From: Ulota crispa
Taxonomy: Eukaryota > Streptophyta > Bryopsida > Orthotrichales > Orthotrichaceae
Length of the DNA: 64,000 nucleotides
Direction of reading: 5' to 3'
Assembly (NCBI GenBank): GCA_963920765.1
Contig: OY987246.1
Location: 3,784,501 to 3,848,500, forward strand
Under the pieces are notes generated by a model. That model did not search any database. It was given only the letters and a program-made list of their open reading frames with translations, and had not been told where the DNA came from. The translations under genes were made by a program, and so were the position numbers. Each line of letters opens with the position of its first letter. Within the stretch, counting starts at the first letter, position 1. Below, piece by piece: positions 1-64,000 of this stretch.

Positions 1-1510
1 TTGGCTATTCTGCCACTTCTTTGACTACAAGTTTGGGAAAACAATCCGAAGCTAAAGACATGCAAATTGATGCAGTTTGATTCAAATCTCTTATTAAATA
101 AGAGAAGAAGCGCCAACGCAAAAGATGATTATGTCTTTACTGCAGAAAAGAAGGACATAAAGTTAGCGATTGTTTTGAGAAGCAACAACGCGCTTCACAA
201 CTTTGGAGTACCAACGTTTAACAAAAAAACGACAAAGTCTAGTCATAATAAGAACTGTGCGACTGGATCCTACAACATCATCGATATCTTTAGGTTTTGT
301 ATTATCTGCAAATTTTGCTTCTTATTTTACCATATCAATTTGTTTAGGTTCTAAAAATATTAAAATCCATATTTTAATAGATTTGAGAGCCTCAACATGT
401 TTTATAAATGAATTGTTTGTAAAATTGCATATGATTCTCATAGTTCAAAAGCCAAATGCCGTTCATGTTAAAGATATTGATAAATAAACGCTATCTTCTA
501 GCAATATTATCTACGAAACAATTTTTTTACAAACAATAGCAAAAAATTATAATAGCTATGTAGTTTACAATGTTATTGGTTCTCTGTCCAGTCTTATGAT
601 TTTATGACTTTCTTGGTTTAAAAAGTATAATCTTCAAATTAATTGGGTAAACCGTAGTATTACCTTTCTTCCTAAAAAACCTACTACAAATAAACCAGTA
701 ATTAGATCTAAAAAATCTTTTGGCCAAAAAATGTCTAAATTTTTATTTATTAGAGCTCAAGCATTTATACAAGCTGCCAAAAATGGTAATATATTTTTGC
801 TATATGCTATTCTAATGTTTAAGTAAACCACCAAGACAATCACGTTTCCAAAAGAGTACAAAGAATATCAAAATGTCTATGAGAAGAAGAACGCAAATAT
901 TTTGTCCAAGTATTAATTATATGATTGCGCTTTTAATCTTGAACAAGGAGCACAATCACGTTTTGGACTCATTTATATTCTATTGCAGAACGAGCTCTCT
1001 ATATTGAGAGGATATTTTGACAAAAACTTGGTCAAGAATTTCATTTGATACTCTAAGTCTCCAGCTGGTGCACCTATTCTGTTTATGAAGAAAAAAAATA
1101 GATCTTTATAAATGTGCGTGGACTACCAAGGCCTCAACAAAGTTACAATCAAGAATTGGTATCCATTACCTTTAATCACCGGGCTTTTTGACCAAATTGG
1201 ACAAACAAAGATTTATACTAAAATTGATTTTAGCAGTGTATACAATCTTGTACAAATAAAAACTGTAACAAATGAAAGACAGCTTTTCAGACAAAGTATG
1301 GCCACTTTAAATACAATATTATGCTTTTTAGACTTACAAATGTATCGATGTCCTGATGGAGATATCTCCATCATGTAGATACTCGTTGTATATTTATGTT
1401 TGTGTTGATTTCAATAAATCAACAGTTGAGGCAAAAGAGGTAATCGTGGTGAGGACCACGGTTTGGTGACAGCGCAGCGGCCATAAATTCCAGTACGCTG
1501 CGCCGTCTTG

Positions 1511-1700
1511 TCATATGCACAGCTCAAGGAGGTAGATAGCCGGTTGGCTGGGCCAATTTCTTGCCTCACTAGCTGTCAAGCCGTGAGCCGCCATCACCGC
1601 TTGACGAGTCCGATGGGATTTGAACCCGGACCGGCGGGCGACTAGAGACAACCGCTTTTCCAGCCAACCAAGTCTACGACTTGGCGACTGAAGACAGGCG
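1511..1700 (-). other. tRNA-like / SINE-head-like stretch
   Basis: On the minus strand, 1615-1627 reads GGGTTCAAATCCC, a good match to the pol III B box and the tRNA T-loop. About 45-60 bp upstream on that strand is an A-box-like stretch (TTGGCTGGAAAAGCGG). Only three of five T-stem pairs form, and no complete cloverleaf can be drawn, so it is not a functional tRNA gene. It may be a tRNA-derived SINE head, or part of the nested element in which it lies. The stretch is clearly richer in GC than its surroundings. Confidence 0.35.
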
Positions 1701-2019
1701 TTTGACGCTATTATATGCTTGCAAGGGCACGTGGCCATTTTACAATGGTATTTATTTTGTAATTTAATTATTTTCATATGTTTATCTAGATGTTTTGGAG
1801 GCTCATATATTTTGCCTTTGTTTAAATAAAAATATTAAAGATTTAGAAGTCAATAAGAAAGGTGTGAAAAAAAAAAGGTTTGGCATCTATGGTGGGGTTA
1901 GGATAGGGAAGGCATGAGCTGATGTGCCCCACCTTCCTACCTTAGATAGGGTCAAAATTATGGAGAAAAGATTCCTTAGTTGTTGGAAGTTAGTGTATGA
2001 GTGTTGGTGGGAAGAAGGG

Positions 2020-2900
2020 GAAAAAGCCCGAAACTTTGATCTAAGATTTTTTTTTTGTGTATATATGATTTTGAATTAAAATTTGAGGAGATTGTTTCTT
2101 GTACGATTACCTTTCCAAAATGAGTTTGCAAATTTGATTTGGAGTTGTGATGCAAAAGTTATGAGTGTTTGAATTTTGGAGTCAAAAAGCCAAATTATGA
2201 AGAAAGGCTGAGACTTTGACAAGCCATAACTTATGATCTGTATTTCATTTTGCAACAAGATTTGGAAGGTGTGTTTATCTTAGTATTGGCTTTCTAGAAA
2301 GTCCTTAAACTTGAGGTTTGAAGCTTAGACAAAAAAGTTATGGAAGTGTGAAGGTTTGGAGGTGGCTGCCCTTTTGTTAGGAGAAAGCCGAGACTTTGAA
2401 GAGCTACAATTTTTGGACAGCATGAGATTTTCTTTTTCAGATTTTTAGGAGTGATAGTTTGTTGTCATAGTTTTCCGAATTGTCTTTAATCATTTCATTT
2501 GGAGTTTTATTGAAGAAGTTATAGTGGGTAGAAGTTGCGGGTTTGGGTGCTTTCTAAAAAATTGAGACCCACACTTTGATTGATTAGAGCTTTCGGACAG
2601 AGTTTTGTTTTGAAGTGAAAATTTTATGGATTGTAGCCAGTGATATCATCTTTTTAAATTGATATCACATTTCTATGAATGATGTATAGAACAAAAGTTA
2701 TAGAGGTTTATAGAGGCAGTGTTTAGTTTGTAAGGAGGAAGAAGAGCTTCTACTTTGAACCCACATAACTTTTGGACAGTATCTTAGATTGAGTTGAAAT
2801 TTGGAGGAATGTTAAAGGGTTAGAAGAGCTTTTCAAAATGCTATTATACTTAGCATTTGAATCTTTGAGCCATCTGTGGCACTAGATAGAAGGTCGCTGC
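2020..2900. repeat. Degenerate tandem repeat, unit about 180 bp
   Basis: Five units can be followed by a recurring start (gcc/gct-gaga-ctttga) and a recurring core (acagagtttt / acagtatctt-like, then a gaaatttgga-like run). Starts fall near 2030, 2213, 2395, 2572 and 2752, so spacing is 177-183 bp. Units are strongly diverged. They lie wholly inside the nested insertion and appear to be part of it. Confidence 0.5.
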
Positions 2901-5900
2901 TTTTCTAGAACTTGTTATTTGTGATTTTTCCCATTGTTTTTATTAAAACATGAAGACTTGAAGACATGAAGACTTGAAGATCTGAAGATATGAAGATTTC
3001 AAGAAGAATATTTTGGGTTTATTTTTTATGTATGTGTGGGATGTGGCTTTGTTATTCCTAGCCGGTTTTGGAGGCTCGTTTGTCAATTCATTTCCATTAT
3101 ATTTTGTAAACCTTGTTGCGGGCAGTTTGGGTTAAACCAAACTTAACCCCATTTATTGTTGTGGTGACAAAGTGGGATTGATCACTTACATGGTCGAAAC
3201 TTGCTCTGTTCTCACGATCTGGAGTTTTGGCCAGCAGATCGTAAATTTGATTTTAGGATCCCGTCATACGGACGGCAGCTCGTGTCTGCTATCCCGATCT
3301 ATCCGTCCCGTACCCAGTGGGCTCTTATCCCTACCTTGACCCTTATACCCTTAGAGCCAGCCACAGGATAGGTCAACGGAAGACTGAAGACTGAAGATTT
3401 GAAGAGAAGATCAAGATTAAAAACGATTTTAATCGATAACGCACGATCGCAGCAAGACACCTTGCGTGTTCCCAAGACGCGCTCCTCTCAACCCGACACC
3501 GGGTATCTTTTAACACTTTATAAATGATATATTTCAAAAAAATTTGGCAATTTTATTGTTTGCTATCTAAACGATATCCTGATATATTCTAAAGATCCAA
3601 TTCAACATGAACAACATGTAAAGCTAGTACTTGGAAAGCCTCGTAATGTTGAACTATATATTAAACTTGAAAAATATGATTTCCATACTACTCAAGTTGA
3701 GTTTTTTGACTATATTATTTTAAGTGACGGTATTTCAATAGATTTTAAGAAAATTCAAACTGTATTAGACTAGGTAATACCAAAGACAATATGTGATATT
3801 CAATGTTTTTTCGGTTTTGCAAATTTCTATTAAATCTTTATTAAAAATTATTCTCAGATTGTCACTTCAATTACGCAGCTTACATGCCAAGATAAATTAA
3901 ATTGGAATCAAGAAACAAACAATGCGTTTCAAATATTGAAAAAAATCTATATTACAGCTCTAATCTTGATGCATCCAGATTTTTCTAAGCCGTTCTTTTT
4001 AGAGACAGATGCTTTAAATTTTGCATTAGATACAATATTATTATAAGAAGAAGAAAATAGAAGATTCCATCCAGTTGTTTTGTATTCAAGAAAGTTCAGC
4101 GTATCAAAAATCAATTGTAAAATTCACATCAAAGAGCTGTATACAATCGTGAATTTTCTTTCCAAAAATGGCATCATTTTTTTTGAAGATGTTGCACACC
4201 AAATAACAGTATATACTAATCACAAAAAGCTTGAATATTTCATGTTTATTTGTATCTTCAACCGTCGTCAAACACATTGGAATATGTCTCTATCTAAATT
4301 TGACTTTAACATCATACATTGATCCGGAAAGTAATAAAGGTTATTTGATGCCTTATGTAGAAGATCCAACCTTATGCCTAAGGAAGGAGAAGCAACATAC
4401 AATCAACAACAGACGACGTTCTTGAAACCTGAACGCTTTTGTTTACGAGCAATCCAACTCTCATTTCCAGCTAATTCCAATTTCCTAGACAAAATCCGAG
4501 CAACATTAGCCACAGCTGCCTTGATATTTGATATCAAATAAACTTTTAACAACTCTACAGAAGATTTTACTGAATTCAAGATTAAATATCAGCTTTTATA
4601 TTTTGAAAAACGTCTATATATTTCAAATGGACCACGACGTCTTTAAATCATGCAAATACACCACAACTTTCCAAGCGTTAGACATTTTGGTTTCAACAAA
4701 ATATTGGAGCTAATTTCTTGAGATTTTTGGTGACCACAAATATAGAAGACCATCAAAAAGTTTGTTCTAGTTTGCAACACATGTTCTTGCTTCAAGAACC
4801 CGTGACATTGATCTTATGGACTTTTACAACTTTTATCAATACCAAAATAGCCATGGTCATCTATTTCTATGGACTTCATTACTGACTCATCACTTTCAGC
4901 TAAGTTTTATTCTATTTGTGTAATAGTCAATTGATATTCAAAAATGGCATATTTTGTCTCATATAAGAACATAATCACTGGAGAAAAAACAACTAAGCTT
5001 TTCATCAACAGCATTTATTGATATCATGGACTATCTAAAGACATTATTTCTCATATAGGTCCGTAATTTATCTTCAAATTTTGGCAATCACTATTTGAAG
5101 TCTTGCAAGTGAAGATCAAGCTTTCTTTGGCCTTTCATCCTCAAACAGATGGATAAACCAAACGCATAAATCAAATATTGAAACAATATTTACGTTATGT
5201 CATAAATTCTCAACAAGGCAATTAGGCGTCTTTGCTACCGCTTGCAGAGTTTGCATATAACAACAGCAAACATGTATCAACTCAAAAGACTCTATTTTAC
5301 GCAAATTATGGACATCATCCAAAAATTGATATGCTTTCAGCTTGGAAAAAGGAGAGCCTTGCAGCAGAAAATTTGGCAATGCATTTACAAAAGCTACATA
5401 CAACAATGAAAACTCATTTAGAAGAAGCTCAAGTATGATACAAAAAGTTTGCTAATGTAAAAAAAAAAAAACAATCGTAGTTTCTAGTAGGTAAAAAAGT
5501 ATGGCTACTACGATATAATATTAAGACGACTTGTCTAAACATCACACTTGGTTCTTGCCGGATTTGACCATTTAGCATTGAAAAACAAATCAATGTTGCT
5601 GCATATCAATTATAATTACAAGTAGTAATGAAGGTATATCCAGTGTTTCATTTTTCACTCTTAAAAATTTACAGAGAATTAAATTTTTGTGGAAGAGTTC
5701 AACTTCCACCACCTTGCGTTGAAGTGGATAGCATCAAAAAATATGAAATTGAGAAGATTTTAGATTCAAAAATTTGAAGAGGACAAGTCGAATATTCTAT
5801 TCATTGGCGTGACTACTTGATTAACATGCGTACATGAGAACTAACTTCAAATTTATCAAACGCACCCTTGAAAATTCAAGAATTTCATAAACAACAATCA

Positions 5901-5964
5901 ACAAAGCCAAGAGCAATGACTACACAAACTTCTTAAAGGATTTTGAAGCTAGAAGGAGGGGTAA

Positions 5965-6380
5965 TGTCACGGACATAATCCACCTATGATAGAAGCTCAT
6001 AGAATCATCTAAAAAATTCTAGAAAGTTTTAGAAAGTTAGAAGTTCCTAGAAGGTTCTAAAAAGAAGGTTCTCAAGAAATTTCTTACCAAATGGAAGCAG
6101 CTAGAGTGCCGTCTGAGTCAACAAAAGCTTTTCAAGCAACTTCCAAGCTTGACAGACAAGCTTCAATTTTGAGTATATAAAAGAGTTAAGACTAAAATGT
6201 TCCTTAGTATTAACAATTCATCTTGCCACTTTAGCCTTTGGCTTTCAACCTTTATCTTTGTCTTATATTGCCACCGTCTAATATGTTTCTTTAGCTTTGA
6301 TTCTAAGTATACTTCTGAATTTTTGTCTTGATTCTATGTTTCTTGTATTTTGCTTCTTGTCTCTGAGTCCATCCCTAACA
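5965..6380 (+). repeat. 3' LTR of the chromovirus
   Basis: The repeat begins TGTCACGG directly after a purine-rich tract and ends CCCTAACA, giving the usual TG...CA limits and a length of 416 bp. A TATA-like stretch (gagtatataaaag) lies at about 6171-6183, as expected for the LTR promoter. The right limit is independently supported: the DNA that follows immediately continues as the interior of a family B element, so the junction is an insertion boundary. The expected target duplication would begin GTAC; its partner lies outside the window. Confidence 0.85.
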
Positions 6381-7290
6381 GTACTTATAGCTAAACTAGT
6401 TTGTGTGATTTTTTGAGACTTTTATGGAGGGTAAAGAATTTCAAAACTTATGCGGGCAATCAAGTTTTTCTTCATTCCAACATTTATTGAAGAAGTTATG
6501 CATGAATTTCTAAAAAAAAATGAAGGGCTAGCAATGTGGACAGCCCAAAAAAATTTAAAAATTATATTTTTTTAAATAAAAAATCTAAAATTGGTTCTTT
6601 AGATTTTTGTGTAATTGAGAAGCTTTGAATCATTCAATTTTGATTGATGAGTAAGAAGTTTTAGTTTGTCAGTAGGTATGAGACTCCCAAACCTCCATTC
6701 CTTTTGTGCATTGTAAAATTTGGTGATTTACTTTTTTGAGCAATTTGTGTTTTTTTTTTACTTTTTCCCAAGTTGTATAAGACTAAAATTCCTTGGTTTT
6801 TGCCATTTGGATTAAAGTAATTCAAATTTCTGAATTTTCATAATTCCTCCAATTTTGCATAGTATATATGCAAATTTCATAACTTTACGGCATTGCAGGA
6901 TTTTACAAAGTATGATTCACACCTCCAATTCATTTGAAATTCTCTCACACATACCTAAATTAGTCTTCTACATAGGAAAAATAAACCTCAACTTTGCAAA
7001 CCATAATTTTTTTGATATAGAAGCAGTAAAAGGCTATTGAAATTTTTGGGTAGCTAGGCAAAAAACCTTATTTTCATTTTAGATGTCAATATCTCACTCC
7101 TCTACATCTAAAATGAGCTAATTTTTTTCTTGCAAGTACTTCTCATGGTCTAAGGCAAAATCTTATAGTTGGATTTTTGAAATAGTCTTTTTCCTACCTT
7201 TATACTCATTTCCCCAAAAGTGGCAATTTTAGTGACTTTCATAAAAAATAAGGCTTGGACCTTTGGGAATCAATCATTTGTTAGGGGTTG
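6381..7290 (+). mobile_element. Family B TTAA element, left end cut off by the LTR insertion
   Basis: The sequence matches the interior and right part of the full family B element at 26543-27465, including the run gaagaagttatgcatgaatt. Similarity starts exactly at the end of the LTR, and the missing left end should lie upstream of the retrotransposon. The right end is degraded (cttggacctttggg instead of a clean ...CCTTTAGGGGTTAA). No open reading frame of note. It shows that the retrotransposon landed in an older B copy. Confidence 0.65.
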
Positions 7291-7784
7291 CTTGGCATTT
7301 ATTTTTCTAGCGCATAATTGGAGGATGTTTGGCGTTCTATATTTGGGCACCCTTTATTGTATCAACTCTTGCTAAAAAGTTCTAGAATCTTTTGAAAAAA
7401 GATACAATTGGACCAGTAGAGCTTTGGAAGGTCCTTGGTGTTCTATATCTTTAGCATCCTTTGTTGCTTCAATTTACAACAAAAATTTCTAAAAGTTTTG
7501 GAAAAGGGCGCATTGACAAAAATCCTCTCGCGTAGTAGTATAAATTACAATATAAATATAAATTATCCATTGCAATTTAGCAAAAATTTGATTGAAAAAT
7601 GATAATCAATGTTTTTTTTTTTGAACCTTCTAAGGCAAGTTTTGAAGTTTGTGACGGGATTCAGCCAAAGTGCATTTCTCCCTTGGAAAACTCCACTAGT
7701 CCCAAGAGGGCACACAGGCTTTTACTATTGCTACTAAACCCCTAAAAAAACAATGATGAGAATACTTGTTTATAGGCCTAGGGT

Positions 7785-8625
7785 GAACTGCCCTCTTCAC
7801 TGCCATGTGCTTGGATTAATGGTCTTTTCAGAATACATCCGATGCACACCCATGTTTTTGGGCCATGGTGGAAAAGCTCAATAATTCTCAAGCATAAGTA
7901 AAAATAGCAATTTTCCCCTATTTTTGTAGTGTTCAATCATATACTCCTCCCAGGTTCAAAACAAAATGAGGATCTTTGAGTCCATATAAGAAGTTGAAAT
8001 TTTCAAATTCAATCTCTAATACTAAATTCCCAAACTCTCAAAATTATTGAAATGTGAGAAAGTAGAGCTTTCTCACGTTGGTTGCACAACCCCATGAGAG
8101 AATTCACCAAGCTCTCAAGTCTCAACCCCATTCATCCAAAAGAAAGGACAACGGCCAACATGGAAGTCATTTCACCCTAGCCAATTTATATCCGATGAAG
8201 CCAAAATTTGTTCTCAAACGGTGGCCCACCTAAATACGGCCAGGGTGAAGTGGCTCCCTCATTACTCTTTTCTTATATGAATGAGATTAAGAGATCAGGA
8301 GCTCAATCAATTGCTTTACCTTTGCGGGACAAGATAAAAAAAGCTTTGCTTTTTAACATTTCAAATTTTTGAGAATTTTGATATTTATTATTAGGAAATT
8401 GAATTTGAAAAAGTTGATTTCACATTTGGATTTAGAGACTTTGGTTTAGTTCAAAATCCCAAAGGAGGATACAATTGACCATTATAAAAATAGGGGGCTA
8501 ATTATTACTTGTAATTACAAAACATTTCCATCTTAGCCCATAAACATGGAAGTGCATTGGACAAATTTTTGAGGCCCCATTCATCTAAGCAGAGGGCAAC
8601 TGAACAAGGGGGTCAATTCACACCC
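7785..8625. mobile_element. Family O inverted-repeat element
   Basis: The left part (about 7785-8060) and the right part (about 8360-8625) are imperfect inverted copies. Examples are the cccctattttt/aaaaataggggg pair and the tactcctccc/aggaggata pair near 7910-7940 and 8460-8500. The loop of about 300 bp carries no reading frame. Ends are blurred, so no target duplication is claimed. The preceding stretch 7291-7784 holds nothing recognised. Confidence 0.5.
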
Positions 8626-8783
8626 CAAGCGCTATCTCCTTGCCTACCATAATGCTACGTGGTAAATTGATTTGGAACTTCACCTCTCGTTTGGCGAAGG
8701 GAAATTGACTCTTCATTGCTTTTTTTCCTAAATGAATAGGGCCAAGAGCTCAATCAACTGCTTCCCAAGGTTGTGGGGCCAAG

Positions 8784-9153
8784 CATGGTTGTTATTTTGG
8801 GCAAGTTTGGTTGTCAGATAGCACAAACAGACTCAAAAAAAAGACAACACAAATTATAAATGTGTCCATAATCTTGATTTTTTAGGGCATTTTTAGGGTT
8901 TTTGACCTAAAAATGCAAGGATCATATTATCATTTTTCATTTTTATTACATAATATGGTATTTGAGTCTAAGATATGACTTCATATTGGGAACAATGAGT
9001 GTCACTAGCATGTACAAAGTAATTTTGTTTTATCATTTTGTACTATTTTTGAAGTCAACTATGAGTTGACTTCATTGGACGGACCATGACTTGAATCGGG
9101 CACTTTGGGCGTACAAGCAAGCGGACAAGTAGAGGGTCCAATGGAACAACCAT
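8784..9153 (+). mobile_element. Family I hAT-like MITE with 8-bp target duplication
   Basis: The element begins CATGGTTGTTATTTTGG and ends ...CCAATGGAACAACCAT. It is flanked on both sides by the exact 8-bp repeat gggccaag (8776-8783 and 9154-9161). Eight-base duplications and short CA-type inverted ends are hallmarks of the hAT superfamily. It is 370 bp long and non-coding. It shares an internal marker (ttagggcatttttagggtttttg) with the copies near 20150, 28490 and 29070. The superfamily is inferred from the duplication length, since no transposase is present. Confidence 0.7.
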
Positions 9154-9161
9154 GGGCCAAG

Positions 9162-10225
9162 GTAAAAATAAATTGTTTCCATCACATTTCAAAAATCCTA
9201 AAAGATTGGAAATTCAACATTGGAAAATTGAATTTGAAAATTTTGACTTTACATTTGGATTAACCCCTAAAAGCCCAGTGTCCCTACAAGGGACAAATGG
9301 GATTTTGGGCAGCTCTCTACAAATGGAGTTTTTTTAATTTTTCTTTGAAAATTTTATACAACATGTCTCTAAAGCGTAGCTTGAAGGCCCAACAACTTTT
9401 ATGATTTTTGACTACATAGTTCAAAAGTTATTGCATGACATGTAGTTTTTATTAAACTTTAAATACCTTGGGCACCTTAGCAAACTTCTTTGAAAATTAC
9501 ACTATTGTTATGTTTTGTTTTCAAATTGGTTCTTTAGACTTATGTACATCTGAGAAGCTTTGAATCATTTGATTTCAATTAATGAGATGAAAGTTATGAA
9601 AATTTTTTGTTTGAGGGTAGGTATGGATAATTTTGAGAGATTCCATGCCTACCCACAAACAAAACTTCTCATAACTTTCATCTCATTAATTGAAATCAAA
9701 TGATTTGAAGCTTCTCCCATGTACATAAGTCTAAAGAACTAATTTGAAAATAAAATAGAAAAATAGTATAATTTTCAAAAAAGTTTTTTGAGTTGCTTAG
9801 GCTGTCCAAAGTTTTAAAAAAACTACACATCATGCAATAACTTTTGAACCATGTAGTCAAAAGTCACAAAATTTGTTGGGCCTTAAGACTACTCTTTAGG
9901 GACATGCTGTGTAAAGTTTTCAAAGATAAATAAAAAAGAAAGTCCATTTGTAGTTTGCCCAAAATCCAATTTGTCCCTTGTAAGAACAATGGACTTTTAA
10001 GGGTTAAGATTTCCTAATTTTTTTTAGAGCCTTGAAAGAGGGTATAATTGCACACAACTAAAATAGGAGCAAAATTATTACTTTTATCCTTGCATAAAAA
10101 TCACAAAACTTTTCCACCCCAACCCAAAAAAATGAATGTGCAAAGGACAAAGCTACAAGATCCATTCATCTATGCAGAGGGGCAATGAAGGGGTCAATTC
10201 ACCCCAACTCCCCAAGCCTCTTGTT
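9162..10225. mobile_element. Family O copy (right half), split by the fold-back element E
   Basis: Sequence on each side of the TTAA element at 9260-10007 matches the right half of the O element at 8360-8625. The left flank has gactttacatttggat; the right flank has gagggtataattg, then aatgaaggggtcaattcacccc. The O copy is therefore older than the inserted fold-back. Its left half is not recognisable. Confidence 0.5.
9260..10007. mobile_element. Family E TTAA-flanked fold-back element
   Basis: TTAA stands at both ends (9260-9263, 10004-10007), followed by CCCCTAAAAGCCCA on the left and mirrored on the right. Almost the whole 748 bp is one long inverted repeat: arms of about 365 bp meet near 9630-9645. 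Just inside each end is a hairpin-like run (GTCCCTACAAGGGAC) shared with family A. It has no coding capacity. TTAA duplications and CCC-type ends fit piggyBac or Kolobok non-autonomous elements. Confidence 0.75.
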
Positions 10226-10468
10226 TTGGGGTCCTTCTATGGATTAAAATGACTCCATAGTGTCTAAGAGAATTGGCAATCATTCCAATTAATAAATTCA
10301 AAACTCTTGAAAAAAATTTCACATTTTTAAAATGTCTGTCTTTGATTCTTCATTGTTTAGATTTCAAATTGAAAAAATTCCTCATTGCACAAGAAATCAT
10401 GAAAATTTGATTAGTATATTACCAATTCACTTAACCTCCTTGCATTGCAAGGTGATTTAGAATAGGGC

Positions 10469-10869
10469 ATTGATATGTGTACCACACCTTTTCAACTATT
10501 GTACCACACCTTGGGGTAAATTTTAGATTTCTACCATCAAGAAGCTGAATTTGAGATTTTTGAATTCAGATTTGGACTTAGAGACCATGATTTAGTCTAG
10601 AACCATAAAAAAGGTTGCAATTCAACAACACCCAATGAAAGAGTTTAGCTAGGGAGAAAAGTTTTATTTTTACTTTTGTTTGTAAAAAAGATAAGTTTTT
10701 CATTGGGTGCTGTTGAATTGCAACTTTTTTTATGGTTCTAGACTAAATCATGGTCTTTGAGTCCAAATTTGAATTCAAAAATCTCAAATTCAGCTTTTTG
10801 ATGGTAGAAATCTAAAATTTACCTCAGGGTGTGGTACAGTTGTTCCAAGGGTGTGGTACACATATCAAT
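10469..10869. mobile_element. Family P fold-back element
   Basis: The 401-bp inverted repeat begins attgatatgtgtaccacacc and ends with its mirror (ggtgtggtacacatatcaat). Arms of about 185 bp are nearly intact (for example caattcaacaacacccaatg on the left and its mirror on the right), with a short AT-rich loop near 10655-10690. No reading frame. Such a structure could yield a long hairpin RNA if transcribed. The stretch 10870-11231 after it holds nothing recognised. Confidence 0.7.
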
Positions 10870-11231
10870 TCTCTTTAGTATATGTTAGGTTCTATATTTA
10901 CTTTTAAAACTTTTCATGACTGAGTCTAACATCATGTTCTTATGAGTGGTCAAAAATCTCATTTTTTTGTAGAGCAAATAATTTACACCAAGAGCACTTG
11001 AAGTTTGCTGACCTTGTTTAGCACAAATAAAAAAAGTTTTTTTCTCATTTCAAATGTTATAATGACAATCAGTCCGTGCAGTCATATAGGCTAAAATTCT
11101 TACTACACAATGGATAAATATTTTCCTATAGTTTTGTACAGTTGAGGTTTCCAAGAAAAGTTTTGATTTTCAATTTTGATCAACATACCCAAAAACTGCA
11201 ATTTTTGATAATGTTTCTTGAAAAACCCCTT

Positions 11232-11480
11232 AACGTGATATTTGGTAATTTGGGGAAAACATGGGTCCCACTTTATTTTCCCCTCAAACCCAAAAAGTTA
11301 CGTTAAAACTAGATTCGAAGGTATTAGATTTAATCTAAGCCATTAAGATTTTTTTCCTTGCAAATCCCTCCTTTCAGATGAGGGCACGTGTCAGTTTGAG
11401 GTGATCACCTCAAACTTCTTGACTCACTTCTTAAAAGTTCCAAAATGTACCATTTTTCCCAAATTAACAAATATCACGTT
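11232..11480. mobile_element. Family F MITE, target duplication CCTT
   Basis: The ends are AACGTGATATTTGGTAAT... and ...ACAAATATCACGTT. CCTT stands immediately outside on both sides (11228-11231, 11481-11484). The interior contains the family markers gagggcacgtgt and gatcacctcaaac. The length is 249 bp and it is non-coding. Confidence 0.75.
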
Positions 11481-11490
11481 CCTTGGTCCT

Positions 11491-13050
11491 GTAACCTTTA
11501 AATGCTTGAGGCCTTTTTTGAGCTTCTAGGAATTTTCTTTGAATGGAACAAAAAGCCAATATTTTCATAACTTGCATCAAATCATTCAAAATTGTACCCG
11601 TACAAATTTAAACTAGATATGTTAGTGATCACATACAAAAAGAAAACACAACAATGTCACTTATGGATTGAAAGATCATAATGTTTGTTCATGAGGTTGT
11701 TGATATTGTAAAAATGACTTGAAGTCTTTCAATCCTCTTTTCACATGTTGAATCTAAAAAATTGGTCACCAAACAAAATACAAGGTTAAAGGACATAACA
11801 TATTTAACCCCTAAAGGACCATTGTCCCTACAAGGGACAAATGGGATTTTGGGCAGGTACCTACGGCCTCAATTTTTGTCCTAATATTTTGAAACTTTTT
11901 TTGAAGATAGGAAAACACATTAGCTTTTGGGGAATCTAATTTTTATTCCAATTGATGCCAAGGAGTAAAAGTTATGCCCAAATAAGCACAAAATTGGGGA
12001 CTAGGGGTAGCAAAAAAAATTCTTATAAAAACTTGAAAAAAAACTTATGTTCTTCTTATACATTATATCTTTATCTACATTTGAAGCTTTGATTCATTCC
12101 ATTTGGACTAGTTATGAGATAGTTATGGACAATCTTGTTTTTTGGGCAACTCAAGCATCTTCTTGAAAAAATAACTTATAAACTTCATTTTTGAATACAA
12201 GTTTAACATTTTTTCAAAAAAAATTGTTGGAGAGGGTGAAGTTTGCTTTCTAGAACAATCTCACCATTGGGATCATTGCATTTCAATTCCATTGTAGGGT
12301 TATTAGCAATTTAAGTTTTTGTTCAATCTCATACCTTCTTCTACCTAATGTTTTTTTAAAGAATGAAAACTAAGTATTCTTTTTTAAAAATTTTCCCAAG
12401 ATTCCCAACTCAACTTCCCACCATGCAAAAATAGAATTCCAAACTCAGTGGTGCAAAGATTTTAAGTTAAAAATGTTCAAAGTTAAAAAATCTAGTCAAG
12501 CAAGGTGCAAAAAAAGTTTTCTTTATACTTTAAATGCATATTTATCTTCCAATCTGTGCAGTCAAAGTTCTTGAGTTTTGTATGACACATTCTTATAGTA
12601 GTTTAGCACAAGATCCTATGGTCAGATATGCAAAATGCCTGATTTTCAAATTTTTTTACTCTTTGCCGTAGAGGTGGCAGTTTTGAGTGTGTTGACAAAA
12701 TAAAGGCCATGGTCCTTTAAGGGTTAACTACAATCACTTTATAGCTTTTCAAAACCTCCTCTACAATTGTTTTAAATGAATTTTTAGTGTGATTTTTTCT
12801 CCAACGTGTAATGTATTTGAGGCCCATTTCCAAGAGCTCAACACTATGGAAAGTCAAAACCGTTGCATAAAATCTTGAAAAGAAAACTCATAATCAATCA
12901 TTTTTAACATCCAATTTTGGATGCTAAAACTAGACTTCAAAAAGAATAATTAAAAAATATAAATGACCAAAATAGCAACTTAGTTGAGTTTATTGAATAG
13001 CAAAGTATTGTTGACGCCAAAATTTGGTGCTTCAAGCATTTAGGGGTTAA
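11491..13050. mobile_element. Family C TTAA element, split by A1
   Basis: The left end reads (G)TAACCTTTAAATGCTTGAGG and the right end ...CAAGCATTTAGGGGTTAA. The internal sequence before and after A1 matches the C copy at 46161-46966 and the D copy at 14951-15605 (for example gtgacttgaagtctttcaat). The A1 element sits at an internal TTAA. Comparison with the uninterrupted copy at 46467-46474 shows that exactly TTAA was duplicated. Confidence 0.7.
11804..12727 (+). mobile_element. Family A TTAA element (A1)
   Basis: It is bounded by TTAA at 11804-11807 and 12724-12727. The left end is CCCCTAAAGGACCATTGTCC and the right end is mirrored as ...GGTCCTTTAAGGG. It is about 924 bp with no transposase frame. 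It lies inside a C element, and its right third is practically identical to A4 at 44349-45273, which suggests recent movement. Family A copies total five in this window. Confidence 0.8.
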
Positions 13051-13080
13051 GGTTAAGAAAATTAGAGAATGAAGTTCACT

Positions 13081-14581
13081 AAGGTAGTATGCGTGTGAAC
13101 CAACCATCTAAGGGAAAATACATATGTGGGGGAAAATCAAGGTAGCCTAGCAATTTGGGAGTATTATTAGGAAAAAGTAAAAGAGGAGACAATTTTGTAG
13201 GGTATGAAATTAATTATTTTTGAGTTGGGATGAATTAACTACAGTTTATCAAAGCAAAAGATGCATTGGTAGCTATTCTTGATCATAGGATGTAGCATTC
13301 ATGATTCATAAACGGTTTGTAAATAGGGCACATGAGTCCAAAAACCAACCACAATAAGTAAAAACCGCTCACCTAATTCCTTTAACCCCTAAAGGACCAT
13401 TGTCCGTTTGGGGAGGTACCTATGGTCTTAATTTTTGTTTTTATTTTCTGAAACTTTTTTTGAAGTTAGGAAAATGCATTAGCTTCTGGGGAATATAATT
13501 TTTATTCCAATAAATGCCAAGGAGCAAAAGTTGTGCCCAAATAAGCAAAAATTTGGGGGGTTTGGGCAGCAAATGAAATTTTACAAAAACTTGAATTTTT
13601 TTTTAAATTTTTTCTGCTTGCCTCTTTGTTTAAATTTGAAGCTTTGATTCATTCCATTTGGACTAGTGATGAGAAAGTTATGGACAATCTTGTTTTTTGG
13701 GCAATTCAAGCATCCTCTTGAGAAAATTACTTATAAACTTCATTTTTGAATGCAAATTTAACATTTTTGCAAAAAAAACTATCAGAAAGGGTGAAGATTG
13801 CTTGCTAGAACAATCTCACCATTAGGATTATTGTGTTTCAATGCCATTGCAAGGATATTAACAATATACATTTTTGTTCAATCTCAAACCTTCTTTGATT
13901 CAATGTTTTTTTAAGAATGAAAATTGAGTATTTTTGTTTTGGTTTTTTTCTAAAGATTCTCAACTCAATTCCCCACCATACAAAAATATACCTCAAAACT
14001 CCATAGTACACAAAATTTAAGTTAAAAAAAGTTCAAAGTCAAATATTTTAATTGTGCAAGGTGCAAAAAAGCTTGTTTTCTACACTTTATACGCAAATAT
14101 CTTGCAATCTATGTGGTCAAAGTTTTTAAGTTTTAAATGACACATTCTTATACAAGTCTAGTACAAGATCCTACGATCAGATATGCAAAAAGACCAATTT
14201 TCAAACATTTTTACTCTTTGCTATAGAAGTGGCAATTTTGAGTGTCTTTTGACAAAATAAAGGCCATGGTCCTTTAGGGGTTAAAGCGTGCAAGCATCCA
14301 TTCCATATTATATTACTCAAATTATGATTGAAAAAAAAATTGTTTTTTTTGTGTGACACATATCTATGTTTTATTGAAAAATAAATCTCAACACACTTAT
14401 AATTAATAAACACACTTAATGGTAGCTTATGTCACTGTTTTGAGTTCCTAAAACTACGCATGCAAAAGTAGAATTTTTGAACATAGAGAGAGTGACCCAT
14501 TTAAGCAAGTATCTACATTGTTTATGAAACTCCTACATGGGCGGTCCAAAACGCATGAGCAAAATATGAGCATACTACCTT
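13081..14581 (+). mobile_element. Family J element (J-a), split by A2
   Basis: The ends are AAGGTAGTATGC... and ...GCATACTACCTT. The two halves outside A2 match the J copies at 18143-19195 and 42366-43226, for example the end-proximal aaccaaccatctaagggaaa. A2 occupies the internal TTTAAA site. Non-coding. The following stretch 14582-14950 holds nothing recognised. Confidence 0.65.
13382..14284 (+). mobile_element. Family A TTAA element (A2)
   Basis: TTAA at 13382-13385 and 14281-14284 encloses a 903-bp copy of the A element with the same ends as A1. It is more diverged from A1 than A4 is, so it is probably older. It is inserted in family J at a site that is still empty in J-b and J-c. Confidence 0.78.
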
Positions 14582-14950
14582 AAAACTTGGGATGAATAGT
14601 GTCTTGAAGGGCTTTTGCTAGGAAAGATAGGACAAAGTACTGTACTTTGAGAAGGAGTTGAAAGGGCCCTCAATACTTTTCATCCACTTTGGTTCATCCA
14701 CTTTGGTGCATCCACTTTGCGCGTGTGTCAAACCCTGGGAGGGCACCACTAGAGATGCCGATTTACAGTACCTTAATTACTCCGCAACTCATGTTCAATT
14801 GGAGCATTAATTTCTGTCTGCAGCACTAACTTATCCCGCAAAGTAAGCAGCCACTCTAGTAGGAGTCTGCACATTTTGTCCCACCTAATAGAATGTGTGG
14901 AAAAAGCATTGTTTTATAATTTTTCTCCGACACTTCACTTTAGACACGCA

Positions 14951-15605
14951 TTAACCCCTCACCGCCCATGGTATTTTTTGAGTATCTCAAAATTTGCTTG
15001 AAAGTGAACAAAATACTAGCATTTTGATCAATCTTATCAATTTTCTCTAGAGCGCAACCATACAAATTCAAAGTAGACATGTTATAGATGACATAAGAAA
15101 AGAAATCACAACACTTGTGGATTGAAAGATAATAATGTTTGATCATGACGGTATTAAAATTGCAAAAGTGACTTGAAGTCCTTCAATCCTCTTTTTAAAT
15201 CTCAAATCTAAAATTGAGGGTACCAAAAAAATATAAGTATGTAAAGTATAACATGCATAACCCCAATCAATTTACGGTTTCTCAAAATCTATTCTACAAT
15301 TTATTAAATTGAATTTTTAATGTGAATTTTTCTCCAAGTTCTAGTCTACTTGAGGTTCATTTCCAAGAGCCTTCAACACTAGAAAGTGAAGATTTACAAT
15401 GGACACCCTTGCACAAAATCTTGAATAGACAAATCACTTTGATTCATTTTCAAAATTACACTCCTAATGGCTAATGTTGAACTAGACTTCAATAAGAATT
15501 TGAAAATAATAATAATCACTAAAAAAAATCTTGAAAAAATGTTGCACAACTTTGAATAAAATTTAGAGGGGCCCAATTCAGGCCCTTTGGGAGATGAGGG
15601 GTTAA
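14951..15605. mobile_element. Family D TTAA element (C relative)
   Basis: TTAA at 14951-14954 and 15602-15605 encloses 655 bp. The left end is CCCCTCACCGCCCATGG and the right end ...GGAGATGAGGGG. Its interior is related to family C (acatgttatagatgacat, gtgacttgaagtccttcaat), but its end sequences differ. It has no reading frame. Confidence 0.7.
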
Positions 15606-15649
15606 CTTCCAAAACCAACAAATCAAGGTCTGGGTAGAACCAACCAGGG

Positions 15650-16080
15650 TCCAAGAAATATTTGAGAATTTTCAATTGATTTCCTTCATTTGCTATATTG
15701 AACTAGTTTATGAAGGAACTCCTTTGATTATTTTCTCTACTTCATACTATAACTAATTTTTTAAAGATTTTTAATTGATTTTTAGCAAGATGTTTATAAA
15801 TTGCAAATTTCTTTTTCTTGTTTCAATCAGCTAGCTTTGAACTAGCAGTTGGTTCTTCTTGGACCTTTGGACCAATTGCTAGTTCAAAGCTAGCTAGTTG
15901 AAATGAAAAAAAACTGTTTGCAATTTGTAAACATCAGCTAGAAAACGGGTCAAAAATCTTTTTAAAATAACTTTACAATACAAGATAGAGAAAATAACCA
16001 AAGTAGTTCCTTGACAAACCAGTTCAATATGGAAATAGGAGAAAATCAATCTTAAAATCTCAAATATTTCCAAGATCTTG
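15650..16080. mobile_element. Family H fold-back element
   Basis: Left arm about 15650-15862 and right arm about 15868-16080 are imperfect inverted copies, meeting at the palindromic-looking centre near ttggacctttggacc. Landmarks are tattttctctacttc on the left against gatagagaaaata on the right. A single arm of the same family occurs at about 24450-24658. The following stretch 16081-17161 is AT-rich and holds nothing I recognise. Confidence 0.6.
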
Positions 16081-17161
16081 CAATGAATGGTTGCATTCAA
16101 TAATTGTTTCCACAAAATTGTAGCATTGAATACAAAAAGGAAAACAGTAATTTTTTTTTTTAACCCATAAATGTTGTTGCAGCCATTTTTTGGCTTTTGG
16201 ATGACTCAAAAGTGCTTTGACAGTGGAATAACACTGTTTTTCATCTAAGATTCCGTTGGGATATAAATAGTGCAATCTAGAACACGTAGATAGATAGCTT
16301 TTGCATGCATAATGTTCACAAAAGGGTCCCACTTGCCAATTGAGTAGTAAAGATGCACCACCGTTAGTGTATTTTGAATTTTGAGGATCTTTTTACCAAA
16401 AATCAATATTAGTTCTTAAAATCATGTGTTTTTAGTTTGAGCGTAACAAGCTATAGAAAGTTTACCAAATATAGTTTCTCCTTGTACTTTAAATTTTGAA
16501 AAAATTGAAGTTTCTAAAATTTTATTACTGTCACAAGTTAAGTACCTATTACCATGGAATGGTTATTTTTTCTAATTTTACCAACATGGGAAGAAAAGAA
16601 ATATAATGATGATCTTCATCATGATTCACATTGACAATGAAAAAAATTGGCATAATTGAATACATTTTATTATTAATATGAATTTCTTTAGCATTTGCTT
16701 CAAAAAATTACAATAATTCCAATTTTTCCCCAAAATTTATGCACATTTTTTATACAGTTAGTACGCACATACCTTCTTCTTCTAAAATTATAATATTGAA
16801 TTTTGATGTTGATTACTTTGCCAAAAAAACTCCTATAAGATGATTGCCATTCCATGGAAAATTTATGGGTGTAGGCCCGTCCTTTATGGATTAATGTACT
16901 TAACACAATATTCATTCATTTGGGAATTCTAGCACATTTTGGGACTTCTGGCCACATTTTCATTTCATGCCACACCCATTCTATTTCCACTTCTTCGTGA
17001 CTAATTTGGATCTAGACATCTATCATCTATATGTCATCTATAAAGTATCAGTTGTTTTCTCACATGTGTGCCAAACAAGATTAAGATGAGAGTTTCAAAT
17101 TGAGGAGACATACAAATTGGGAATTGCCGTTTCCCAAATGAATGAATATCTTGTTACTTTG

Positions 17162-18091
17162 TTAACCCCTAAATGCCCAAGGGTGTTTTTCTTGTTTTGG
17201 AAGGTAGTTTGGAAGTTTTTGAATTGTCTTTGTAAGATCATTATTAAACTTCAAAAACAATTGTAATCATTGAATCTTGAACTTCAAAGTTTCTAGATGG
17301 CACTACCCAAAAAGAATCCAAAATGGCTGCGCGGATTTTAAAATATTTGTGATTGAATGATGATGAGTATGGAATTTTTTGCTTTTTTTTGAGCTGCCCA
17401 AAACTTCTAATGCAAATTGGCAACTTTTGGATACAAAATTGGGAGACAACCACTTAGGATGCTTTAGTGTTTATTGTTGTTACTTCAAAACCAATGGCCC
17501 CTCTTCCAAATCCATGACCACAATTTAACAAATGAGCCTGCAACTTAACTATCAAAACGCAACCGCCTAATACAAAGAAAATTTCAACTTCAATTATTGA
17601 CCAAAAATCATTATGAATGAAAAAAAATTCAATAGTGAAGGGATCCTAATTTCTATAACAAAGACATACCAAGTGAGATTTGTCCAAAAGCACTTTTAGA
17701 TTTTGTTAGATGTTAAAATTTCAGTAAAAAGACCCTTATTGCCCAAGGGAGTGCCCAAGGGAAATCTTCACCTTTTGCTCAACTCAATGCCCATCCTTTC
17801 AATGTGGCAACTTCTCATAGGCCCTGTGACACTATTCACAACATTATTCATGACACTATTCACAATACTATTCACAACAGAAAATGTATGCTTGTAGTTA
17901 ACCTTTCACCAAAAACAAATGGAACAAGATATGGAGGAAGTTGAATTTGAATGCTGAAGCTAACTTCAACGCACAACTTTTCCACAAAAAAAATCCTCAA
18001 AACAATAAAATCTGTAACTTCAACAGGGTTTCAAAGTTTCTTGAAATTTTTTGGAAACTAGAATCTAGTGCCTTGGACATTTAGGGGTTAA
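17162..18091. mobile_element. Family G TTAA element
   Basis: TTAA at 17162-17165 and 18088-18091 encloses 930 bp with ends CCCCTAAATGCCCAAGG and ...CCTTGGACATTTAGGGG. The terminal bases resemble family C but the interior is different. Within it, 17828-17880 is a short run of tandem actattcacaa/cattattcatg-like units. No transposase frame. Confidence 0.7.
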
Positions 18092-18142
18092 GAAACCACA
18101 TCTACATGCCATACTGCATATCTCCCAACATTTGGATGTCCA

Positions 18143-19195
18143 AAGTAGGAGGCTCCAAATTCAAGAACCAACCATCTAGGGGAAAGATGACATATGTATA
18201 CAATCAAGTCAGCTTAGCAAGCTAAAAATACTTTTGTAGAAAGTCAAAGAAGAAGCAGTTCTATGGCCATTTAAATTGAATTTTTTTGAGTTGTTATCAA
18301 TTTAACTACAATTTATTAAAGCAAAAGGTGCATTAGAGGAAAAATGAGCTCAAAAGAAGGCCTTCCAACTTTGACAAACCACCTTATTTATTTAGGTAGG
18401 AAAAGCATAGGTAAGGTACCTACACAAATGTCTCTACTTTGTGTGAACTACTTAAGTGTACCATGGTACATAACAAAAGGATTGATGATGGAAAAAATAT
18501 TATAATATGACAATGACAAATGCAAGGACCTTTAGTGGGTCACAAGAACAAACTAGGACTAGAATTCCCAATCAAAACGAGGACACTCATTAAACAAAAT
18601 GCATATGATATTGTAAAAAGAAATTATTCTCATGAAGTACTTGTAAGCGGGAATAGGGGATTAGTCTCTTTTTATTTGAAAAAGGACATTACATTCATTT
18701 AAATGCTTTTGACCCCTCCAACCATTTCCCATAGGGGCCTTCTATTGAGCTCATTTTTCCTCTAAAGGCATAGGTAACTATTATTGATCTTAGGTTGTAG
18801 CATTCACGGTTCAAAAGAAACTTGTAAATGGAGCACATAAGTCAGAAAACCAACCACCACAAAGCTAAGGATGCTCAACTAAGTCTTTTAAAATGTGCAA
18901 GCTTTAATTCCATATTCTAATACTCAAGTTATGACTGAAAACAAGTATTTATTTGTTTTTGCATGACATATATCTATATTTTATTGAAAGGCAAATCTCA
19001 ATACAATTATGACCAATAAGCACACTCAACAATGGCTCATGTCACTCTCTTAAGTTCCTAAAACCCGTACATACACTATAAGTACAATTTTTGATCATAG
19101 AGAATATGACCCATTTAAGAAGCTTTGTGCACTATTTTTGAAAACCTTGCATGGGTGGTTCAAAATGCTTGCACATTTTATGAGCCTCCTACCTT
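18143..19195 (+). mobile_element. Family J element (J-b), split by K1
   Basis: The ends are AAGTAGGAGGCTCC... and ...GAGCCTCCTACCTT. The interior matches J-a on both sides of the nested K1. The TTTAAA site (about 18888-18893) used by A insertions in J-a and J-d is empty here, which makes this copy a useful reference for the unfilled site. Non-coding. Confidence 0.6.
18333..18764. mobile_element. Family K inverted-repeat element (K1)
   Basis: Inverted ends of about 28 bp start TTAGAGGAAAAATGAGCTCA on the left and are mirrored on the right. A possible 9-base duplication flanks it (aaggtgcat on the left, aaggcat on the right, imperfect), which would hint at a Mutator-like element. A second copy is at 36362-36798 in the opposite orientation. 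Confidence 0.55.
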
Positions 19196-19242
19196 AGTGA
19201 GATTGACATGTGCCAGGTTGTAGTGTTCAACGTGTTTAGCTT

Positions 19243-19640
19243 GAGAGCATCTACACCCTTGCACGCAATTTATAGCTCTCAGAAGCAGGTGTCTAGGGGT
19301 GCATTTTTTATCATGGGCTTCCTCAAATTTCTAATGCCTCACCTTTGCACTCAACCAAGTAAGCAAGCAATGAACCTCTATCAAGGAGGACAAGTGTCAA
19401 GCTTGAATTGTGGGCCTCTCTTGTTGACCAATTAACAAACTTTCATTGTCTTGGATTTGGGCGCGCTAACGATGCATCAAACCTTGAATGTCTCAATATT
19501 CAAGCTACAATTGAACAAGCTTTGACTAGCAATCAATAGTTGCATGTCTACAATGAGGCACACTAAGCAAAGCGAGCATGCCAAGTGTTATTGAATGATG
19601 TATTTAGTGTACAAGGGTGCGGATGCTTTGACAAGAGCAA
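19243..19640. mobile_element. Candidate MITE (family T) with AGAGCATCTACACC ends
   Basis: Left end agagcatctacacccttgca and right end caagggtgcggatgcttt form an imperfect terminal inverted repeat about 400 bp apart. Plant PIF/Harbinger and Mutator MITEs often start GAGCATCT. No target duplication is clear. The stretch 19641-20119 after it holds nothing recognised. Confidence 0.35.
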
Positions 19641-20119
19641 AATGCAAGGGTCACTTCAAACTATACCCAAAGCTCACAAAGTTGTGAGTTTCTACCAATT
19701 AGATTGCAAGAAACCAATTTTTTGGTTTCTTAAACTTTTACACTAATGGTCAACATACAAAATCTATTCGTTATATGACGTTCCTTTTACAATCAATTGA
19801 ATCAAAGCAATAGCCTTTCAAAAAAATTTAGGTTGAGCAAAAATAAGATCCAAGCTATGGTTAAGAGGTCAATTGTTTCTTCATAAAATTATCAAGAATT
19901 GACAAGATCTTGGCCGTGAGAGTGGAAGATGTGATAGATGTCATGGATTTAGACTTTGATGGACGTTAGGCTTAGACCTTGGGCTTGGACCTTGGACTTT
20001 GGACTTGCATTTTGGACTTTGCTTTTAGGCTTGGCCTTTGAAAGCTTCACACAAGGGTTGTTACTTCCGGCAAGAGTTTGCTATTAGAAAGCAATCATAG
20101 CACAGATGAACCCACAAAA

Positions 20120-20704
20120 CAAACAGCATGAGCAGACGGACACGTCCTCTCTCTAATAGTTTAGGGCATTTTTAGGATGTTTGACCTAAAAAGAAAAGAA
20201 GGAAGTTACCATTTTTCATTTTTACTATGTGATATGGTTTCAAATCCACATTTTGACTTCATGTTAGAATACCATATTCATTAAAATGGGAGATTTTCAC
20301 TGAATTGAGAGGTATTTGAATGGAAATTGAATGGAAATTCAAAGAAAGGTTTTATTGCAATTTAGCTCCAGTCAAGCTAATTTGCAATAAAACATTTCAA
20401 AATTGACCTAAAATTAGAAGGTTTTGTGTCAATTCAGCTGAAAACTCTACTTTTAATGGAAATTGCAAATTTTGGTCAAGATCAACATGATTATTTTGAA
20501 AGGTGCCCAATTTCCCATTTTAATGAATATGGTGTTACTAGCAATAGAGTGTCACCACCATGTACTAATTAAACTTTTTTCATCAACTTTTATCATTTTT
20601 TGAAGTCAACTATGAGTTATCTACATTGGATGGACATGAGCTTAATTGGGCACTTTAGGCGGACAAGCAAGTGGACATAAGGGTGGTCCAATGTGACAAT
20701 CATG
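20120..20704 (+). mobile_element. Family I hAT-like copy, left end degraded, split by an F element
   Basis: It contains the family I marker tagggcatttttagg near 20162 and ends ...GGTCCAATGTGACAATCATG at 20704. An F element occupies 20268-20536. The left terminus is not clean, so the start is approximate. Confidence 0.5.
20268..20536. mobile_element. Family F MITE nested in family I
   Basis: Ends AATACCATATTCATTAAAAT... and ...AATGAATATGGTGTT are mirror images. Flanks are ttag and actag, an imperfect 4-bp duplication. Its interior (tttgcaataaaac and its mirror) differs from most F copies, so it is a variant that shares only the ends. Confidence 0.6.
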
Positions 20705-20705
20705 C

Positions 20706-21196
20706 TTCATAGTATGGCTATTGAAGTTGAAAGGTTGTGAAAGTTCATTACTAAGAACACAATATTTGTTAATTTAGAAAAAAAAAATTCTTAAAACCAA
20801 TTTTGAGGATATTAATTTTTGCCTTTGTGAGAATATTTTGGTGATTTAGAGTGAGTTTTATGATACTTTCTTCAAGACATTTCATCATTGATGCATGGTC
20901 TTGAAGAAATCATCACAAAATTCACTTTGAAATTTTGAATCACTAAACATCTCTTAAAATTTTAAAAATCAATTGTCCCAAAATTGTGTTTTTTTTCCAG
21001 TTTAACAAATATTGCATTCAAAATATTTGGAATTTGAAGTTGACCTTGAGAAGCTTTACACTAAGGTGAGCCAAATGATTCAAAAGCAACATTTTATTGC
21101 CTATTTTCATTCCATGTCTTTGACTTCTCAGCAAAGTTTGGCCATTCAAGTGACTCAATTGCAAAGCCACTAAAATTGATTGGCCATACTATGAAA
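20706..21196. mobile_element. Candidate inverted-repeat element (family U)
   Basis: TTCATAGTATGGC near 20708 is mirrored by GCCATACTATGAA near 21184-21196. Inside is a further imperfect palindrome centred near 20895 (cttcaagac ... gtcttgaag). No reading frame. Only one copy is seen here. Confidence 0.4.
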
Positions 21197-22349
21197 TAAT
21201 GGCCTAAAGGGCATCTTCAACCCATACATCACATTTGGGATTGGAAACTAGCTGCTCTTGCCTTCTAAGTTGCTTCTTGTCTCGTAAGTTTGCAGTCCAT
21301 TTCATTAGACAATTCCTCTCAATCTCGACACAATTCCCATTGCTGATCTAGGCACAAGAGAAGACACTTGCAAATACTTGCAAGTTGTTGCCAAGAAGTT
21401 GCAAGCTATTGCAAGCAACATGTCATTCTAGCAGCAAATGCACAAAAGGTCCCAAGGCACTAGGAAATGAGTAAATTTATCATGTGAGGAGGTGGTTTTG
21501 ATAGGGCCATCTCTTGGTTATGTGTTTCCATGGTTGCTTTAGAGCCCTAAATCGGCTAAAAATACCTCATTCTCCCACACATCTAGCCTCCACCAAGAGA
21601 AATGATGTTACAATCCCATTCCATGTCTTTGGTTGACAATGCTTTAAGTTTGCCACTCATTAAATTGGGGAAACCCAATCCTAGACTTTTGGATTTCATG
21701 TCCTTGAAAAAGCATTTAGTAAATATAACTTTAAAAATGTAAAAACTCAAAATCCCCAAAATAGATTTTCCCAAATAATTAATGAAAATATTGTTGCTGC
21801 CTATAAGCTCTGGCACTTCGTAAGTGGCATGCAGTATCCACGCTCCTCCATTAGGGGGCTTCAAACTTAAACATTTTCAGATGACTCATGTAGCAATTCA
21901 CCTCTGTGAATTCACTAGTGCATCGCAAGGTGACTCACCTCTGGATTTCACTTCTAACGTGCTCCACTTGAGGAGTGAACTTTAGAAACTCATTTTTGTG
22001 GCTTTGTGGGGCTCATTCTCCTACTTCCTCAAACCTTGAAACTTCGTTTGCAGAAATTTCCGCAAATTCATGGGTGTCTCAGACTTTACGCGTGCAAGGA
22101 AACAAAAACAATTCACTAGTGAAAGGAGATCTTGTGAGGTGAGAAGTTCAAAGGCCAGATTTTATGTTTGCAACCCCTATTATATCCTTTCGTACCAGCT
22201 AGTGGATCCTGGCTATAAATTACTGGCATCGATTTCCATCCTCATAGTTTCCGAGGGACCACAGTGCACACTGCACACTGCTGCGACTATCTGAAACCCT
22301 TGACACCGATTGAGCAGACTGAATCGTAGACCTTGACCAGTCATGCAGT
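21197..22349. other. Intergenic, nothing recognised
   Basis: AT-rich to about 21860, then rising in GC towards the duplicated block. It contains a few direct-repeat scraps such as ctcacctctg near 21900 and 21940. No gene, tRNA or convincing element is seen. Confidence 0.4.
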
Positions 22350-23765
22350 AGCAGCAGTACTGCTCGAAACTCGACACCCCGTGTTCGTGCAACTCGCCCA
22401 AGTGTCTATCGATCTCCTGACCGACTGCGTTTGCCCAGGATCCTCCGCCTCAGCCTCCGACTTCTGTCTCCCGGGCTTCGTCGAGTGACCTTGGGTCGAT
22501 CTATACTCCTTCTCTGCTCTCATGAATCTTTCAAGGTAGTACCTCTCTTGCATCACCTTACCTGTGTCGCTCCTGGAGTTGAACCGCAATCATGTCAATT
22601 GCAAGACAGTGAAAGTACCTGCGATATTTAGCTTCGGGTTTGAAGACCTATCCACCCTGATAGAAGGCACCGTAGTGGCGTTCGCAGATAAGACCTTGTA
22701 ACCAACAAGTGGCTACTTCCGCTCTATTTGTTCAGAAATAGACAAAGTCTGAGGTTTGATTCAATTTAACTGTTGCTCATTCTGTAACGGCGACTCGGTG
22801 TTGGTGTTCACTGAATAGGGCTTTAACAGATTGAGTTCCTCAACTGGTGAATCTTTTGCACAGTCGTGAAATATTGGCAACTCACTTTCTTGAGTAATCC
22901 TGGGATTTCTAACATGAATTTGGTGTCGCAGCATCGACACAACGAGCTTGTTAATGGTGCCAGACTGGCTGATCGAGCTCTTCCTCTGAGGCGTTCGGTC
23001 CACTTTGTGCCTTACACGCAGTGCTGTACCACTTTTTCACCTGCCAGAGCTTCTCCTCCTGTAGTAGCTGGAAGCGCTGGTGGATTCTGACCCCAGAGGT
23101 ACTTGTTGCATCTTTTGATCCTGCTTATTTTCTGAAACTAGCCTGTGCTGAAAGCTTCCACAAAAGAAGTGCCTTGATGGTCTGCTTGAGATTTTTGTAT
23201 TTAAAATTGTGAAGCTTGGTGGAGGATGTTTTATTGCTTTCCGCAGTGAGTTAAAGTGAGAGTCAAATTCTGTATTTGAGTTTGCTGGAGTGCATGTCCG
23301 GAATATGGGCTGCTAAAATAAACACTGCTAAGTTGAAGATATAGCTATTGTTCAGCTTTACTTAAAAATTGACCAACTCTTAAAATTTTCATTGCTAATT
23401 GTAGTGATGTAACGTATGGCCCCAACCGACATATGGTACAACTTATAACATGAACAAACCCACAAACATAGGTGGTATTTGGTGAAGTTAAAGAAGAGTG
23501 ACTCAATTGTATGCAGATTTACCAAGAACATGATGCTTAATTTGGTAGACTTTCAGGTTGGTGCTCTACTTTAATTTTCTGACTAGCGAGCATTAAATTG
23601 ACGATTTACTGGGAGATGTGATCCAAGTATTGATCACTGTGTCAGTTTATATCACCTTGACAGCTCGAATTAACCTCATAATTATGCTCAAAATAAAGGA
23701 GTGCAAATCATTAACATTAATCCCTGGGCGCCTAGAGTTATTTTAGGATTTAGGAGAAAATGGGG

Positions 23766-24023
23766 AATGCGTTATTCATTAAATTGGGAAAAATAATACA
23801 TTTTGGGACTTCTGAAGGATTCAGGTGATCACTTGAAACTGAGCTCAGAGCGTTTATTTTGGTACACGTGCCCTCACTTGAGAGGAGGAATTTGCAAGGG
23901 AAAAAATCTTAGTGGCCCATATTGAATTTGATACCTTTGAATTTGGTTTAAGGTGACTTTTTGGGTTTAAGGTGGAGTACAAAATGGTACCTCTATTTTT
24001 CCCAATTTAACAAATAACCTGTT
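23766..24023. mobile_element. Family F MITE in duplication copy 1
   Basis: Ends AATGCGTTATTCATTAAATT... and ...AACAAATAACCTGTT are mirrored. Flanks are GGGG and GGAG, a 4-bp duplication with one change. It contains the family markers gtacacgtgccctcac and gatcacttgaaac. It is absent from the matching place in copy 2. Confidence 0.65.
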
Positions 24024-24449
24024 GGAGGTTTAATGGCCACCAGAGTTTGGAAAATTACATTCATAAAAAATGACCCCAAGATTTGAAAAAGGACTTCCTT
24101 CTCTGCTGATGGGGACCGGACATGACTATTTTCACCATACAAATTAAGAAAAAAGTGAGATATAGTTGTGGCCCCCAGCAACAGTATCTTGTTGCTGGGG
24201 CGCTTAAGGGTTACCTACAAAACTTTTCACCGTGTGATGCATGCAAGTGCAAGCCGTGCAACCACTTGGCAGGATTTTTTTCTACCTTTTTTATAACAAA
24301 AGTGAAATCTCTGAGCGCTCACATGGGCCAAGAGCTTTCAAATGGACCAAGCAGACTACTCAGGATTTTTAACTCTCTTGGCTGGGTGCCAAGTGTAAAA
24401 CACGTCCAAGTTTGTGGTTTGTTACCAGTATTCACAATTGCGGCTAAGC

Positions 24450-24658
24450 TTCAGGGTCCGGGAAATTTTTGAGATTTTTAGGTAGATTTTCTTTGATTCT
24501 TGTATTGAACCGGTTTATTAAGAAGCTCTTTTGGTTATTTTCTCTATTTCATACTATAAGTAATTTTTTTGAGAAGTTTATAAATTGCGAACGATTTTTT
24601 CTCATTTCCATCGGTTAGCATAGAACTAGCGGTCGATTCTTTTATAAGCTTAGTGAGC
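24450..24658. mobile_element. Single-arm family H insertion upstream of membrane gene 1
   Basis: About 200 bp (from ttcagggtccgg to gtcgattcttt) is absent from copy 2 at about 40290 and matches one arm of the H fold-back at 15650-15862 (tttctctatttcatactat). It is inserted about 160-370 bp before the start codon of gene 1, so it may alter the upstream region of that copy. Confidence 0.5.
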
Positions 24659-24817
24659 TTATATTTAGCAAAACTTCTATCCTCTTTCACGATGTGGATA
24701 CAGAAAATATTAGGAATTACAGTGCTTAAATTTGATGGTCGAGTGCATGGACCAGCCATATTAGCCACTTGAGGAAATCATGAAAATCACGTTTGAGATC
24801 CACTGTTTGCTACTCAT

Positions 24818-26212
24818 ATGGAAGCACCGGGTATGCCTCCAGATCCGCAGGCTCCAATGCAAGGAAGAGCAATGCAGCTGCTTGCGCTTTGCGCATTCCA
24901 GCTGCTCGTGAATGCACGCATGTGTGCTGGTGGCCGAGGCGCTAGCCAAGTGCAGAGCCTAGTCGGGCTGACCCCGGATGTGTACGTCATCGGAATCTGG
25001 CAGCCGTACCTCAAAACCGTGAACAAGTGCGAGAATTTCCGGCTCAACTCCACGCCGGCGCTTTTCCAAGTCTGGCCTGAGGACGTTGGCAACTTCTGCT
25101 GCGAAGACAAGCTCACGCCGCATACCATTGCGAGCTACGTGCATTCGGAGGAGAATGGCCGCTACCTGAACCCCATCAAGTACTACGACGTGGGCATCGT
25201 GGACGCTTTCATGCCCTTCTGGTCGTCGTGGCGCCCCGACCGCATCAGCCAGAAGGACATCACCAAGCAGGTCTACTGCGAGGTGAACGACCTCAAGCGC
25301 TTCTACGGGCTCCGCTTCTGGCATGATGCTTTTGCCAAACAAGGGCTGCTTAAATCCGCCATCCCATTCGTGGTGTTCGTGGAGTCTCTCGTCTTCCTCG
25401 CGGCCATTTCGCAACGCTTGTACTGGGGTTTGGCAATCCCGCTTTTGAGCACGCTGCGGAAGTTTTGGGGATGGGAATCGACGTGGGATCTCATCCATCT
25501 GTGTTTGTTGGGCGTCAACGGAAGCTTGCTGATGGAAGCGGTGGGACACTGGGATCCGTGTGGGTGGGAGGCGGTGCTGTTGTACAACTCCGCGGTGGGT
25601 TACACGTACCTGAGTCTCTTGTCGGTTATCTCTGCCGTGGTGCTACAAGTTGCGGTCTGGACCGCTTTGACCACCGACATCCGTCTCAACCCCAACCGGC
25701 AACCCATTTCCGCCGAAGTCAGGCGGTATCATGTGAAGAAGGAATGGCAGCTGCAGCGAATCTCGGCGCAATGCGCGGTGTTCTACATCGCATCCTTGTA
25801 TTGTAACTTCGTGACCGTGTACACGCGCGATGAGTTCGTGGCCTGGTTGCTGGGGATCATCATCATCGCGCAAGTGTGGTCGTGCGTCGTGGCATTCGCC
25901 ATGCTCTACAAAGCTTTCAAAGTGGGATGCAGTTGCTACAAGGAGGTCAAAAAGCTTGAGAAGGAGGAGGCCAACAAGCTTGAGCAGGAGCGCCAGAAGC
26001 AGGCAGTCGAGCTTGAGACCAAGCGCAAGAAGCAGGTCGCCGAGCTCGATGAGGACCGCCAGAAGCAGGCCGCCGAGCTTGCGGAGGAGCGCCAGAAGCA
26101 GGACAACAAGCTTGAAGAGGAGCGCCAGAAGCAGGTCGCCGAGCTTGAAGAGGAGCGCCGGAAGCATGTCAATGAGCTTAACGAAGGGGTAGAAGCAGGT
26201 CGCCGCGCCTGA
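24818..26212 (+). CDS. Unrecognised multi-pass membrane protein with C-terminal coiled coil (copy 1)
   Basis: A single uninterrupted frame of 464 codons in DNA far richer in GC than its flanks. I do not recognise the family. Residues 18-38 form a hydrophobic signal or anchor segment. Residues 40-178 look like an exposed domain with Cys71, Cys94, Cys95 and Cys154. Hydrophobic segments fall at about 181-207, 224-243, 252-282, 315-335 and 338-366. Residues about 375-456 are a charged coiled coil of 11-residue repeats (E-E-R-Q-K-Q-x-x-E-L type). The ATG is shared with copy 2, where the same start and context occur. The last residues come from a changed frame: just past 26190 the neighbouring frame continues the repeat to a stop at about 26271. 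Substrate, location and role are unknown. Confidence 0.7.
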   Translation: MEAPGMPPDPQAPMQGRAMQLLALCAFQLLVNARMCAGGRGASQVQSLVGLTPDVYVIGIWQPYLKTVNKCENFRLNSTPALFQVWPEDVGNFCCEDKLTPHTIASYVHSEENGRYLNPIKYYDVGIVDAFMPFWSSWRPDRISQKDITKQVYCEVNDLKRFYGLRFWHDAFAKQGLLKSAIPFVVFVESLVFLAAISQRLYWGLAIPLLSTLRKFWGWESTWDLIHLCLLGVNGSLLMEAVGHWDPCGWEAVLLYNSAVGYTYLSLLSVISAVVLQVAVWTALTTDIRLNPNRQPISAEVRRYHVKKEWQLQRISAQCAVFYIASLYCNFVTVYTRDEFVAWLLGIIIIAQVWSCVVAFAMLYKAFKVGCSCYKEVKKLEKEEANKLEQERQKQAVELETKRKKQVAELDEDRQKQAAELAEERQKQDNKLEEERQKQVAELEEERRKHVNELNEGVEAGRRA

Positions 26213-26270
26213 GACGCAGCCCGAGATGCAGATCGTTGGTCTTGAGACGCAGTTCGCCGAACTTGTGGCA
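25979..26270 (+). repeat. 33-bp in-frame minisatellite, copy 1
   Basis: Six 33-bp units encode 11-residue repeats built on E-R-Q-K-Q-V-A-E-L. After the frame change near 26190 two further units can be read in the other frame (P-E-T-Q-P-E-M-Q-I and L-E-T-Q-F-A-E-L). These are intermediate between the copy 1 repeats and the proline-rich repeats of copy 2. Confidence 0.75.
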
Positions 26271-26279
26271 TAGCGCCAG

Positions 26280-26542
26280 ATTCATGTCGCACTGGCCTCC
26301 TCCAGAGATGACCTTACGAGTCGCATCTAACTTACCTGTCCTAACCAACATGAAATCACTGCCAGCCTCCTAGCTTCTGCCCAATCCCCATACAGCTCTA
26401 GCGCAGCAAACTCTTGTAAATTTTTTTGTAAATTTTTTTGTAGGGATTTGCGTATGAATTACCGGTGTATTAACAGGGGAATGTGAGACAAGGGAAAATG
26501 TGAGACACTGTAGATCATAAAAGAAATAGACAAAAATGTTTA
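26280..26542. other. 3' flank of membrane gene 1
   Basis: GC falls from the coding level to background here. It contains a short tandem run (gtaaatttttttgta, near 26415-26445). No polyadenylation signal can be assigned with confidence. Confidence 0.3.
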
Positions 26543-27465
26543 TTAACCCCAAAAGGTCCAAGTGTTCCCTTGGGGGACAAATGGACCTTGGGCATGTACT
26601 TGTGATTAAACTAGTTTTTATAAAAATGTTGAAATTTTTGAGGATTGTGGGGAATTCAAAGATGTACATGCACATTTAATTTTTTCTTCATTTTGACATT
26701 TATTGAAGAAGTTATGCATGAATTTCTGAACAACATGGGAGTGTAGGCACTCTAGGCAGCCCAAAAAACTTCTTTAAAAATTTCATTTTTCAAAATTAAA
26801 AATCTGAAATTGATTCTTTAGATTTTTACAAATGTGGGAAACTTTGAATCATTCAATTTTGATTTATGAGTGAGAAGTTTTGGCTTTTGGGTAGGTATGG
26901 GATTCCCAAACCTCCATTCCTTTTGCCCCTTGTAAAATTTGGTCCTTGACTTTTTATTTTACTTTTTTCTTTTGGGTTGTAGTAGACTAACCATTTGGAT
27001 CAAAGTTACTCAGATTTCTCAATTTTACATAAATCCTCCAATTTTGCCTAGTGTATATGCAAATTTCATGGCCTTATAGCATTGCAAGATTTTACAAAGT
27101 ATGTATCACAACTCCAATTCATTTGAAAATTCTCCCACACTTACCTAGCTTGGTCTTCTACATGGGAAAAATAAACTTCAACTTTTTGTAGAGCAAAATT
27201 TTTGATATAGGAGAGGTCAAAGGCTTCTGAATTTTTTGGGCAGCAAGGAAAAAAACTTTTTTTTTACTTCAGGTGTGAATATCTCACTCATTTACATTTA
27301 GAATGAGCTGATTTTTTTCCACAAGTACCCGCCACAATCTAGGGCAAGATCCTACAGTTAGATTTTCCAAAAGAACATGTTTTCCTACCTTTCTACTCAT
27401 TCTCCCAAAAGTGACAATTTTGAGTAACCTTCACAGAAAAAAGGGCTTGGGCCTTTAGGGGTTAA
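26543..27465 (+). mobile_element. Family B TTAA element, complete
   Basis: TTAA at 26543-26546 and 27462-27465 encloses 923 bp with ends CCCCAAAAGGTCCAAG and ...CTTGGGCCTTTAGGGG. A subterminal hairpin-like run (TCCCTTGGGGGACAAATGG) matches that of families A and E. Non-coding. This is the best complete B copy in the window. Confidence 0.78.
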
Positions 27466-27899
27466 CTCACAAGAAAGATGTGAAGAATTCTTGAAATAAG
27501 ACAAGAAAATTTACAAAAGTTTGTTGATCTTGCGATTTAAGAAAAAGTGGTCCAAATGTAGAGTCTCTAACTATACTGTCTAGTTCTAGTTTGAATTTAA
27601 GGTCAATTTTTGATATCCTTGAATAGTTGGTTGCATATTGTTTATGACTTTAGGAGGCTGAACTAGGAATCTTGTCTTTTTTTTAATATTCAAGGACACT
27701 ACATAACATTCAATAGCACTAGTAAAGGCTGCCCACCCTCCAAGAGAATGGTGTAGAACATTCCACACCTTTCTTTAACTATGGGGACACTTGGCTAAAT
27801 TTATTAGAGTTTATGAAAGGGAGGCTTAGTTCAGTGCACACACGTCAAGGGGGCTAGACGTGTTAAAAAATTAAAAATAAAAATAAATAAATAAATGAA

Positions 27900-27930
<31 letters not shown>

Positions 27931-28384
27931 ACTTTTTTTTTGTCAAGACAAAGTTTGTGGATGATACTTGAAGAGAGGGAAAGGCAACCTCTCTTTAGGC
28001 TACTGAATGTTTTGTAATTTAAAGTTGAACCGCAAAAAGGCAATAATATTGATCAACTACAAATTACAGGTTGCTAGATCCTTACTTCTGTACTTGTTTG
28101 TAGAAAGATTTAAGCTCCTTATTTTTATGCTTGTTTGTAAAAAGATATAAACTTTTACACCTAATTTTGCAAACATGTATTTTCAGTAAACCAAGCGCAA
28201 AATATGAATAAGCCCAAGAAAAAATGAGCACATTCTTAAGAAACATGGGCTTTTGCACTTGGTGGAGTTGGTGCAACAATGGATGGTTTCAACCCTTGAA
28301 CGCTTGGCTGTTCATCATGATTGTCCTTCTACAATTGCTCTTTAGTGCTCTACAATGGTGTAGCAAGTGTCCATCCACTATAAT
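27466..28384. other. Intergenic with an (AAAT)n microsatellite
   Basis: No gene recognised. 27866-27931 is a nearly pure AAAT/AATA tetranucleotide run. Two related 45-bp stretches (cttgtttgtagaaagat and cttgtttgtaaaaagat) lie at about 28096 and 28131. Confidence 0.5.
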
Positions 28385-28752
28385 CAATGTTGTTACTTTG
28401 GATGAGTTGAGGCTATCAAGGACAGCACGAATAGGTGGACAAATTGGACTGGACAGGCAAATGTGTCTGTCCGCTCACATTTTAAGGGCATTTTTAGGGT
28501 TTTTGACCTAAAAATGGAAGAATCAAATTATAAAGTTTCATTTTTTTATATGATACAGCTTTGAATCCACGTTTTGACTTCATGTTGGCAACAATGAGTG
28601 TCACTAGCAAACTACAAAGTAAGTTTTTTTTTATCATTTTGCACCATTTTTTAAAGTAAATTGTGAGTTGATTTCACCGCACGGACCATGATCTCAATTG
28701 GCCACTTCAAGTGTACAGATAGGCGGATGGGCGACCCAATGTGACAACCATG
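28385..28752 (+). mobile_element. Family I hAT-like MITE (I2)
   Basis: Starts CAATGTTGTTACTTTGG and ends ...CCAATGTGACAACCATG. Flanks are actataat on the left and attataat on the right, an 8-bp duplication with one change. It carries the internal marker agggcatttttagggttt. Non-coding. Confidence 0.65.
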
Positions 28753-28760
28753 ATTATAAT

Positions 28761-29480
28761 CATAGTTGTCACATTGGACCATCCATTCATTTGTTTGTTC
28801 ATACACTTGAAGTGCTTGATTGAGCTCATGATCAATCCAATGTAGTTAGCTTATAGTTGACTTTAAAAAAATGATAAAAAATAATGGTTTTTTTTACTTT
28901 GTACATGCTGGTGACACTTATTATTGCCAGCATGAAGTCAAAACATGGTTTCAAACATGGTTGTTACTTTGGGCAAGATTTGGGTGTTGGATAGTACAGG
29001 TACCGGTGGACACACAAAATAGATAATACAAACGGACGTGTTTGCCTTCTTATGTTTTTTAGGGCATTTTTGGAGTTTTTGACCTAAAATAGAACAAATC
29101 AAATAACTTTTTTTCATTTTCAATGCTTGATAAGTTGATATGCTTTATGTCCACGTTTTGACTTCATGTTGGCAACAATGGGTGTCACCAGCATGTACAA
29201 AGCAAGTTCTTTTGTCATTTTTTTATCATTTTTTAAAATCAACTATGAGCTGACCACTTGACTATATTGAATAAATCATGAGCTCAATCAGGTACTTTAA
29301 GTACTTTGAGTGTATGAACAAGCAAAAGGACGGGCAATCCAATGTGAGAACTATGGTTTCAAATCCATATTACATAGTAAAAATGAAAATTATTAATTTT
29401 GTTCTTCCATTTTTAGGTCAAATGTTCTAAAAATGTCCTAAAAAACAAGAGCAGGCAAATTTGTCCTTTTAGGCCTTTTG
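28761..29480 (-). mobile_element. Family I hAT-like MITE (I3), reversed, split by I4
   Basis: It begins CATAGTTGTCACATTGGACC in mirror orientation to I2 and resumes after I4 with tccatattacatag and cttccatttttaggtc. Its far end is degraded. Exactly eight bases (attataat) separate it from I2. Confidence 0.55.
28956..29355 (+). mobile_element. Family I hAT-like MITE (I4) with exact 8-bp duplication
   Basis: Starts CATGGTTGTTACTTTGG and ends ...AATGTGAGAACTATG. The 8-bp repeat gtttcaaa is exact on both sides (28948-28955, 29356-29363). Because the host I3 is a relative, the unfilled site can be read directly as atggtttcaaatcc, which confirms the duplication length. Confidence 0.75.
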
Positions 29481-30488
29481 TTTTGTGTGTCCCAAGGTTT
29501 GGGAAGAACGAGTGGTTAGTGTAGTGGTAGTTGGTTGAAATTGCAAAAAACCCGGTTGAAACTCAAAAACATTGGCTAAAAAACCAGTCCATTTTCCAAA
29601 ATATTATAAATATAGTACTTTGACAATAGAAATTTAGAAGTCTTACAAATTATAACCGGTCCATGTTAGTGAAAATCTGGTTGAAACTAAACATTGCCGG
29701 ATTTCAATTGGTGAAGCTAAACTTTCTCCCCAAACCTTGGTATGTCCCCTTGTCTTGTCAAACAGATTTTGGGGTTTGGTTTTCATATTGTCTGTTTGTC
29801 ACTTTGTCCCAACGTTGTCTTGTTGGACAAATTTTAAGGTTTGGTTGTCATATTGCCTATTTGACATTTGATGTAGAGCATGACAAATGCCAAGTATGAG
29901 TGACATTTTTGTCTAATAAGACCATATTTAACAATTGAGATAATTTGAAAATCTACTTTAAATATGACCCAAAATGTTGAATTTAATAAGTATATATTAA
30001 ATTGAGATACTTCAATAAAATGAAATGTTAATATGTCAAGATCAGAAATATAGAGAGCTTTATTTAAAAGTCAACCTTGAAATTGACTCTACTAGATGTA
30101 TGGGGGGCTCTTAGTTGTCTGTGATGTCCTATTTGTCAAGTTGTTACCATGTTGGAGAAGACAATACTGGCTTGGAGTCCTAGACATCTAGCCTTCAATT
30201 CTGCAAAAGTCAAACTACATCCTTACTACACCCCTAGAGCTTGGAGGGCCTGAACCCAAAATTGGAGGTTGCTTTCTAAACTCTAAGTGCCATGAAGATT
30301 CTAGAATTTTTGCTCTTTTGTGCCTGTAATTAACATGAATGGGCTTTTGGTTCCCATTACCCATGCCAAGGTAACTTGTTGTCAATTCTTGTCTATACTT
30401 TGTAGGAGGTGAACTATTAATATTCTAAACAAATGCCAACAAAGTGTCCAAGGCCTTGTCAAGCTTGAATAATTGTTGGCATACTACT
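29481..30488. other. Intergenic, nothing recognised
   Basis: About 1 kb of AT-rich DNA with two loosely similar stretches (tttggggtttggttttcata near 29767 and ttaaggtttggttgtcatat near 29832). No gene or defined element is supported. Confidence 0.4.
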
Positions 30489-30886
30489 AAGGTAGAAGTA
30501 CCCAAAAGTGACACTTACTTTGGATGTGGTAATTTGGAGGGTCTTTTGAGAATCTAATGACATGGGCTTGTCAAGAAATGGGTATAGATACAAGCATTAT
30601 TATTTTTGGGATTTTCTAAGATTGTGTGAATAAATTACAAATTGTTGGAGGCAACTCCCTAGATTGACCTATTGTGGACACTAGACCCCTGAAAAAGCGA
30701 CAACAAAAAGATCATGCCACATCCAATCATAAATAGCCATGTACACAAACTTTGTTTCCTTATGTTAATTTGCATGTTAATGGCTTGGGTGCTTGTGTAT
30801 CTTGTTTGGGTGCAGGAGCACTTAGCTTTATGTTTATTTATAAATGTCACTAAATGACTAGAGCCGTTTTTGGGTGCTTCTACTTT
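30489..30886 (+). mobile_element. Family N MITE (N1)
   Basis: Ends AAGGTAGAAGTACCCAAA... and ...TTTGGGTGCTTCTACTTT are mirrored. Two more copies lie at 47551-47929 (reversed) and 59389-59796. Internal landmarks are ctgaaaaagcgacaac and catccaatcataaatagcc. Non-coding, about 400 bp. Confidence 0.65.
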
Positions 30887-30887
30887 A

Positions 30888-31190
30888 GGGCATCTCCACC
30901 GGTGGCTCAGGCTCGCTCAAAGTGGATGAAAAGTAGACAAGCCCCTCTCAAACTCTCTTATTTGGCAAGTCTAGCAAGCCACTCTCCAAGCCACTATTCA
31001 TGCACTATTCACCCTAAGTTTAGTGAGCTTTATTCTCTACTTCCTTAGATAAGTGATTAACTGCTTATTTATGAAGTGTATTGGAGTCTAAGGCCACCTT
31101 TTCAAAAAGCATGGGTGGAAATTGAGACCCTTCAGGCCTTACCAAACCAAATGGAAAACTTTAAGTGAGTCTAGACCGGTGGAGATGCCC
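30888..31190. mobile_element. PIF/Harbinger-like (Tourist-type) MITE, TTA duplication
   Basis: Ends GGGCATCTCCACCGGTGG... and ...CCGGTGGAGATGCCC are mirror images, and TTA stands outside on both sides (30885-30887, 31191-31193). TTA duplications with GGGCATCTCCA-type ends are typical of plant PIF/Harbinger MITEs. The element is 303 bp and sits in the tail of N1. Confidence 0.75.
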
Positions 31191-31715
31191 TTACAATTAC
31201 ACTGTTACAATACATCAAATAGTGCATTTAGGTTGCCTCAACAATTAGGTTGCCTTACCTTGGAAAGTTACCTCATGACCCACCACTTGCCCACTTGGAA
31301 GTGCATGCAATTTTTTATATATTTATATTTCACTTGGTTTACAATTTGGATGTTGCTAGTTTGTCTTTCTACAATTTTGTAGTAGGTATCAAGCCTTTTA
31401 AAATTAATTTAATACAATAATTCCTAATAGAAATTATTGTAGCAACAATAAGTATTTCAATAGTGTGAAATGTCAAGAAATTAGTATGGGGCAACCTAAA
31501 TGCACTATTTGGTGTACACCAAATAGTGCATTTAGGTTGCCTCAACAATTAGGTTGCCTCAACAATTAGGTTGCCTCAACAATTAGGTTGCCTTACCTTG
31601 GAAAGTTACCTCATGACCCACCACTTGCCCACTTGGAAGTGCATGCAATTTTTTATATAATGAGACGAGTTGGTAAATCCATTTACCACGGTAAATGCAA
31701 GTTTGAGCATAATTA

Positions 31716-31884
31716 CATGCCCCCATGTGCCCATGTCCCCCATGCCCCATCCCCACGTCTCCATGTCCCCACGTCCCATCCCCCATCCCCTCATCCACCT
31801 CCATCCATCCATCCCCCCATCCATCCATCCCCTCATCCATCCATCCATCCCCTCATCCATCCCCCCATCCCCATCCACCCCCTC
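31716..31884. repeat. CCAT/CCCCAT-rich minisatellite inside L unit 2
   Basis: Irregular units based on CCCATGT and CATCCATCCC run for about 170 bp. The whole insertion (about 31655-31942) is bracketed by near-identical gcaattttttata and gcattttttata, which could be a target duplication. Long frames on both strands here are by-products of the low-complexity sequence. Confidence 0.65.
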
Positions 31885-32303
31885 TTACTTGCCAAGCCGA
31901 TAGTAATTACCCAACAGACAGGTAAGGGGGGGCATTTTTTATAAGTATTAAATTTCACTTGGTTTACAACTTGGATGTTGCTAGTTTGTCTTTCTACAAT
32001 TTTGTAGTAGTTGTCAAGCCTTTTAAAATTAATCTATTCAATAATTCCTGATAGAAATTATTGTAGGAACAATAAGTATTTCAATAGTGTGAAATGTCAA
32101 GAAATTAGTATGGAGCAACCTAAATGCACTATTTGGTGTACACCAAATAGTGCATTTAGGTTGCCTTAACAATTAGGTTGGTTGCCTTTCAATGGAAAGT
32201 TACCTCATGACTCATCACTTGGTCACTTGAAGGTGCATGAAATTGTGTAGATACTAGGATTTCACATGATTTACCATGTGGACTTGGCTAACTTATTGTC
32301 TTC

Positions 32304-32372
32304 ATTAGGAAAAAATTTAGCCCTCAATATGGTCTTTAAAATTTTTGTTAATTTTGTTCCTGATCTGGGAAC

Positions 32373-32407
<35 letters not shown>

Positions 32408-32561
32408 TTTTTGATTTTTTGATTTTTTTTAATTAAAAAATGACGTGGCACCAATGTTGCCACGTTAGCCTGCAAAATTTCCAGGGTTAGGAGGTATGGG
32501 CCCAAGGTTCCCATGCTTGGGAACTCAAGGCCTTATTGAGGGCCCATATTTTTCCTAATGG
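32304..32561. mobile_element. MITE (family Q) nested in L unit 3, with poly-A tract
   Basis: Ends CATTAGGAAAAAATTTAGCC... and ...GGGCCCATATTTTTCCTAATG are mirrored, with CCTCAATA inside both. A homopolymer of about 32 A lies at about 32373-32404. An internal palindrome (gtggcaccaatgttgccac) is near 32445. No reading frame. Confidence 0.6.
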
Positions 32562-33000
32562 CATTGATGTTGCTGTTGCCAAGGCCTTTAAAAGTTGCTT
32601 ATTGCAATAATTATTGCTGAAAATTACTGTAGTAACAATATGTATTTAAATAGTGTGAAATGTCAAGAAATTAGTATGAGGTAACCTAAATGCACTATTT
32701 GGTATACACCAAATAGTACATTTAGGTTGCCTCAACAATTAGGTTGCCTTGCCTTGGAAAGTTACCTCATGACCCACCACTTGCCCACTTGAAAGTGCAT
32801 GCAACTTTTTACATTTTAGATTTCACTTGGTTTACAACTTGGATATTGCTAGTTTATCTTTCTACAGCTTTGTAGTAGTTGCTAAGTTTTTTAAAAATGA
32901 TTTGCTACAACTGAAAATTACTATAACACTAGTAAGTATTTAAATAGTGTGGAATGTTGAGAAATTAGTGTTGGGCATCCTAAATGCACTATTTGGTGTA

Positions 33001-33132
33001 GCTAATCCCGAGTTTCCCGACTCTTTTACTTCTGCTTCCTTCGTGCTTCCGGAGAACGTGCCTCTGAAAGTCGCTAAGTTAGCCCATCATGATTTCCTTG
33101 GAGGCTGGAATGCACCGATTCCGCTGCTCCCC
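33001..33132 (+). other. Short GC-richer, possibly exon-derived fragment
   Basis: Directly after the L chain, an open plus-strand stretch reads a peptide with S-F-V-L-P-E-N-V-P-L-K-V-A-K-L-A and H-H-D-F-L-G-G-W-N. Composition is gene-like, unlike its AT-rich surroundings. I do not recognise the protein. It may be a captured or relic exon; it leads straight into a minisatellite. Confidence 0.3.
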
Positions 33133-33430
33133 GACTGAATAAACAAATGGGGACTGAATAAAAAAATGGGGATTGAATGAAAAAATGGGGACTAAATAAA
33201 AAAATGGGGATTGAATAAAAAAATGGGGACTGAATAAAAAAATGGGGACTGAATAAAAAAATGGGGACTGAATAAAAAAATGGGGCCGGAATGCACAGCC
33301 CCCGCTGCTCCCCGACTGAATAAAATGGGGCCGGAATGCACAGCCCCCGCTGCTCCCCAACTGAATAAAAATGGGGCCGGAATGCACAACCCCCGCTGCT
33401 CCCCGACTGAATAAAAATGGGGCCGGGAGC
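33133..33430. repeat. Compound minisatellite, 19-bp and about 46-bp units
   Basis: Part one has about eight units of ggggactgaataaaaaaat. Part two has three units of roughly 46 bp (ggggccggaatgcacagccc, then cgctgctccccgactgaa). The long unit also occurs once, diverged, before the array (ctggaatgcaccgattcc), so the array appears to have grown out of the GC-rich fragment to its left. Confidence 0.75.
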
Positions 33431-33504
33431 TCGACCTGCTTCTTTTCTTTATGAGTTTGTGGGGCTAGTTTGAAACAGCTCCGCTTTTTTGCATTCCAAC
33501 ATGT

Positions 33505-34434
33505 TTAACCCTTAAAGGACCAACTGTCTGTTCAACGGACAAATGAGATTTTGGGCATGTACCTATGGCCAAACTATTTTGCATAATTTTTTGAAATTTT
33601 TATTGAAGATGGAGAATTCAAAGATCTGTGTGGGCATTTAATTTTTATTCCAATTGATGCCAGGAAGCAAAAGTTATGTCCAAATAAGCACAAATTTGGG
33701 GACTCCGGGTAGCAAATAAGATTCTTATAAAAACTTGAAAAAAAATTTAATTTTTTTCTCATAGATTATATCTCTATCTACATCTGAAGCTTTGATTCAT
33801 TCCATTTTGACTAGTTATGAGATAGTTATGGACAATCTTGTTTTTCGAGCAATTCAAGCATCTTCTTGAAAAAATAACTTATAAACTTCATTTTTGAATG
33901 CAATTTTAACATTTTTTCAAAAAAAATTGTTGGAGAGGGTGAAGTTTGCTTTCTAGAACAATCTCACCATTGGGATCATTGCATTTCAATTCCATTGCAG
34001 GGTTATTAGCAATTTAAGTTTTTGTTTGATCTCATACCTTCTTCTACCTAATGTTTTTTTAAAGAATGAAAACTAAGTATTATTTTTTAAAAATTTTCCC
34101 AAGATTCCCAGCTCAACTTCCCGCCATGCAAAAATAGAATTCCAAACTTTGTGGTGCAAAAATTTTAAGTTAAAAAGGTTCAAAGTTAAATAATCTAGTC
34201 ATGTAAGGTGCAAAAAAAGGTGTTTTTTTACACTTTAAATGCATATTTATCTTTCAATTTGTGCAGTCAAAGTTCTTGAGTTTTGTATGACACATTCTTA
34301 TAATTGTCTAGTACACATTCCTACGGTTAGATATGCAAAAAGACCCATTTTCAAACTTTTTTACTCTTTGCCGTAGAGGTGGCAGTTTTGAGTGTCTTTT
34401 GACAAAATAAAGGCCATGGTCCTTTAGGGGTTAA
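33505..34434 (+). mobile_element. Family A TTAA element (A3)
   Basis: TTAA at 33505-33508 and 34431-34434 encloses 930 bp with ends CCCTTAAAGGACCA and ...GGTCCTTTAGGGG. It resembles A1 and A4 along the whole length with scattered differences. Non-coding. The stretch 34435-34838 after it holds nothing recognised. Confidence 0.78.
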
Positions 34435-34838
34435 CCCTTTAACAATTGTGGTGGATCCTAAGGTGGGCAATCCTTTGTATTTGAGCTTGGAGGACATTTT
34501 AGAATTATTGAATATAGATGTCTATCACAAATCTGACCGTACAAATGGAAGTATCTTGTAGCATTTAGTGTTATGCATCATGAATTATTCTCACTCTTTA
34601 GTTGTCATGGCCATCTTTTTGCATTTATTGGTGTATTTTTAGCTGGTACTTGTTTAGTTTTTTCAACCCTCTAGTCACATGCCACCTCAGATTGGCATGG
34701 TTATTGTCCTAAACTCTTCACTTTCCAATTCCCTAGACGCGTCCCCTTTGCCACGTCATCAAATTCCTTGACATGCTCTCTCTACAAACTGAAAAGAGTC
34801 AAAATTGACCAGGAATTGGTCGACTAATCTTTAATGGG

Positions 34839-36051
34839 TTAACCCCTAAAGGCCCAAGTGGTCCCTCTTGGGCCAAGTGTACCTACAACTAAACTATTTT
34901 ATGTGATTTTTTTTAATTTTTATAAGAGATGGGGAATTCAAAGATTTATGTGGGCATTTATTTTTTTCTTCATTCCAACATTTATTGAAGAAGTTATGCT
35001 TGAATATTTGAACAACAATGGAGAATTAGGTAGCCCAAAAAGTAAAAAGAATTGTGTTTTTTTGAAATAAAAGTTTGGAATTGGTTCTTTAGATTTTTAT
35101 ATACGTGGAAAGCTTTGAATCATTCAATTCCAATTGATGAGATGAAAGTTATGAGAAGTATTAGTTTGCGGGTAGGTGAAGGACTTCCAAATCTCCATTT
35201 CTTTTGTCCCTTGTAAAATTTGGTGCTTTGCTTTTTTGGGCTCTTTGTGTATTTGTTTTTTTACTTTCTTTTTCTTGAGTTGTAGTAGACCACAATTCCT
35301 TGATTTTCACCATTTGGATCAAAATAATTCCGATTTCTGAATATTACATAAATCCTCCAATTTTGCCTAGTATATATGCAAATTTCATGGCATTACGGCA
35401 TTGCAAGATTTTAAAAAGTATGACTGACACCTCCAATTCATTTGGAAATTCTCTCACACATACTTAATTTGGTCTTCTACATGGAAAAAAACAAACCTCA
35501 ACTTTGCATAGAGCAACTTTTTTGATAAAAGAGTGGTCAAAGGCTTCTAAAATTTTTGGGCAATAGGAAAAAAAAATCACTTCATATGTCAATATCTCAC
35601 TCTTCTACACCTAGAATGAGCTGATTTTTATCCCACAAGTGCCTCCCATAGTCTACAACAAGATCTTACAATTGGATTTTATAAAAACAAACAATTTTTC
35701 TACCTTACTCATTCCCCCAAAAGTGGCAGTTTCAGTGAGAAAAGGGTTTGGAACACCATATTCATTAATTTGGAAAAAAATGCCCAGTTTGGGAATAAAC
35801 TAGGTTTAAGGTGATCACTTTAAACTGAGCTCTAGGTTTTAGCAATGTTTTTTGGTACACGTGCCCTCACTTGAGAGGAGGAATTTGCAAGGGACGAAAT
35901 CTTAGTGGCTCAAACTAAATCTAATACCTTCAAATCTAGCATTTAAACGGTTTAAGGAGAAACACTAAGTTGAAGGTGAAGTACAACTTGGGAATCTAAT
36001 TTTCCCAATTTAATGAATATGGCATTTTGGGCCTTAGGCTTTAGGGTTTAA
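34839..36051 (+). mobile_element. Family B TTAA element, split by an F element
   Basis: It starts with TTAA (34839) and CCCCTAAAGGCCCAAG. After the F insertion it resumes with ttgggccttaggctttaggg and ends in TTAA (36048-36051). It is similar in length and interior to the complete B copy at 26543-27465. Confidence 0.7.
35752..36026. mobile_element. Family F MITE, target duplication TTGG, nested in B
   Basis: Ends AACACCATATTCATTAATTT... and ...TTTAATGAATATGGCATT. TTGG is exact on both sides (35748-35751, 36027-36030). The host B element gives the unfilled site (aagggcttgggcc in the other copy), supporting a 4-bp duplication. Confidence 0.75.
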
Positions 36052-36361
36052 TAAATAAAATTTTAAAAGTATAAAAACTCAAAATCCCCAAAATGGAGTT
36101 TTCTCAAATTAATGAATATATTAGGGGTTTCAGTTATGGCATTTTGCACCAAAATTGTTCACGTTTCCATCCTTGTAGTCTTTTGAAGAATTGTATTGTC
36201 TGATGCAACTAAGGTAGGCACACCCATAAGCATGGAAAAAAGGGTTTTGGAGTAGGAAAAAAGGATTTTGGAGTAGGATTTGTTCACAAAGATTTTTCAA
36301 AGTCCAAAATCACTAAAATTGTAGGAACCATGTGTAAGAGATGCTTAAAACAAGGCTTGCA

Positions 36362-36798
36362 TTAGAGGTAAAATGAGCTCAAGAGAAGGCCCCTATGGGA
36401 AGTGGTTGGAGGGGTCAAAAGCATTTAATTGTAATGTCCTTTTTCAAATAAAAAGAGACTAATACCCTATACCCACTTACAAGTACTTCATGAGAGTAAA
36501 TTTTTTTTACAATATCATATGCTTTTTGTTTGATGAGTGTCCTTGTTTGATTGGAAATTCTAATCCTAGTTTTTTCTTGTGTCCCACTAAAGGTCCTTGC
36601 ATTTGTCATTGTCATGTTATAATATTGTTTTCCATCATCAATCCTTTTGTTATGTACCATGGTACATTTGAGTATTTCACACAAGGTAGAGACCCTTGTT
36701 TAGGTACCTTACCTAGCTTCTCCTACCTCAGTAAATAGAGTGGTTTGTCAAGGTGTAGGGGCCTTCTCTTGAGCTAATTTTTCCTCTAATGTTGATTC
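36362..36798. mobile_element. Family K inverted-repeat element (K2)
   Basis: The element has the same TTAGAGG...GAGCTCA ends and interior as K1, in the opposite orientation. Both copies contain a short frame with K-D-I-T near its end, but the copies are so alike at DNA level that this says nothing about coding. After it, 36800-36900 is a loose repeat of caaccatcac-like units. Confidence 0.6.
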
Positions 36799-37047
36799 TT
36801 AAATAGCGAGATGGGTACTCAAAACCTCATGCTAGTCACCCACAAGTCCACAACCATCACTTCATCACCCATAACCATCACTCAATCACCCACAACCATT
36901 TGTTTTTTTTTTTTTATTAGCCCCTGCCATTGTGAGGTGACGGCCATGGCCCATGGGGACACAACGCTTATGGATGCTGCTACCTTATTTGAAATTGTTG
37001 GCACCCATCGAGTAGCCTAAATCCTACATAAGACCTCAACCAATCAT

Positions 37048-37302
37048 AACACCATATTTGTTAATTTGGGAAAAACGGTACATTTTGGGATTTTCAAGGT
37101 TTTAGGAGATCTCCTAAAATTGAGCATAGCATTTTTTTTTGTACACATGCCCTCACCTGAGAGGAGGAGTTTGCAAGGAAAAAAATCTTAGTGGCTCAAA
37201 CTAAATTTGATACCTTGGAATCTGGTTTAGGGTAACTTTTTGGGTTTAAGGTGGAGTACAAAATGGTACGTCCATTTTTCCCAGATTAACAAATATGGTT
37301 TT
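37048..37302. mobile_element. Family F MITE, target duplication TCAT
   Basis: Ends AACACCATATTTGTTAATTT... and ...AACAAATATGGTTTT. TCAT is exact on both sides (37044-37047, 37303-37306). It lies just left of duplication copy 2. Confidence 0.75.
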
Positions 37303-37404
37303 TCATGTAGTACTGCTCAAAACTCAACACCCTATGCATGTGCAACTCACCCAAGTGCCCATCAATTTCCTAATCAATTGCGCTAACCTTGTCCAAAATC
37401 CTCC

Positions 37405-38013
37405 AACACAATATTCATTAAATTGGGAAAAAATAGACATTTTGGGAATACGGGCCCTTTTTTGTCAAGTGTGCACTTGACAATTTTCCAATGAAATAAG
37501 ATATACATCTTCCAAAAATATGCTCTTTATTACCCAAGAAGCCAAGAATCTTCCAGAAATATGCTCTTTATTATCCAAAAAGCTAAAAATCTTCCAAAAA
37601 TATGCTCTTTATTACCAAAAAGCCAAGAACAAGACCTTTTTGTTCCACAAAATAATAATATTTCTGAAATTTTGGACACAAAGTTCATTAACTACGTGTA
37701 AGCTGACCCCTTAAACATTTAAGTTGACCTACTTAAACGTTTCAGTTGACCTCCTTAAACGTTTCAGTTGACCTCCTTAAACGTTTCAGTTGACCTCCTT
37801 AAACGTTTCAGTTGACCTCCTTAAACGTTTCAGTTGACCTCCTTAAACGTTTCAGTTGACCTCCTTAAACGTTTCAGTTGACCTCCTTAAACGTTTCAGT
37901 TGACCTCCTTAAACGTTTCAGTTGACCTCCTTAAACGTTTCAGTTGACTTGAGAGGTTTTAGGTGAAATACAGTTTGGGAAGTTTCTTTTCCCAATTCAA
38001 TGAATATCGTGTT
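37405..38013. mobile_element. Large family F element carrying a 22-bp tandem array, duplication CTCC
   Basis: Ends AACACAATATTCATTAAATT... and ...AATGAATATCGTGTT, with CTCC exact on both sides (37401-37404, 38014-38017). The matching place in copy 1 (about 22440-22462) lacks the element, so the unfilled site is visible. The interior holds about ten tandem units of cagttgacctccttaaacgt (37721-37949) and, before that, three units of gctctttatta-ccaaaaagcc type. Confidence 0.78.
37721..37949. repeat. 22-bp tandem repeat, about 10 units
   Basis: The unit cagttgacctccttaaacgt plus tt repeats without spacers; inner units are identical, the first is degenerate and the last partial. Uniformity of the inner units suggests recent expansion. 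It lies inside the F element at 37405-38013. Confidence 0.9.
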
Positions 38014-39076
38014 CTCCGACTTCTGTCCCGTCGAGTGACCTTGGGTCGCATTTACACTCCTTCTCTGCTCCTTTCGAATCAACACTCCTTCTTTGCTCCC
38101 TTGAATCTTTCAAGGAAGTACCTCTCTTGCATCACCTCACATGTGTCGCTCTCCTGGAGTTAAAACGCTTTCATTTCAATTGCAAGACAGTGAAAGTAAC
38201 TGCGATAGCTTCGAGTTTGAAGGCCTATATCCACCCTGATAGAAGGTACCCTCGTGACGTTCACAGGTAATACTTTGTAAACTACAAGTGGCTATTTCCC
38301 TTCATTTGTTCAGGAACAGATAAGCTTAAAATCTGATTTCAACTTGACTGTTGCTCATTCTGTAATTGCAGCGCGGTCTTCGAGTTTCCTGAATTCCACT
38401 TTACCAGCTTGAATTTCTCAACGTCTTGTGAAAATCGAGGGGTAACATGTGCCCCAATTTTTTTAATCTTTAGCACATGAAAATTCAGCAACACACTTTC
38501 TTGTGTGATCTGGGGATTTTGGGCATGAATTTGGTGTCGCAGTATCGACACAACGAGGTTGTTAACGGTGCCAAGCAGGCTGATCGAGTTTTCCCTTGAA
38601 AGCGTTCGGTCTACTCTGTGCCTTAAACACAGTGCTGTACTACTTTTCACCAGCCGAAGCGTCTCCTCCCGTAGTAGCTGGAAGAGCTGGTGGATTCTGA
38701 CCCCAGAGGTACTTGTTGCATCTTTTGATTCATCTGTTTACTAATACTAGCCTGCGCTGAACGCTTCCACAGGAGAAGTTTCTTGAATGTCTGCTTGAAA
38801 TTGTTGTATTTAGAGTTGTGAAGCTTACTGGATGATTTCCTTACTATCCGCAGTGGGTAAGCATGAGAGTCAGATTACATATTTGAGTTTGTTGGAGTAC
38901 GTCTTTGGAATAAGGGCTAGCAAACTGCAAACCTAACACTGCTAATTTAAAGATTTGGCTTTTGTTCCGCTTTAATTAAGTTTTGAACTCTTGAATTTTC
39001 TTGGTTAATTGTAGTGATATGACTTATGACCCCAACCGACATATGGTACAGCTTGACAACATGAACAACCCACTAG

Positions 39077-39349
39077 AACGTGTTATTCGTTAAATTGGGG
39101 AAAACGTAGGTACCATTTTGTATTCCACCTGAAACCCAAAAAGTCACTTTAAACCAGATTCAAAGGTATCAAATTCAGTGTGAGCCATTGAGATTTTTTC
39201 CCTTGCAAATTTCTCCTCGCAAATTTCTCCTCTCAAGTGGGGGCACGTGTACAAAAAAAAAAATGCTCTGGGCTAGAATTTAGGTAATCACATGAATTCT
39301 TGAAAGTCTCAAAATGTCTTATTTTTCCCAATTTAACAAATAACGCATT
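39077..39349. mobile_element. Family F MITE, target duplication CTAG
   Basis: Ends AACGTGTTATTCGTTAAATT... and ...AACAAATAACGCATT, with CTAG exact on both sides (39073-39076, 39350-39353). It lies within duplication copy 2. Confidence 0.75.
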
Positions 39350-39504
39350 CTAGGTAGTATCCACTGGTATTTAGTGATCTTAAATATGATTTTCACTTTT
39401 AGCAAAAACATTGCTAAAAAGCTTTATATTCAAATTTAACACTAAAAATTTATGTTTTTTTGCTGCATGAAAACTTTGTCAGCAATCATGCTAAATTTAA
39501 CCAA

Positions 39505-39770
39505 AATGCCATATTCATTACTTTGGAAAGAAACCCCAATATAGAAATAAACTAGGTTTAAGGTGACCACCTTAAACCAAGCTCTAAATTTAAGCAGCGT
39601 TTTTTTGGTACACGTACCCTTACAGGAGGAATTTACAAGGGGCAAAATCTCAATGGCTCATATCAAATTTGATATCTTCAATTCTGGTGTTTAATGCCGG
39701 AAAGAAAAATGTTGGGTTTAAGGTGTACAACTTGGGAATCTGGTTTTCCCAATTTAATGAATATGGCGTT
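39505..39770. mobile_element. Family F MITE in duplication copy 2
   Basis: Ends AATGCCATATTCATTACTTT... and ...TTTAATGAATATGGCGTT. Flanks ccaa and caat give only an imperfect duplication. The interior has the gtacacgta and tttaaggtgacc markers of the family. Confidence 0.6.
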
Positions 39771-41341
39771 CAATTTAGAGAACGCTGCATGGTATATGGT
39801 GAAGTTGATGAAGTGTGACTTCAATTGTATGCAGATTTACAAAGAACTTAATGGTTAATCTGGTAGATTTCACTTTTTCAGGTTGGTGCCTTACTTTAGT
39901 TTTTTGACTAGCAAGCATTAAATTGACGATTCACTTGGGGATGCAATCCGAGAATCTGTCACTATAACACTGTAAATCACCGTGACGGCTAGACTTCACC
40001 TCATAGTCTCATTATCCTCAAAATAAAGGAGTACGAAGCATCAAAATTAACTACAAAACTTTTAAACGTGTGATGCATACAAGTGCAAGTGTGCAACCAC
40101 TTGGCAGGATTTTTTTCTACCTTCCCACGAAGAAAAATAGAATTCTGAACGCTCTCATGCGCCAAGAGCTTTCAAATGGACCAAGTAGACTACTCAGAAT
40201 TTGTGATTCTCTTGGCTGGGCGTCAAGTGTGAAACGCGTCCAAGTTTGTGGATTGTTACCAGTATTAACAAATGAGGCTGCTATATTTAGCAAATCTTCT
40301 ATCCTCTTTCACGATGTGGATACAGACATTGAAAATACCACAGTGCTGATGTTTGATGTTCGAGTGCATGGACCAGCCATATTAGCCACTTGAGGAAATC
40401 ATGAAAATCACGTTTGAGATCCACTATTTGCTACTCATATGGAAGCACCGGGTATGCCTCCAGATCCGCAGGCTCCAATGCAAGGAAGAGCAATGCAGCT
40501 GCTTGCGCTTTGCGCATTCCAGCTGCTCGTGCATGCACGCATAAGTGCTGGTGGCCGAGGCACTAGCCAAGTGCAGAGCCTAGTCGGGCTGACCCCGGAT
40601 GTGTACGTCATCGGAATCTGGCAGCCGTACCTCAAAACCGTGAACAAGTGCGAGAATTTCCGGCTCAACACCACGGAGGCGCTTTTCAAAGTCTGGCCTG
40701 AATACGTTGGCAACTTCTGTTGCGAAGACAAGCTCACGCCGCATACCATTGCGAGCTACGTGCATTCGGAGGAGAATGGCCGCTACCTGAACCCCATCAA
40801 GTACTACGACGTGGGCATCGTGGATGCTTTCATGCCCTTCTGGTCGTCGTGGCACCCCGACCGCATCAGCCAGAAGGACATCACCAATCTGGTCTACTGC
40901 GAACTGACTGACCTCCAGCACTTCTACGGGCTTCGCTACTTGCAAGTATTGGCCAAACAAGGGCTGCTCTACTCCGGCATGCCGTTCGTGTTGGTCGTGG
41001 AGTTTCTCGTCGGCCTCGTCGCCATCCTGCAGTGCGTGCTGTGGGGTTTAGCAGCCCCGCTTTCGAGCACGCTGCCGAAGTTTTGGGGATGGGATACGAC
41101 GTGAGACCTCATCCATCTGTGTTTGTTGGGCGTTAACGGAAGCTTTCTGACGGAAGCGGTGGGACACTGGGACCCGTGCGGGTGGGAGGCGATGCTGTTG
41201 TACAACTCCGCGGTGTTTTACACGTACCTGAGTCTCTTGTCGATCATCTCTGCCATGATGCAACAAGTTGCGCTCTGGACCGCTGTGACCACCGACAACC
41301 GTCTCAAAACCACACAGGATAACGTCCCGAAACAGACACAG

Positions 41342-41509
41342 GTAGTCGACGAAGAGAAGCCGAACCTGGTCGAGAAGGAACCCGTTGTCGACGAAGGAAA
41401 GCCGGACCAGGTCGAGGTCGAAGTCGTAGTCGACGAAGGGAAGCAGGACCAGGTCGAGAGGGAACCCGTAGACGAGGAAGAGAGGCCGCACCGGGTGGAG
41501 AAGGAATGG
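41342..41509 (+). repeat. 42-bp in-frame minisatellite in the third loop of copy 2
   Basis: Four units of exactly 42 bp begin gtagtcgacgaag or a close variant and encode 14-residue acidic repeats. Copy 1 has only a short unrelated loop here. The array is an expansion specific to this copy and keeps frame. Confidence 0.85.
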
Positions 41510-41740
41510 CAGTTCCAGCAATTCTTGTCGCAGTTCGCGGTGTTCGTCACGGTGTCCTTGTATTGTAACTTCGTGACGGTGTACTCGCGAGATGAGTTCG
41601 TGGCGTGCTTGCTGGGGATCATCATTGTCGCGCAAGTGTGTTCGTTCGCCGTGGCATTCGCCGTGCTCAACAAAGCTTTCCAAGTGGGACGCTGTTCGTA
41701 CACAACCGCCCTGCTTGCCAAGTCGCGCCAGACGCAGCTC

Positions 41741-41872
41741 GCCGCCTCTGGGACGAAGCCTAAGATGCCGGCCGCCGCCTCTGAGACGAAGCCCGAGATG
41801 CCGGCCGCCGCCTCTGGGACGAAGCCTGAGATGCCGGTCGCCGCCTCTGGGACGAAGCCTGAGATGCCGATC
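41741..41872 (+). repeat. 33-bp in-frame minisatellite in the tail of copy 2
   Basis: Four 33-bp units encode A-A-S-G-T-K-P-E-M-P plus one variable residue. Unit length and phase equal those of the coiled-coil repeats of copy 1, and the tail of copy 1 contains units of intermediate sequence. Confidence 0.85.
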
Positions 41873-42365
41873 GCCAAACCTGAGGAGGCAGAGCCTGATG
41901 CAGGTCGCCCTGAGATCACCTCACCAGCAGCACCAATGAATGTGCACACTGCGAATGGGACTCGGAAGTAGCCGGTCCTGCGTCGCTCCCCACCACTTGT
42001 GTATGTAATTCTTTTCACAGGCTGGATCTTCCCAACACTGATGCAATTTTTGCTGCAGATTGAAGCATTGTAGTAGAAGAATGTAAGTACTTACAAGTTG
42101 TTGCCGAGAAACTGCAAGTTATCACAAGTAATGTGTCACTCCATTAGCAAACGCAGTGTGCATAGGGGACAAGCAGAGGCATGAGAAAATGAGATAACAT
42201 GCTGTTACATGAGGTTTTACTAACAAGGTCAGGTCCGGTGTTTCCATTCTAGTGGAGACATTGGAGCCCTAGAAGTCCCTAAACCTCTTGCTAAAGTGGC
42301 CCCCACCAAGCAAAATGCAAGCTGTCTTTTTCCAAGTGTACACATTGATGATGCTCTAAGGCACA

Positions 42366-43226
42366 GTAGGAGGCTCATAACTGCAATGCAAACATTTTGA
42401 ACCCCCCATGTAGGGGTGTTAAAAACAGTGTACAAAGTTACAGAGCTTCTTAAATGGGTCAGATTCTCTATGTTCAAACATTGTACTTGTGCATGCACGG
42501 TTTTGGAATTTAAATGAGTGACATGAGCCATTGTTGAGTGTGTTTATTAGTCATAGTTGTGTTGAGGTTTGTCTTTCACAATAAAAAATAGATATATGTC
42601 ATACTAAAATATATAAAAACTTGATTTCAATCCTAATTTGACTATTAACACCATATTTGTTAAATTGGGAAAAAGAGTACATTTTGGGATTTTTTTGAAC
42701 GTTTTAGGTGATCACCTAAAACCAAGCTTGCAGCATTTTTTTGGTACACGGGCCCTCACTTGAGAGGAGGAATTTGCAAGGGAAAAATCTTAGTGGCTCA
42801 TACTAAATCTAATACCTTCAAATCTGGTTTAAGGTAACATTTTGGGTTTAAGAGGGAGTACAAAATAGTAACTTTGTTTTTCCCAATTTAATGAATATGA
42901 TATTTATTAGAATATGGAATGAATGCTTGTATGTTTTAAAGGACTAAATTGAGCATCCTTACGCTTTGTGGTGGTTGATTTTTGGACTCATGTAATTTAT
43001 AAGACGCTTTTGAACCACAAATGCTACAACTTATAATCAAGAATAGCTCCATATGCACCTTTCTTTGATAAATTGTAGTTAATTCAAGAAAAATTCAATT
43101 TAAATGGCCATAGAACCGCTTCTTCTTTGACTTTCTACCAAAAATATTTTCAAATTGCTAAGGTGACTTGATTTTTCTACATGTGTCATCTTTCCCTTAG
43201 ATGGTTAGTTCATGAGCCTCCTACCA
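42366..43226 (-). mobile_element. Family J element (J-c), split by an F element
   Basis: Reversed relative to J-a, with ends GTAGGAGGCTCAT... and ...ATGAGCCTCCTAC. Interior matches include gagtgtgtttattagtcata and ccttagatggttagttcatg. An F element occupies 42647-42904. Its TTAA site (42936-42939) is empty. Confidence 0.6.
42647..42904. mobile_element. Family F MITE, target duplication TATT
   Basis: Ends AACACCATATTTGTTAAATT... and ...TTTAATGAATATGATATT. TATT is exact on both sides (42643-42646, 42905-42908). It carries gatcacctaaaacc and gagaggaggaatttgcaagg inside. Confidence 0.78.
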
Positions 43227-43568
43227 TACTTGTCCTAAGTCCTAACCAAAACATTGTCATGCTCCTTCTCCTCAATATTGGTATGAAGGTAGGAGGCTCT
43301 AATTTGGACTAGGCATTTTGAACTGACCATGGAGGGTCACAAAACCAAGGTTCTTAAATGGATTGCATTTTTTTATTCAAATATTGTACTTGTATATGCA
43401 CCATTTTAGGAAGAGTGACACAAGCCACTATTGTGTGTGCTTATTGGTCATAATTGTGTTCAAATTTGTCTTTCGATAAAATATAAATACATGTCATACA
43501 AAAATAAATGAATACTTGTTCTAAATCATGATTTGAGTATTAAAATATGGAATGGGTGCTTGCACACT

Positions 43569-43823
43569 TTAACTCTTAAGCGCCCAACTTGATATCCAAT
43601 TTAGGCAATCCTACTCACAGTCACAAGCTTGTGGTTCTTACAAAACTAAGATAACTCATGTGAAACCAATCATAATCACTAGGAACTCCAATACCCCACC
43701 CCATGTCACCCTTGTACCGCCCTACCCCAATTCTAGTACATCGTACTAGCATGACTTAGGTACCTATTTTTAAATTTTCTAAAGATAGCATATTGTCTTT
43801 GGGGCGCTCAAGAGAACCATTAA
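43569..43823. mobile_element. Short TTAA-flanked element
   Basis: TTAA at 43569-43572 and 43820-43823 encloses 255 bp with imperfect mirrored ends (CTCTTAAGCGCCCAA and TTGGGGCGCTCAAGAG). It shares its right TTAA with the left end of A5, so one of the two used the flanking TTAA of the other as target. Confidence 0.55.
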
Positions 43824-45666
43824 ATCCCTGAGGCCTTTATTTTGTTAAAAGACACTCAAAACTGCCATTTCTATTGCAAAGAGTAAATAAGTTTGAAAAT
43901 TGGTCTTTTTGCATATCTAACCATAGGATCTTGTACTATACTACTATAAGAATATGGAAAAAAAATATCAAAAACTTTGACCTCACCAATTGCAAGATAT
44001 TTGCATGTAAAGTGTCAAAAACAAGGTTTTTTGCACCTTGCATGATTAGATTATTTGACTTTGAACTTTTTTAACTTAAAAATTTTGCTCCATTGAGTTT
44101 TGGGGTTTATTTTTCAATGGTCAAAAATTGAGTTAATAATCTTTGCAATAAAATCAAACCAAAGAATATCTAATTTTCATTCTTATAAAAAAACATTAAG
44201 TAGAAGAAGGTACAAGACTAAACAAAAACTTAAATTATTAATAACCATGCAATGGAATTGAAATGCAATAATCCTAATGGCAAGATTGTTCTAGAAAGCA
44301 AAACTTCACCCTTCCCAGCAATTTTTTTGAAAAAATGTTAAAATTGCATTAACCTCTAAAGGACCATTGTCCCTTCAAGGGACAAATGGGATTTCGGGCA
44401 GGTACCTACGGCCTCAATTTTTGTCCTGATTTTTTGAAACTTTTTTTGAAGATAGAAAAACACATCAGCTTTTGGGGAATATAATTTTTATTCCAATTGA
44501 TGCAAGGGAGTAAAAGTTATGCCCAAATAAGCACAAATTTGGGGACTAGGGGCAACAAAAAAAATTCTTATAAAAACTTGAAATTTTTTTTTTTTTTTTC
44601 TCATAGATTATATCTTTATCTACTTTTGAAGCTTTGATTCATTCCATTTGGACTAGTTATGAGAAAGTTATGGACAATCTTGTTTTTTGGGCAACTCAAG
44701 CATCTTCTTGAAAAATAACTTATAAACTTCATTTTTGAATGCAGATTTAACATTTTTTCCAAAAAAGATTGTTGGAGAGGGTGAAGTTTGCTTTCTAGAA
44801 CAATCTCACCATTGGGAGTATTGCGTTTCAATTCCATTGCAGGGTTATTAGCAATTTAAGTTTTTGTTCAATCTCATACCTTCTTCTACCTAATGTTTTT
44901 TTAAAGAATGAAAACTAAGTATTCTTTTTTTAAATTTTTTCCCAAGATTCCCAACTCAACTTCCCACCATGCAAAAATAGAATTCCAAACTCAGTGGTGC
45001 AAAGATTTTAAGTTAAAAATATTCAAAGTTAAAAAATCTAGTCAAGCAAGGTGCAAAAAAAGTTTTCTTTATACTTTAAATGCATATTTATCTTCCAATC
45101 TGTGCAGTCAAAGTTCTTGAGTTTTGTATGACACATTCTTATAGTAGTTTAGCACAAGATCCTATGGTCAGATATGCAAAATGCCTGATTTTCAAATTTT
45201 TTTACTCTTTGCCGTAGAGGTGGCAGTTTTGAGTGTGTTGACAAAATAAAGGCCATGGTCCTTTAGGGGTTAAGAAATGAAGTTTATAAGTTATTTCTTC
45301 AAGAAGATGCTTGAGGTGCCCAAAAAACAAGATTGTCCATAACTTTCTCAAGACTAGTCCAAATGGAATGAATCAAAGCTTCAAATGTAGAAAAAACTAT
45401 ATATATGAGAAGAAAAAAACTAAAAAATAAAAAAAAAGTTTTTGTAAAATAATAAGTTTTGCCTAATCTCCATAAATTTTTGCTTATCTAAGCATAACTT
45501 TTGCTTTTGGGCTTAGATTGGAATAAAAATTATATTCCCCAAAAGCTAATGTGTTTTTCTATCTTCCAAAAAAGTTTCAAAAAATCAAGACATAAATTGA
45601 GGCAATAGGTACCTACCCAAAATCCCATTTGTCCCTAGAGGAAACACTTGGAGATTTAAGGGTTAA
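43820..45666 (-). mobile_element. Family A TTAA element (A5), reversed, split by A4
   Basis: It begins TTAAATCCCTGAGGCC (mirror of the family A right end) and finishes ...GGAGATTTAAGGGTTAA. Both halves match family A in reverse. A4 is inserted at an internal TTAA. The ends are more diverged than those of A4, so A5 is older. Confidence 0.7.
44349..45273 (+). mobile_element. Family A TTAA element (A4), nested in A5
   Basis: TTAA at 44349-44352 and 45270-45273 encloses 925 bp with ends CCTCTAAAGGACCATTGTCC and ...GGTCCTTTAGGGG. By eye the right 220 bp are identical to A1 apart from one or two bases near the end. It is inserted into a member of its own family in the opposite orientation. Confidence 0.8.
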
Positions 45667-45785
45667 GAGCCTTATTGGAGCATTCTTGACTTTGTAGAGG
45701 TTGCTTTTAGGATTCATATGCTCCATTTACAAGTTGTCTTTGCATCATGAATGCTACCACCTATGATGAAGAATAGCTGATTTGC

Positions 45786-46129
45786 AAATTCAACGCCTGC
45801 TTGGAATCTGCTGGAAAGCTGCTACTGTCGTGATAGAATAGGAAATGTACAGTACAGTACTCTGCATCCCTGCGGACTTCAAAACGTCAGAAATATGACG
45901 ATGTTTTGCTTATCTTGGCATTCCTCACCCTCTGGTGATAAATGCAGCATGGCTTTGCATGTGACAATCACAAATGCCACCGTGTCCCCTCATCTACACT
46001 TGCCATTCCTTCCTGACTTTTGTCTTAACGTCAACACTGCAGTAGCTTATGAGTACCTGTCAATGTAGTGCACTTCGCCTTCAGCTACGGTTCCCATCCT
46101 TTACGCCAACTAGTGTTCGATACAAGAGT
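45786..46129. other. GC-richer intergenic stretch, nothing recognised
   Basis: This 340-bp stretch is noticeably richer in GC than the elements on both sides. No protein, tRNA or element is recognised. It may be part of the original single-copy DNA into which M and J-d were inserted. Confidence 0.35.
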
Positions 46130-47066
46130 AAGGTAGTGTGCTCTTAAACCGACCACTGCTTTAACCCCTAAATGCCCAAGGTCTTCCTGAACTTCTTGCC
46201 ATTTTCAGGAAAGTGAGCAATTAACCAATCTTTTCATATTTCTCATCAAGTTTTTTTAAACTGTAATCATACAAATTTAAACTTGACATGTTAGAGATTA
46301 CATGGAAAAGAAAACACAACAATATCACTTATAGTTTGAAAAATTATAACATTTGAACATGAGGGTGTTAAAACTACAAAAGTGACTTGAAGATTTCTAA
46401 TCCTCATTTCTCATGTCAAATCTAAAAAGTTGGTCATCAAAAAAATATGAGGTTTAAGGTCCTTAAATGTTTAATCTCAACCAATTTATGATTTTCAAAT
46501 TCTACACCTACATTTTTTTTAAATGGATTTCTAATGTGGGTTTTTCATCAAGCTCTAGTGTATTTGAGGCTCATTTTCAAGATCTTCCAACACTAGAAAA
46601 CTCAAGATTGCAATGGACACCCTTGTACAAAATCTTGAATAGAAAAATCATGAAAATTCATTTTTAAAATCAGATTTTTGACACTAAAAATAGATTTCAA
46701 AACAAACACTATAAGAAATTGTGTCCTAATTGACATGTCCAAATTGACTAAATGTGTCCAAAATGACAAAAAAACTGCCAAATTGAACAATTTCTATAGA
46801 TTTAGCCATGTTGATTTGGACATATTTTTGTCATTTTGGACAGTTTCCTTTGTAATGAAACCTGTGTTTAGAAGAAAATACCAGAAATAGTCATTTGAAA
46901 AGATTTTACTTGTCTTCAAAGTTTTGCAAACATCCAAATTGGGTGCCTTGGGCATTTAGGGGTTAAAAGCAACCCCCTCCTAGAATCCACAGCATGAGTA
47001 CATAATGTAACTAAAATCAACCGGATTGCTTTTAAAGCAAGGGTCGGTTTAAGAGCACACTACCTT
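46130..47066. mobile_element. Family M MITE, host of a C element
   Basis: Ends AAGGTAGTGTGCTCTTAAAC... and its mirror ...TTTAAGAGCACACTACCTT form a terminal inverted repeat of about 25 bp. Without the nested C copy (46161-46966) M would be only about 130 bp. The C copy sits at a TTAA just inside the left end. Confidence 0.65.
46161..46966. mobile_element. Family C TTAA element
   Basis: TTAA at 46161-46164 and 46963-46966 encloses 806 bp with ends CCCCTAAATGCCCAAGG and ...CCTTGGGCATTTAGGGG. It is the uninterrupted counterpart of the C element at 11491-13050. It includes an internal imperfect palindrome (tgtccaaaatgacaaa ... tgtcattttggaca, about 46755-46842). Confidence 0.75.
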
Positions 47067-47550
47067 AGCACCAACGCAATCAATAGAATGCAACTTAGTC
47101 AACCCACTATAGTACCCACTACAGTAGTGCTTCCCTAAAATGAACCTTCATAAAGAAAAATGCTTGGCTAAGATGAAGTAGATGACTATCCCTTGTGGTT
47201 GGGGAGCTACAAAACCTTGTTCAGTTACAATGAATGTTTTTCTTACATGAAAGGAATATGCTATCCAAATACCTTCATCGTATCCAGGCACTACTATACT
47301 CTAAAAACCTGATGTGAGAGTACTACTAAACTATTCTAAAGCTTGACTAGCTGGAAGTTACAAACAATAAGCAGCAGCTTCAGGTTAGTGACATAGACCA
47401 TACAAAATGAGACAAACCTGAAAAAACAAAAACTCGAACAAAACATAACCATCCACTTAGGCCTGATTTAAAAAGCTGCAAGTAGCTCTTGCATTTATCC
47501 ATGACAAAGGAACGCCGGGATGCTGTTCCTGGACGACTACAAACGCATCC
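47067..47550. other. Intergenic, nothing recognised
   Basis: GC rises from left to right as the UPF1 island is approached. No gene or element is recognised. It could contain the distal 3' end of the UPF1 transcript, but no signal settles this. Confidence 0.3.
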
Positions 47551-47929
47551 TTAGTAATCAGAAGCACCCAAATGCAAAACTAGCCATTTAGCAACATCTA
47601 GAATTAGGAGCACTCCTGCACCCAAACAAGACACGCAAGTTGACATAAAGGAACAGAACTGTGTAGGTGACACGCAAGTGGCAATTTATGATTGGATGTG
47701 ACATGATCCTTTTGTTGTCGCTTTTTCAGGGGCTAGTGTCCACAATAGGTCAATCTCAGGAGTTACCTTCAACAATTCATAATTTATTCATACGATCTCA
47801 GAAAATTCCGAAAACAATTTTGCTAGAATTCGTACCCATTTTGTAACAAGCAAATGCCATTACATTCTCAAAAGACCCTCCAAATTACCACATCTGAGGT
47901 AAGTGTCTCATTTGGTTGCTTCTACCTCA
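47551..47929 (-). mobile_element. Family N MITE (N2), downstream of UPF1
   Basis: A reversed copy of N1 and N3: it starts with the mirror of the N right end (cagaagcacccaaatg) and ends ...GGTTGCTTCTACCTCAG. Internal landmarks are gcaagtggcaatttatgatt and cgctttttcaggggc. It interrupts GC-rich DNA that continues on both sides. Confidence 0.65.
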
Positions 47930-49022
47930 GCACGTATTTGATCGCAGAACGAGGACACGTAACTAGACACATTCATATTGAAAAAAGTGAACAAACAAAA
48001 TTATCTCTAAACTGGGCAAAACTGAATGGGCTTCCAGGCACTTTTTCGATAGACCTCACGGACACGGTACTTCATAAAAACCCCTTCAGTCACCTAGCCC
48101 ATCGTCTCCAACTACCTCCACCTTAAAGCGGCCTTCAAACGCCATTCTTATTCGCATCATAACTGCACACTCCTCGCACTTCCAACATCTCCCACTACTT
48201 CAGCCGCATCCCACACACCAACATGTCCACACGCATCGTCTTCAGAAAACAATGTAGGCACCTAGTCAAGTTGCAGGGCACTACACTACTCAGAATACCA
48301 CCGCGCTAGCTCTGTGCTCGCCGTTCCGGTTCTCAAGTCGCTTACTCGGTTTCTCTGCATACCAGCACGTGCCTCCTACGAACCTCCTCTTGCCAACTCT
48401 CATCATCCCGATCACCTCCATACAATGCCATCCTCCTGCACACTTCCCTCCACTTTGCTACTTCAAGCTATGGCAGCCCATCGCCCAGGACATCCATGCC
48501 CTCTTTCCCAACAAAAGCGTCTGCACATACTTGGTTGTGCCCACCTGACGTTCCGAAACATAGAGTCCACGTTCTGCACCTGCCAGCTGCAATGACTGCA
48601 CACATCTGCGTCCATTTCCCGAGGGCATCCCAGTCCACTCCCTGCCATCACGACCCACCCACACTGCTCTCGCTCCTTGTTTAGCTGTACTGGGGTGTAG
48701 GACGCTCTTGATCCAACGGCACAGGATTGGGTCGTCTGGCTCCACCCACATCAACCGCTTCATCTCTATAGCTCTCCTGGATCTCCTCCGTCTTCACAGA
48801 TTCCAGCCAGTCCAACAATGCTTGGTCTCTGCTGATGCCAGGTAGACAACTTCTGTTCTCTCCCCTGCACGCTCGAACGTAAATCCGTGATTCATGGTCA
48901 CAAGATACATCCCAGCTGCCCAGGTCCAGGCTCCAAGACGTGCTCGATATGGCCTTCTCTATGTCCCTTCGTTTCAGGGTGCTACACACCATGCCAACCG
49001 TGCAATCCCTGGCCCCTCCTCG
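47930..49022 (-). other. Probable 3' region of the UPF1 transcript
   Basis: Composition and strand bias (coding strand rich in G and T) are those of the UPF1 introns, and the bias fades near 48000. Short frames occur, including one of 103 codons at 48681-48992 that begins 30 bases past the UPF1 stop, but nothing in it is recognisable. I read the stretch as 3' UTR and flank. No clear AATAAA was found on the minus strand close to the stop. Confidence 0.4.
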
Positions 49023-52000
49023 CTAGCCATTGAACCGGCGTTGCCCGCCTTGCTGCTGTTGCTGTTGCTGGGGGCCTAAAGGCTGATTGTATTGTGTGAA
49101 AGGCTGACTGTACATAGGGCCCAACGAATTCTGCAATCCACCATCCAAACTCCCACGTCAGAACTCCATCCACGATCGCGACGACCGCATTATCACTTTC
49201 CATCACCCGTCACCACCGTCCACCTACCTGAGATTGCAGGCCCCCGAGACCGTAGTGGTTCTGCGTAGACGGAAGGTCCTGCGTCCGATCGTTGAAACCC
49301 CCCTGGGTGAACAGCCCGTCGGTGGCATGACTCAAGAAGTCCTGCACAACAATCCCAGAACCAACATAAGCCACCAGAAATATCCACGTCAACCATCTTG
49401 TCGTATCACCGCTCACATGCGCCCAACCACGTGGAAAACAAGGCCTCCCAACATACACAACCACCACCAAAGAAACTATCACATAACCAAGCGCTTCACA
49501 CGCGATATAAGCCAAGAACACGACCACCACCGAGGCCCATATTTCAAGTTACATCGGCTTTCAAGCAACCGGAAAAGACGCCCTGCACTTCCGCCACTCA
49601 CCTGTGAAATGAAGTCGCCCCCCACCGACTGATGCGAGTACCCTGCCTGTGAGTTCTGGGTTATGAAGTCGCCGCCGTATCCGCCCTGGTTCGCCTGCGT
49701 GTTGTACTCCATCCCGAAACCTGCCTGCGTTGCGAACTCCTGCCCGCCGTACCCCACGTGTGACCCTTGCGACTTGAACTCCTCCCCGAAGAAGTCCTGC
49801 GACATGCCTCCCAGAGAGAACCCGTCCCGGATGTTCTGACTCAGACCTTGCGCCTGCATCTGCGTCAGGATTCCCTGCTGCGTCATCGGACCGCCCAGAG
49901 ACGCCTGCGTCGCCGGACTGTCCAGCCCACCGAACCCGAAAGCACTCCCCAGCGCCCCTTGCTGCTGCGACGCCTGGTGATGGGGCAGATGACCCCCGAT
50001 GGGACCGCTGCTGCCGCCCCTGCCCGTTCCGAACCCGCGGTTGCCCGTCTGTGGCCCCTGAGGAACCGCTCCGATCGGACCGTGCATGCCACCCCTGGAC
50101 GGGATCGCATACGGCTGAGTCAGGGCTGTGCTGGCATATCCACTCAGCGCCGCACCTCGCGATGGCGTCAGCCCGCCATGGGCAGGAACTCCTCCTTTCT
50201 GAACTCCGCCGTTGCTCCCGGCCCCGAACGGCATGTACCCGCTTCCTGCATCGTCCAACAAACGCACGGGTCAGAATCGGTTCGCCCCATTCGATCGCCG
50301 CAGTAACGCTCTTCCTGGATCCATCGCAACAGCGAACGCAACACCTTTCCCAGCGTCTACGTACGAATCTGGACCAGATACAGCCACGCGCGCAACGCTC
50401 TGATCACTTCTGAAGTCGCGACCGTGCACAAAGCTTCACCTCGCATGATCATCGACAACGCACCACTCGACCCGTCCTCACACCTCTCCGATCAACCCAC
50501 CAGCACTGTCATGTCACCTCCATCTCGAAAATAGGATATAGCCAAACACAACCGTGTTCAGCATCTTCCGCATGCCCACTCACCGTTTCGCCCATCGGCC
50601 GAGCGACCTCGTCCATTTCGACGGTCGCTCACGGTGCCCCCAGTTGCCGCGTTGGCGGTGGCTGCCGGGACGAAACCCTCCCCAGGGCCCGACGCCGGTC
50701 CGCCTCCTCCGGGATATACGCGACGGTCGTTGTACACTTTCTTCGGCTTCTGGAACTGGACCATGCTCTGCTTCAGGTTGTTCAACGACCCTTCCACCAA
50801 CACCTCGTGCTCCTGAATCCAGCCACACGCCGATGTCAGACCACCACTCACCGACCGCGACTAAATCTGGAACCTCCGTTTCATCGTCATCCGAATGCCC
50901 GAAGCTTGAATGCTTGTGCAGCATCACAGCGTCTACGGTGCCATGGTCACTGCACACGGGAACAACTTCGGAGACTATTGTGCATGCCCAACTCAACCGG
51001 CCCAGACCTACCACTGCTCCTTCAAAACTTCTGAAACACTATGGGTTTCACTCAACCGAACCCCTACCTTGTAATGAGTCAGCAGAGTGTTCCACAAAGG
51101 CTGTTTGCTCAGAACCTTCGGGTTGCCCAGTATCACGATTCCGAACCGGGCTCGTGTCAGAGCCACGTTCAGTCGCCTTGGATCGTTCAGAAACCCGATT
51201 CCCTGCAACAACGTTGCACCGCGCCCGTCAGCTCATTACCGCTCGCCCCTCCTACATACCATCCCCTTCCATCTCCTCGACCCACTTCCAGAGACGGCCC
51301 ACATGCGCGACCTCCATGCCCGACATACCCTATGCACCTCTCACAGCTTGCCTCCTCCACAACCACACCTACCTGGTGCTCGTTGCTTCTCACACACGAA
51401 AGAATGATGAAGTCCTTCTCCCGTCCCTGAAACGAATCCACGCTCGCCACCTGCACGCCACACTTTACGTCATCTTCTTCACACACTACAAACGCCTTCC
51501 CACAAATGCCTACTTGCGCTTGTCCCGATCATAAAACTTGCCATCCGCGTACCTCTATCTCCTTGTACAACTGTTGCCGCAGCGACCCGTTCCTGTACAT
51601 GTTGTTCACGATGTACGCCCGCTGCCCTTCGTAAGGGGTGATCACGCCGATCTGTCCAATCATTCACGCCACACACGCACACGCTTCAATATCCCCTCCA
51701 ACAAGTATCCAGCCTGCACGCTCGACATCGACAACGTTCCGACCTTCGCCACTGACACACTCCGGAACACAACCACGCAAGCTCCTCTCAACATCCTACA
51801 ACTAAAACAGTCCCAAGCACCGACCACTCGACTGGCATGTGCTTCCCACGGATCTAAAAGCCCGCACACTGCTTCATCGCCATTACTTCGGAACTCAACC
51901 ATGACAAATTCAATGACTTCACACCTGAGCTGGAACCACTCCACTCTTCAGAAAAGTCGTCACGATCTTCTCCACGTTTCCAGCTTCTCCTCTATTCAGG

Positions 52001-55000
52001 TAAGAAGTGCCGCTTGCACTGATCTCCTCTTGTCCCATCTGGGTGGACACAGTCACACACGAACACACCCACAACCATCAGACTCTCGTCATCCTCCAAG
52101 CACCATCCAGCCCAAAGATCACAACACCTCCCGACACCGGCCACCCAACAAGTTCCAAAAACATCTGGCGCGGCTGCAAACCGGCAAGCCGTGCCTTTTT
52201 CCTCGCCCCACTCTCATGCTGCCACTTTACCTGCACGTAGAAAAACATCGGCCTGTTCGGTACGGGCCACGGAAAATCGATCTGCGGCAGCATCCTCTCG
52301 CTCGTCGTCACTCCGTTCTGAAGAGTTCCTTCGTAGAAACTGTTCGACGGGAACTCCGAGAGACTCGGATGCATCCGGTACTGAACCTGCCACACACAAA
52401 CCACCGTTCCGCACCGACGCTGTCAGAATCCAGATTCCCATCGAATCGTAAACAAGCCTCGTACCACACCTCACGATTCACCCGACATCCCTCGCCAACG
52501 ACTGCACTTCACTCGTCAGCACGGATCGGGGAAGTGCTCGTGACGACGACGCTCGAGACTGACGTACATTGCTTAGCAAAGAATACGAGTGCATGCGATC
52601 ACAGATCGAAAGACCGGAACAACTACCATCGCATCCTCTGCACCAGAGAGAGAGTCACCTGCAGACGAATGGGCTTCACTCCAAGTAGAACCAGACGCTC
52701 AAACAGAGACTGGGCAAGCCCTGCACGAGCGGCCTTCTTGCACATGATCACGGGACCCAGCTGGCAGTGATCTCCCACCAAAATCAACTGCCAACACCCC
52801 ACACACAATCATCAGAGTCGCCAACCCCACATCTCATCCCGCTCAGGTCCACACCAGTACGCATCACAATCACGTTCTATCCTCACGCACTCCCACATCA
52901 CAACACACGACCTCAACGACCAAGCAGGATCGCCAGGAAATCAAAACAAACCATCTGCACACTACTCTCACCTGCTTCGCTCCAAGCACTAGCGGAATCA
53001 AGCACTCTGGCTCCGTTGCCTGTGTCGATTCGTCCACCAGAACCTGCACTCAAACAACACCACTTCAACAAACAACACACCGGAAACCTCCATCGATGGT
53101 AATACGACGGGAACATCAGCATAAAAACCAGGCACATGCTCCGTGCAATCTACCGACAAACAACGATGACAAACACTTCTGCAGCCCGACTGCTGTGTTC
53201 TTCTGGTAGCAACCGCGTCAAAATCCCCTCAGCAACTGTTCCAACATCAAACCCTACGATTTCTGCCCACCTGACGGAAACGGAAGTTTGCCAGACGAGG
53301 ATCGCCCGCTCCCACACACGTGCAGCAGATCACGTCAGCGCTTTGCGAGATCTCTCTCTCCGTAGCCCGCTTCAGAGACTTGTACTTCTTCTCATCCGCG
53401 CTCGACAACTCACCTGTACCACACAAGAATACTTCAGCTAACCACCATCTGAGCATCCATTCGACTCAGCAAACGCGACAAAAGCCCACGAGTCTCCTAC
53501 GACACCTGCTCAAACCTACGTGCTCCACCATCCACGGCATGGATGGCCAGTGTTCGGAAAGTTCACTACACCCAAATCATGCTCCCTCAAGAAGCTCCAA
53601 GAAACATCGTGCAACATGTGCGAGGACAGAATACAACGTGCCCGACACGAGTCAACGCTATACATGCTCCAGGGAAGGGGCTATGGGTTATCGATGGCTC
53701 TAAAGCTGCTCCTACTACACTGAATTCCAGCACATGGATGTTCAGTCCAATACTCATGCTCTTGATATAATCAAATCACCCACACGTCGGCTCATAAGCA
53801 GACAAGGGTACTTACCCAGCTCATCCTTCAGGAGCTGCAGTTTATGCAGCTCGCTTTTGTCCGTCATGTCCAGATGTCGAACCTGTCACATCACTCATTC
53901 GTCCAATTAGTGCCTGCAAGACCCGCACCGCTACTCTCCGCATCCCCCACACCGTTGCTAACAGTTTAAAACAACAATCGATCAACGACGCGAACTCAAG
54001 AAGCCTCATGTCCCTGTCCACGGCAAACTTCTCAAAGAACCACCCACGAAGCCACCTCCAGCTCTTACCTGGTAGTGAAGTGTCAACTGCTCTACAGGGG
54101 AGCTCACGGCTTCTCGTGACTTTGCACACAGCCTCACAACCTGAAAATGCCAGCAAAACAGGCTCACAAATGCTTCCACAAAAGGTCCAAGCCTCTTTCA
54201 CTCCTCCAAGCTCTACAATACGAACAACGCAATCTGACCGACCACGCTTCGACCTCCACACGCTAAAACCGGCTTCAAAAGTCACATTCTCTTCGCTCTC
54301 GTGTCTCGGGTATCAACGCAGCAACTCTCTCGCACCTACCTCCACCTACATTTCAAACCGTCAACACCTCTCACACACTCTTTCCAGTACCTTAAGCCCT
54401 GTTGCGCTGATCTTCTCTGCAAGTTGGTCCACTGCAACGTTGCTGGGAGCACACACCAGAACCTGCAAACATCAGACAATTACCATCAGTTCCCGCTACC
54501 GCAATCGCGAACTCACACGAGCTTATCATCGCCTTCGCCACGAAATAGCCCGTTTCCTTCTTATCACTTCCTTCACACACCTCACTTCATCGCTCGAACC
54601 GAGTGCAGCGATTCTACACAACACGATTACCATACCACCCATCCGAAACTGACGATGCATCACTATCATTACCTGCCCTTGGCCCTGTTTCGCTAGATGG
54701 TACACGATGGCTGCCGACGTCACCGTTTTGCCCGTCCCCGGAGGTCCCTGGATCAAACTCACGGGCTTCTGCAGCACGCTCTTCACAGCATACACCTGTT
54801 CATCCACGTTGCCATCCACTCCCTCATCAGAACCCAGGACAACCACATCCCGCCACAACCTCCTGCACGCTGCTACTACATCCCTCGATCCTGTATTAGG
54901 AGGACGAATTAGTCATCACACAGGTAACCCGGCCTAAGAGACGAACCAAATATCTCCCATAACCCAGCACAAGGATGCTAGCCTCGACGATTGCACAACC

Positions 55001-58000
55001 ACAAACAACCGCCACGCCTGACAATGACATGTTCCGCACTTCCTCGTCATCTCTTCCCACCCGATACTTCTCAGCATCTGGAAAAGAAAGAATCTCTTTC
55101 ATCGGGTTAATCTGATCGGGCCCAACCTGTGAGGCATTCAGTTCGGGTAGTCCAGGGGCTCCGAATCGCCGAGGCAGTGTGTTCCGAACCGTCTGATTCT
55201 CCACGTCGTGCCCAAGCAGACGGTGATAGATGTATCTGTGCCAAAACACCACGTTCCCATGCGTTAGTCCCGCACCTTCTGTGACCTCCTGATCTCATTC
55301 CGTGACAGAAACACCCTTTCAAACAACACACTCCGTCGAACGTCACGAGTTTACCAGACGTTCCAAAACCGCTCAATCTACGTCTCTCCGCTTACCCGCT
55401 CACGCTCGTCTCATCCACAGCGAACGTCTTCATAGCCACTTGCATCCGATCAAAGCTTGTACTCTTCCATACGAAGTCCACGCTGAAGTTGTGATTCACG
55501 TCGATAGGAACGCCCTGCACTCTCCAAATGTTACAACCATGCCCCTCTGCAAACGACGTGGCCCGGACTGGACCTCCGCACTTGGACACGAACACACAAA
55601 CACACACACACACTCATTCTGCGCATCCTTCAGAATCGGTCGCACGGGATCTACCTGGCTGGCGCGCAACTCCAGAGCCACCTCCTCCTGAGCCGTCAGT
55701 TTTATCTGCACATCACGCTGAATCCAGTCAAGTCCATGTTGATACATCCGCACCATCTAGTTCGCCTCGTTGCTACAAACACACATTCACCCATCGACGT
55801 AAGCAGGCGTCGACCCTAGCCTACACCTCCGGCAGGTCCGCGCCAGCACGTACCACATGACCCACAGACTGCCATCCGGAGTGCGTTCCATCGCCAGGAT
55901 AACGCAGACGCAGCTCGTCTCCCGGAACCAACCGCAACTCGTTGTCCTCCTGCACCGATTTATCCCCATCCATGCCACCTCATTACCGTGAAACGACTGC
56001 GAATCTCGAACATGAAGAACTCCAAACAACCGAATGGTCTCAAGCTCCAAGGTTACGCCACACCAACCTTGGGGAACACGAAGTACGCCACTCTCTTCTT
56101 GTTTAGACCCACGTCCCACCGGACTGTGATGCTGTCCTTGCTCTGAGACTCTTTCATCATCTGCAACTCAAGCATGACAAGCTTTGTCAAATATCCAAAC
56201 TACCCATCAGAACTCAATCGGTGCAGCCCGAGCTTTTTCATAACCTACCGACCGACACCGCATCGGGATCTCGAACACGGTCTCGAAGAACAACACACCT
56301 CGCAACTCAAACTGTACCAACTGAGACGCAGGTTCTAGGCACTGTCGCCTGGAACGCAACGCACTATCTGAGGACCACACCCAAGGAGTGCAGCTCAGCC
56401 TTCACACCCTCTCCTTCAAGCATCACTTCCCATCCACATCCCATTCAAAACGGCACGCCCGTACCTTGTCATAGTCGGCCTCCAGCTTCACCAACGGGCC
56501 AAACACGTTTTGATACTGCCAAAAAGAATCAACGCGTCAACCGTCACACCTATGCTCTTTGCACAACACCACAGCCACAATAGCGCCAGGCAGCCTACTC
56601 GGCAAACAAAACCACACCCGTAACTCCACATTCTCTTGCGTCACGAACCGACTCACATCTAAGCAGTGGATCTCCCGCCGCAACACTATAGAAGCGTCCA
56701 TCCGGTCACCAACATCATCACCCACTCACCTGATAAGCGTCCTCGTATCTCAGTGCCACGGGCTGCGGTTCGTCATCCACGCCAGGCTTCTCCAGATCCT
56801 CCAAACTGGCCTCCGGATTCGTCTTCCACAGCTCCTCCACCTTGTTTATTTGCTGAGCACTTATTTGCCGTGCCCTCAGCTGTTCCTGTTCCGACGGAAC
56901 CTGTCACCCCAACATTCAAGTCAGAGACCCACACCGAACATCCTGAGGCGACATATCCAAGGCACAAATGCAACATCACGGTGCTCCCCGCAAGTCCTCA
57001 AACTCCGTCCCGACGTCCAACTATCCCACGCACTCAACGTCTACGCTTCAGAAAAGATTCTGCAAAACCAGGATCATAAGCTGCGGGCATCGAACTCATC
57101 AGATTGCCCGGTGCCCACCTTGACCAACCAATCCAAGAAGCACCGGTCGTCGATCAGGGGTAGCCATTGGCTCAGGTCCCAATTCATATCCTTCAATCCG
57201 TTCACGCTCAAACAAGGCTCCCGGCAAAGAAGCACCACCACGCTTTCGGACTTCGCCGGAATGAACCCCAGCAAGAACACGTTTCGGCACCCGCAGTTGT
57301 AGCATTCCAGGATCGTCTCTCCCAACGGGCTGTCCTTGTGCAAACAGACCTCTTTGTGCTTCGCCCGCACCTGAAAGTTTGAAAGCACCTGTCAGATTCG
57401 ATCAAACACGCCCCAACAATATCCCACCTGGATGTGGCAACACATGCATTTACAGGAGATGCCATCAAGTTCTACACGAAATACCACGGAAACTATACCG
57501 GACACGACGACGACAAGACTTCTACCCCTTTCATGGACTCCATCTCAAAATATCTATTTCACCACAAGAAAAACAGCTCCAAAGGTAACACATCTAAGTA
57601 GAATGCCGTGCTCATCTCAGCATTCTCAATTCCAATAGCTGAGCGACTTCAACGACACCGACATATTTCTCTCCGTGCTAGATTACTACCGGGTGATCCC
57701 AGAGTTTCCTCAGTAACATTTGATGCAGAGGTCAAAACAATCATTTCGAACCCTCTCGACAATCCAATACCAATGCTTCCACGTCCAGGCCTGCGCAGAA
57801 ATGCTAACCATCCTGAAAACCTAAAAACTCACAAGGCAAAGATGTTCATTGTGATCAATTCGCACAAGGCGCACCAATGCATCCCTACGGAATCGCCCGG
57901 ATTTCCGGAAGAATGCACTGTTTTCTGCCCCGAAAACTTGAAGCCGTGATGGCCATAAATCCAGAACTAAACACCGAAATCAGGATCCGATATTCTCGTC

Positions 58001-59136
58001 CAAAAACAAACCGAGCAAATCTAACCTCATCTGGATGCCCTAAATTGTGCAACCCCTCTACATACGATGAAGACATGTCGAAACTTAGCCCTGAGGACGG
58101 AAATATAGAGTGGTGCCACAATATGTCCCCGAATTCACCAGATGATTGACGATATGCGTCTCAGATCTATTGCCCCGCGGTTCACAAACCATTCGGTAGC
58201 ACGTCTACACGTTGCACCGCATGGCAAATCGAAAACACGTCTCCAACTTCACGTCCAAGGACTTACCGAACGACCCTCAGCTCATCACAGTGCCCGCCAT
58301 CCTCGTCACAATATCTTCGACCTGAACCCTAATTCGGTTGACGGCACGAAAGACGTTCAAAAATCACTGCATGGTTGATCATGTGCGACTCGGACGTCTT
58401 GCCCTGTGAGTTAGATAACCGTCTCGGCACGCCGGTTCACTACACCACCTGATACGGGCCGAAGCATCCAATTCGCGTCCATGAATCTAGGCGAACAAAC
58501 TCACTCTCATAAAGGAGCCCGCCATCCTGACAGAAACTGATCATCGTCTCGAACCTGAAGTCCTGAACCCTAATTCCAGGAAAAATACGCTCCACGACAC
58601 GAAAAGGTTCGTAAATTCACCAGATGATTCACGATGTGCGACCCCGAGGTATTCCCCCGCGAGTTGCAGAACCATTTCCGGCACGACGGCACGTTACACC
58701 GCATGATGCAAGCCGGATTGTGAATCCCACAGTACTTGCACGCGTGCTCCGGCAGATGCCGCTTCCAATACTCGACGTTGTCCTCATCTCCGACGTCCTC
58801 GAAATTCAGCTCGCTAATCCCTGCCACCACGCCGGCAACGAGTTTCCCTTCCTCCGAATCTCCGGCCACGCTCCCTCGCCCATCCCCGACGCTGATCGGA
58901 CTGCCCAAACCCTCCCCGACTGAGGGCTCCGTCCACACCGGTCGCGGCTCCGCTATGAAGCCCGGGTACTCGTAATCGTCGCCCTGCGTGTTCAATTCCA
59001 GAAACGTGTACGCATCTGCCTGCGACGGTCGCAGATGCTGCTGTTGCAGTTGTTGCAGTTGTTGCAGTTGCTGCTGCTGTTGTTGCTGCTGTTGCTGCAA
59101 GGCCACCTCGAAGAGCGAGGACGACTGGCCGGCCAT
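49023..59136 (-). CDS. UPF1: UPF1 RNA helicase of nonsense-mediated mRNA decay, 25 coding exons
   Basis: UPF1 is the ATP-dependent SF1 RNA helicase that marks and remodels mRNPs in nonsense-mediated decay in the cytoplasm. Exons (minus strand): 58621-59136, 57119-57370, 56730-56900, 56465-56515, 56068-56160, 55854-55949, 55655-55705, 55396-55514, 55127-55235, 54673-54795, 54391-54462, 54069-54140, 53816-53882, 53271-53413, 52972-53043, 52659-52787, 52231-52386, 51925-52038, 51553-51651, 51373-51450, 51068-51202, 50584-50812, 49602-50245, 49228-49341, 49023-49130. All introns are GT-AG (97-1250 bp) and the sum is 1270 codons, near the 1254 of Arabidopsis. Landmarks: poly-Q at 14-33, Cys/His zinc domain about 131-256, Walker A GPPGTGKT at 503-510, DEST from 649, GDHCQLGP from 674, VDSFQG from 839, NVALTRAR from 873, and a Gly/Gln-rich tail with many SQ and TQ sites, the usual phosphorylation targets. 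The start has a strong context (GCCATGG). No defect is seen, so the gene is probably functional. Confidence 0.95.
58135..58448 (-). pseudogene. Two decayed tandem copies of the exon 1 end inside UPF1 intron 1
   Basis: 58135-58219 and 58364-58448 each align without gaps, 85 bp against 85 bp, with the exon 1 end plus donor at 58617-58701. Shared landmarks on the minus strand are CGGTG(T/C)AACGTG, a CGGGG/CAGGG core, and TCGCACAT or ACGCATAT before the donor. The left copy keeps CATCTG|GTGAAT, an intact donor. The coding frame is lost in both (for example a TAG in the left copy). The DNA between units is also repeated (cctgaaccctaattc, gcccgccatcct), so the unit is about 230-250 bp. Confidence 0.75.
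59036..59098 (-). repeat. CAG/CAA tract encoding poly-Q in UPF1
   Basis: On the minus strand CAG and CAA codons encode a run of glutamines broken by single leucines, residues 14-33. Arabidopsis UPF1 has no comparable tract at this place. A second, shorter glutamine run (seven residues) lies in the last exon at about 49050-49072. Length is likely to vary between individuals. Confidence 0.85.
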
Positions 59137-59388
59137 GGCGGATGGGCACCTGCGCTAGGGTTTGGCGCTCATGAGCTATGGCGTGCCTGCACTTGCCAAT
59201 GGAAATGGAAAGAATAAAAGGAAGTGTGAGCGCTGGTGGGTGCGTCTGCTTCGATTGATGAAAGGAGAGCACCGTCCTTCAGGTTTTCAAAGCTCGAGCA
59301 ATATTGGTTTGGTTCTGGTTTCACACTGCGCCAGGACCAGAGGACCGGGATGGGTTCTCTTACCTTTGAGTTTACCTTTGAGTCCACC
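59137..59388 (-). promoter_or_regulatory. UPF1 5' UTR and proximal promoter with a telo-box-like motif
   Basis: Only about 250 bp separate the UPF1 start codon from the N3 MITE. On the minus strand AAACCCTAG (59155-59163) lies 19-27 bases before the ATG. It matches the core of the plant telo-box (AAACCCTA), which is common near the start of housekeeping genes. No TATA box is evident. The transcription start is not determinable from sequence. Confidence 0.45.
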
Positions 59389-59796
59389 AAGGTAGAAGCA
59401 CCCAAATGCGACACTTACCTCACATGTGGTAATTTGAAGAGTCTTTTGAGGATGTAATGGCATGTACTTGTTAGGGAATGATTGCAAAAATGTTTTTGGA
59501 ATTTTTTAAGATTGTACGAATAAATTATGGATTGTTGAAGGTAACTCTCTAGATTGATTTATTGTGAACAATAGACCTCTGAAAAAGCGACATTAAATAT
59601 ATTATGTCATGACAACAAAAAGATCATGTCACACCCAATCATAAATAGCCACCTACATAATTTTTGTTCCCTTATGTCAACTTGTGTGTCTGATTTGGGT
59701 GCATAAATGTCTTGTTTGGGCGCAGGAGCGCTTACTTTCAAGTTTAATTTTAGATGTCACTAAACGACTAGTATTACATTTGGGTGTTTCTACATT
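59389..59796 (+). mobile_element. Family N MITE (N3), upstream of UPF1
   Basis: Ends AAGGTAGAAGCACCCAAATG... and ...ATTTGGGTGTTTCTACATT. It matches N1 and N2. It lies about 250 bp upstream of the UPF1 start codon and may form part of the promoter or bound it. Confidence 0.65.
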
Positions 59797-60380
59797 ATTA
59801 TTGGAAAGCTCTCAACAACTCACAAAATGTACAACCATCCTTCCCATAGTGTAAAATTATAACCAACTAAGTACTATCTTTGGAAGCACATAACAAACTC
59901 TTAAAACTAAAACAATAGATTCTAATATTGAAAATTAGACAACCATTATCTATATCTTTTAAAGAATCCCATGGATTCATTTTGGATGAAAAGTAAAGAG
60001 TTTGAGTGTAACTATGAGTTGCATTCCATGCATATTATAAATGGAATAAAGTAAAATTTGGGGGCATGGGGATAGAAGGCATGGGGATAGGGGGAGTGGG
60101 GACAAGGGGCATGGGGATAGAGGCGCATATGGATAGGGGACACGGGGATCAACCCGTTGGTACAAGAGGTGAGTAAACTAGTATAATCCATAAAACAAAG
60201 CTAAACTAAAAAAAAGTTTAACTTGTCATAGCAAATCATCCTTAGGAAAGGAAAAAACATGGAAATGGTAAGGCAAATCTCCAAAATGTGTCATGCTAAT
60301 TTCACAAATGTTCTATATGAACTATGATTTGTCATGACATGTTAAACAAATTTTCATTTAGCTTTGTTGGATGGATTCTA
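59797..60380. other. Intergenic with a GGGGATAG-type minisatellite
   Basis: No gene. 60060-60150 is an irregular run of catggggatag and gggggagtgggg units, similar in composition, in mirror orientation, to the CCAT-rich array at 31716-31884. The rest is AT-rich and unremarkable. Confidence 0.5.
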
Positions 60381-60716
60381 CAGTGGTGCTTGGTTAGTGT
60401 CAACCTTTGTAAGAGCAACAATTGGATAAGATCATTGCCCCACTCCCCTTTTGCTCTATAGCATGTATTATGAGCTTGGTTAAGGTCAAGTGCTTGCATA
60501 TAGTCAACATTTTCTTTTCATCAATTCCTAATTTGACTCCTTAGTTAGAAAGGCGTTTGGTTAGTGTACCAAAAACATGGGTGGAAAAGCACCTCCAAAG
60601 TTGCAACCCTTATTACTAGGGAACTAACACAAATGAAGGGATTGTTTATGATCAATGCTTGGATAAGGTTAACACTTTCTACAAGCCCAAAGTGTTGACA
60701 CTAACCAAGCACCACT
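60381..60716. mobile_element. MITE (family R)
   Basis: Ends CAGTGGTGCTTGGTTAGTGT... and ...ACACTAACCAAGCACCACT form an inverted repeat of about 24 bp, 336 bp apart. A third, internal tttggttagtgt lies near 60556. Target duplication is unclear, possibly TA. No coding. Confidence 0.65.
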
Positions 60717-60946
60717 TTATAATGGTTGTCCAATTTCCAATATTAGAGCTTATTGTTTCAATTTTGAGAATTTGTTATGTACTTGCAAAGATAGTACTAG
60801 CTTAGTCATAATTTTACACCCTAGGGAAGATTGTTACTCCGAATAACATTTTTATTGTGTTGTGTAAAGGGTTCCAAAAATGATGGTCAAGGGTTAATCT
60901 ACTCTACATCCTACCTCCCAAGTCTTACTTAAATTTGCACGTCTTA

Positions 60947-61071
60947 AGGGTATGTTCACACTTGAAGGTAGGAGGGGTATTAGTAATATGAATGCAGTCT
61001 AAAGGTGTGTCCAAATACATCTTACTTTCCTTCGCTACTACCACTCTTAACACCAAATGTGAACATACCCT
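60947..61071. mobile_element. Short MITE (family S), TA duplication
   Basis: Ends AGGGTATGTTCACA... and ...TGTGAACATACCCT are exact mirrors, with TA outside on both sides. At 125 bp it is the smallest element here. TA suggests Tc1/mariner; a TTA reading (PIF-type) is less consistent. Confidence 0.65.
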
Positions 61072-62426
61072 TATTGATTAAGAGCTAAAAGTTGGGATGT
61101 GGCAATTCACACTCTGTCCTATGTTGCACTTTACTAGAATATGCTTGTATGGTAGCCTTATTTGGAAGTAATGGTGCCAAGGAGATGGGACTTTGCTTAA
61201 AAATTAGGTGAAGCATTTTGCTTGACCCAAGTTTGAGCCCAAGTCCCACCAATTTTTTGCCAAAAGTATTAAAGGCTTTCTTTGATATTCATTTTTTCCC
61301 TTTATAACTCAACAAAGCTAGGATCTTGTGTTGAGCTTAGGGAGGTTACTCCTAGAAAGTTAAGGTAACCTGTGAGAAATAAGAGTATTTTATTAGACCC
61401 TACATATACACAATTTTTGACATTTAAATCCACTCTAAAGTATGTACTTTCCCACAATGATTAATAAAAGCCACCTTGTAAAATTCATTTTGATTCAAAA
61501 AAATTTGTTACCCTATCCATTTTCTATGCAACTTCCAATTTGGGAATTGGAACTATATAATTCACCTTATAGTATTGCTCACATAGTCTTTTGTTTTACA
61601 ATAGTAACCTCCCAAAGTGTTGAGGCAAGACTTGGACAAATGGGACATGGGGCAAAGTGAGAATTGCCCGTAAAAGTTCTTGACCATGCTTGCTAGCCTA
61701 GTTCTCCTTTTAGTAGAATATTTGTTTTCACATTAAGGATATGGTTTCAATGTATTATTTAGCTCTGAACTAACTTTTGGTTAACGTAAAGCTCCAATCA
61801 AATTGAGATATTAAGATTTGTACTTACTAAACAACATAGGACTTTTGAGCAACAAATGGCGCTTCTACAAAGAAATCCTTACGCTCAAGTACAAGACATT
61901 TTAAGCATCCACAATATATCAAAAATTGAATTCTTTTTACTTTAGAATCCCAACAAATGATGCTCTTTGGTGATATGGTTGATTGCCCATTATCAACTTT
62001 TGGATCCATTTGTGCAAGTTCTTTTCTTGACCTTGCAAATGTTTACATTTGGGAGTGTTTGGTATAGGATCATATTGTTTGCTTAATATGTGACTGACAT
62101 TGGAGAAGATTGTGTCCACCATTCTATCTCTTTTTAAAAATTTAATGCAATGAGGGATTAATGGACTCCAATTGGCATTGTTGTAATATGTGCCACACAT
62201 ACATTCAAAAACATTTAAGATTATTTGTTGTTAATTGCTGAAATAAAGTAAAATCTAGCACAATTGGAAGAATTAGCTTTATTCTTTGTCATTATTCCAT
62301 AATCCATTATTAGAAATTCAATGCAATCCAATAAAACAAATCAATGTGATGCAATGCTATCATTTTACAAGGGTTTTTCATTAATAAATCTAGGGTTATT
62401 GGTTGTATCCATGTCTAGATAATTGC
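61072..62426. other. Intergenic, nothing recognised
   Basis: About 1.35 kb of AT-rich DNA. Short frames on both strands have no recognisable content. No inverted-repeat element, tRNA or promoter is supported. Confidence 0.4.
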
Positions 62427-63136
62427 TTAACCCCTGAACGGTCCTTGGGGTTGGCTCTACGGGATTGTATACGTTCACTTTGCGCCTGTTCCCTCTCGGC
62501 TCACACTCATCACTGCTCACGCTCATTGCAGCTCACGTTCCCTTCCTCTCGCGCCTCTCTTTTCTCTCGTACCTCACGTTTGCTTTGTAGAATACATACT
62601 CAACGCATACGGCCACAGAGGGCGTTCGTTCCTGACGTTCAGGGTGAAACAAATGAGTCATTTTCAAAAAGAGAGTTAAAGTTATTAAGAGTTTTGATTT
62701 ACAAATAATAAGAACAGCCCTTGCATGATTTCTTATAAAACTTGAGTTTAGAATTTTTCCAATTAAAACAAGAACATATGAAATACGATGCGTACTGCAA
62801 CATACTCACCACTGAGATCAGCATTTCTGAGAATCACGTCAATTTTATTTAAAACTTAAGTTTTTTTTGCCTATTCCAAAGTAAACCTACCCTGACACAC
62901 ACACTCTGTAATTGCACATTTCGTATGAATCGTGAGAATCTCGTGTACTATACAATTTGACTTGAACAGAAAACATCCCATGTCAAGTTCTGAACACATA
63001 TTTATCCAAGGCACTACAGTAAGAAGAGTTGAGTATACTGTGAAAAACACTCATAACAAGGAGACAATGGTACAAAATGATTTGAACAAACACAGCACAG
63101 ACCACTTTCAAATGACAATACTTCGAGTTAGTCACG
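62427..63136. other. GC-richer stretch with a possible TTAA element end, 3' of the maturase frame
   Basis: 62427-62430 is TTAA followed by CCCCTGAACGGTCC, like the left end of a TTAA element, but no matching right end is found before the window edge. 62440-62640 is GC-rich with ctcac/ctcgc-like runs. A weak resemblance to group II intron domain V was considered and rejected. The rest is unremarkable. Confidence 0.3.
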
Positions 63137-64000
63137 TTAATGAGGCATTTCACATCTGATTTCCTCTTGAATGCGATCGACCTCCAAATCCAATTGATGG
63201 AAATAGATGTTCCCCAACATCGGAGACAAAACGCTTCCTTCAGGCATGTCCTCGTCCGTCGACGTGTCGATCCAAATGGTTTCCAGTTTAAACATCTGCC
63301 TCAACAGATCTAAAAAAGCTTCATCTTCAATTTGCTCAGCTAAGATTTTCAACAACCGGTGCTGCACGCTAACATGATCTGTTATGCGAACATCAAACTG
63401 TAAAAACCATGTGATCCCTTTCCAGCCGTACTTGACAGACTTGAGAGCAGAATGAACACTGGCACCTGGTCGAACCTTGGAAGAGAACACAGGTTCATAG
63501 ATCCTCTCCAAGACCCCTCGAATTGCCTCTTGAATGACTTGATCCTTGGGCCGGACAGACACCCACTGTCTCGCCTCTCCACGGCCCCGCTTTGCAATGT
63601 CAAGTCGTTCCAAAGGTTTGAACGAATAAGATCCAATCCGCAATAAATGTGCCGCTTCTTTGAACCAGTTCCAGTTAATCTCTCCTGAACGCAACGATCG
63701 GTTCTCCTTGGGAAGATGTGAGACTTCGAGTTCATTACTAGCTAAAGTCCAGTTCCTGCGCCGTTCGCTCAGTCTTTCATGCGCTGCTGCTAACACTTGA
63801 GGATCTCCGATTACAGCAACAACGTTGTCGACTTTGCCTTCGTTGTTTCGGTTAAATCTCCATAGTATGTCCTCTTGTAATTGTACGGTTCCGCCAGACA
63901 GTTCCTCCTGAAACTCAGTTCTGTTGCTCTCTTGATCGTAGCGAGATTTCATGTAGTAATCCGGATCTCTCTCGGTCTGTAGCTCACCTTCGCCGTCAAT
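63137..64000 (-). CDS. Mitochondrial-type group II intron reverse transcriptase/maturase (matR-like), partial
   Basis: Open from the right window edge for 287 codons to TAA at 63137-63139; the true start lies outside. Group II maturases bind and help splice their intron RNA in organelles. Seen here: the N-terminal RT region (K-P-L-E-R-L-D-I-A-K-R-G-R-G-E, then V-I-Q-E-A-I-R and Y-E-P-V-F), an F-L-Q-F-D-V block at the place of the first catalytic aspartate, and E-G-S-V-L-S-P-M-L-G-N-I-Y-F-H-Q-L-D, which matches plant matR (G-N-I-Y-L-H-K-L-D). The frame stops before the YADD block and before the maturase domain X. Either it is truncated, or it continues in another exon: a donor-like AT|GTGAAATG overlaps the last codons. 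It could be a nuclear gene for an organelle protein or transferred mitochondrial DNA. Confidence 0.7.
   Translation of the reverse strand: MDGEGELQTERDPDYYMKSRYDQESNRTEFQEELSGGTVQLQEDILWRFNRNNEGKVDNVVAVIGDPQVLAAAHERLSERRRNWTLASNELEVSHLPKENRSLRSGEINWNWFKEAAHLLRIGSYSFKPLERLDIAKRGRGEARQWVSVRPKDQVIQEAIRGVLERIYEPVFSSKVRPGASVHSALKSVKYGWKGITWFLQFDVRITDHVSVQHRLLKILAEQIEDEAFLDLLRQMFKLETIWIDTSTDEDMPEGSVLSPMLGNIYFHQLDLEVDRIQEEIRCEMPH

Follow-up and report, generated by a model that had tools for sequence, protein, structure and literature searches.

A duplicated, fast-evolving family of putative multi-pass membrane proteins in the moss Ulota crispa

The window analysed here is a stretch of 64,000 nucleotides of the Ulota crispa genome (assembly GCA_963920765.1, contig OY987246.1, positions 3,784,501 to 3,848,500), and all coordinates refer to it. 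Two related frames, copy 1 and copy 2, start 15,621 bp apart (Table 1) and are called the C5 pair (probably chromosome 5). An earlier note on this DNA had described them as two intronless genes separated by 15.6 kb. The spacing and the relatedness stand and copy 1 is intact, but copy 2 is split by an in-frame stop codon. A chance frame is ruled out for copy 1, since 30 Markov-simulated sequences of 48 kb with the local composition had no frame longer than 225 codons, versus the 464 observed. The true start of copy 1 could alternatively be M14 or M19, as the relatives on C3 described below begin at about M19.

Table 1. Features of the C5 pair and its surroundings in the window
Feature	Position	Strand	Remark
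Duplicated unit, copy 1 side	22455..25940	+	six collinear blocks
Blocks, copy 1 side	22455-22519, 22499-23463, 23473-23720, 24211-24445, 24660-25689, 25715-25940	+	
High-copy interspersed repeat, ~190 bp	24452..24641		in 5' flank of copy 1
Low-divergence tract versus copy 2	24741..25265	+	takes in noncoding DNA 5' of the ATG
Copy 1	24818..26212	+	open frame, 464 codons; GC3 0.76
33-nt tandem repeats, copy 1 tail	25977..26166	+	5.8 copies; encode coiled-coil-like ERQKQVAEL units
Duplicated unit, copy 2 side	38014..41702	+	77-91% identity to copy 1 blocks
Blocks, copy 2 side	38014-38070, 38078-39073, 39790-40050, 40047-40279, 40282-41307, 41477-41702	+	
Copy 2	40439..41971	+	same frame as copy 1, one internal TGA
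In-frame TGA of copy 2	41102..41104	+	after codon 221; copy 1 has TGG (Trp)
42-nt tandem repeats, copy 2 TM3-TM4 loop	41342..41506	+	3.9 copies; copy 1 without them
33-nt tandem repeats, copy 2 tail	41740..41869	+	3.9 copies; encode TKPEMPAAASG units
Interspersed element, 431 bp, MITE-like	41929..42359		at copy 2 end

In copy 1, a signal-like segment (residues ~19-40) is followed by an ectodomain (~41-175), five hydrophobic segments within residues 180-365 and a tail with 11-residue repeats. The earlier note had read this architecture, with cysteines in the exposed domain, and our scan bears it out. The TGA divides copy 2 into 221 and 288 codons. An assembly error behind it is unlikely, judged from the quality value of 60.9 and the about 117-fold HiFi coverage given in the assembly paper (PMC11803377). 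The TM3-TM4 loop of copy 2 contains 48 additional codons of acidic repeats, and its tail differs from that of copy 1. The final ~14 codons and the stop of copy 2 are encoded by the first bases of the 431-bp element. Comparison of this element with three other genomic copies shows inverted ends of 25-27 nt, while a direct end-to-end comparison within the copy found here gave zero matches.

Retroposition was rejected as the source of the C5 pair and of a second pair on C3, because homology extends into the upstream DNA, by ~2.3 kb and ~1.3 kb, respectively. As read from the homologous blocks, the C5 pair is the product of a segmental DNA duplication that includes this upstream region. Past the duplicated blocks, the tails are related through the 33-nt repeats only. 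The ~190-bp repeat is missing from the equivalent copy 2 site, where the flanking blocks adjoin (40279/40282). Two short elements with inverted ends (23816-24016 and 39554-39763) were first counted in the duplicated unit and are now taken as separate insertions, since they stand in reversed order to the blocks beside them. A check of the upstream block 22499-23463 for a hidden gene gave no convincing open frame; one partial relative, 311 bp long, is found on C6. Within the compared region 24660-25689, the tract 24741-25265 shows 14 differences in 525 sites versus 76 in 501 outside it, which suggests that the pair was later homogenised in part, probably by gene conversion. The coding boundary used in the Fisher test of this tract (25247) was read from the alignment of copy 1 and copy 2 and is hence post hoc. 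The history of the pair would comprise segmental duplication, probable partial gene conversion and the nonsense codon in copy 2.

The earlier note had also proposed to look for more copies in the genome, and this search revealed three further genes, a pair on C3 (L008 and L009) and one on C7, all ~30% identical to the C5 pair, together with a truncated 3' relic on C2. The family found so far comprises five gene copies, one of them broken, and the relic. Both C5 copies and both C3 genes have intronless frames, but 'intronless' does not describe the C7 gene, which has one GT-AG intron of 535 nt. Older retroposition, intron loss, or intron gain in the C7 gene could each account for this pattern, and a decision between them requires an outgroup. 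Unlike the C5 pair, the family taken together cannot be called young by its divergence: the C5, C3 and C7 lineages share only ~30% identity, and comparisons between them show saturated synonymous sites. The description 'young, evolving' fits the C5 pair, with its low synonymous divergence, high dN/dS, repeat-length change, conversion-like tract and nonsense codon, but as to age not the family.

By scan or alignment, the family members share the signal-like segment, the ectodomain and the five hydrophobic segments. Downstream of the signal-like segment, simple hydropathy scanning calls five segments in copy 1, five in the C7 gene and five in the two halves of copy 2 taken together. In L009 it counts four, so that one of the aligned five goes undetected; in L008 there is no call for TM5, and one overlapping pair is listed. 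An alignment of four members reveals three invariant cysteines (Cys94, Cys95 and Cys154) in the ectodomain of ~120-150 residues and conserved polar residues in TM2-TM3 (Asp224, His227, Glu240, Tyr256, Asn257 and Gln277). Beyond the ectodomain, invariant columns are dense between Asp224 and Trp281, with Asp, His, Glu, Asn, Gln and Ser in or beside the hydrophobic segments. N-glycosylation sites of the ectodomain are only partly shared among members, and the TM3-TM4 loop and the tail, both assigned to the cytosol, differ by gain and loss of repeats. Lysine and arginine residues were counted in three of the five genes with loop boundaries set by eye. The presumed outer loops have 0-2 (TM2-3) and 0-1 (TM4-5), and the presumed inner parts 2-8 (TM1-2), 5-6 (TM3-4) and 2-5 (first 20 tail residues). 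This charge pattern would back the proposed topology only in part, because acidic residues outnumber basic ones in the TM3-4 loop of two of the three genes.

The earlier note could match the proteins to no family, and our searches agree with it. A Pfam-A scan of six sequences (copy 1, two pieces of copy 2, L008, L009 and the joined C7 protein) gave nothing above the curated cut-off, the top score being 15 bits versus the 27.8 required. NCBIfam, searched with copy 1, also gave nothing above cut-off (best sec62, 16.5 bits versus 166.65). The weak matches to Sec62 and UL45 were dismissed, as they lie far under the cut-off and cover 29-38 residues. No match up to E 10 was found among PDB sequences with residues 1-377 of copy 1, and none with the family profile A2. 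In viral contigs 36 stretches and in prokaryote genomes 64 stretches fitted a pattern, and none in either set was confirmed as a relative. No description of the family was found in the literature, within one library and the words searched. The genes are probably unannotated, since the accessible part of the assembly paper gives BUSCO scores and mentions no gene set (PMC11803377).

Three known systems can be compared with this layout. GOST/lung-seven-transmembrane (LUSTR) proteins have a signal peptide, a Cys-containing luminal domain with a GOLD-like fold and a bundle of seven helices. The moss proteins also have a signal-like segment, a Cys-containing domain and then a putative helix bundle, but five hydrophobic segments are scanned in copy 1 and the C7 gene. 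DOMON-cytochrome b561 proteins of plants combine an N-terminal ectodomain with five or six helices, as does the moss family with five, and their haem needs several conserved histidines, whereas His227 is the sole invariant histidine in the four aligned moss members. For neither system did the moss proteins give a Pfam match above cut-off. Tetraspanins have four helices and a CC motif in the large outer loop between TM3 and TM4. In both, a multi-pass protein carries a conserved CC pair in a domain on the outer side, but Cys94 and Cys95 of the moss family stand before TM1.

The family evolves unusually fast. For the C5 pair dS is 0.14 (core) to 0.22 (all) and dN/dS 0.80-0.90, while P450 genes used as a yardstick show 0.23-0.38 in all 10 of 10 pairs. 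The yardstick stands for one gene family and not for the genome background; its five loci, one of them interrupted with 274 codons only (L047), were picked from 93 matches, for their long open frames and their membership in a single subfamily, after the family values were known. In the C3 pair, dN/dS is 0.50 (0.33-0.81) for residues 1-270 and 1.38 (0.85-2.33) for residues 271-449, with the split chosen after seeing the rate data. The ectodomain is the slower part of this pair (0.43). Except for C3 residues 1-270, all dN/dS intervals of the family include 1. In the C5 pair, the part downstream of the TGA does not evolve faster than the remainder (0.75). High dN/dS may also mean relaxed constraint, and copy 2 is broken, both of which speak against a receptor-like reading.

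We tentatively read the family as receptor-like membrane proteins of the cell surface or endomembranes with a variable cytosolic side, at a probability of roughly 0.4. Entry into the secretory pathway would place the ectodomain outside and keep the C-terminus inside, a disulfide-braced ectodomain would be coupled to the five-helix bundle, and the fast-changing cytosolic face may set output or partners. In favour of this reading count the invariant columns of the alignment, the hydropathy scan, in part the charge pattern, the frame conservation and stop counts given below, and the uneven constraint within the C3 pair. The conserved polar TM2-TM3 stretch is just as compatible with a transport protein or an enzyme of the membrane. 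A rather unlikely alternative is a protein of this kind (transporter, channel or enzyme), in which the bundle with its polar TM2-TM3 does the work and the ectodomain caps or assembles it. The dense invariant run argues for such a protein, but Pfam gave no model of this kind above cut-off, nor did NCBIfam for copy 1, and five segments are an unusual number for common transporter folds. About equally doubtful is a family decaying under relaxed constraint, with a C5 pair that has no present role and frames open only through recency. The dN/dS near 0.8-0.9, the nonsense codon, the end of copy 2 within an interspersed element, the relic on C2 and the unaccelerated stretch after the stop are all consistent with decay. 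In neutral simulations (n = 2000 for each pair), 4.73 stops are expected in the C5 core and one is observed (P(≤1) = 0.053), which is borderline, but 7.35 are expected in the C3 pair and none is observed (P(0) = 0.001). Against decay, all nine of nine indels in the C5 core and C3 coding sequences are multiples of three versus 3 of 30 in the upstream flanks; the poorly aligned C5 tails, where gaps between the copies are not multiples of three, were excluded from this count. The cysteines and TM2-TM3 residues are also retained by all three lineages at ~30% identity.

Diversifying selection for recognition in reproduction or defence, acting mainly on the C-terminal half, is very unlikely. The value of 1.38, the repeat turnover in loop and tail and the conversion-like tract would suit it, but the interval includes 1 and depends on the post hoc split. 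Moreover, if an outer ligand were recognised, the ectodomain should be fast, but it is the presumed cytosolic side that changes fast. Only slightly less improbable is an extension of the receptor-like reading to an undescribed moss class of five-helix, ectodomain-bearing proteins. Its ectodomain and TM2-TM3 core would be constant, while positive selection, slippage of repeats and captured transposon ends would diversify its cytosolic half and so connect a single sensing head to ever-changing outputs.

Orphan families of membrane proteins turn up often when plants are newly sequenced, so one in a moss is by itself unsurprising. Restriction to mosses together with positive selection would matter if true, because to our knowledge few fast-evolving moss surface proteins have been described. 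This one locus also displays steps of gene birth and death, as a segment was duplicated, a tract looks converted, one copy carries a nonsense codon and its C-terminus comes from an interspersed element.

Elsewhere in the window, a maturase-like frame has a reverse-transcriptase match below the curated cut-off, and the zinc-binding domain of UPF1 is confirmed at 58573-59136. Beside these two, the pair had been called the only GC-rich coding islands. This is roughly right, but the stretch at 22-23 kb, which belongs to the duplicated unit, is moderately GC-rich as well (47%).

The two neighbouring genes on C5, copy 1 and copy 2, begin at 24818 and 40439, where the earlier note had placed them. 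Copy 1 is open throughout; the frame of copy 2 is interrupted by an in-frame TGA. Open frames in 30 Markov simulations (48 kb, local composition) never exceeded 225 codons, against 464 in copy 1, and thus copy 1 is not a chance frame. Third-position GC is 0.76 in copy 1 and 0.74 in copy 2, while most of the surrounding kilobases, from 1 to 47 kb of the window, have an overall GC of 30-43%. The stretch 48000-59000 is GC-rich with a strong C-over-G skew on the plus strand and contains, on its minus strand, the zinc-binding exon of UPF1.

Coordinates of the family genes and their features (window positions for C5; positions within the locus for L008, L009 and L010)
Feature	Position	Strand	Description
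Copy 1	24818-26212		open frame, 464 codons
Copy 2	40439-41971		frame divided into 221 + 288 codons
In-frame TGA of copy 2	41102-41104		TGG at the equivalent place of copy 1
33-nt repeat array, copy 1 tail	25977-26166		
33-nt repeat array, copy 2 tail	41740-41869		
42-nt repeat array, TM3-4 loop	41342-41506		copy 2 only
C3 gene L008	2364-3713		449 aa
C3 gene L009	2216-3583		455 aa
C7 gene L010, two exons	4373-3922 and 3386-2573	minus	422 aa when joined

Further genomic copies, which the earlier note had proposed to look for, do exist. Protein searches were run on a 274.8-Mb Ulota crispa assembly of 157 contigs, in which the window is C5:3784501-3848500; for cbUloCris4.1, PMC11803377 gives a total of 275.00 Mb in 408 scaffolds. 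Several searches concur on a family of five: a pair on C5, two genes on C3 and one on C7. Since scoring covered only the best candidates, remoter members may have escaped detection. The C3 genes are 76% identical and lie 10.5 Mb apart. The C7 gene carries a GT-AG intron of 535 nt between the ectodomain and the first hydrophobic segment. On C2, locus L024 aligns with the C3 genes solely along their last ~60-69 residues and 3' flank, at 76% across 579 bp for L009 and 65% across 290 bp for L008. It contains a stop and is read as a truncated relic. An ectodomain-only query gave two additional matches, with E values of 0.275 and 2.41. As a side observation, 46 of 48 matches of the plastid psaA/psaB family lie outside the plastid contig C157, in many nuclear places on C1-C10.

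The hydropathy scan confirmed a signal-like segment and five hydrophobic segments (TM1-TM5) in copy 1, the C7 gene and the two halves of copy 2 taken together. In L009 four of the five segments were called and the remaining one was taken from the alignment; in L008 the scan missed the fifth segment and listed one overlapping pair, the remainder coming from the alignment. The repeat tail is also present, as 33-nt units in both C5 genes, and the repeat arrays distinguish copy 1 from copy 2. Among four aligned members, invariant residues include W61, P87, E88, C94, C95, D97, D124, W135, C154, E155, N157 and D158 in the ectodomain and D224, H227, E240, Y256, N257, Q277, W281, W310, Q313, Q318, W354 and S355 within or close to the membrane part. 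Basic residues, tallied by loop for three of the five genes using boundaries drawn by eye, point to the TM1-2 loop and tail inside and the TM2-3 and TM4-5 loops outside. Acidic residues outnumber basic ones in the TM3-4 loop of two of these three genes, and hence the charge support for this topology is partial.

The family is claimed by no Pfam model, NCBIfam model or PDB sequence, so its description as unrecognised stands against these three sets, and judged by them we class it as an orphan multi-pass family. It may well be already known in other mosses as an uncharacterised protein. Likenesses to three known types of protein each fail on a tested feature: GOST proteins have seven helices rather than five segments, DOMON-cytochrome b561 proteins have several conserved histidines whereas only H227 is invariant here, and tetraspanins carry their CC between TM3 and TM4 instead of before TM1.

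Selection was estimated as dN/dS (Nei-Gojobori, 500 codon bootstraps). The C5 pair gives 0.90 (0.69-1.19) over its full length with the poorly aligned tail and 0.80 (0.53-1.28) in the core alone; the C3 pair gives 0.79 (0.58-1.13). By comparison, all ten pairs of five P450 paralogues (dS 0.12-0.28) fall at 0.23-0.38. At C8:12239012-12664290, P450 genes closely related to one another form a cluster; two of them, at 12650323 and 12662848, have equal scores and lie on opposite strands. Despite the high dN/dS the reading frames of the family are kept. Indels are multiples of three in 2/2 cases in the C5 core and 7/7 in C3, against 0/11 and 3/19 in the upstream flanks; the C5 tails, whose alignment shows gaps that are not multiples of three, were excluded from this count. 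Under neutrality 7.35 stops would be expected in the C3 pair and none is observed (P(0)=0.001); in the C5 core 4.73 would be expected and one is observed (P(<=1)=0.053). In the C3 pair, dN/dS is 0.50 (0.33-0.81) for residues 1-270 and 1.38 (0.85-2.33) for residues 271-449, a split chosen post hoc with the earlier values known. Our reading is that constraint is weak and that the C-terminal half may be diversifying, two effects that these data do not tell apart.

Taken as one joint chain, our best, though tentative, reading from sequence is a receptor-like five-helix protein, N-outside and C-inside, whose ectodomain would be braced by disulfides and whose cytosolic side is variable (probability about 0.4). 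Its main rival, a transporter or enzyme, is less likely. Decay comes next and is likewise less likely: the high dN/dS and the TGA of copy 2 would suit it, while the kept frames speak against it.

Six collinear blocks of 77-91% identity link 22455-25940 with 38014-41702. Since they take in ~2.3 kb upstream, the C5 duplication was a DNA-level event; ~1.3 kb of upstream sequence is likewise common to both C3 genes. The block 22499-23463, 77% identical between the duplicated units, is low-copy and apparently noncoding, and has a single 311-bp relative on C6 (79%); it may represent a promoter or a region of noncoding RNA. Within 24660-25689, the copies differ at 14/525 sites of the tract 24741-25265 and at 76/501 elsewhere, a contrast reached in 0/200 permutations. 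Differences number 2/83 in noncoding 24735-24817 against 13/74 immediately upstream (Fisher P 0.0018), and 4/143 third codon positions before 25248 against 24/146 after (Fisher P 8.8e-5), the boundaries of both tests having been taken post hoc from the same alignment. Purifying selection acting just on the ectodomain would leave the silent and noncoding part unexplained, and for this reason gene conversion is the better reading of the tract.

Sequence from the end of copy 2 recurs at seven other genomic places. In the five cut out and examined, the match extends from about 41928-41936 to 42346-42363 at 71-84%. The final ~14 codons of copy 2, together with its stop, fall within this interspersed element. 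The right end of the element (42335-42360) matches the start of three of the examined places, inverted, along 25-27 nt; a direct comparison between both ends of the element in the window gave no match. A ~190-bp high-copy repeat occupies 24452-24641 in the 5' flank of copy 1 and is absent at the matching site of copy 2. At 63137-64000 on the minus strand, a reverse-transcriptase-like frame runs past the window end (RVT_1 24.8 bits, below the cut-off of 29.6). A short element is scattered at 23773-24016, 35845-35937, 37131-37223, 39554-39763 and 42654-42897. The short inverted-end elements at ~23.8-24.0 kb and 39.55-39.76 kb match each other too but were rejected as part of the duplicated unit; their order is reversed against the neighbouring blocks, and they are therefore separate insertions. 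The element of 23773-24016 also lies at 1809-2023 of L009, ~190 bp before the ATG of this C3 gene, while the matching site of L008 is empty; by eye, its inverted ends are of the CATATTCGTTAAATTGGGAAA type.
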